From a virus: a stretch of DNA of 30,765 nt. The position numbers and the translations under genes are program-made. Where the stretch lies: positions 1 through 30,765 of IMG/VR virus record IMGVR_UViG_3300030110_001700, one strand, 5' to 3'. Below the pieces are notes generated by a model. That model did not search any database, was not told the DNA's origin, and worked only from the letters and a program-made list of their open reading frames with translations. Below, piece by piece: positions 1-30,765 of the stretch. The stretch's first letter is position 1. Each line of letters begins with the position of its first letter.

Positions 1-77
1 GTAAAAATGTCGGCTTCGTAGTTAGTTAAAGCTCTTGTCAAGTTAATAGCACCTTTAGTTACTACACCACCACCACC
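1..77. repeat. Left copy of 77-bp terminal direct repeat
   Basis: Bases 1-77 are identical to 30687-30763; the match breaks at base 78 in the run of cac triplets, and the last two bases of the window differ. The repeat lies inside a metallophosphoesterase gene whose frame continues across the join (offset 30,686). This marks a circular or circularly permuted molecule closed by the assembler rather than a gene duplication. A true short terminal redundancy is possible but less likely inside a coding region. Confidence 0.95.
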
Positions 78-590
78 GCTACCGTGAAAATACTTTAAAC
101 GTAAGCTTTTTTTATTATTGTTTGAGTTATAGTAAAACCATAACCAACCACCATAGCCACCAGTAAGCACATTTGATCCACATTTGTAGTTTAATATATC
201 TACAAACCTTTGTAAAACATCCGTTTCTTGGTGTTTAATTATAGCCGTTTCGTGGTTACCATAAGCTATTACTTTAATAATACTTGCATACGGTGTAAAC
301 CATTCGACTGCCGTATTTACTATACTATCAAAATAATTATTAGATGCGTGTTCGGGTCTTACATCTGACTTATTACCTCGTCGGTCGGCACGACCTTGCA
401 TTAAACACATCATATCGCCGTTGATAAAAACGGATATATCGTGTTCTAAGCAATAATCTAAATGGCTTTTTAAAAGTTCTCGGTTGCATTTAGGGTTGTC
501 CCAGTGTAAGTCGCTTAAAACGGCTAATTTTAAGTTGTTAGTATCAAAAGTAAATTTAATGATGTTTCGTGTAATTCTTTCAGTCTTCAT
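1..590 (-). CDS. Calcineurin-like metallophosphoesterase, N-terminal part (gene spans the circle junction)
   Basis: Starts at 590 with an ATG that overlaps the stop of the upstream gene (TAATG). Joined to 30686-30404 it gives a 290-aa protein. All signature motifs of a binuclear metallophosphoesterase are visible: D27-x-H29, G58-D59, GNHE 111-114, H168 in a FHGSGGG stretch, and GHIH 198-201. The family hydrolyses phosphoester bonds using two metal ions; phage members are suspected to process nucleic acids or nucleotides, but no substrate can be read here. It is the last gene of the late strand, followed by a terminator at 30331-30357. The N-terminus has no signal peptide, so it should be cytoplasmic. 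Confidence 0.9.
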   Translation of the reverse strand, partial: MKTERITRNIIKFTFDTNNLKLAVLSDLHWDNPKCNRELLKSHLDYCLEHDISVFINGDMMCLMQGRADRRGNKSDVRPEHASNNYFDSIVNTAVEWFTPYASIIKVIAYGNHETAIIKHQETDVLQRFVDILNYKCGSNVLTGGYGGWLWFYYNSNNNKKSLRLKYFHGSGGGGVVTKGAINLTRALTNYEADIF

Positions 591-946
591 TATTTCTTCG
601 CTGCTCGTTCTGCTCGTCTTTTAGCACGTCTTGCTTTACCATTTAAACACCAAGCTACAAACCTTCCTAATAGGTTGTATTTGCTCTTAACGTCTATTGT
701 TGTTCCGTGTTCGTCTTTTTTTATTTCAAAGTCAAGAACATCGCTTTCCGTATCAAACTTAAAAATTGAAATATTACCATCTTTGGTATAAGTTACGTCT
801 ACTTTATCCGTGTCTATTTCAAGATAAGTTTTTCCGTTTTTCTTATCTCTTTTAAATTTTACATCAAAATTCTTTGTGTCGATATTTATATCTAACGGTT
901 TTTTTGCGTTTTTCATATTATACATATTATTTATTTTAAAATTCAT
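590..946 (-). CDS. Hypothetical protein with basic C-terminal tail
   Basis: 118 aa, not recognised. The body is rich in short charged beta-like stretches with alternating hydrophobic residues (for example KTYLEIDTDKVDVTY). The last 16 residues are almost all Arg, Lys and Ala (GKARRAKRRAERAAKK), suggesting nucleic-acid or anionic-surface binding. The start at 946 overlaps the stop of the lysis gene by 11 nt; a second ATG at 916 (Met11) is an equally plausible start. Its stop overlaps the metallophosphoesterase start (TAATG), implying translational coupling. The position between the lysis enzyme and the metallophosphoesterase gives no clear functional hint. Confidence 0.75.
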   Translation of the reverse strand: MNFKINNMYNMKNAKKPLDINIDTKNFDVKFKRDKKNGKTYLEIDTDKVDVTYTKDGNISIFKFDTESDVLDFEIKKDEHGTTIDVKSKYNLLGRFVAWCLNGKARRAKRRAERAAKK

Positions 947-1520
947 TTATTAAGCAATAGCTAAAATAGCTTTGTTTTGATTCTCGAAAAAGCTTAATTA
1001 CCTCTCGGTACACAAGGTTATCTGAAGCCACTTGGCAACCAGCACTCCAATAGTCAATTTCTTCTCGTTTAATATCTGCACCTTTTCGATAAGTTGATCC
1101 GTGAAAGTTTAAACCAATTTTACCCGTGTAAAGCTTTCCTATTTCTTCGCTTTTACCGTTTAAATTACCATCACGATAGTAAGGCATATCGTTAGCTTGT
1201 CTTAATGCTTCCATCTTGCCACGATGTAAACCAAACTTCCAGCAGTCATAATGCCAATAGTCAGATTTAAGAACGGCAACACCTTCTTTATTGTATTTTT
1301 TAAAGCCACCTTCTAAATAAACTTTACCAGCATTTGTAGTTGCTCTTAAAACTGCGTGGAACATACTACCAAAGTAAACATATATCTTATCGTCAAAAAC
1401 GTTTGTAATGTCTTCTTTCGACCTTACACCAAGTAACCAATATTCGTTTGGTATGCCTTTAAAGTTTTTTATTTCTTGTACTTTGTCAAGTAGTTCTTTA
1501 TCCGTGTATTTCCTTACCAT
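936..1520 (-). CDS. Putative endolysin / L,D-transpeptidase-like peptidoglycan enzyme
   Basis: 194 aa. It carries a FHGS motif (His140-Gly141) and a downstream YWSAGCQV motif (Ser159, Gly161, Cys162), resembling the His...[S/T]-x-G-C active site of YkuD-type L,D-transpeptidase folds, here with about 19 residues between His and Ser. The N-terminal part (FKGIPNEYWLLGVRS) and the GLHRGKMEALRQ stretch match a protein I know from many Bacteroidetes phages, usually annotated as a peptidoglycan-domain or lysis protein. It follows holin-like and spanin-like genes, which supports a role in host lysis. No signal peptide is visible, so export would depend on the holin. Whether it cuts or transfers peptide bonds is inference. 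Confidence 0.65.
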   Translation of the reverse strand: MVRKYTDKELLDKVQEIKNFKGIPNEYWLLGVRSKEDITNVFDDKIYVYFGSMFHAVLRATTNAGKVYLEGGFKKYNKEGVAVLKSDYWHYDCWKFGLHRGKMEALRQANDMPYYRDGNLNGKSEEIGKLYTGKIGLNFHGSTYRKGADIKREEIDYWSAGCQVASDNLVYREVIKLFRESKQSYFSYCLINEF

Positions 1521-1698
1521 TTTCTTCTAATTTGTCGTAAATTATCTTTTCGGTAATACTTAAAGATTTATACGTATATACTTTTTTGTTTAGTGCTTCT
1601 TTTTCGGTTTTATATGCTTCGTGTTTATGTCCTAACCTTGATTCGGTTATTAATCTATTTAACCAAGTTCGACCAGTTTCCATTTTTACTTTCGCCAT
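1498..1698 (-). CDS. Small hypothetical protein in the lysis region
   Basis: 66 aa, basic and mostly helical in appearance, not recognised. Two starts are possible: ATG at 1698 (overlapping the upstream stop by 13 nt) and ATG at 1683 (Met6), just 2 nt after that stop. It overlaps the start of the peptidoglycan enzyme by 23 nt. Tight packing between a spanin-like gene and the lysis enzyme supports it being a real gene of the lysis operon; the function is unknown. Confidence 0.6.
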   Translation of the reverse strand: MAKVKMETGRTWLNRLITESRLGHKHEAYKTEKEALNKKVYTYKSLSITEKIIYDKLEENGKEIHG

Positions 1699-1931
1699 TG
1701 ATGTTTGCGAATTTTTTTTAGTTTAGTGTTTTCGTGTTTTAATACCCTATTTTCCATTCTTAAAGCGTCTATTAAACTATCGTTAACGTGGCGTAATGAG
1801 TCAATACATATTTCTGCGTCTTGCGTTATATGGCTTTGTTTAGGTTTTTTAATTTCTTTTCTTACTGTTGGTTCAAAAAAAGTACCAAATAAACTTATGA
1901 TTGCAGCTATAATTATGTATTTATTTTCCAT
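1686..1931 (-). CDS. Spanin-like membrane-anchored coiled-coil protein
   Basis: 81 aa. One N-terminal hydrophobic segment (residues 5-20, IIIAAIISLFGTFF) is followed by a charged stretch and a heptad-like helix (residues about 40-75, rich in Leu, Glu, Asn and Lys) ending in a very basic tail. This is the architecture of an inner-membrane spanin (Rz-like), which helps fuse the inner and outer membranes during lysis of Gram-negative hosts. It overlaps the preceding, similarly built gene by 11 nt. No lipoprotein partner (outer spanin lipobox) was seen, so the assignment rests on topology and position only. Confidence 0.5.
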   Translation of the reverse strand: MENKYIIIAAIISLFGTFFEPTVRKEIKKPKQSHITQDAEICIDSLRHVNDSLIDALRMENRVLKHENTKLKKIRKHQWRK

Positions 1932-2184
1932 CGTTATTTAATTTGTCTTCAAGCTTATGCTTTCTTTGGTTTTCAAAAACTAAATCTTGAAGTAGTAATT
2001 TGTCGTGTTTCCGTTCTTCGTCGCATTCCTTTAATTGTTCTTTTTGTGTTTTAATTTCCGTTTCTTTTGAGTCAAGCAAATATCTACCTAACCAACATAA
2101 TAATATTATAGCGAAAAAAAATATAACGCTAAATGGTGATTTTAAAAATTCTCTAAAACCTATATTAAAAATCTTCTCCTTCAT
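1921..2184 (-). CDS. Second spanin-like protein: one membrane helix plus coiled coil
   Basis: 87 aa from ATG at 2184; a longer form from 2205 adds seven residues but would overlap the upstream gene by 41 nt. A hydrophobic segment (SVIFFFAIILLCWLGRYLL) is followed by a strongly charged helix (KETEIKTQKEQLKECDEERK and onward). The membrane helix plus periplasmic coiled coil matches Rz-type spanin topology. Two such genes in a row, after a two-helix holin candidate, make a compact lysis cassette. An alternative is that one of the pair acts as an antiholin or pinholin regulator. Confidence 0.5.
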   Translation of the reverse strand: MKEKIFNIGFREFLKSPFSVIFFFAIILLCWLGRYLLDSKETEIKTQKEQLKECDEERKHDKLLLQDLVFENQRKHKLEDKLNNDGK

Positions 2185-2356
2185 TATTTCTATAAAGTCC
2201 AACAACTAATTGTAATAAAGTGTAACTAATTAATAAAATACCACCAAAAAAAGATGGCAAACTTTCTTGACCATTTGCTATTAAAGCCAAACCAGTTGCT
2301 AAACTGCAAATAAATACAATAGCACCTAAAAACCGTATGTGGCTATTATTCGACAT
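2165..2356 (-). CDS. Putative holin (two membrane helices)
   Basis: 63 aa with two hydrophobic segments: residues about 9-27 (FLGAIVFICSLATGLALIA) and about 36-54 (FFGGILLISYTLLQLVVGL), short polar ends and an acidic C-terminus (NNEGEDF). This fits small class II holins, which permeabilise the inner membrane at the end of infection. It directly precedes the spanin-like genes and overlaps both neighbours by 11-20 nt. Recognition is by topology and context; no family-specific motif is visible. Confidence 0.6.
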   Translation of the reverse strand: MSNNSHIRFLGAIVFICSLATGLALIANGQESLPSFFGGILLISYTLLQLVVGLYRNNEGEDF

Positions 2357-2606
2357 CTTCTTCTATTGGTTCACTCCATTCATCCGTAGCCATTAATTCA
2401 AGTGCTTGTTCGTGATTTAAGCATTCTATTGGCACGATAGTTTCATCGTATATAAAATTAGGTTCTACATTCCATTTTAAAACAAACTTTGTAAGATCCA
2501 AACTTTTGCGAATTGTATCCGCAGATGTTTCGCCTACTTGCCCAAAGTCAACCTTTGGTAAATCGTCAATGCTAATTATAGCGTAAGTTAAATTATTTTT
2601 TTCCAT
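2346..2606 (-). CDS. Conserved hypothetical protein at the fibre/lysis boundary
   Basis: 86 aa, acidic. The pattern LTYAIISIDDLPKVDFGQV, then TSADTIRKSLD, and a C-terminal ELMATDEWSEPIE matches a small family I recall from flavobacterial phages, generally left as hypothetical and located near tail-fibre genes. No membrane segment and no known catalytic motif. It lies between the LamG proteins and the holin, so it may belong to the end of the structural region. Role unknown. Confidence 0.7.
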   Translation of the reverse strand: MEKNNLTYAIISIDDLPKVDFGQVGETSADTIRKSLDLTKFVLKWNVEPNFIYDETIVPIECLNHEQALELMATDEWSEPIEEDVE

Positions 2607-2617
2607 TTTTTTAATTA

Positions 2618-3421
2618 TTAAGGTGTGTCGCTTACTATATCGCCACTTACCATATTCGTCATCGTTCCATTGTTCGAGCCACTACCATTGTCTGTTAATG
2701 TTGGATATGTATCACCATCTCCCATTCTATACCAAAGCACTGGACTTAAACTACTCAAATCAACACCACCACTTGCAGAATAAATTGAGGCTATGTTTCC
2801 ACTTTGGTCACTATTCCAAACTGCAACTTCGTCAATGTTTCCTGTTGTGTATAATGGGCTTGCAGTTCTAATTCTGCTCCCTATTGTAGCCGTAGCAGTT
2901 GAATTATTAATTACGGCACTTTTGCTTTGATTAATAACCAAAGAGCCATCTATGTATATTTTATAATTCGAGCCAGATTTAACCCACATTAAATGATGCC
3001 AACTTCCATCGCCTACTGTTGTCCCACTAACTGTTTGATTATATACGCTACTGCTTGTAGTCCACAAAACCATAGCTGGTTTTCCAGCCGACAAATAAAA
3101 TATATATGAATTATTAGTACCGTCATCTTTGCCAAAAATAACTTGAGTTGTATTTGTGCCTACTTTAACCCAAGCACTTACGGTAATATCTCCAGTTATC
3201 TGCAATTCTGTTGGATTTCCAATAGAAACATAGTCATCTACGCCATCAAAGTCAACCGACTTGGTATTAGAATAACTTGGCGTTGAAACTTCTAAAGCAG
3301 TATCTCCACTTGCACTACTTCCATAAATAGCACCCCAATTATTAGTTGAGTTGTTACTTCCTCGTCCCCAATTTATTGTGTTATTATCAACACCTTGTCC
3401 CCATCCATTCGTTACTGCCAT
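2618..3421 (-). CDS. LamG/concanavalin-like fibre or adhesin protein, paralogue 3
   Basis: 267 aa. It begins with a Gly/Asn/Trp-rich header (NGWGQGVDNNTINWGRG ... NNWGAIY) and then a LamG-type jelly-roll domain: VDFDGVDDYVSIGNP, SAWVK, DGSWHHLMWVK, IYIDGSL, GNIDEVAVWN. LamG domains bind carbohydrates, so a role in host-surface recognition as a fibre, spike or virion decoration is likely. It is the third of three tandem paralogues; 3425-4246 shares both header and domain. Only 3 nt separate it from that gene. No signal peptide. The exact virion location cannot be told from sequence. Confidence 0.8.
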   Translation of the reverse strand: MAVTNGWGQGVDNNTINWGRGSNNSTNNWGAIYGSSASGDTALEVSTPSYSNTKSVDFDGVDDYVSIGNPTELQITGDITVSAWVKVGTNTTQVIFGKDDGTNNSYIFYLSAGKPAMVLWTTSSSVYNQTVSGTTVGDGSWHHLMWVKSGSNYKIYIDGSLVINQSKSAVINNSTATATIGSRIRTASPLYTTGNIDEVAVWNSDQSGNIASIYSASGGVDLSSLSPVLWYRMGDGDTYPTLTDNGSGSNNGTMTNMVSGDIVSDTP

Positions 3422-3424
3422 ATC

Positions 3425-4246
3425 TTAAGGTTTATCAGTTGAATAAGTTACACCATTTGTTAAAGTTCCATCATTATTGTTTGCACTGCTATCTGTTGCA
3501 GTTGTGCCACTGCCTTCTTCAAATCTCCAATAGCCAACTGGCGAATAGTCATCAAGACTTTGTGGCGTTCCACTATTATAAATCGCAGTAACATCACTTG
3601 CAGATAACACGCTATTGAATAAACCAACCTCATCCACTTTGCCGTTCATATACCAAAAATTACTGCCTATTGATGTTCCTATACCTACATTTGTTGTAAC
3701 ATTGTTTATCGTTGCAGGTAAATTCCATTGAGGGTTTTCAGCTTCTAAACTTCCGTCAACATAAAGTTTTAAATTAGTTGATGCTTCAAATGTTGCTACT
3801 ACGTGATGCCAACTTCCATCGTTATAGTCAGTTGTTCCAGCTACTGAAAAACCACTACTTCCACTTCTAATATTAAAAATTATTACGCTGGTTCCACCAT
3901 ATCTATTGCCCCATAACCCCCAAGACCTTTCATTTGTTAAATGACCATTTGTTTTGTCTTTTGAAATTAAAATATAGTCAGTTGTATCGCTACTTTTAAA
4001 CCATAAAGAAATACTAAAAGAAGATGTAAATTGCAATGCCGTTGGATTTCCTAAATCAATATAATCGTCTACGCCATCAAAATCTACACTATAAACATTG
4101 GAAAAAGTTTCAGCATTTAAAATTGTTTGTCCAGGATCTGAACTTGTATAAACTGCTCCCCAATTATTAGACGCATTTGTACCACCTCTACCCCATTCGA
4201 TAGTGTTATTTTGTACTCCTTGTCCCCAACCGTTTGTTATACTCAT
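3425..4246 (-). CDS. LamG/concanavalin-like fibre or adhesin protein, paralogue 2
   Basis: 273 aa. It has the same plan as 2618-3421: header NGWGQGVQNNTIEWGRG with NNWGAVYTSS, then a LamG domain with VDFDGVDDYIDLGNP, SISLWFK, DGSWHHVVATFE, LYVDGSL and GKVDEVGLFN, closing with a YWRFEEGSG segment and a short NNDGTLTNG tail. Carbohydrate binding is the family's known property; host receptor binding is inferred. The shared header with its downstream neighbour and the matching VDFDGVDD coding stretch indicate tandem duplication followed by divergence. Confidence 0.8.
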   Translation of the reverse strand: MSITNGWGQGVQNNTIEWGRGGTNASNNWGAVYTSSDPGQTILNAETFSNVYSVDFDGVDDYIDLGNPTALQFTSSFSISLWFKSSDTTDYILISKDKTNGHLTNERSWGLWGNRYGGTSVIIFNIRSGSSGFSVAGTTDYNDGSWHHVVATFEASTNLKLYVDGSLEAENPQWNLPATINNVTTNVGIGTSIGSNFWYMNGKVDEVGLFNSVLSASDVTAIYNSGTPQSLDDYSPVGYWRFEEGSGTTATDSSANNNDGTLTNGVTYSTDKP

Positions 4247-4255
4247 AATTTAATT

Positions 4256-4993
4256 TTAAGGTACATCAGCTTCAAATGCTGCTCCATTGGTTAATGTTCC
4301 ATCTACTGATGCACTTCCTTCGTCTGTAACTGTAACCCCACTTCCACCATCATTGTCTCCCATTCTCCACCAAGTTGTTGGGCTTAAACTTGAGATGTCG
4401 GTAGGTGTCCCACTATTGTAAATGTTGGTGGCATCCGTAGCCGTAAGAGTTGTTCCAGCCCAAATAGCAAACTCATCTATATTGCCTTTAAATGGGTTGT
4501 AGTGACCAGTTTTAGTTTCTCCAACATACAACTCATCTGTTGCCGTTGCAAATGCTGACCTTGTTGACATATTGTCCCCAGTAGTTTCATCTGCTCCATT
4601 TACATAAACCTTAAACTCATCAGTTGAATCCAAATCAATAGTAACTAAAATATGATTCCAACTTCCATAAGTTATGGCACTTATATCACCCCTCCCATAA
4701 TATGAACCTGAGTCAATAGAAAAGTCAATCCTCGAGCCTTCATATAAATATAGTTGACATTGAGAATTTAAAGCAGTTGAACCTTTTCCAATTTGAAAAA
4801 TAAATCTTAAAGATGGGCTTCCACTTATAGGCTTTACCCAAACTGAAAAACTTGCTTTTGTTTGCGCATTCAAAGCAGTATATACCGACTCGCTTATAAT
4901 TGTATCATCAACCCCATCAAAATCTACGCTATAAGCATTGGAAAAACTTGCAGTTGCCGTTGGAATTATTATAGCGTTTGTAGATAGATGCAT
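4256..4993 (-). CDS. LamG/concanavalin-like fibre or adhesin protein, paralogue 1 (header lost)
   Basis: 245 aa. It contains the LamG domain (VDFDGVDDTIISESVY, SFSVWVKP, YGSWNHILVTIDL, FKVYVNGAD, GNIDEFAIW) and a WWRMGDND...DGTLTNG end like the two downstream paralogues. The Gly/Trp-rich NGWGQG header of those proteins is absent and replaced by a short MHLSTNAIIIPTATASF segment, so the N-terminal attachment module may differ. It is the first of the tandem set and lies directly after the short fibre-like gene 4998-5438. Likely receptor or carbohydrate binding. Confidence 0.78.
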   Translation of the reverse strand: MHLSTNAIIIPTATASFSNAYSVDFDGVDDTIISESVYTALNAQTKASFSVWVKPISGSPSLRFIFQIGKGSTALNSQCQLYLYEGSRIDFSIDSGSYYGRGDISAITYGSWNHILVTIDLDSTDEFKVYVNGADETTGDNMSTRSAFATATDELYVGETKTGHYNPFKGNIDEFAIWAGTTLTATDATNIYNSGTPTDISSLSPTTWWRMGDNDGGSGVTVTDEGSASVDGTLTNGAAFEADVP

Positions 4994-4997
4994 TTTT

Positions 4998-5438
4998 TTA
5001 AGTTGTTAAATCTCCAGCAACATACCATTCATCTGTTGCTCTTTTTATTAATGTTGCTACTCCATATTGAGCAGATATTTTTAGCTTACCACCACTTGAA
5101 CGTAAAGTAACTCCACTAACTGGTGTAATAGTTGTTTGACCAGCACCTTGTTGAGCCACTAAAATTTGTGTTCCAATTGGAAAAGCATCCGTTGAATTTA
5201 ACGGCACACCTAAAGTGTTTGCACTACCGTTATTTACTTCTATTAGTTTATTAGCATCTGCTAAAACAAGCGTGTAAGATGCCGTTTTATTATCAATAGT
5301 TACATTTGTAAGTTCTGCTCCAGTAATATACTTTGAGTCGTAACCACCGCTTCCATCGGATTTACTTATAATAAATAAATCGCTTGTTTCAAGGTTACTA
5401 CCTTTCGCAGTTAATTGACTTATTTTCTTTTCTGCCAT
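4998..5438 (-). CDS. Small tail-fibre-like structural protein
   Basis: 146 aa. The N-terminus KKISQLTAKGSNLETSDLF followed by ...SKYITGAEL is a pattern commonly found at the N-terminus of phage tail fibre and appendage proteins. The second half (SYTLVLADANKLIEVNNGSA ... PIGTQILVAQQGAGQTTI ... ATDEWYVAGDL) is a beta-rich domain common in fibres and head decorations. It precedes the three LamG genes and probably belongs to the same host-recognition set. Attachment to the virion is inferred from context. Confidence 0.7.
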   Translation of the reverse strand: MAEKKISQLTAKGSNLETSDLFIISKSDGSGGYDSKYITGAELTNVTIDNKTASYTLVLADANKLIEVNNGSANTLGVPLNSTDAFPIGTQILVAQQGAGQTTITPVSGVTLRSSGGKLKISAQYGVATLIKRATDEWYVAGDLTT

Positions 5439-5508
5439 TTTGTTTTAAGTATTTTTTTAACCTTAATATGTTTACTTTCTTTGGTTTGCTTATTCGTGTT
5501 TTTTTCAT
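5398..5508 (-). CDS. Possible small basic peptide overlapping the fibre gene start
   Basis: A 36-codon frame opens with an ATG that overlaps the stop of the connector gene (ATGA), starting MKKTRISKPKKVNILRL and remaining very basic. It overlaps the first 41 nt of 4998-5438 in another frame. The ATGA junction is used repeatedly in this genome, which is the main support. Without it, 5439-5504 would be an A-rich gap. It could be a chance frame. Confidence 0.3.
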   Translation of the reverse strand: MKKTRISKPKKVNILRLKKYLKQNGRKENKSINCER

Positions 5509-6005
5509 ATATACCAATTAGTAAAATTTACGTCAGAACTTGGTGAAACATCTGCACCAGTATTCGATGTGTATTCGGGAAATAAAGTCGAATTATTACA
5601 TAAATAGTCCACACACCTTGTTGCATAGTGTTCAGCTATTTTGCGTTCTGCTGCTATAAGCTTTTCTAATTCGTCTTGGTCTATAACCGTACTATTTTCA
5701 GCACTATGTTTATAGATGCCATTGTTTGAAATAGTCACACCACTAAATGGTAAATATTCAACCATACTATAATGCACTAACATCGGTTTAACGTAAGTTT
5801 CTACAAGCGTTTGGTAATTACCAGTTAAACTACTTCCAGCAATGTCAGATTTTAACTTTTCAAGTAAGTCCGTACCAAGATAATTCAAAATATGAATTTG
5901 TTGAGATATATATATAAATTGTATATACTTGTCAATATCTATATTGCCGTTTAAAGCCGTATAGCGTGTGATGTCGTTTCGTGATATTAAAAGAACGTTT
6001 GCCAT
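5505..6005 (-). CDS. Head-tail connector-like protein
   Basis: 166 aa, mainly helical, starting with LLISRNDITRYTALNGNID. It resembles the gp6-like/DUF6712 connector group of Bacteroidetes phages: a short protein next to the portal gene, with helix-rich segments (DKYIQFIYISQQIHILNYLG, YVKPMLVHYSMVEYLPF) and a second helical block near RKIAEHYATRCVDYLC. Such proteins form the ring joining portal and tail. It lies 7 nt after the portal fusion gene. The assignment rests on pattern and position rather than a diagnostic motif. Confidence 0.6.
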   Translation of the reverse strand: MANVLLISRNDITRYTALNGNIDIDKYIQFIYISQQIHILNYLGTDLLEKLKSDIAGSSLTGNYQTLVETYVKPMLVHYSMVEYLPFSGVTISNNGIYKHSAENSTVIDQDELEKLIAAERKIAEHYATRCVDYLCNNSTLFPEYTSNTGADVSPSSDVNFTNWYI

Positions 6006-6012
6006 TTTAATT

Positions 6013-7839
6013 TTAGTTTATTGGTGTAGTAAAGTCTTTTGGTTCTAAAAAACCTCTATTTTTCATTGTTCTCGGTTTTTGTGCTACTTGGTCACCGTTC
6101 ATCATTTTACCTTTATTCGTATAGTAGCCATATTTCTTTAACTTGTCAATAGCTGCATCAGTAGCCTTTGGTTTATTTCTTGGATCTTTTATATTTAATC
6201 CAACACCTTCAAATTGAACATACACTTCACGTTGCCAAAAGTGTCTACAAGAACCACCACCTTTATATAACCAAATCGAATAAGTATCTGCACCTTTAGC
6301 ACCCCAACCTTTATTAACTGGTTTAGTTCGCATTTGCATAATATCTTCTTTACGGTAAATCTTGTTTTTTTGTAACATTTTAGAACAAAATTCCCTTGTA
6401 TTGTCATCTGTTGCATTACCTTTATAACGGTATCTTGTGTAAAATTTAACACCATCTACGGTAATATCTTGTCGACTTTTAGCATTTGGTCTTGCAACAC
6501 CTTGTGTAACAAATTTAAATATCTTTGATAACGTGCTTTTTTCTTCATTGCTTTGGTTAGCTTTTGCAATAATTTCATCAAGTGCGTCTTCGTTATCGTA
6601 GTCTACTTTTGATTCGTCTATTAATAGCCAATCTTCGGGTGCGTCTTCACCTATTTCGTCTATTAATTCTTCTAAATTAAATTCTTTTGTTTCACCATCT
6701 TTGCTAAAACTATATCCAGTTTCTTCTTCTTCTTGTTCTTCGTCTTTATAACCGTCTAAATCTTTAAATTCTAACGGTTGTAACGTTCTAAAATAAAGCT
6801 TTAGTGATATACCATTAAAAGCAAGTATTTTATCAATAGCATCTATTAAAACGTGTTGTATTGGCTTAATTACCATATTTTCAAATAGTATAGAACTATT
6901 TTTTAATTCGTCAGCGTTAGAACTAAAGCCGTTAGCATTTGCTATTCCAAATAATAAGCCAGACGTAACATTGTGACCAACCATTAATTTTTCCATACAC
7001 ATTTTTGCAAGTGCGTTGTAGTGGTCTGGTGCGTCATTTAGTTGTATATCGTCTATTGTAGTCTTGCTTGTTTCGTCAGCATTGAACGCAACTATAACTT
7101 TTTGCCCTTGACTTCCAGTAAGCTTTGACATTACTTTATTAGAAATAATACTTTGTTGTTCTTCGGTTGGTATTCCGTTATTAAAGTTAACCACCTTTGT
7201 GCCACTAAAACCGTTTTGTACTTCGTTTATTAAGTAGTCGGCAATTTCTTCTTCTAAAACTGCGTAGCTTATAGCACCTTGATAGTCAACACAACCAAAA
7301 TACTTCATTCCAACCGTGTAGTTCTTAAAACATAATACTTCTACTTTTTCCCGTGAAGTGTTAAAAGCTGGTATTCGCTTTGGTGGAAACTTTTTTGTGT
7401 CTTTCCAATTATCTGAATAGTAATATCCATTTATTTTTCCGTGTTCGTCACACTTTTCGGGTGCTATTAATTGTATAGGCATATGGTAAACCTTAACAAT
7501 TTTTTTATGGTCTTTAGAATAGTGTACTTGAAACGCTGCTTGTCCTAACATTTTAAAGTCAAGAATAACTTTTTTTAGTTCGTCAGCATCTAACAACATA
7601 ACCATTTGTGCGTATTCGTTTGCTTTCTTGGAAGCATCAATAGCATTTAACCCTTTGCCATAAACAAACTTGCTTATATTGTTTATTATAGCGTTGTTTG
7701 TCGCACTATTTTTGTACCTATCTATTAAGAAGTCGTAGTAGTCATTATTATCGCCATAAGTAACGTAGTTGTTCTTATTGTTTTCTACTACTTCGGGTGC
7801 TTCGTAAGCTGCTAAATTTAAAACGTGTAAATTACTCAT
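6013..7839 (-). CDS. Portal protein with C-terminal extra domain
   Basis: 608 aa. Residues 1 to about 365 read as a phage portal: N-terminal VTYGDNNDYYDFLIDRY, NNISKFVYGKGL, a stem-like helical region, and TSGLLFGIANANGFSSNADEL with a following helix (SSILFENMVIKPIQHVLIDAI). The portal is the dodecameric vertex ring through which DNA is packaged. After an acidic linker (residues about 366-430, many Glu/Asp) comes a separate domain with TRYRYKGNATDDNTREFCSK and ADTYSIWLYKGG...CRHFWQREVY. I know that domain from other Bacteroidetes phage structural or head-morphogenesis proteins. The length (typical portals are 400-500 aa) fits a fusion. It lies downstream of the capsid gene, an unusual place. 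Confidence 0.8.
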   Translation of the reverse strand: MSNLHVLNLAAYEAPEVVENNKNNYVTYGDNNDYYDFLIDRYKNSATNNAIINNISKFVYGKGLNAIDASKKANEYAQMVMLLDADELKKVILDFKMLGQAAFQVHYSKDHKKIVKVYHMPIQLIAPEKCDEHGKINGYYYSDNWKDTKKFPPKRIPAFNTSREKVEVLCFKNYTVGMKYFGCVDYQGAISYAVLEEEIADYLINEVQNGFSGTKVVNFNNGIPTEEQQSIISNKVMSKLTGSQGQKVIVAFNADETSKTTIDDIQLNDAPDHYNALAKMCMEKLMVGHNVTSGLLFGIANANGFSSNADELKNSSILFENMVIKPIQHVLIDAIDKILAFNGISLKLYFRTLQPLEFKDLDGYKDEEQEEEETGYSFSKDGETKEFNLEELIDEIGEDAPEDWLLIDESKVDYDNEDALDEIIAKANQSNEEKSTLSKIFKFVTQGVARPNAKSRQDITVDGVKFYTRYRYKGNATDDNTREFCSKMLQKNKIYRKEDIMQMRTKPVNKGWGAKGADTYSIWLYKGGGSCRHFWQREVYVQFEGVGLNIKDPRNKPKATDAAIDKLKKYGYYTNKGKMMNGDQVAQKPRTMKNRGFLEPKDFTTPIN

Positions 7840-8164
7840 ACATTAAAAAATCGTTAGTTGTCGTGTGTTGCGTATATACATTATGATTAACGCTATATGA
7901 ACTAACCGTTTGGTCAGTACAAAATATTTTACCTTTAAATACTACACTTGTGCCATTACGAACTTCTAAAGTGTAAAAACGACCTTCTTTTAAAGTATAA
8001 CTTGCCGTTATAGTTTCGTAGTAGTCGTTAGATGCTGAAGAAGTAATAGTTATTTGGCTTTCTACATTCGTGCTTTCATCGGTTATATATAAACCATCGT
8101 AAGTTTTAGAACGTGGTATAAACTTAAAAGTTTGTGCAGAAGTTGATGTCGTTAAGATAACCAT
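7832..8164 (-). CDS. Small structural protein between tube-like protein and portal
   Basis: 110 aa from ATG at 8164. This start is chosen because the motif TAGTTATATA ends 3 nt upstream, as at three other late genes; an earlier in-frame ATG at 8236 would run through the terminator hairpin. The protein begins MVILTTSTSAQTFKFIPRSK and is beta-rich (TITASYTLKEGRFYTLEVRN, SVVFKGKIFCTDQ), consistent with a minor virion protein. It overlaps the portal start by 8 nt. Not recognised further. Confidence 0.7.
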   Translation of the reverse strand: MVILTTSTSAQTFKFIPRSKTYDGLYITDESTNVESQITITSSASNDYYETITASYTLKEGRFYTLEVRNGTSVVFKGKIFCTDQTVSSYSVNHNVYTQHTTTNDFLMYE

Positions 8165-8167
8165 ACT

Positions 8168-8177
8168 TATATAACTA
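8168..8177 (-). promoter_or_regulatory. TAGTTATATA late-gene motif ahead of 7832-8164
   Basis: TAGTTATATA, then AGT, then ATG at 8164. It lies directly downstream of the terminator at 8201-8229, so a new transcript probably starts here. It may be a late promoter core or a translation-start signal; see the matching finding. Confidence 0.5.
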
Positions 8178-8200
8178 ATTTTCGTGTTTTTGTTTCTAAT

Positions 8201-8229
8201 AAAAAAAGGGCTTACCGAAATAAGCCCCT
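8201..8229 (-). terminator. Rho-independent terminator after tube-like gene
   Basis: On the minus strand a perfect 7-bp stem (GGGCTTA / TAAGCCC) with a 6-nt loop is followed by seven T. It lies about 33 nt past the stop of 8262-8846 and upstream of 7832-8164. The 97-bp gap 8165-8261 therefore holds this terminator, one copy of AAACACGAA (8181-8189) and the TAGTTATATA motif. Confidence 0.85.
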
Positions 8230-8261
8230 TAAACACAAGTATAAAAGTAAAGAAAAGTCTT

Positions 8262-8846
8262 TTATGAAGTTACAATTGTACAGTTACCAGTACCACCAGC
8301 ACCGTTTTGTAGTAAAAGCTTCAATTCAGTTTCGTTAGTTGCATTGATAAAGTTAGCTGGTAATTCTTCCATTCCAGTAAAGGTTAAAGAATATCCGTTA
8401 AAGTCACCAAGTGCAGAACCACTTGAAATTGTACCAGCAGTTACATCACATCCTTGATCCAAGCCCATTAAGAAGAATTGGTCACCTCTTGCGTGAATAA
8501 TTATTCTTGGTCTTCCGTAAGAAATTAATTTAATGTTTTTGGTACTTTTAACATCTTGTCTTTTAAGTTGAACGGTCAACGATTGCTCGAAAAAAGTCGT
8601 TCCATTTTCCCTACTACTATTAATAGTTTGCTCAAATGAATTTGCACCTTTAAGTTCAAACTTATAAATACTAAATGATAAACCATCACTTTGTACTGCT
8701 ACGATTTGGTCAGTATTGTCCGATGTTCCGTATTGATTTAAACTTGGAAAGTCTAAATCGCCATAGTTCACCAAATAGATTGCGTGTAATCCCGAAACTG
8801 CGTCTTTGCATTGCTCCGTTCTTCCACCTATTATATCACACGACAT
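8262..8846 (-). CDS. Putative major tail tube protein
   Basis: 194 aa. It begins CDIIGGRTEQCKDAVSGLHA and contains SFEQTINSSRENGTTFFEQS, a GRPRIIIHARGDQFFLMG stretch and GDFNGYSLTFTGMEELPA. This pattern belongs to a family I know from Bacteroidetes phages, placed near capsid genes and having a beta-rich content consistent with tail tube subunits. The gene is bracketed by hairpins (8864-8895 and 8201-8229), typical of a highly expressed structural protein. The tube role is inferred; a head decoration protein is the main alternative. Confidence 0.55.
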   Translation of the reverse strand: MSCDIIGGRTEQCKDAVSGLHAIYLVNYGDLDFPSLNQYGTSDNTDQIVAVQSDGLSFSIYKFELKGANSFEQTINSSRENGTTFFEQSLTVQLKRQDVKSTKNIKLISYGRPRIIIHARGDQFFLMGLDQGCDVTAGTISSGSALGDFNGYSLTFTGMEELPANFINATNETELKLLLQNGAGGTGNCTIVTS

Positions 8847-8863
8847 ATTTTTAGTTTTTTAAA

Positions 8864-8895
8864 GTTTATAAATAAGTGGGGTTTTTACACCCCAC
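8864..8895 (-). terminator. Hairpin after major capsid gene
   Basis: A 7-bp stem (GTGGGGT / ACCCCAC, 8876-8895) with a 6-nt loop lies 12 nt after the capsid stop on the minus strand, followed by the U-rich but interrupted stretch TTATTTAT. It is probably a partial terminator or mRNA-stabilising hairpin that separates capsid expression from the next gene. Confidence 0.6.
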
Positions 8896-8907
8896 CGTTA
8901 ATTAGTC

Positions 8908-9843
8908 TTATGCGTGGTAAAGAACTACGTCTGAACCGATAGCGTATTGAACACCAGCACTCATTCTCATAATGATTCTAACATTTTGTGAACCATCAAT
9001 CTCACTCATATCGATGTATTTAACTTCTTGGTTAACATCAGATAATAAACCACATCCAAAGAATAGGTTTGAAGATTCAGCAGCCATTGCAGTATCGTCA
9101 GCCATTCCGTTAGCAACTACAACTGGAATACCATCGAAAGATAAACTTCCGTTAGAGAACCATTGTGTTCCTTTGTTATCAGTACCATTTGCACCAACAC
9201 CAGCAGCGATGAAACCACCTAAAGCACGAACATATGCTTTTGCGATGTTTTGAGAAACATAGATTTTTAAGCTTTCGCTCCCATACAAAGATGCGGGAAT
9301 TGAGTCTACAATAGAACCTAATTTATCGATTACGTTTGCAGCAGTTACGGCAGCGTGTGAAGCAACGTCAACAACAGTTGCGTCAGCAAGTGCTAAAGTT
9401 ACTAAACCGTCAAACTGTCCCGAAGAACCTACTGCACCTTCCCAAATGTTAGTTTCGATTTTTGCAGCAGTCATTCCAGCAACGTGTGCTATCATAAAGT
9501 CTTTAAAGTTTGTTGGTAAAGATTCGAATGCAGAATAACCAGCTTGGGTTGCAATCCAATCTTGTTTGTAGTCTTTTGCACAAAGTTGAACATTTGCTTG
9601 AAGTTCTTTCAAAGTTAAAACTCTCTCAGCAACATCAACATCCATATTGTGGTCAAAGTCACAAGTAGCGTTAACTAAAACGCTTCCAGTTGTACTAATT
9701 TTTTTCATCACTCTTTTGTAGTGAATGTTAGGTAAAACAGTAATTAAACCTTTTTCAAGTGTAGGAGCAGATAGAAGTGCTGCTGCGACGTAGTCACCAG
9801 CAAATTCACCAGCATAAGTGCTTCCAGTTAGGGTATTAGCCAT
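8908..9843 (-). CDS. Major capsid protein (HK97-fold type)
   Basis: 311 aa, placed directly after the scaffold-like gene. It starts MANTLTGSTYAGEFAGDYVA and is Ala/Gly/Val-rich with a long helix (FKDFMIAHVAGMTAAKIETN) and a late ...FDGIPVVVANGM... beta segment typical of HK97-type capsid subunits of Bacteroidetes phages. The final third (IIMRMSAGVQYAIGSDVVLY) resembles the A-domain/P-domain end of such proteins. Codon use is richer in GC-ending Ala and Val codons than in its neighbours, as expected for a very highly expressed gene. It forms the icosahedral shell. Confidence 0.85.
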   Translation of the reverse strand: MANTLTGSTYAGEFAGDYVAAALLSAPTLEKGLITVLPNIHYKRVMKKISTTGSVLVNATCDFDHNMDVDVAERVLTLKELQANVQLCAKDYKQDWIATQAGYSAFESLPTNFKDFMIAHVAGMTAAKIETNIWEGAVGSSGQFDGLVTLALADATVVDVASHAAVTAANVIDKLGSIVDSIPASLYGSESLKIYVSQNIAKAYVRALGGFIAAGVGANGTDNKGTQWFSNGSLSFDGIPVVVANGMADDTAMAAESSNLFFGCGLLSDVNQEVKYIDMSEIDGSQNVRIIMRMSAGVQYAIGSDVVLYHA

Positions 9844-9861
9844 TTGTTTAAATTTTAATTA

Positions 9862-10536
9862 TTAATTATTATTATTTTTATTTGCAATTCTTTCGAATAC
9901 ACTATCCATAATAGTACGTTGTTTTTTAGGTGAAATTTTTCTACCTAAATTAACACGTTCTTTATTTTCGGGGTTGTGTACTATTGGTTTTGGTTCTTCT
10001 TCAGTAGAAAGTTCTACTTCAGTAGTTTCTTTTACTTCTTCTTTAGTTTCTACACTTTCTTCTTTCGTGTTTTCAACTGAAGTTTCAACTGAACTTAATT
10101 TTAAACCTTCAAGTTCTTTCTTTAAAGTTTCGTTTTCTTCTTTAAGCTTTTCGATTTCACTAAAGAACGATTCCTTTGTAATTGATTCGATAACCTTTTT
10201 AGGTGTTTTCGTTTCTTCAGCGTATTCCTCTTTTTCTTCAGACTTCGCTTCTTCTTCAACTACTTCTTCGGTTACTTCTTCTTCTTTAGCTTCTTTGATT
10301 TCTTCGATAAGACCTTCTTCTTTAACAACTACCATACGACCATCTTCAAGTGTATAAGATCCGATGGGCATTGCTACTTTTCCGTCTTCGGTTACTATCA
10401 TTATTTCAGCACCAGCTTCAAAGTCACTTTCTACGATTGTTAAACCGTCTTCAAGTTTCATTTGTGCAAGTCTTACTACTTCGCTTTCAACACCTAAAAG
10501 TGTTTTTATCTTGGTTAAAATTTCAGTTGTATTCAT
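9862..10536 (-). CDS. Scaffold-like acidic capsid assembly protein
   Basis: 224 aa and extremely Glu/Lys-rich. An N-terminal domain (residues 1-77: KTLLGVE, LAQMKLEDG, GSYTLEDGRMVVVKEEG) precedes a long acidic coiled-coil-like stretch (about 78-175) and a conserved-looking basic C-terminus (VNLGRKISPKKQRTIMDSVF). Directly upstream of the capsid gene, this fits an assembly scaffold: a negatively charged, mostly helical filler with a capsid-binding basic tail. It may instead be a capsid-associated structural protein; I know the N-terminal pattern from other flavobacterial phages. Confidence 0.65.
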   Translation of the reverse strand: MNTTEILTKIKTLLGVESEVVRLAQMKLEDGLTIVESDFEAGAEIMIVTEDGKVAMPIGSYTLEDGRMVVVKEEGLIEEIKEAKEEEVTEEVVEEEAKSEEKEEYAEETKTPKKVIESITKESFFSEIEKLKEENETLKKELEGLKLSSVETSVENTKEESVETKEEVKETTEVELSTEEEPKPIVHNPENKERVNLGRKISPKKQRTIMDSVFERIANKNNNN

Positions 10537-10553
10537 TTTTTTATTTTATTTTA

Positions 10554-10949
10554 TTACTTTGTATTTGAAACAATACTATCAATATTGTCTTGGATTTGAC
10601 TTGTAATGTCTAATATATCGTAAAAGTCTTTGGATGCTTGTGAATTTTTTACATCTAAACCTAATTCTTTAGCTGCTTTTTCAAATTTATCCATCATTTT
10701 ATTTGCTCTTGTTTCAATAATTTTAGGAAATTTCTTATTTGTAAGCCAAAATGATGATGCTTCTTCTAATTTAGCAGCAGCTTTTTTTACTTGTTCGTCG
10801 GCTTTATTTGACTTTGCTAAATCTTTTAAAAGAGATTTTTTTAGTTTTGCCATATCGTCAATTAAACCTAACTCTACTTTATGTGTTTCAAGTTCGGTTT
10901 TTTCTTCTTTAGAAAATAAACGATTGTAAACTGCTTTTTGTGTGTTCAT
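10554..10949 (-). CDS. Helical hypothetical protein in head module
   Basis: 131 aa, almost entirely predicted helix with heptad-like charge and leucine patterns (LIDDMAKLKKSLLKDLAKSN, VKKAAAKLEEAS). It is not recognised. It sits between the XkdF protease/Cys-rich pair and the scaffold-like gene, so a role in capsid assembly is possible. The start at 10949 is supported by TAGTTATATA ending 3 nt upstream. Confidence 0.75.
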   Translation of the reverse strand: MNTQKAVYNRLFSKEEKTELETHKVELGLIDDMAKLKKSLLKDLAKSNKADEQVKKAAAKLEEASSFWLTNKKFPKIIETRANKMMDKFEKAAKELGLDVKNSQASKDFYDILDITSQIQDNIDSIVSNTK

Positions 10950-10952
10950 AAC

Positions 10953-10962
10953 TATATAACTA
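10953..10962 (-). promoter_or_regulatory. TAGTTATATA late-gene motif ahead of 10554-10949
   Basis: TAGTTATATA, then GTT, then ATG at 10949. Same motif and same 3-nt spacing as at 8164, 12226 and 19853. The leader upstream is A/T-rich with no Shine-Dalgarno sequence. Confidence 0.5.
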
Positions 10963-10989
10963 TTTAAATTTAATTTGTTGCGTTTAAGG

Positions 10990-11151
10990 TTAAATTTTAC
11001 CTATTCCTTGTGCGTGTAAAGTACCATCGCAGCAATCTACGTGGTAAGTATTGTCATCGCATAAACAACCTCTTTTACTTCCTTTTGGTGAAGTCTTACT
11101 TGGTGTTGCGTTTTTTCTTTTTTTTACGTTTTTTCTTGTACTTTTTTTCAT
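10990..11151 (-). CDS. Small Cys-rich protein overlapping the protease 3' end
   Basis: 53 aa in the +1 frame relative to the protease, overlapping its last 56 nt. It begins MKKSTRKNVKKRKNATPSK (basic) and ends with a compact Cys motif: RGCLCDDNTYHVDCCDGTLHA followed by QGIG. The C-x-C...CC-x-G pattern ending in AQGIG is one I recognise as recurring in Bacteroidetes phage and host proteins; it probably binds a metal or forms disulfides. It fills what would otherwise be a 146-bp gap. It could be a separate gene or, less likely, a frameshift extension of the protease, whose A-rich 3' end has A8 and A6 runs. Confidence 0.65.
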   Translation of the reverse strand: MKKSTRKNVKKRKNATPSKTSPKGSKRGCLCDDNTYHVDCCDGTLHAQGIGKI

Positions 11152-12226
11152 AGTCTTCAATCATTTTTTTAAGTTCTTCAACTATTTGCTTGTCACGTTC
11201 TTGTTGTGTAGCTTCTAATTTACCAAGTTGTTTAAGTTTGCTTTCTGACCAACGTAATCCAGCTAAACCACCCCATAGTAAATAAGATATATTACCACAG
11301 TCGTTTGTATCAGCGTCATCGTAATAAGTTTTAGCACGGCTTAAATAAGAATACATTCTTTGGATTGTTTCTTCACTTATTGGTTCGCCTTTTGCTAATT
11401 GTTGTGCCCTAACTTTTCCAGTTTGTGTTGCACACTTATTGTTGTTTTTTTCGTTTAGTTCAATACCACGTTTTGCGTTGTTGCTTACTGCTTGTGGGTA
11501 GTCGCTAAAACTTTCTAATTCTTCTTTGTTCGTGTGTTGTTCGCAAGGCATAAACCAAGTTTTACCTTCAAAGTCGTGTGTATGAAACCCTTCGCAACCT
11601 ACTTCTTTTGCAACTTGTAAAGCTTTTTCTTTTGTACTATATGCCGTTCGGTCATCTATTATTGCAAGTTCATCGTCTATTACAACCGACTTAAATTCTT
11701 GTTTACTTGCTTCTACTTTTTCTGCAAAATAACCTTCAATAGAAAAGCCTTTTATTTCACCGTCTTTTACTTTTTTCCAAACGTCATCGTTGTCAACTTT
11801 CATTGCAATCATCCAAGTTCCTTCGGGTACATTAAATTCGTATAAAGCACTTTTATCTTTTTCAGTTGATTCCACGATCCAACTTTCGACGACGGTCATA
11901 CCAGCTATTTTTTTTGCGTGTTCTATTGTTGCGTTGCTTTGGTTTGACTTCTTTAAGAATAGTTGACTTGCTTTTCTTATTGTTGATTTGGAAAACCAAA
12001 TATAGTATTCTTCATTCGTCTTTTCGTTGCGTCGGTATATTTGTTTTTTAGGTACTAAGGCAGCACCCATTAAAATACGCTTTTCTTCGTTTATAGTTTT
12101 TAATTGTATTTCGTGTTTTTTAAGTGCTATCCAGTTTTCTTCTATTGCTGGATTTTCAACTACACTAACTGCATCGACTCCGCTATTGATGTCATCTTCG
12201 TTTAAAACAAGTTCAATGATTTTCAT
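11096..12226 (-). CDS. XkdF-like prohead serine protease with C-terminal extra domain
   Basis: 376 aa. Residues 1-170 match the XkdF phage protease family: VDAVSVVENPAIEENW, a candidate catalytic His103 (IEHAKKIAGM), VVESWIVE, GTWMIAMKVDNDDVW and a candidate nucleophile Ser162 in KGFSIEGYF. The family cleaves scaffold or capsid precursors during head maturation. A second region (about 245-340: AKRGIELNEKNNNKCATQTG, TIQRMYSYLSRA, DCGNISYLLWGG) is a domain I know fused to phage proteases of this group. The C-terminus is a Lys/Arg run (YKKKRKKKKKRNTK). The start is supported by TAGTTATATA 3 nt upstream. Confidence 0.82.
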   Translation of the reverse strand: MKIIELVLNEDDINSGVDAVSVVENPAIEENWIALKKHEIQLKTINEEKRILMGAALVPKKQIYRRNEKTNEEYYIWFSKSTIRKASQLFLKKSNQSNATIEHAKKIAGMTVVESWIVESTEKDKSALYEFNVPEGTWMIAMKVDNDDVWKKVKDGEIKGFSIEGYFAEKVEASKQEFKSVVIDDELAIIDDRTAYSTKEKALQVAKEVGCEGFHTHDFEGKTWFMPCEQHTNKEELESFSDYPQAVSNNAKRGIELNEKNNNKCATQTGKVRAQQLAKGEPISEETIQRMYSYLSRAKTYYDDADTNDCGNISYLLWGGLAGLRWSESKLKQLGKLEATQQERDKQIVEELKKMIEDYEKKYKKKRKKKKKRNTK

Positions 12227-12229
12227 ATC

Positions 12230-12239
12230 TATATAACTA
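12230..12239 (-). promoter_or_regulatory. TAGTTATATA late-gene motif ahead of protease
   Basis: TAGTTATATA, then GAT, then ATG at 12226. It sits in the 20-nt gap after the tape measure stop and marks the boundary between tail and head modules. Confidence 0.5.
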
Positions 12240-12246
12240 AAAAAAT

Positions 12247-14463
12247 TTATATTGTTGCGTTTTGTATTTTATTACGGTCTAAACTTTGTGCCGTTGTAAT
12301 ATCACCACTAACTACAAAAGCTTGTGTTGGTTGCATTTGTAATTCGGCAAGTTGGTTTATTCCACTATCGCCTACAACGTTAAAACTCGGTTGTGGCATA
12401 GAACCACCACCACCAGCACCACCACCGCCACCAGTATCTACTTCAGATGCACCACCGCCACCAAATTTTGTTTTTGCTATTTTAGCAATGTTAACTGCTG
12501 CAAACGCACCAGCAAGACCAGCTTGGATAAATGGATACGCTGGCATTACTGCCGTGATTGGTGACTTTTGTGCAGTTGTATAAGCGTTCATTGCTCCTTG
12601 TATTCCAGTCGAAGTTGCTTGTGCTATTTTAACCGCTTTATCTATTTGAAAATTTCTTTTTGATTGTTCTTCGTTTTCTGCATTAAATAGTTCGTTGATA
12701 CTACTAATAAGATTTAAAGTATTGTTTGCCATTTCAAACTTGGCATTTTGTAAAGCTAAATCGTTTTCTTTTTTCTTGTCGTTAGATGCTTTATTTGCGT
12801 CTACGTCTTCTTTTCGGTATTTGGCATTTATTTTTGCTAAATCCTTGTTTAATGCTTCTTGTAGTGCTTTTTCAAGTTCTGCATTACCTTCAGCAAGTTC
12901 AAATTTTGCTTCGTAAGATTCTACTAAATTTGCTATTTCTTTTTCTTCTTGTGTCGAATTTAATTCGTCTAAAAGTTTAAATTGCTTGTCTTGTAATTCT
13001 ATTTCTTTTTGTTGTTGCAACTTTTCTGCTTCAAGTTCTTCTGCTCTAAATTTGTCGTCAATGTCTTTTATAGATTTTTTCAATTTTCTATAAGCTGCAT
13101 TTGCTAAAAGAGCAAATTGTTTGTCATTAATTTTTTTATCACGTAGTCTAATTTTAAAATCTTCTTTTTCTCTTTTAAAAGTTTCTTTTGCTAAATCTAT
13201 CTCTTTTTGTTCTGATTCTTTTCTTAAGGCAAATGTTTTGTCAAATATTTCTCGTTCAATAGCAAGTAAATCATCTTTTCTTTGGTTAGCAGTTTGTCGA
13301 GAAGATTTAGCTGATGCTTTCTGTTGCTTGTTAAATTTAACAGTCATTAACTTTCTTTGGTCTTGCAAATTTTGTAAACTTGTTTCAGCATCTGTAACCG
13401 ACTTTTGTGCTGCATTTGTAATAGAATTAATGTCAAAAACTGCATCCGAAATCATATCAGAAATCCTATCCATTTCAACCCATTTTAATTTTCTTGCTAT
13501 ATAATTATAAGCATCTATAATGGCATCCAATGGCTTTAACAAAGTTGTAATAATTAAATCAAAAATCTTCTTATTCCTTTTTGCTCTTTCTATATCGTTT
13601 TTCTTTTCAAATTTTGCAATTTCAACTTTTTGTTTACCAAGTGCTATTTCTTGGTCTAACTGTTTAAGTTTAACTCTATAAATTTCTTCAGCAGTAGCAC
13701 CTTCTGCTTCCATTATTTGAAGTTTTATATCAGTTTGTTTTTTTTGTGCTTCAAGTAATGTAACTCCTTCTTCGTAATCTTCATTTAACTTTTTAGCTTT
13801 ACTTGAACCTGCATCTATAAACGCAGTAATATCTTTCCAATAAGCTACAATTAAACCTAAAGCAACTACGGCTGCACCTATACCTGTTGCAATTAAACCT
13901 TTTCTAATACCACTTAATGCAGTTTTTGCAGCCATTCCCATAGCTTTAAAACTTTTAGCACCTTCACGTAGTCCTTCAAGACCTTGTGTTATTGCCATAG
14001 CACTTTGTACTTTTAAAAGCGTTGCTTCAAGTTCTTCGGATTCAGTACCAAATAAAGCCATAGAACCTTGAACTAAAGCGAAACCACTTGCAGCACCTTG
14101 AATAGCACCACCAAGCTTTTGTGACATAGTAGTAGCAGCAGCATCCACAACCATATCGGTGTCCATTTGTACCTTTCGATACTTTCCAACCTCACCTAAC
14201 AAGTCGTTAAATTCTTTACTTGCCGTGTCACCAGCTAAAGCCATTTGGTAAAGACGGTCTTCCATCTCACCCATTTGTGCCGTTAATGGTTTTACTTCAC
14301 CATAAACTTCTTCAAATGAAGCGTGTAAATCTTTGTTCGTCTTTTGAACCTTTTTTTCGGCTTGGTTTAAATTGTCAACACTTTGCCCTAAATCGTCAAT
14401 GCCTTTTTTAGCTTGTTCGGCATTCGTGTTTACTTCAAGTTCTATTGTTTTTTTAGTTGCCAT
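12247..14463 (-). CDS. Tail tape measure protein
   Basis: 738 aa. It has a coiled-coil N-terminus (EVNTNAEQAKKGIDDLG, VDNLNQAEKKVQK), a hydrophobic segment near residues 186-207 (GLIATGIGAAVVALGLIVAYW), a very long charged helical middle (about 230-590), an Ala-rich second hydrophobic patch (PAYPFIQAGLAGAFAAVNIA), a Gly-rich linker and a short globular end. This layout is diagnostic of tape measure proteins, which set tail length and form the DNA channel during ejection. At 738 aa it predicts a tail of roughly 100 nm by the usual length rule (inference). Its start overlaps the stop of 14463-14615 (TAATG). Confidence 0.88.
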   Translation of the reverse strand: MATKKTIELEVNTNAEQAKKGIDDLGQSVDNLNQAEKKVQKTNKDLHASFEEVYGEVKPLTAQMGEMEDRLYQMALAGDTASKEFNDLLGEVGKYRKVQMDTDMVVDAAATTMSQKLGGAIQGAASGFALVQGSMALFGTESEELEATLLKVQSAMAITQGLEGLREGAKSFKAMGMAAKTALSGIRKGLIATGIGAAVVALGLIVAYWKDITAFIDAGSSKAKKLNEDYEEGVTLLEAQKKQTDIKLQIMEAEGATAEEIYRVKLKQLDQEIALGKQKVEIAKFEKKNDIERAKRNKKIFDLIITTLLKPLDAIIDAYNYIARKLKWVEMDRISDMISDAVFDINSITNAAQKSVTDAETSLQNLQDQRKLMTVKFNKQQKASAKSSRQTANQRKDDLLAIEREIFDKTFALRKESEQKEIDLAKETFKREKEDFKIRLRDKKINDKQFALLANAAYRKLKKSIKDIDDKFRAEELEAEKLQQQKEIELQDKQFKLLDELNSTQEEKEIANLVESYEAKFELAEGNAELEKALQEALNKDLAKINAKYRKEDVDANKASNDKKKENDLALQNAKFEMANNTLNLISSINELFNAENEEQSKRNFQIDKAVKIAQATSTGIQGAMNAYTTAQKSPITAVMPAYPFIQAGLAGAFAAVNIAKIAKTKFGGGGASEVDTGGGGGAGGGGSMPQPSFNVVGDSGINQLAELQMQPTQAFVVSGDITTAQSLDRNKIQNATI

Positions 14464-14615
14464 TATTTCTTTTTAAAGTACAATTTTCTTTTTTCTTGTT
14501 TGTATATTTTCTTTACATTACTTTCTAACTTGTACTTTCCTTTTGCTATTTCTACATTCTCACTTATTCCGAAGTGGTCATCTAATTTTAGCATATCTAT
14601 TATGTTTTTTATCAT
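14463..14615 (-). CDS. Small hypothetical protein between tail-tip protein and tape measure
   Basis: 50 aa, basic: begins MIKNIIDMLKLDDHFG and ends QEKRKLYFKKK. Both ends form TAATG overlaps, with the stop of 14615-16978 and with the start of the tape measure. This tight fit is strong support for a real gene. Not recognised; a minor tail-assembly role is possible from position. Confidence 0.7.
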   Translation of the reverse strand: MIKNIIDMLKLDDHFGISENVEIAKGKYKLESNVKKIYKQEKRKLYFKKK

Positions 14616-16978
14616 TACGGTTGTTGTATTATTATCGAAGTGTCGTTAGTTGCACCGTTGCAATAAGTGTGTGTTACATTTAGTGTTATACTTTGTGGTG
14701 CAGATTCTTCGGTTTCTATTCTAAAAAAGTTTTCCGTGTTTACAAAGTTTGATCCATCTTCGGTAACTATTAAATCTTGCGTGTTACTATTTGCTGGAAC
14801 ACAAACTTCTACTATTTGACTACTTGTAATTGTGCTTGGTGTGATAGTTACACCACCAGTTGTTGTGCTTATCGTAGCAGAACAAACACCGTTTAATAAA
14901 TTAACTGGTACGTCTACACAATTAGATGTTGGCTTACTATGAATTATTGTTAACGGTGAAAGTGGTCTAAAGTCTAAAAGTAAAGTCATATCAACATCGC
15001 CACTTGTGATATTTGACTTCATTTCGTTTATAACATATCTTTTATCTCGAATAATTACACGGTCATTTAACTTTAAATTAGTCAACATTGAAATAGGTAA
15101 TTGTGTTTTTACCTTTATCAATCTATTTTGCAAGTCATATAAATTTTGTAAATAATTAAAATAATATGTTGCATATAAAGTGTCGGCTATTGGTGTCAAT
15201 AAAAACGTACTTCGGTCAGCATTAAAGTTTAACGTGTAGTTTGTAATTCCGTTTACTTGTAAGTCTTGACCAAATGGCATATAATCGCTAACCGTAACTT
15301 GTGCCGTTCCGTTGTAAAATTTAAAATCCGTGCTTTGCTTGTCGTACATATACATCAAACAAGGTTTAGGAACATAAGAAGCTAAATTGTCATCTAAAGC
15401 ATAAGCTACTTGCGTGGTTGTTCCAGTAAACTTTTGTCCCATTAAGTTTTCAAATGGTAGTTGAACGGTAAATTCACCACCATCGTATGTAAATGATTGT
15501 TCCGTGTTTCCGTATTCACGATAAAACAAAGCTTTGAATTGTTGGTTTAATACGCTTTTGCTTTCTTGGTATTTAAAAGATATTCTTTTATACAATGGCA
15601 CACGGTCAACATCAATGCTTTTAACGTCGGTGTATTTTGTTATGTCGTATAAATCGCCAAGTGTGTACCACGTTTCCAAAGTTTCTATTTCGTAAGTGTC
15701 TGCAACCGTACCAAAACAAGTTAGATTAAACATTTTTAACACACCACTAAAAAAATCAGCTACTTTTATTTCGGGTACTAATGATCCAAGACTTGAATTT
15801 CCAGTTAAGGTTTGTGTTGCACCCGTTATAGTGAATTCATCAACGGGTACAATAGTAGTACCTACCGTTGCTTCCCAAAAACAATTTGTTGTTGTGTCTA
15901 TGTTAATTTGGTTTGCTGCCCTCATTTCAAGAACTATGCTTTCGTCTAAACCTGCTGCGTTTTGGTCATATACTATTTGATGCGTTGCTGTTCCTTGTCC
16001 TTGAATAGTGTGCGAAAATACACCGTTTCTATGTACGTCAATATAGTAGTCAGTTGAAGCGTCACTTGGTACTACTGTCGTGTTTATTACAAATCTATAA
16101 TATTGTGAACCTACTACGTTAGAATAATTGTATGTTATTGTGTTTGTTGTTAAGTCAACACCACTATTGTTTGGTGCAGTTCCAGCAGCATACACTACAC
16201 TTGCAAAGTCAACTTCTTTAGCACCAGTTATAAATGTATTTGATTTCGTGTTTTTCGCCCAAAGAAAACATTTCTTAAACCTTTCATCATTTAAAAAAGT
16301 ACCAGTAAAAGTTATGCCATAATGCGTAGCAATTACTTCAAATAGTTTTTTAATTTTTACTGCTGGAAAAAGTTCGTTGAATAATATTCGACCACCACCA
16401 GTTGTTATGTCGTTAGAACCACCACCAGTTATTTGCCAATTCCTATCTGAACTAATTAAAGGGTAACGCACATCGTAGTCGGTTGTGTCATCCGTTATTC
16501 TATTAAAAACTTCTACACCAGTATAAGTGTGGTCTAAAGAACTTAAATCAACATCGCTTAACATATCTTCGCCAAACTTATCTTTTAAGCTTGTGATGTC
16601 ACCATAAAAAGTTAACGTATAGCTTTCGGGTTTACCATCTTTTAAGTTTGCTTTTTCAAGTTGTATTTTACCAGTTCTAAATGGTGTTAGGTTTATGTCA
16701 AGTTGTGCGTCTTTTCTTATGTTTACATTGAACGTAAATTGTGTTGGTGAAGTTGGTGTTATGTTAGTCGGGTTATATCCGTAAACATCACTATTGTAAA
16801 AGTGTTGAAATACTTTATTATTTGTTTTGGTTGCTGGTACGGTAAACGATTGGCTAAAGTCGGAATAAACCTTGCTAATGTCTTGGATGTTTTGAACACT
16901 TGAATTTACTTGTATTTGTTCGTCATCAAACAAGTCAAGCTTTACCCCTTCAACATATATTTGTACGCTTCTTTTCAT
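14615..16978 (-). CDS. Large tail protein, tail-tip/baseplate-like
   Basis: 787 aa, beta-rich and Thr/Asn-rich. It begins RSVQIYVEGVKLDLFDDE and contains ISKVYSDFSQSFTVPATKTN, a pattern I know from large structural proteins next to the tape measure in flavobacterial phages. Motifs such as LFPAVKIKKLFEVIATHYGI and a repeated-looking beta C-terminus suggest a multi-domain hub with host-facing appendages. It is translated just before the tape measure rather than after it, so the module order is unusual. Tail-tip function is inferred from size, composition and position. Confidence 0.65.
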   Translation of the reverse strand: MKRSVQIYVEGVKLDLFDDEQIQVNSSVQNIQDISKVYSDFSQSFTVPATKTNNKVFQHFYNSDVYGYNPTNITPTSPTQFTFNVNIRKDAQLDINLTPFRTGKIQLEKANLKDGKPESYTLTFYGDITSLKDKFGEDMLSDVDLSSLDHTYTGVEVFNRITDDTTDYDVRYPLISSDRNWQITGGGSNDITTGGGRILFNELFPAVKIKKLFEVIATHYGITFTGTFLNDERFKKCFLWAKNTKSNTFITGAKEVDFASVVYAAGTAPNNSGVDLTTNTITYNYSNVVGSQYYRFVINTTVVPSDASTDYYIDVHRNGVFSHTIQGQGTATHQIVYDQNAAGLDESIVLEMRAANQINIDTTTNCFWEATVGTTIVPVDEFTITGATQTLTGNSSLGSLVPEIKVADFFSGVLKMFNLTCFGTVADTYEIETLETWYTLGDLYDITKYTDVKSIDVDRVPLYKRISFKYQESKSVLNQQFKALFYREYGNTEQSFTYDGGEFTVQLPFENLMGQKFTGTTTQVAYALDDNLASYVPKPCLMYMYDKQSTDFKFYNGTAQVTVSDYMPFGQDLQVNGITNYTLNFNADRSTFLLTPIADTLYATYYFNYLQNLYDLQNRLIKVKTQLPISMLTNLKLNDRVIIRDKRYVINEMKSNITSGDVDMTLLLDFRPLSPLTIIHSKPTSNCVDVPVNLLNGVCSATISTTTGGVTITPSTITSSQIVEVCVPANSNTQDLIVTEDGSNFVNTENFFRIETEESAPQSITLNVTHTYCNGATNDTSIIIQQP

Positions 16979-18115
16979 TTATATTACGCTATTAATCATA
17001 TCAAAACCATACTTGAATGTGATGTTGTAATTTATGTTGCCTTGTGCATTTACACCTTTTAGCTTTTCTATGCTTTTAGTGTCTACGGTTACGGGTAAAC
17101 TATCCACAAGAACTTTTTCACTTAACATTATTTGTTGTATTGTTTCAGAATAACTTGGTGCAACGATTCCAGTATTACAAGTAATTGTTTCTTGTCCGTT
17201 GTGGTTAAATGCTTGTCTTTGTCCCTCAAGTGTAGAATAGCTTAATGAATTACTTTGCATTAAATTGTAAACGCTTTCTTTCGTGTTTATGTTATTTTTA
17301 GATGCCTTATAAAACCATTCACGTTGCCAATACCCCATTTGGTTGACAAAGTCTACTAAAATAGGTGTGTACTTTGGTTCGCATTTTGGTCTAAAATACC
17401 AAGTGCCGTAAAGTGTCGGTGAACCAGCACCAAGATTGCTCCAAACTTCCAACTTGTTACCGTCAGCATAGTAATCATACCATACTGTTGGCACATCGTA
17501 TAAATCAGCAGATGCAAATGGGTCAGTTATAACTTGCGTTGCACCACTTACTAAATTTGTGTATTTTAAATCTACTAAAGTACCAGCACCTAAAAAACCC
17601 ATCAATCCAGCACGTTGCGATTCGGTTGTTGATGGTGTATGTGTACTTTGATAATGATAGTAATATGTGCCTTGTGGTAATGAAGCCGTTTGATCCGTTG
17701 TAAATTCTAAACTTGTTAATTGTGGGTTAGCACCTTCCGAATAATATCCGTAACCATCCATACAATAGTATGTTGTGGTATCTAACAAAGTATAGTTTCC
17801 AGATGTTGTTTCTTTGTATCGCTTTAAATCAAGCTTAACCATTTGGTTGTAATTGTTAGCAGCAACACCAGTAGAAACTCCCGAACCAATTGCCGTTTGT
17901 CTTGTAGTAAATTTTAAATATTCCCTTGTGTAAGGTGAAACATCGTAATACATCTTTAAATTGTTAGATGCTGGTATAAGCTTCTGAATAGTGTATTGTG
18001 GGTTTGTTGGTACACTTGTACCCGAATAGTAATAAAATAGTTCAAGCTTTGAACCTACAACCGAAGATTCGTCTACTTCTATAATGTATGGTGAACGTGC
18101 AAATATTTTATTCAT
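16979..18115 (-). CDS. Minor tail protein (tail-tip-associated)
   Basis: 378 aa, rich in Tyr, Thr and Ser with many beta-like segments (KLELFYYYSGTSVP, YYDVSPYTREYLKF, TYYYHYQSTHTP). No catalytic motif was seen. It lies 0 nt upstream of the 787-aa tail protein and overlaps the gp10-like gene at its start by one base, so the three probably form a unit. It is likely a distal tail component contacting the host or the hub; I cannot name a family. Confidence 0.6.
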   Translation of the reverse strand: MNKIFARSPYIIEVDESSVVGSKLELFYYYSGTSVPTNPQYTIQKLIPASNNLKMYYDVSPYTREYLKFTTRQTAIGSGVSTGVAANNYNQMVKLDLKRYKETTSGNYTLLDTTTYYCMDGYGYYSEGANPQLTSLEFTTDQTASLPQGTYYYHYQSTHTPSTTESQRAGLMGFLGAGTLVDLKYTNLVSGATQVITDPFASADLYDVPTVWYDYYADGNKLEVWSNLGAGSPTLYGTWYFRPKCEPKYTPILVDFVNQMGYWQREWFYKASKNNINTKESVYNLMQSNSLSYSTLEGQRQAFNHNGQETITCNTGIVAPSYSETIQQIMLSEKVLVDSLPVTVDTKSIEKLKGVNAQGNINYNITFKYGFDMINSVI

Positions 18116-18639
18116 TATGTAGTTTTTAAGTTTTCTTCTATTATTGAAACAAGTAAATTTTCCATATCTAAACCGTACTTTTCTATTAGTTCGTTTGGTA
18201 GTTTTTCAAAAGCACTATTAAATGGTTTGGTAAAAAACATACTTGGTTTTATTCCGTGATGAAAAACGCTTCTTGCAATTAAAAAGTTTAACGACTTTCG
18301 TTTTAATAACCTACCTTTTTTATCTCGTGGTGCTAAACCTTTTCTTATTGTCCACTTGTCAAATACTTTGCTTGGTGGCATCTTACTTTTGTAGCTAAAG
18401 TTAGAAAGTGACTTACCACTTTTTACACCTCTTACACCTTGATCCTGAAACCATCCGTAATTATCTAATTGAAAAAATACACGAATAGAATTTGGCATAA
18501 TTTTTACTTCGCCTTTTATACTGTCGCTTAAATTACCACTTGCGTTTTTATTAGTTCTTTGCAAATTATCTTTTGCAGCTTGTACTACTCGTTGTTCAAA
18601 CTCTTGCAATGCTTCCAATAAAAAGTTAGTTTCAGACAT
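18115..18639 (-). CDS. HK97 gp10-like tail completion protein
   Basis: 174 aa. The opening helix (LLEALQEFEQRVVQAAKDNL) followed by SGNLSDSIKGEVKIMPNSIR, DNYGWFQDQGVRG and a Lys-rich loop matches the HK97-gp10/minor tail family of head-tail joining proteins, as does the size. Such proteins cap the tail or connector side during joining. It overlaps the next upstream gene by 8 nt. The family pattern (NLxxSI...YGWFQDxGVxG) is clear enough for fair confidence. Confidence 0.72.
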   Translation of the reverse strand: MSETNFLLEALQEFEQRVVQAAKDNLQRTNKNASGNLSDSIKGEVKIMPNSIRVFFQLDNYGWFQDQGVRGVKSGKSLSNFSYKSKMPPSKVFDKWTIRKGLAPRDKKGRLLKRKSLNFLIARSVFHHGIKPSMFFTKPFNSAFEKLPNELIEKYGLDMENLLVSIIEENLKTT

Positions 18640-19087
18640 CGCAAACGGTCATTACGTTGGGTGTGTTTATATTTACGGTCATAGTCCAACCAGCAAGTTT
18701 GTTTTCGAACCTATCTACAAATATTTCTAAATTAGGTGTGCCGTCTACTTGGTAATTGTCATCGTATAAATTACCACGTCTTAATTTTTCGTAAAGTCTA
18801 TTAAGAATATTTAGTTGTGTGTTTAGTACATCTTGTTCGTTGTCGTTGCCTCTAAACTTGTCAGCAGTTTCGTCTTTTGATACGTCTACAACATCCATAC
18901 TTAAAATGCTAATATTGTATTGTATCACATTATCAACAAAGGTTGCACTATTTACTATTATGTGGCATAGTGGAAATATAGTTTGCTTTGATAAATCAAC
19001 GTCAAAGATGTCACCACTTGATACGGTGTTAACTAACGCATCGTTGTTTAGTTCGGTTTGTAGCTTGGTTAGAATTTCGTAGTACAT
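18632..19087 (-). CDS. Tail terminator-like protein
   Basis: 151 aa. The N-terminal helix (YYEILTKLQTELNNDALVNT) followed by alternating beta strands (FPLCHIIVNSATFVDNVIQYNISILSMDVVD), an internal helix (LNTQLNILNRLYEKLRRG) and a final WTMTVNINTPN strand gives the size and layout of tail terminator proteins (gpU-like), which cap the growing tail. It follows the tail chaperone gene with a TAATG overlap at 19087 and precedes the gp10-like gene. Assignment by fold pattern and neighbours. Confidence 0.55.
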   Translation of the reverse strand: MYYEILTKLQTELNNDALVNTVSSGDIFDVDLSKQTIFPLCHIIVNSATFVDNVIQYNISILSMDVVDVSKDETADKFRGNDNEQDVLNTQLNILNRLYEKLRRGNLYDDNYQVDGTPNLEIFVDRFENKLAGWTMTVNINTPNVMTVCDV

Positions 19088-19365
19088 TATTTTATTTTAT
19101 TTAGTTGTCGCTGCATTTCACTATGTTCAATATCTCTTTTTTGCTTTTCAAAAGTAAGCCACACAAAGCAGTCGTGTAATGGTAGTTTGGTGACATTTCG
19201 AAAGTTTTCAAGTTTTCCTTCAGCGATTGCATATATGCTTTGATACCATCCCCATTGTTTCCCAAATTGAGTTCTTGCTGAAAAGTCGTCATCATTTCCT
19301 TGCTCGTCATCTGCACTTCTAAATATTGAATTGTACTGTTCAGCAATTCGCTTGTTAAAACGCAA
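19087..19365 (-). CDS. Tail assembly chaperone -1 frame extension (gpT-like), expressed by frameshift
   Basis: A 92-codon frame without an ATG near its beginning (the first codon after the slip is TTG). An in-frame TAA lies just before the T9 run, so entry is expected only by a -1 slip from the overlapping gene. It contains KQWGWYQSIYAIAEGK and VTKLPLHDCFVWLTFEKQ. This is the pattern (WGWYQSIY..A.G.....VT.LPLH...L.FEK) I know from the second chaperone product in flavobacterial phages. The fusion would be 163 + 92 = 255 aa. It ends with TAATG coupling to the tail terminator gene. In lambda the equivalent is gpGT, which recruits the tape measure and tube. Confidence 0.7.
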   Translation of the reverse strand: MRFNKRIAEQYNSIFRSADDEQGNDDDFSARTQFGKQWGWYQSIYAIAEGKLENFRNVTKLPLHDCFVWLTFEKQKRDIEHSEMQRQLNKIK

Positions 19366-19853
19366 AAAAAAACTTTAGCAGCAAGTGCTACACCAAGTGG
19401 TGCAAATTTCATTACTTCGGCATAGTTAGCAGAACTTTCGTATTCTTCTATTAAGTATTTGTCTTTCTTCTTTTCAATTACTGGTCGATATAAAACCGCC
19501 ATTGCTTTGTGTAGAGTATCAATAGATTTTAAATTAGTTTCTAAATCTATGTATTCACCAAAAGTAATATCTTCTAAATTTGGAATAAAGCCAAACTCAT
19601 AATCGTTAAGTGTAAATGTTCTTTGAAACTTTGGTTGTTCTTTAAATACTTTTGATAAGTGTATTGTGATGTCTTGAACATCTTGCCACTTTACTTGTAG
19701 AACATCACGTAGTCTTAAACCACAAAATATTTCTACCATCTTTTGGCATAAAAATTCTTCGTCATTCGTCTTTTCGTAGGTTGCCATAAACTTTTGGTAG
19801 CTACCTAATGGTATTTCGTTTATGTCGGTTGGTAGTAAAATTTCAGCTTCCAT
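19101..19853 (-). CDS. Tail assembly chaperone, frame-0 product (gpG-like)
   Basis: 250 aa. The N-terminal part (LPTDINEIPLGSYQKFMATY, EEFLCQKMVEIFCGL, FIPNLEDITFGEYIDLETNL, MAVLYRPVIEKKKDKYLIEE) matches a chaperone family I know from flavobacterial phages. At Val161-Phe163 the mRNA carries G_UUU_UUU_UUU. Beyond it frame 0 stays open for 87 more codons, with a still family-like segment (TSELLNSTIQYLEVQ, NNGDGIKAYMQSLKENL), while the -1 frame is also open and also family-like. The start is supported by TAGTTATATA 3 nt upstream. It acts in tail assembly with the tape measure. Confidence 0.75.
   Translation of the reverse strand: MEAEILLPTDINEIPLGSYQKFMATYEKTNDEEFLCQKMVEIFCGLRLRDVLQVKWQDVQDITIHLSKVFKEQPKFQRTFTLNDYEFGFIPNLEDITFGEYIDLETNLKSIDTLHKAMAVLYRPVIEKKKDKYLIEEYESSANYAEVMKFAPLGVALAAKVFFCVLTSELLNSTIQYLEVQMTSKEMMTTFQQELNLGNNGDGIKAYMQSLKENLKTFEMSPNYHYTTALCGLLLKSKKEILNIVKCSDN
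19365..19371 (-). other. Programmed -1 ribosomal frameshift slip site (U_UUU_UUU)
   Basis: In the chaperone mRNA codons 161-163 read GTT TTT TTT, followed by TGC. Zero-frame codons on T_TTT_TTT can re-pair perfectly after a -1 slip, giving TTG CGT TTT and entering the -1 frame. The T run is nine bases (19364-19372), so a sequencing indel must also be considered. Confidence 0.7.
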
Positions 19854-19856
19854 ATC

Positions 19857-19866
19857 TATATAACTA
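19857..19866 (-). promoter_or_regulatory. TAGTTATATA late-gene motif ahead of tail chaperone
   Basis: TAGTTATATA, then GAT, then ATG at 19853, in the 30-nt gap after the large terminase. The same arrangement occurs at 12226. An A-rich stretch lies upstream. Confidence 0.5.
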
Positions 19867-19883
19867 TTTTTTGTGTTTTTGTA

Positions 19884-21038
19884 TTACCTTATGTGATAAG
19901 TTCCATAATTCTTATTGCTTAAGTTTTCCATTTCGTGATATCTTAAAGCATCTATTAAATGGTCTTGCCCACCTTTAGGTTTGTTTAATTGTTTACCAGT
20001 CTTGTCCGTGTCCCAAACATAACCCCTTAATTCTTTTATTAAATTTAAGCTTGAAGATGTAACTAAATATTCTTGGTTTTGCATAAGTTGTATTCCGAAT
20101 AAAATACTATCCTTGCCTTTTGTACAACCTTTTATTTGATAACCAAGCCTTCTTATTTCTTCTATACTTTTTGGTTCAGCACTATCCGCAATTACTAATT
20201 CGTGTTTTGGTAGCTTCTTTGCTATCTCGGCATTCACTAATTTATTTTGGTAGCATATTTCGTGTACTATTCTTTTGCCGTTCCATAAGTGAATAGAACA
20301 AATTGCCGTTGGATCTGCGGAATAACCAAAGTCAAGCCCATAGCCAATTAGTTTAGCATCGCTTGGCACTTCATCTATTTGCTTCCAATTGTCAAACACT
20401 ACACCTTGCAAGTTACCGATTTCACCAAGTCCATAAACTGACCACCAGTTTTTCCAGTATGCAGATGTCTTTGCTTTTTCCTTTGCCTTTTCTATTTCGA
20501 AGATTATGTTTTCATCAAGTGCTTCGTTATCTAAATAGTTAAGCTTTAAAAATTGTGCGTTGCTATCTTGCTTTAGTTCGTGTGCCCAAAATTCATTAGA
20601 TGGGTTAAAGTCTAAATATACTTCGTCTTTTGTTCGTATAGCAAGTTCGTTGTACATTTCAAAAGTTACATTGTTACATTCGTTTATATATAGTATATCA
20701 CGCCTTGCACCACGTAATCTGGAACTATCGTCAGCAGAAAAGAACTCTATAAATGATCCATTAGTAAATTGATATTTTAACAAACTCCTGTTGAAAAGTT
20801 GTTCACGGTATCGGTTTAAACCTTTAAGTAGTTTTATGCAGTCACGTATGCAACCACGTCTTAAGTGTGGTATTGATTCACTTACTACGCTTATTTCAAG
20901 GTTTGGTAATTTAATTGCTTTGTCTATTAACAATATTAAAATGGAAATAGTCTTACCAGCAGATGTGCCACCTTGAATTATTTTGATTCGTTTTTCTAAC
21001 CTACTTATCTTGTTTACTGCCGTTGTTCTTTGAAACAT
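19884..21038 (-). CDS. terL: Terminase large subunit
   Basis: 384 aa. ATPase: Walker A GGTSAGKT (23-30), Walker B DILYINE with catalytic Glu120, and a coupling-like FFSADDSSRLRG (99-110). Nuclease: Asp236 in GLDFGYSADPTA, Asp285 in VIADSAEP and the DHLIDALRY segment (Asp359/Asp363). It packages DNA into the prohead through the portal and cuts concatemers. It resembles the short PBSX/XtmB-like group. It overlaps TerS by 38 nt. It is followed by tail rather than portal genes, which is unusual. Confidence 0.95.
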   Translation of the reverse strand: MFQRTTAVNKISRLEKRIKIIQGGTSAGKTISILILLIDKAIKLPNLEISVVSESIPHLRRGCIRDCIKLLKGLNRYREQLFNRSLLKYQFTNGSFIEFFSADDSSRLRGARRDILYINECNNVTFEMYNELAIRTKDEVYLDFNPSNEFWAHELKQDSNAQFLKLNYLDNEALDENIIFEIEKAKEKAKTSAYWKNWWSVYGLGEIGNLQGVVFDNWKQIDEVPSDAKLIGYGLDFGYSADPTAICSIHLWNGKRIVHEICYQNKLVNAEIAKKLPKHELVIADSAEPKSIEEIRRLGYQIKGCTKGKDSILFGIQLMQNQEYLVTSSSLNLIKELRGYVWDTDKTGKQLNKPKGGQDHLIDALRYHEMENLSNKNYGTYHIR

Positions 21039-21351
21039 CTATGTCGGGAAATATTGGTTGCTCAAATATTGTTTGGTCAATTTGTTGTATAGGCGCACCA
21101 TATCCACTATCCATTAAAGCTTTGTATGCATTTACATCACCTTTCTTTGCTTTTTTAATTAGTGCTAAAGTGATTGCATCTTCTTGACTTAAAAATTCAT
21201 CTTCTCCAGTTATAGGGTTCTTAAACTTTTGATTAGTTTCTAACCAAAGCTTTGCTATCGTGCTTCTATTTTTTGAACCTTTTGGTCTTCCGTTAGGGTT
21301 TCCGCTTTCGCCTTTTTTCCAAGCTGGTCTTAAATTTTCTTCATTTGCCAT
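21001..21351 (-). CDS. terS: Terminase small subunit-like protein (DUF5681 type)
   Basis: 116 aa. The N-terminus WKKGESGNPNGRPKGSKNRS is the DUF5681 signature, known from proteins encoded just before TerL in many phages. It is followed by a helical segment (TIAKLWLETNQKF) and a C-terminal part that includes KAKKGDVNAYKALMDSGYG, similar to helical oligomerisation regions. It would recognise phage DNA for packaging. It overlaps TerL by 38 nt. The leader holds TAGTTATATA, here 25 nt before the ATG rather than 3. Confidence 0.8.
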   Translation of the reverse strand: MANEENLRPAWKKGESGNPNGRPKGSKNRSTIAKLWLETNQKFKNPITGEDEFLSQEDAITLALIKKAKKGDVNAYKALMDSGYGAPIQQIDQTIFEQPIFPDIDVSKNNGSKQDK

Positions 21352-21376
21352 TTGTTCGGTATTTTTTCGGTGTACC

Positions 21377-21386
21377 TATATAACTA
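21377..21386 (-). promoter_or_regulatory. TAGTTATATA motif ahead of small terminase
   Basis: Here the TAG of the motif is also the stop codon of 21384-21770, and the ATG of TerS follows 25 nt later; the triplet 3 nt downstream is ACA, not ATG. If the motif were only a ribosome signal this copy would be misplaced, so it favours a transcriptional role. Confidence 0.45.
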
Positions 21387-21770
21387 CTTTTTATCGTTTT
21401 CGTATTCCTTGTAAACACTTCTTAAACGATCCACCATATCACGAACACAACTTGCACAACTACTTGGTGTGCTTCTTTTATTAAAGACACGGTTGTATAT
21501 TTCTCGTAGGTGTTGTTGTTCGGTTGGTGCTACCGTGTTACGTTCTTTGCTAAACCAATCTTTTAACGTTTCGTATTCGTCTTCTTGTAGGCATTGAATG
21601 TTTGGGTTGTAACTGAACAATTGATTTAAACGTATGCGTCTTTCTTCACACCCACAGTCTTCACCAGCTACAAACTTAACAAGCTTATCTATACCAGTTG
21701 CTTTAGTTACTTTTGCGATTGAGTCACCAAGACCTTCGCTTTTCTTTTTTGTTGTTTTCTTTTTTGCCAT
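21384..21770 (-). CDS. Conserved Cys-containing protein upstream of terminase
   Basis: 128 aa. A basic N-terminus (AKKKTTKKKSEGLGDSIAKV) leads into KATGIDKLVKFVAGEDCGCEE (C-G-C) and a helical middle (YETLKDWFSKERN, EQQHLREIYNRVFN), ending with SCASCVRDMVDRLRSVYKEY. The paired Cys motifs (CGC and CASC) suggest a metal site. I recall this family next to terminase genes in Bacteroidetes phages, where its function is undefined; a packaging or head-associated role is inferred only from position. Confidence 0.7.
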   Translation of the reverse strand: MAKKKTTKKKSEGLGDSIAKVTKATGIDKLVKFVAGEDCGCEERRIRLNQLFSYNPNIQCLQEDEYETLKDWFSKERNTVAPTEQQHLREIYNRVFNKRSTPSSCASCVRDMVDRLRSVYKEYENDKK

Positions 21771-21772
21771 TA

Positions 21773-21913
21773 TTATTTATTTAATTTTTGTTCAATTTTT
21801 TTTTGAATTTTTGTTATGTCAGATTCTTTTAAAGTACCCGACCAAATAAGTTCTAAATCTTCTTTATTAAAACCACATATTTTAGTTTTTACTTTTGTTT
21901 TTTTCTTTTTCAT
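21773..21913 (-). CDS. Small basic protein, 46 aa
   Basis: Starts MKKKKTKVKTKICGFNKEDL and ends ITKIQKKIEQKLNK; helical in the second half. The start lies inside the end of the preceding membrane peptide gene (32-nt overlap) and the stop is 2 nt before 21384-21770. Continuous small-gene packing supports it. Not recognised. Confidence 0.6.
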   Translation of the reverse strand: MKKKKTKVKTKICGFNKEDLELIWSGTLKESDITKIQKKIEQKLNK

Positions 21914-22022
21914 ATAATTTTAATTTATAAATAATATACATTAATAAAAATATAGCACTAATGCTAAAGATATTTAGATGTGGTTCGCCACATAGTCCTA
22001 AAAGGTGTTTTATTGTTTCCAT
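21882..22022 (-). CDS. Small membrane protein, 46 aa
   Basis: METIKHLLGLCGEPHLN is followed by one hydrophobic segment (IFSISAIFLLMYIIY) and a basic tail (KEKNKSKN), giving a single-pass inner-membrane topology. I have seen the N-terminal LLGLCGEPH pattern in small Bacteroidetes phage peptides but know no function. The 16-nt gap before it carries one exact AAACACGAA copy (22030-22038). Confidence 0.65.
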   Translation of the reverse strand: METIKHLLGLCGEPHLNIFSISAIFLLMYIIYKLKLYEKEKNKSKN

Positions 22023-22038
22023 AGTTTGATTCGTGTTT

Positions 22039-22671
22039 TTAACATATTCTTAATTGTGCAGTATGGTTTTCTAACCTTTTCATAGCTTTATTATAGTATT
22101 CTTTATCAAGTTCACAAGCAGTTAAATCATAACCTAAATTGTGACAAGCTATTGCAATACTTCCACTTCCTAAATGCGTATCAAGTATCTTATCTCCTTT
22201 TTTTGCATAGTTCATTAAAAGCCATTCATATAGTTTTACTGGTTTTTGTGTTGGGTGTATGCTACCACCATTTTTTGCTATATAACCTCTATTTATATTT
22301 ATCTGCCTTGTTGCTTTTTGAAATGATGTAAATGCTATTTCCCCATCACTCATTGTTAAACCCTCTTGACCTTTATACCAAAAAACCCATCCCATTGTAC
22401 CTTTATTTAAAAACTCTACAAAATAATTAGCACCCCATATAATTTGGTTTTTACTAACTCTTTTCAATTCATCAAAATATTCTTTTGTTGGTATTGCATT
22501 ATCCCATTGTTTTTGCTTATGATGTTTTCTTTTATGTTTTCTATTTTTTGTAAATGTTTCTTCTTGACCATCTCTTGCAATCCCATAAGGTGGGTCAACT
22601 ATTGCCAAGTCAAAGTAATTATCTTCATACCTTGACATTAACTCCATATTATCTTCGTTAGTTATTTGCAT
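22039..22671 (-). CDS. DNA adenine (N6) methyltransferase, solitary
   Basis: 210 aa. DPPY (26-29) is the catalytic motif of amino-methyltransferases acting on adenine (or N4-cytosine). HPTQKPVKLYEWLL (139-152) and the cofactor-binding motif ILDTHLGSGSIAIA (162-175, in place of the usual DPF.GSG) follow, giving the order motif IV then motif I (beta class). The recognition region would be the middle (about 31-135). No restriction partner is adjacent, so it probably protects phage DNA from host restriction or marks it. The near-exclusive GGATC context of GATC in this genome makes GGATC a candidate target. It starts 1 nt after the stop of the 52-aa gene. Confidence 0.88.
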   Translation of the reverse strand: MQITNEDNMELMSRYEDNYFDLAIVDPPYGIARDGQEETFTKNRKHKRKHHKQKQWDNAIPTKEYFDELKRVSKNQIIWGANYFVEFLNKGTMGWVFWYKGQEGLTMSDGEIAFTSFQKATRQININRGYIAKNGGSIHPTQKPVKLYEWLLMNYAKKGDKILDTHLGSGSIAIACHNLGYDLTACELDKEYYNKAMKRLENHTAQLRIC

Positions 22672-22672
22672 A

Positions 22673-22831
22673 CTAATTTAATGCTACTTCAAATAGTTCT
22701 AAAAAATCTTCTTCATCTAATTGCTTTTGGAAACAAAATGTTTTAATTGCTTCTTCACGGCTTTTAGCTTTTATTAAACTAATTGCTTCTTGGTTAGTGT
22801 CGTTCTTCATATAGAAGTAGTATGTTTTCAT
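22673..22831 (-). CDS. Small acidic hypothetical protein, 52 aa
   Basis: Begins MKTYYFYMKNDTNQEAISLI and contains KAKSREEAIKTFC, ending DEEDFLELFEVALN. The N-terminal beta strand followed by a [K/S]REEAIK helix is a layout seen in small phage proteins that I cannot name. Its ATG overlaps the sigma-like gene's stop (ATGA), and the adenine methyltransferase starts 1 nt after its stop, so it is well supported as an operon member. Confidence 0.7.
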   Translation of the reverse strand: MKTYYFYMKNDTNQEAISLIKAKSREEAIKTFCFQKQLDEEDFLELFEVALN

Positions 22832-23352
22832 TTTTCTATTTTAATTCTTTCGTATTCCGTGTTTCTGAAGTCTTGCCAATCTTCACCTACTGCTTCTTTG
22901 ATCCGTGTTTTACAATTCTTTAATGTTTGCCAAATACTTTTAACACTTATCTTGCTTTCTTTAGATAGTTGGCGAATGCTTTTACCACTTGATGTATAAA
23001 CTTCAAATAGCATTTTGTCGTACCAATGCCAAGATTCTATTTCGTCTTGTATCTTCTTATATATTTTGCCGTAAGCTATTTCCTTTTCCATTTCGTCTTT
23101 ATATACTAAATTAATATCTTCCGTGTTTATCTTGTGTTTTTCTTTGTGTAGTAAGTAAGTATTTCTTATTGCCCAGTAAATATATATTTTGTTTACTATT
23201 CCGTCTTTTAAAAGCTTTTGCAAGTTAGCGTGGTTTATAAGTCGTAAATACATTTCTTGAACTATGTCTTCAGCAAATGATCCAGCACCAAGTTTTTTAG
23301 CTATCGCTACGTGTTCTTTGTGGTCTTTTGTTATTTGCTTTAACCAATCCAT
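22828..23352 (-). CDS. Sigma-70-like factor, candidate late-gene regulator
   Basis: 174 aa. FAEDIVQEMYLRL (26-38) resembles sigma region 2 (core binding). A helical middle is followed by a C-terminal helix-turn-helix: YDKMLFEVYTSSGKSIRQLS then ISVKSIWQTLKNCKTRI (about 111-151), like region 4 that reads -35 DNA. Its size fits an ECF-like or phage-encoded sigma. It starts just after a strong terminator and ahead of the late genes, which suits an early-to-late switch. A TAACTTTG box lies immediately upstream. Direct recognition of the TAGTTATATA motif is a hypothesis. Confidence 0.65.
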   Translation of the reverse strand: MDWLKQITKDHKEHVAIAKKLGAGSFAEDIVQEMYLRLINHANLQKLLKDGIVNKIYIYWAIRNTYLLHKEKHKINTEDINLVYKDEMEKEIAYGKIYKKIQDEIESWHWYDKMLFEVYTSSGKSIRQLSKESKISVKSIWQTLKNCKTRIKEAVGEDWQDFRNTEYERIKIEK

Positions 23353-23357
23353 TTATC

Positions 23358-23365
23358 CAAAGTTA
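23358..23365 (-). promoter_or_regulatory. Possible Bacteroidetes -7 box TAACTTTG
   Basis: TAACTTTG fits the Bacteroidetes primary-sigma -7 consensus TAnnTTTG. It overlaps the T tract of the terminator and ends 5 nt before the sigma-like ATG, which would give a leaderless or near-leaderless mRNA. A TTTG lies upstream but at only about 14 nt, shorter than usual, so this is tentative. Confidence 0.35.
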
Positions 23366-23395
23366 AAAAAAAAGCAGCACAAATTAATGTACTGC
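23365..23395 (-). terminator. Rho-independent terminator ending the early module
   Basis: On the minus strand a 7-bp stem (GCAGTAC / GTGCTGC, one G-U pair) with an 8-nt A/T loop is followed by nine T. It lies 30 nt past the stop of the PD-(D/E)XK/SSB-like gene and just before the sigma-like gene. The 73-bp gap 23353-23425 holds nothing else evident. Confidence 0.85.
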
Positions 23396-23425
23396 CGTTT
23401 TCCTTTTAATAGACACAAGAAACTA

Positions 23426-24127
23426 TTAGAAAGGTAAGTCATCGTCTACTTCGGTTTTAGAAAAAGCATCATTAAAATCTTCTGCTTTCTTAATGTCTTC
23501 TTCTATGTTCTTTTTTATGGTGTTGGCTATTTTTTTTACCTTTTCTGCTACTGGTTGTGGTTTGTATGGTTCACTTATTGCCATACTTAAAAACTTTTCA
23601 CCGTTCTTTGTTTCACGTACCCATAAAGCTACTTCTTTGTCTTTTCCGTCTACGTTCATTTTGCCTTTGTAGTCGGGGTGGGTTTCTGCTTTCTTATAAT
23701 TGTTTTTAAAGATTACACCCGTGTTTTCTTTTTGTTCCATATTTATTGTTTTATTTAAATTTATATAACCTATATACTTATTCGTGTTTTGCTTATTTTT
23801 AAATTCCGTTTGTTTTGGTAAAGTTCGCCATTCCCATTTAAAGTTGTACCCTTGTTCGTCTAATTCCGATACATTAAAAATATAAGTCTTATTATCCATT
23901 TTAACAACATATAAAAAAACTTTATCGTTTAATTTGCTATATGTTAAATTGTAAGAATACTTATCAAATTCTATAAAAGTATCACTATAAACTTCAGAAC
24001 GGTTTTTTATTTCAACTATGTAATTGTCATTAAAAGCATCAAATCTGCTATAAGTGTTTTCTTCTTCTTTCAAATTAAAACCTTGCTGGTTTAATTCTTC
24101 TAACACTTCACGTTCTTCGCTTTTCAT
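23426..24127 (-). CDS. Fusion: PD-(D/E)XK-like N-terminal domain and SSB-like C-terminal domain
   Basis: 233 aa. Residues 1-105 include SRFDAFNDNYIVEIKNR, reading like a restriction-endonuclease-type core (Asp...Glu-x-Lys). From Met130 the text changes: MEQKENTGVIFKNNYKK, HPDYKGK, ALWVRETKNGEKFLSM and an acidic end DDDLPF. The last part resembles DUF736-like/ssDNA-binding phage proteins with an SSB-type tail. An internal ATG at 23740 (after AAAACAATAAAT) could give the second domain alone. It sits directly after the exonuclease gene (ATGA overlap), matching a recombination role. The nuclease domain may be inactive. Confidence 0.6.
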   Translation of the reverse strand: MKSEEREVLEELNQQGFNLKEEENTYSRFDAFNDNYIVEIKNRSEVYSDTFIEFDKYSYNLTYSKLNDKVFLYVVKMDNKTYIFNVSELDEQGYNFKWEWRTLPKQTEFKNKQNTNKYIGYINLNKTINMEQKENTGVIFKNNYKKAETHPDYKGKMNVDGKDKEVALWVRETKNGEKFLSMAISEPYKPQPVAEKVKKIANTIKKNIEEDIKKAEDFNDAFSKTEVDDDLPF

Positions 24128-24810
24128 TGTTCAACGTTTATAGTTAGCTTTTCTTTTAGTTCTTCGTAGTATTCACGACACGCTTCTATTCGTGTTTTTA
24201 TAGCTTGAATCACTTCCTTATCATAGTCTACACGAAATAACTTTACACGGTTGTCTTTAGGTATGTGACTAAATTGGTGCTTACTTTGTACATAGTCACG
24301 AACTTCTAAACACTCATCTATCTTTTGTTGCTTCCAATGTTCTCGCCTTATTTCGTCTTCTACTATTTGTTGTGGTGTATCGACAAGACAATAAGCAATG
24401 TAAGCTTTACGCTTTCCAGTAAGCCACATATAACCTTGCACTTGGTAGAAGTAATCTTTGTTTGGTAGTTTATCTTCAAACATCGGAAACGTTGAAGCAT
24501 CCCAACTTGATTTAATATCTACTACAACATCGGTTATTATATCGGGTTCACCAGTAATATATTTGTTTGTAAACCTTTCTTCGTTCTTATACATAAAGCC
24601 AAAGTCTAAAACTTCATTGCATAATGAAATACTATGTTGTTCTACTTCGTTTCCCTTGTCGGTGTACCTTGACCAAAATTCGTTTTTTATTCCAAATTCG
24701 TCTTCCAGTAGTGTTTGCTTTACGTAGCTTTTTGCCGTTTGACTTAACACTTCTTTTTTAGAACGTGCGTTAGTCATTATTTTCCCAAGTGATGAACATC
24801 TAACTAACAT
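24124..24810 (-). CDS. YqaJ/lambda-exonuclease-like recombination nuclease
   Basis: 228 aa. CSSLGKIMTN at the N-terminus, a helical KGNEVEQHSI (52-61), then GEPDII (Asp90), VVVDIKSSW (Asp98-x-Lys100) and FYQVQGYMWLTG (121-132, Gln123) form the PD-(D/E)XK nuclease core of YqaJ-type viral recombinases. It should resect double-stranded DNA 5' to 3' to make single strands for the ERF annealing protein encoded immediately upstream (7-nt overlap). Together they form a classic two-component phage recombination system. Confidence 0.85.
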   Translation of the reverse strand: MLVRCSSLGKIMTNARSKKEVLSQTAKSYVKQTLLEDEFGIKNEFWSRYTDKGNEVEQHSISLCNEVLDFGFMYKNEERFTNKYITGEPDIITDVVVDIKSSWDASTFPMFEDKLPNKDYFYQVQGYMWLTGKRKAYIAYCLVDTPQQIVEDEIRREHWKQQKIDECLEVRDYVQSKHQFSHIPKDNRVKLFRVDYDKEVIQAIKTRIEACREYYEELKEKLTINVEQ

Positions 24811-25379
24811 AATTCTAAAGTTTGTTTTTGTTTATTACTTAAAGAATATTTTGCTACAAGTTGTTCTTTCTTGTATGAACCTTTTTTAATTGCATCTATG
24901 GCTTTTAAAAAAGCACCTTCATTTAATATAGGTTTAACTTGTTCGCCACTTGCATCCGTGTCTTTGTCGGTTATAATACCCAACAACGAAGAAAGTGCGT
25001 AACGTCTAAAATATGTTATTGCCGAACCATAAACTTGAAATGTATTCATACCTTTTAATTGAACGTCTTGTGGAATAGCTGCACAACTTTCGATAGTGTC
25101 ACCACTTTTTGTATGAAACAATATAGTGCGTAGTTCAGTACCATCTATTAATTGCGTAAAACCTAAATTGTGTTTTTTCAATAGTGGGTTTATTACACTA
25201 AAAATTGTTGGTAAGTCGGCATAAGAATAGCCGTAGCCTTTCGTTCCTTTGTGAATTACTTGACATTCTTGCTGGAACGCTGCCAAGCTTTTGTAGATGT
25301 TTTCTTTTGGTAAACCTTTTTTTAAGATGGTTTCTTCTTCTTGTGCATATTCTAATGCACGTTTACTTGATGTACTCAT
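24804..25379 (-). CDS. erf: ERF-family single-strand annealing protein
   Basis: 191 aa. NIYKSLAAFQQECQVIHKGT, YSYADLPTIFSVINPLLKKH, GFTQLIDGTELRTILFHTKS and YGSAITYFRRYALSSLLGI are the hallmarks of the ERF superfamily, and the following DKDTDASGE fits its usual acidic turn. It anneals complementary single strands and promotes recombination or circularisation of phage DNA, partnering with the exonuclease downstream. It follows the NinG gene after a 32-bp gap. Confidence 0.9.
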   Translation of the reverse strand: MSTSSKRALEYAQEEETILKKGLPKENIYKSLAAFQQECQVIHKGTKGYGYSYADLPTIFSVINPLLKKHNLGFTQLIDGTELRTILFHTKSGDTIESCAAIPQDVQLKGMNTFQVYGSAITYFRRYALSSLLGIITDKDTDASGEQVKPILNEGAFLKAIDAIKKGSYKKEQLVAKYSLSNKQKQTLELC

Positions 25380-25411
25380 ATTTACCTGTGTTTTTAAATT
25401 AATAGTTAAAG

Positions 25412-25942
25412 TTAAGAATTATTTTCAATTTCTTTACATTTTTGTTTATAAAGTTTTATAATATCTTTTAGTTCGTCTTTTTCCCACTTCTTCATTTTCT
25501 TGCTTTGCCTTTCTAAATCTTCAAATTCCTTTAAACCAATTTTTGTTAGTAGCCTTATGTGGTACTTGTACAAGTTTCCGTGTTCCCATTGGTTACAATA
25601 AACGCATTGTGCGTGAATGTTTCTTACATCAAAACGAACTGAACCGTGACCACCAGCACTAAAGAAGTGACCAGCGTCAAACTTACCAGTTAAAGGAGCA
25701 TCGCAACTTATACAACCTTTGTCTTTATCACGTAGCCTTACAAATTTGTTTACCCACTTTTGTGCTTCTTTTACATAGTCGCTTGTGGTTCGTAGTTCGT
25801 CTTTCATCCGTCTTTTTTTTGCTTTCCATTGTACTTGTTTGGCTTTCTTGATCCATACATCCATACATTCTTTTTTTGTACAATACTTTTGGTTAAAGTG
25901 TATTGCTTCAAACTTTACTTTGCAATGTTTACAACGTGGCAT
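25412..25942 (-). CDS. ninG: NinG/Rap-like recombination nuclease
   Basis: 176 aa. An N-terminal zinc finger (Cys4, Cys7, Cys21, Cys26) is followed by a basic helix and an HNH-like zinc core: CISC (77-80), DAGHFFSAGGHGSVRF, NIHAQCVYCNQWEHGN (His110, Cys113, Cys116, His121). NinG/Rap resolves recombination intermediates such as Holliday junctions or D-loops. It lies upstream of ERF and YqaJ, completing a recombination set. It overlaps the coiled-coil gene before it by 14 nt. Confidence 0.88.
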   Translation of the reverse strand: MPRCKHCKVKFEAIHFNQKYCTKKECMDVWIKKAKQVQWKAKKRRMKDELRTTSDYVKEAQKWVNKFVRLRDKDKGCISCDAPLTGKFDAGHFFSAGGHGSVRFDVRNIHAQCVYCNQWEHGNLYKYHIRLLTKIGLKEFEDLERQSKKMKKWEKDELKDIIKLYKQKCKEIENNS

Positions 25943-26222
25943 CGTTTAATAAATTTTTAATTGTCGTATGTAGTTTCTTGTTTTCTTCTTGTAGTTCTAA
26001 TAGTAACCTATTTTGGCTAAATATTTGGCTTGACATTGCCATAACATTTAAGTCTAACCTATGCAAAATTGTGTTAGCATATTCAAGTTCTTGTAAACTA
26101 TCTTTTTGGTTTCTTATTAATTGTTTTTTGTGTGGTGTTTTAGATTCTAATTCTTCAAGCGTTAGTCTTGCTCTTAAAGTTACTTTGTTTAAACCTACTT
26201 TTGCGTTTATTACTTCTATCAT
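25929..26222 (-). CDS. Coiled-coil hypothetical protein
   Basis: 97 aa, strongly helical: LTLEELESKTPHKKQLIRNQ, LEYANTILHRLDLNVMAMSS and LLLELQEENKKLHTTIKNL. Leucine spacing suggests dimerisation. Its ATG overlaps the stop of the ATPase gene (ATGA), so it may be an accessory to replication. Not recognised. Confidence 0.7.
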   Translation of the reverse strand: MIEVINAKVGLNKVTLRARLTLEELESKTPHKKQLIRNQKDSLQELEYANTILHRLDLNVMAMSSQIFSQNRLLLELQEENKKLHTTIKNLLNDATL

Positions 26223-27103
26223 TTTATTCGTGTTTGTGTTGTTTTAAATCTATAATCTTTTAAATTATCTTCACCAAGTGTTGTAAATCCTAAACCATTG
26301 TTAAAATTAAATAATAAAGGCATATTTAAGTCGGTTAGTTGCCCACCAGTTTCTTTGTCTTTTATCTTTTCAATGCTTACCATCGTTTCGTATTTCATTG
26401 TTTGATGTGCTACCAAACGGTGTACAATAAATAAATCGTCACATCTATTTAAAAAGCTTTTACCACCTTCAATATGTGCTTTCATTGGTGCTTTTAAGTG
26501 ACCTTTCCACTCGTGGTTTTCGGGATATACATTTCCAGCACGACCACTTTCACTTGTTGGATGGCTTGAAACATACAAAGTTTTTTTCGTGTTGTTGCAA
26601 AATTGTCTTGCACCGTTTAAAAATTCGTAGTTGCCTTCGTATGTCATCTTTCTATCTAAACCAGTAAATGGGTCAATAAAACAAACGTCTGCATCTTCGC
26701 TTTCAAATATTAAAAAAAGTTCTTCGGGTTTGTAAAGTTTTCTATTATCTACAAACGTAAAAAATTGGCTTAAAAAATTATATGCACTTCTTATAGTTTG
26801 TAAAGGTATTTTTTTAAAATGTTCACCTACATACATTTGTATTAAGTCACGCATTATTTGACCACTTGAATTTTCACCAGACCAAATACAAAAAGTTTTG
26901 TTATTTATAATTGCGTGTGAAAGCATATAATAAGTGAAGAATACCGTCTTGCCGACGTTATCGTGTCCAAGCAAGATATTTAACTGTCCTTGTTTTAAAC
27001 GTAAATAGTTATCCAAATTATTACCAATGCCTAAACCAGCTTTTATTTTGCCGTTACGGTAGTTTTCTAAATAGGTTATTTCACTACCTTTATTTATTAG
27101 CAT
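26219..27103 (-). CDS. RecA/DnaB-type replication ATPase (putative helicase)
   Basis: 294 aa. Walker A GHDNVGKT (46-53) in LNILLGHDNVGKTVFFTYYM, a GENSSGQIMRDLIQMY signature, Walker B VCFIDPF (Asp144), then YVSSHPTSE with a sensor-like His and RCDDLFIVHRL. This is the single-domain RecA-like ATPase found in many phages as replicative helicase or helicase-like protein. It follows the DUF6291 and DnaA-like genes, fitting initiation then unwinding. No DNA polymerase or primase gene was recognised in the window, so host enzymes are presumably used. Confidence 0.8.
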   Translation of the reverse strand: MLINKGSEITYLENYRNGKIKAGLGIGNNLDNYLRLKQGQLNILLGHDNVGKTVFFTYYMLSHAIINNKTFCIWSGENSSGQIMRDLIQMYVGEHFKKIPLQTIRSAYNFLSQFFTFVDNRKLYKPEELFLIFESEDADVCFIDPFTGLDRKMTYEGNYEFLNGARQFCNNTKKTLYVSSHPTSESGRAGNVYPENHEWKGHLKAPMKAHIEGGKSFLNRCDDLFIVHRLVAHQTMKYETMVSIEKIKDKETGGQLTDLNMPLLFNFNNGLGFTTLGEDNLKDYRFKTTQTRIK

Positions 27104-27659
27104 TGATTTGTTTTTTAACGTGGTTTAATAATTCATCGTCAGCAGAACTTGTACTTGTGTTTTCTTTTGCCAACCAATTTCGAGCCGTTAAATATAAGCT
27201 TTTATATTTTTTATTTCCATTGTAGTTTTCAATAGCATCTAAAACACGGTCTATTTTTTCAGTAGAATATAACTTATTTAACTTATTAAATTCTTCTTTA
27301 GAAATACTTAAATGATTAAATGCCCTATATATATCTTTAGATACATTTACATTTACATTAACAGTAGACGAAACTGAACGACCGTTAACGACCGTTGAAT
27401 TTCGTTTACGAATTTCAGCACTCTTTTTTCCAGCTAAAACCCGTTGTTCGTGTTGTTGTTTCCATTTCTTTAAATCACGTTTTAAAGTGTGTTTAATGTT
27501 AGCAAACACGGCATTAATTAACATATCTTTGCTGGTTGGGTTTTCATCATTTACATACTTAAAAATATGTTTTATTAGTTCTCCAGCTTTGTCGTTAGAA
27601 AGTGCATCAAAGGTTTCTTTCCAATCTGCATAAAGCACAAATGATTTCTTATTTTTCAT
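27090..27659 (-). CDS. DUF6291-type replication-associated protein
   Basis: 189 aa. SFVLYADWKETFDALSNDKA, GELIKHIFKYVNDENP and INAVFANIKHTLKRDLKKW form the DUF6291 pattern of phage proteins located in replication regions. The middle contains a low-complexity VNVNVNV stretch, and the C-terminal part is DnaD-like helical (ISKEEFNKLNKLYSTEKID, YLTARNWLAKE). It probably acts as replication initiator or helicase loader for the ATPase downstream (14-nt overlap). The start overlaps the stop of the DnaA-like gene (ATGA). Confidence 0.75.
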   Translation of the reverse strand: MKNKKSFVLYADWKETFDALSNDKAGELIKHIFKYVNDENPTSKDMLINAVFANIKHTLKRDLKKWKQQHEQRVLAGKKSAEIRKRNSTVVNGRSVSSTVNVNVNVSKDIYRAFNHLSISKEEFNKLNKLYSTEKIDRVLDAIENYNGNKKYKSLYLTARNWLAKENTSTSSADDELLNHVKKQINANK

Positions 27660-28036
27660 ATTGTAGCTTCGTTAAATGCGTTAATTTTTTCTATTATTAC
27701 ATCTAATTTTTGCTGAACGTCTTTTACGTTTTTAATAACTTCTAACCGTTTTAGATCCGTGTTATTGTTGTTTAGATATTCACGAAGTTGCTCCGTGTTT
27801 TTAACGTAATTAGTTTTGTTTAAAACGCTATCTTGTTTGCTTTTACGAACACCATAAAGCACGTTTGGGTGCGTAGTGTTAAAAAGCTTTGCAATTTGTT
27901 TTAAAGTGTAGCCGTGTTCGTTTAAATATCTATAAAATAAAAAACGGTTGTCGGTTACAATTGGCTTTCTTGATTTTTTGGTTAAGTTAAAAAGCGTGAT
28001 AATTTCAGCTGCTTCTTTTTCTTTTATCTTTTCCAT
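27656..28036 (-). CDS. DnaA domain IV-like / helix-turn-helix replication protein
   Basis: 126 aa. NRFLFYRYLNEHGYTLKQIA (30-49) and LFNTTHPNVLYGVRKSKQ (51-68) resemble the DNA-binding helix-turn-helix and the H-x-[ST]-V-x-Y-[AG] signature region of DnaA domain IV. A long helical C-terminus follows. It may bind the phage origin or direct host initiation proteins. The 80-bp noncoding stretch just upstream (28037-28116) is a possible binding site. Confidence 0.7.
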   Translation of the reverse strand: MEKIKEKEAAEIITLFNLTKKSRKPIVTDNRFLFYRYLNEHGYTLKQIAKLFNTTHPNVLYGVRKSKQDSVLNKTNYVKNTEQLREYLNNNNTDLKRLEVIKNVKDVQQKLDVIIEKINAFNEATI

Positions 28037-28116
28037 AAGTATTTACTTGTATTTGTGTTTAAGTTGATAAATGTATTTTAAATTTTTGTGTTTTAAAAAT
28101 TAGTATTATAAAATTA
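28037..28116. other. A/T-rich noncoding gap before the DnaA-like gene
   Basis: An 80-bp gap, the largest in the replication block, nearly all A/T. It contains two similar short repeats (ttgtgtttaa and ttgtgttttaa, about 30 bp apart). No clear TAnnTTTG box or hairpin was seen. It could be a replication origin or initiator binding site, or a weak promoter region; the evidence is positional only. Confidence 0.3.
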
Positions 28117-28407
28117 CTATTTCGTTTTTTTGTGGGATGGAGACTTTATTTTATAAATTGCGTGTCTATTATCGATTTGCTGGTTTCGTATCTTATCGAA
28201 CCACGCACTTGCAGCATCTTCCAAATTTTGCTTTATGGAAATGTTTGGTTCTCCAGTTGATAAAAGTTCTATTTTTTTAATTAAACTTTTGTGACGATCC
28301 AACTTAATAATTGCTTCTTCTTTTGTTTCGGCTTTTATTATACTATAAACTTTTCGCCACGTTAAAGTGTGGTCACGTTCTTTATGCGTTATTTTGTATG
28401 TATTCAT
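28117..28407 (-). CDS. Hypothetical protein after the cytosine methyltransferase
   Basis: 96 aa from ATG at 28407, chosen because it overlaps the methyltransferase stop (ATGA); an earlier ATG at 28440 lies within that gene. It begins MNTYKITHKERDHTLTWRKV and includes YSIIKAETKEEAIIKL and ISIKQNLEDAASAWFDKIRN. The strand-then-helix [K/E]EEAI pattern recalls small phage proteins such as the 52-aa gene at 22673. Function unknown. Confidence 0.7.
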   Translation of the reverse strand: MNTYKITHKERDHTLTWRKVYSIIKAETKEEAIIKLDRHKSLIKKIELLSTGEPNISIKQNLEDAASAWFDKIRNQQIDNRHAIYKIKSPSHKKTK

Positions 28408-29528
28408 AGTTTTAATTTTGCTATAATTTTTTCTAAACATTTTACTACTATACTATTTCCAGCTTGTTTGTAAGCTTGGCTATCTGAACACGACCAGGTA
28501 AACGTTTCTGGAAAGTCCATAAGTCTAAAACATTCTCTTGGTGTTAGTCTTCTAATTGTGTCTTGTTTTAAAGTTGCTTGGTTACTAATGCATTCTAAAG
28601 ATTGTGCTATTTGTTTTCCTACACGACCACGTCTTGTTTCACTATGTAGTCTTGTAAAGTTTATGCTATCGCCTTCAGTAGCTTCTTCGTACCCTTTACT
28701 ATTAGCACTTTTTACTAATAAAAATTGGTCAGTATTGCCACCACCACCACTTGCAGTATGCAAAGTATTACTAATATCTTTCAATTGTCTATTTAAAATT
28801 TTACCTTTGTTATCTCTTGTGTAGCTTATAATTTTACTTTCTTGACTATTATTTGTATTTAATAGCATTTCATTTACTTTTTTTTCATCTAAAAAATAAT
28901 TTTCATCTACTTCATTTTCTAATACGTCTTTAAGCTTTTTAGTTAAAGGTTCGTCTTTTGGAAATTGAAAAACATTGTCTTTATCGTCTTTTATTCCTAT
29001 TATAAAAACACGTTCCCTATTTTGTGGAACATTTAAGTTTTTAGAATTTATAACTTTATAATAAATGTGATAAGGAACTGCATTTTCATCTGCAAATAAA
29101 ACTGGTAAACCATTGATGCTTTTACCACCTAAAAAATTTAACCATTCTTGAAAAGTCTTACCGTTGTCGTGTGATAATAAACCCCTAACATTTTCAAATA
29201 TAAAAAAGCGTGGTTTGTTCTTTTGTATAAATTCGTGACTATTAAAAAATAATATTCCACGTTTATCTTCTTTTCCAAGTCTACTTCCAGCTTGACTAAA
29301 AGCTTGACAAGGTGGTGAACTTAAATACAAGTCTAATGGATCTTGTGGTATTTTCCTTTCGTAAACGTCAGTAGGATAGTAAGATGGTTCGCCATAGTTT
29401 TCTATGTATGTTTGTCTTGCATACTTATCCATATCACAAGCAAATATTGTTTCGTGTTTTATTCCTAACCTAATTAAAGCTTGGTCAAAAGCACCTACAC
29501 CGCTAAAGTCACTACCTACCTTTGTCAT
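28404..29528 (-). CDS. C5-cytosine DNA methyltransferase, solitary
   Basis: 374 aa. Motif I DFSGVGAFDQAL, motif IV SSPPCQAFSQAG with catalytic Cys74, motif VI FENVRGL (112-114 ENV), motif VIII QNRERVFIIG (169-178), then a variable region (target recognition, about 200-310), motif IX RRLTPRECFRLMDFPETF and motif X QAGNSIVVKCLEKI. It transfers methyl groups to cytosine C5 at an unknown site. No restriction gene is adjacent, so protection from host restriction is the likely role. It is expressed early, in time to modify newly made DNA. Confidence 0.95.
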   Translation of the reverse strand: MTKVGSDFSGVGAFDQALIRLGIKHETIFACDMDKYARQTYIENYGEPSYYPTDVYERKIPQDPLDLYLSSPPCQAFSQAGSRLGKEDKRGILFFNSHEFIQKNKPRFFIFENVRGLLSHDNGKTFQEWLNFLGGKSINGLPVLFADENAVPYHIYYKVINSKNLNVPQNRERVFIIGIKDDKDNVFQFPKDEPLTKKLKDVLENEVDENYFLDEKKVNEMLLNTNNSQESKIISYTRDNKGKILNRQLKDISNTLHTASGGGGNTDQFLLVKSANSKGYEEATEGDSINFTRLHSETRRGRVGKQIAQSLECISNQATLKQDTIRRLTPRECFRLMDFPETFTWSCSDSQAYKQAGNSIVVKCLEKIIAKLKL

Positions 29529-29725
29529 AGCTTATCTTCAATAGCTTTTAAACGTTGTAACACTTCTTCTATGCCATCTTTGTATATATTAACTAAAGAT
29601 GCTTTCTTTACCATTTCGCTTAAACCATACTTCGAATAAACTTCTTCAGTTCTTGCTAAGTCTTGTAACTTACTTATAATGCATACAAGTTCCATACTTG
29701 CGTCAAATTGTTCTTTACTTTTCAT
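29525..29725 (-). CDS. Small helical hypothetical protein
   Basis: 66 aa: MKSKEQFDASMELVCIISKL, then DLARTEEVYSKYGLSEMVKK and EEVLQRLKAIEDKL. All helical, acidic-leaning. Its stop overlaps the methyltransferase start (ATGA) and its start lies inside the 53-aa gene. Early-operon member of unknown function. Confidence 0.7.
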   Translation of the reverse strand: MKSKEQFDASMELVCIISKLQDLARTEEVYSKYGLSEMVKKASLVNIYKDGIEEVLQRLKAIEDKL

Positions 29726-29876
29726 TGCTTACTTCTTTTAAATAATTCAAATATTTTATGTAATGTTCGGTGTTAAAATTACCTTTTTCGGTTCGTGTTT
29801 TTCTATTCCAGTAAAACTCGTATTTATAGATGTTTTTAAGACTTTCTATGTGGTCTGTCCAATTTATTTTTTTCAT
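29715..29876 (-). CDS. Small hypothetical protein, 53 aa
   Basis: Begins MKKINWTDHIESLKNIYKYE, continues FYWNRKTRTEKGN and ends IKYLNYLKEVSNEK. Aromatic and basic. ATGA overlap with the gene before it and an 11-nt overlap with the gene after it support reality; without it 29726-29872 would be an unexplained gap. Carries one AAACACGAA copy (29792-29800). Not recognised. Confidence 0.7.
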   Translation of the reverse strand: MKKINWTDHIESLKNIYKYEFYWNRKTRTEKGNFNTEHYIKYLNYLKEVSNEK

Positions 29877-30106
29877 TTTATTTGTTTTTTAATTATCGTT
29901 ATTGCACTCTTCATCCCACCTATTATAAGTTCTTGATTATGGAACCATTCAAAACGAAAATTATCATCATCATCACACATATCATTGAAGTATCTATCTG
30001 TAAGTTTTTTACCATCTTCTAATGAAATACCATATTGTCCATTGCGTAGTTCTATTATTGCTTTTTCTATTTCGTGAATTATTTTTTCTGCTTCTTTTTT
30101 TTTCAT
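29873..30106 (-). CDS. Small acidic hypothetical protein, 77 aa
   Basis: The start is taken at 30106 (MKKKEAEKIIHEIEKAIIEL); a longer frame from 30169 would run through the zinc-ribbon gene in another frame. It contains YGISLEDGKKLTDRYFNDMC and an Asp-rich DDDDNFRFEWFHN, then a hydrophobic-basic helix (GGMKSAITIIKKQIK). Not recognised; early position suggests a host-takeover or regulatory role. Confidence 0.65.
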   Translation of the reverse strand: MKKKEAEKIIHEIEKAIIELRNGQYGISLEDGKKLTDRYFNDMCDDDDNFRFEWFHNQELIIGGMKSAITIIKKQIK

Positions 30107-30116
30107 AATTGTAAAT

Positions 30117-30236
30117 TTAAGTGATGTCGCTAAAATAACCTTTTGCACAATCTTCGCTACAAAAAGCACCGTCTTCGGCTAACATTTCGTGGTTGCAATA
30201 GTCACAAGTTTTTATTTCTTCTTCTTCTAATTCCAT
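30117..30236 (-). CDS. Zinc-ribbon-like mini-protein, 39 aa, first early gene
   Basis: MELEEEEIKTCDYCNHEMLA is followed by EDGAFCSEDCAKGYFSDIT. Cys11-x-x-Cys14 and Cys26-x3-Cys30 form a plausible zinc knuckle, similar to small MYND- or ribbon-like phage peptides. It is the first gene after the terminator at 30331-30357 and before all other early genes, so it should be among the first products made. Leader AAAACAATA precedes the ATG. It may act as a small regulator or host-interaction protein (inference). Confidence 0.75.
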   Translation of the reverse strand: MELEEEEIKTCDYCNHEMLAEDGAFCSEDCAKGYFSDIT

Positions 30237-30258
30237 TATTGTTTTAATTGTTATACAA

Positions 30259-30266
30259 CAAAAATA
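30259..30266 (-). promoter_or_regulatory. Possible early promoter -7 box TATTTTTG
   Basis: TATTTTTG matches the Bacteroidetes -7 pattern TAnnTTTG, 22 nt before the first early ATG. No well-spaced -33 TTTG was found (the nearest is about 11 nt upstream), so support is moderate. The surrounding noncoding stretch 30237-30330 is almost pure A/T and holds no gene. Confidence 0.4.
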
Positions 30267-30330
30267 ATAAAAAGTTACAAACTATTTACATTTTCTTTAA
30301 AAAAAGTTTAAAACTATGTATTTATACAAA

Positions 30331-30357
30331 GAAAAAAGCCGCTATTTCTAACGGCTT
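30331..30357 (-). terminator. Rho-independent terminator at the end of the late region
   Basis: On the minus strand AAGCCGTTA, a GAAA tetraloop and TAGCGGCTT form a 9-bp stem (one G-U pair) followed by TTTT after the stem's own TT. It lies about 47 nt past the metallophosphoesterase stop and upstream of the early genes, separating late from early transcription on the circle. Confidence 0.9.
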
Positions 30358-30403
30358 CCAATCACAATTATTTGAAAAAATTACTTTGAAGTGTTCAAAT
30401 ATA

Positions 30404-30765
30404 CTAAATTATTGGAAACTGACAACTATCTACTAAAGCAAATGTCTTTTTTATTTTATTTATTTGTTTCCTTGAAATGTTTATCGATAAAATTCGACCA
30501 CCTAAAACCTTTGCTGGTGCACCACGTTCAATATGCCAACCATTAAAACCATCTGCATATTCATCTTTATACGTTCCAGTTATCATTGAATGAATATATT
30601 TATGTTTTACTTCGCAAGTATATCCGTTTGAATGTAATACTTCTTTAGCATCGGTTCTTGCACTATTTTCGTGTATATGTCCCATTGTAAAAATGTCGGC
30701 TTCGTAGTTAGTTAAAGCTCTTGTCAAGTTAATAGCACCTTTAGTTACTACACCACCACCACCTG
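30404..30765 (-). CDS. Metallophosphoesterase, C-terminal part (continues from window start)
   Basis: The second piece of the gene that begins at 590: bases 30687-30765 repeat bases 1-77 plus two differing bases, and the frame is preserved. It carries the final metal-binding motif GHIHEN (His199, His201 of the full protein) and the tail HSMITGTYKDEYADGFNGWH, then GGRILSINIS. Full length is 290 aa. The initiating ATG lies at 590, so an apparent internal start at 30727 is not the true start. Confidence 0.88.
   Translation of the reverse strand, partial: GGGGVVTKGAINLTRALTNYEADIFTMGHIHENSARTDAKEVLHSNGYTCEVKHKYIHSMITGTYKDEYADGFNGWHIERGAPAKVLGGRILSINISRKQINKIKKTFALVDSCQFPII
30687..30763. repeat. 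Right copy of 77-bp terminal direct repeat
   Basis: Identical to 1-77. Ends in the CACCACCACC triplet run; the last two window bases (30764-30765) do not match 78-79 and may be a read-end error. Confidence 0.95.

Follow-up and report, generated by a model that had tools for sequence, protein, structure and literature searches.

A single late gene of a tailed phage very probably encodes two proteins that have a common N-terminal domain and differ in their C-terminal ends, both of which appear to be under selection in the DNA they share. The window analysed here is the whole of the 30,765-base virus record IMGVR_UViG_3300030110_001700. Nearly all of its genes lie on the minus strand, and the gene set is that of a flavobacterial-type tailed phage, including terminase, head maturation protease, portal and a tape measure candidate. 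Most decoding of the gene would remain in frame 0 and yield a protein of about 250 aa. A fraction would shift to the -1 frame at a run of nine thymines (T9) and yield a fusion, likely the less abundant product, of the N-terminal domain with a conserved, mostly helical C-terminal domain. The nucleotides after the slip site would then encode both C-terminal ends, and selection would keep both. Comparative analysis shows that the slip site and the -1 protein are conserved and that selection acts in the two frames.

Table 1. Features of the two-frame gene and its borders in the window.
Feature	Position	Strand	Description
Frame-0 product, 250 aa	19101..19853	-	N-terminal domain (residues 1 to ~160) and 87-codon tail past the slip
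T9 run	19364..19372	-	Contains the -1 slippery heptamer U_UUU_UUU (19371-19365)
-1 frame tail, 92 aa/codons	19087..19365	-	Conserved WGWY and LTFEKQK motifs; putative frameshift product
Dual-coded overlap, 262 nt	19104..19365	-	Both frames open and, by substitution counts, under selection
-1 frame TAA	19375..19377	-	Just 5' of the slip in the window
TAATG	19085..19089	-	-1 stop runs into the start of the following gene (18632..19087)

The gene directly follows the gene of the large terminase subunit (Table 1). Past codon 160 the window reads GTT TTT TTT TGC, with a T run of exactly nine and the heptamer in the phase T_TTT_TTT, which confirms the coordinates and frames that an earlier, sequence-only reading of the window had given for the slippery site. 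That both frames stay open past the slip to nearly the same end, as the same reading had noted, is also correct: the 87 codons of frame 0 end at the stop at 19103-19101 and the 92 codons of the -1 frame at 19089-19087, frame 0 ending 14 nt earlier. At the junction with the next gene most relatives have ATGA; the window, like some of the other sequences, has TAATG.

Scans of IMG/VR with the -1 tail matched at least 263 and at least 553 stretches, and scans with the N-terminal domain matched at least 591 and 177 stretches. The homologue set comprises 269 distinct sequences kept from the fetched loci. Many of these were fetched by the N-terminal domain only, and are therefore free of bias towards the tails. 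T9 is kept in 261 of the 263 distinct homologues with a located slip site. The two exceptions, T8 in L065 and T10 in L128, are single cases and both break the frame; they are probably homopolymer indel errors in assembly, or alternatively rare natural variants. In L295, one more relative, the run is T10, with an unchanged heptamer and an unbroken -1 frame. The Phe pair at the slip site is always encoded as TTT TTT, whereas TTT makes up 77% of the upstream Phe codons, and the codon following the slip site differs among relatives (TGG, TGC, TAC, TAT). Conservation of the -1 tail extends to all clades (Phe at position 3, Arg at position 6; WGWY and LTFEKQK motifs in the main clades). When bacterial genomes were searched with the -1 profile, the one match was a contig of a Flavobacterium metagenome-assembled genome (MAG), and because this contig alone matched we infer that the phages carrying the gene are mainly lytic. 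Among cultured phages, the single annotated pair of relatives is Nonlabens phages P12024L and P12024S.

Slippage at T9 appears to be the sole convincing way into the -1 frame. The shift itself is probably made by the ribosome, a reading for which the perfect heptamer and the precedent of G/GT speak, and both ribosome and polymerase could act. An in-frame heptamer of the X_XXY_YYZ type is present and is conserved as U_UUU_UUU. Slippage of RNA polymerase on T9, which would add an extra U to part of the mRNA and so bring the -1 tail into frame, is a possible alternative that we hold tentatively. It draws on the length of the run and on the precedent of mxiE: in many bacteria, selection against slippage becomes apparent once a run of T or A reaches nine, and Shigella mxiE joins two overlapping frames by insertion of U (PMC1088944). 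Polymerase slippage would also account for T9 being nearly universal even though the heptamer permits C in the third position and the next codon varies. A further point in its favour is that no conserved nested RNA fold was found 3' of the slip over 0-60, 0-90 or 0-120 nt (consensus energy -0.39 kcal/mol); folds of single sequences after the slip showed no agreement between relatives. Frameshift stimulators are not always required. The V/I/L and W/C/Y codons on either side of the two Phe codons could account for the outermost T at each end of the run, which counts against the polymerase reading. The AT-rich window, moreover, has three more runs of nine A or T, at 21796-21804, 23365-23373 and 30095-30103, two of them intergenic and one close to where a 98-aa ORF begins, so that T9 alone is not diagnostic.

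A route into the -1 frame without any shift would be an independent start, at the TTG after the T run or at an internal ATG. The sequence-only reading had pointed out that no ATG lies near the opening of the -1 frame. This is true of the window, and none of 259 relatives has ATG among the first ten -1 codons, though the first -1 codon is TTG in the window and in 171 of the 259. GenBank, too, gives the tail of P12024L as a separate gene starting from ATG. Against such a start, the -1 frame of 88 of the 259 relatives opens with TTA, and none of its codons 2-15 is ATG, GTG or TTG. Conservation at F, R and L/Y positions also extends over the residues that separate the slip from the ATG given for P12024L in GenBank. 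Independent initiation is thus very improbable, and the annotated start of P12024L_41 is probably wrong, since conserved -1 residues precede its ATG. Read-through from upstream in the -1 frame is excluded in the window by the TAA at 19377-19375. The placing of a -1 stop just before the slip, which the sequence-only reading had stressed, holds in the window but is not general: the nearest upstream -1 stop is at most 30 nt away in 104 of the 259 relatives, and at most 120 nt away in 254. With independent starts unlikely and upstream -1 stops near, slippage at T9 remains. The frameshifting that had been proposed as the route to the -1 frame is supported by the 88 relatives lacking a start codon in codons 1-15.

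To follow selection in the two frames, substitutions were reconstructed by parsimony on a tree of 151 sequences and sorted according to what they do in each of the two frames; rates are relative to that of synonymous frame-0 changes upstream, taken as neutral (rate of 1). Changes that are silent in the -1 frame and alter frame 0 occur at a rate of 0.17 at 0-75 nt past the slip (bootstrap 0.13-0.22), 0.34 at 75-180 nt (0.29-0.38) and 0.55 at 180-245 nt (0.49-0.63). Once frame 0 has stopped, silent -1 changes occur at a rate of 0.78, and of 1.10 in the Inhavirus-like clade. The reciprocal class, silent in frame 0 and altering the -1 frame, has rates of 0.32, 0.10 and 0.13 in the same three intervals. 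Doubly silent changes past the first 30 nt occur at or above the neutral rate, mostly at 1.2-1.9, and this excludes a low mutation rate or a general constraint at the nucleotide level there. Over 0-240 nt, about 108 changes that are silent in the -1 frame and create a frame-0 stop were expected and 11 were observed; these counts do not depend on where frame 0 stops in descendants. In another, independent clade, of 66 sequences and with a shorter overlap, changes silent in the -1 frame and altering frame 0 occur at 0.16 at 0-75 nt and 0.62 from 75 nt to the stop, and the -1 silent rate past the frame-0 stop is 0.92. The two-frame substitution pattern is repeated in this second clade, and the dual coding is taken to be real.

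These counts indicate that purifying selection acts in both frames over most of the overlap, with frame 0 dominating the first ~75 nt past the slip and the -1 frame dominating the rest. The end of the frame-0 tail appears weakly constrained except for staying open. The comparison of homologues in both frames, which the sequence-only reading had suggested as a check, finds the -1 frame conserved throughout and the changes that alter frame 0 but are silent in -1 suppressed. The dual coding it had proposed is sustained over most of the overlap, with the correction that only over the first ~75 nt is frame 0 strongly constrained, the constraint declining towards its end.

Frame 0 might instead be held open merely so that unshifted ribosomes end near the next start, through coupling or the avoidance of polarity, in which case its sequence would be irrelevant. 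The geometry fits: frame 0 of the long clade stops 8-35 nt short of the -1 stop, and that stop overlaps the next start as ATGA or TAATG. Stop-creating silent changes are also suppressed more than missense changes, and constraint is weak in the last third of the frame-0 tail. Coupling, however, predicts normal rates of frame-0 missense change, and up to 180 nt past the slip the observed rates are 3- to 6-fold lower than that. In the mid-length clades, moreover, frame 0 is still constrained though it ends ~60-80 nt before the -1 end. Coupling is therefore largely refuted for 0-180 nt, and improbable as the general explanation of the open frame.

The length of the open frame 0 is also more than chance would give. 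Past the slip, it stays open for 160-265 nt in every clade except the Inhavirus-like one, which consists of the Nonlabens phages and their relatives; there it stops after 49-76 nt, and the long overlap is thus clade-specific. Conservation of one frame only, which the sequence-only reading had counted against dual coding, is met with in that clade past the early frame-0 stop, and most clades keep both frames. On a tree of 119 tips the length classes of frame 0 change 4 times, against a mean of 39.8 after shuffling, and the length is a stable clade character. Chance openness was assessed by keeping the -1 protein fixed, resampling its codons and measuring the open length of frame 0. The median open length under resampling is ~19 nt, and the probability of frame 0 being open as far as in the window is 0.0013-0.0015. 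In most long-overlap relatives it is below 3e-4; it reaches 0.09 in L190, the most divergent main-clade member tested, so that the strength of this evidence differs between single genomes. That selection acts on the -1 frame alone, and frame 0 is open as a side effect of the -1 amino acid composition or of a conserved RNA element, is scarcely credible: WGWY and LTFEKQK of the -1 frame are indeed the most conserved feature and the Inhavirus-like clade loses frame 0 early, but the probability of openness given the -1 protein is 0.0015 in the window and lower in most relatives, stops make up 15% of the frame-0 codons beyond the frame-0 stop in the mid-length clades, an RNA element is at odds with class-specific suppression beside free doubly silent sites and with the lack of conserved RNA structure over 0-120 nt, and the substitution counts refute this explanation, barring artefacts.

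The distribution of lengths also suggests how the overlap may have arisen. The tree was rooted at its midpoint, for drawing only, and the Inhavirus-like clade is then the outgroup to all others. Under this root we infer that frame 0 grew in few changes from 49-76 to 160-211 and then to 232-265 nt. One subclade, including L126 and L033, has an intermediate frame-0 length inside the long group, which represents a reversal or a separate gain. The -1 domain is found on both sides of the root, and this would make the frame-0 tail the younger layer. In the simplest history, frame 0 would have lengthened step by step across a -1 domain that was already there, as successive stops were lost. Taken as a whole, the reading in which slippage at T9 chooses between two functional C-terminal ends encoded in the same ~190-265 nt, the frame-0 end having been overprinted by successive stop loss in steps still readable from the three length classes of living clades, is on balance somewhat favoured.

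The predicted structures differ in quality along the two products. AlphaFold2 models the N-terminal domain (residues 1 to ~160) with confidence, block means being mostly 84-94; the frame-0 tail is modelled poorly, with pLDDT of ~51-76, and the -1 tail is predicted as mostly helical with a mean of 72. In a viral structure library, the frame-0 model and the model of the -1 tail share the single-frame matches A0A516L611, A0A516L5A8 and A0A6J5N0W0, all from uncultured phages. Such sharing would be expected if the N-terminal and -1 domains are fused without a shift elsewhere, and is best treated as a lead from models whose aligned target regions are not visible. A single-frame fusion was not found among the fetched loci, and the shared structure matches are the sole hint of one.

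The sequence-only reading had seen parts of known tail chaperones in both tails. This resemblance was not supported: there is no match to known chaperones in Pfam, NCBIfam, PDB or lambda G, and the gene adjoins the terminase. A PDB fold search with the frame-0 model likewise gave no match. The frame-0 protein of the window matches phrog_32199, a family of unknown function (E 2.5e-15). Weak matches were obtained to phrog_166 'tail protein' in three relatives (E 5e-4), with no match in the window's genome, and to a 'tail assembly chaperone' in BFVD (probability 0.47). Weak PHROG integrase matches (E 9e-4) lie at residues 29-84, in the N-terminal domain of the window protein, and most relatives do not share them. 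The integrase families phrog_216 and phrog_7244 each match one of 26 relatives, gene context lends no support, and the integrase identity was put down to chance. As for position, the gene adjoins the large terminase subunit upstream, and four ORFs separate it from the tape-measure candidate at 12247-14463 (PHROG tape-measure matches, E 4e-4 to 2e-3). It shares with genes of the G/GT type a -1 slippery site joining two overlapping ORFs. It does not lie after a major tail gene and immediately upstream of the tape measure, as those genes do, and its frame 0 does not stop soon past the slip (262 nt; 160-265 nt in most relatives). The architecture makes a tail-assembly role akin to that of G/GT the likeliest function, with moderate confidence. 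As the homology tests fail and the position is unlike that in lambda and HK97, the gene is described as working like G/GT and is not classed as a member.

The order of modules around the gene is unusual. In the minus-strand stretch 5505..21351 the terminase is followed by the frameshift gene and then by tail-type genes and the tape measure candidate; later come the head protease, a scaffold-like gene and a capsid candidate, with the portal last (phrog_33693, 6013-7839). At 2618..4993, also on the minus strand, three adjacent ORFs of 267, 273 and 245 aa share the motif VDFDGVDD. They resemble a LamG/concanavalin-like lectin domain repeated in tandem, and are probably receptor-binding or tail-tip proteins.

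Phage tail frameshift genes normally spend almost no sequence on two frames. Here, hundreds of environmental phages seem to keep both C-termini of one gene selected over most of the alternative tail, and they provide a deep natural data set on two proteins sharing DNA and on a new protein end growing over an old one. Standard annotation can miss the -1 product, which in the Nonlabens phages is given as a separate gene. The T9 site makes the choice between ribosomal and polymerase slippage directly testable. A description of such dual coding in a tail-type phage gene was not found in the openly accessible literature that was searched.

Among known systems, the gene resembles lambda G/GT (HK97 gp13/gp14) in having two ORFs, a -1 shift and two proteins with a common N-terminus, and in lying in the late structural region of a tailed phage. 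Unlike lambda G, to which it has no detectable homology, it adjoins the terminase and is four genes away from the tape-measure candidate. In the window the slip-to-stop distance of frame 0 is 262 nt; for phage frameshift genes in general, a survey reports means of 26 nt (SEA-PHAGES) and 36 nt (Xu set) (PMC10885494). The Nonlabens phages P12024L and P12024S (Inhavirus; P12024L_40/_41) have a homologous N-terminal domain, T9, the -1 tail and the position after the terminase; unlike in the window, their frame 0 ends 49-76 nt past the slip, and they are annotated as having two hypothetical genes. In JQ823123 (P12024L, 23946-24640) and JQ823122 (P12024S, 23136-23830) the frame-0 and -1 parts are entered as two genes with an ATGA overlap. 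In Shigella, mxiEa and mxiEb are likewise overlapping frames joined over a long T run, but mxiE is a cellular regulator, and dual selection on its overlap is not described in the accessible part of the source (PMC1088944). An alternative tail lying wholly over another coding frame and reached by frameshifting is also known from RNA viruses, for example as the arterivirus nsp2 TF (PMC5009743); these are RNA viruses of animals, whereas the present gene belongs to a dsDNA phage, and its alternative ends would be the C-termini of one short protein.
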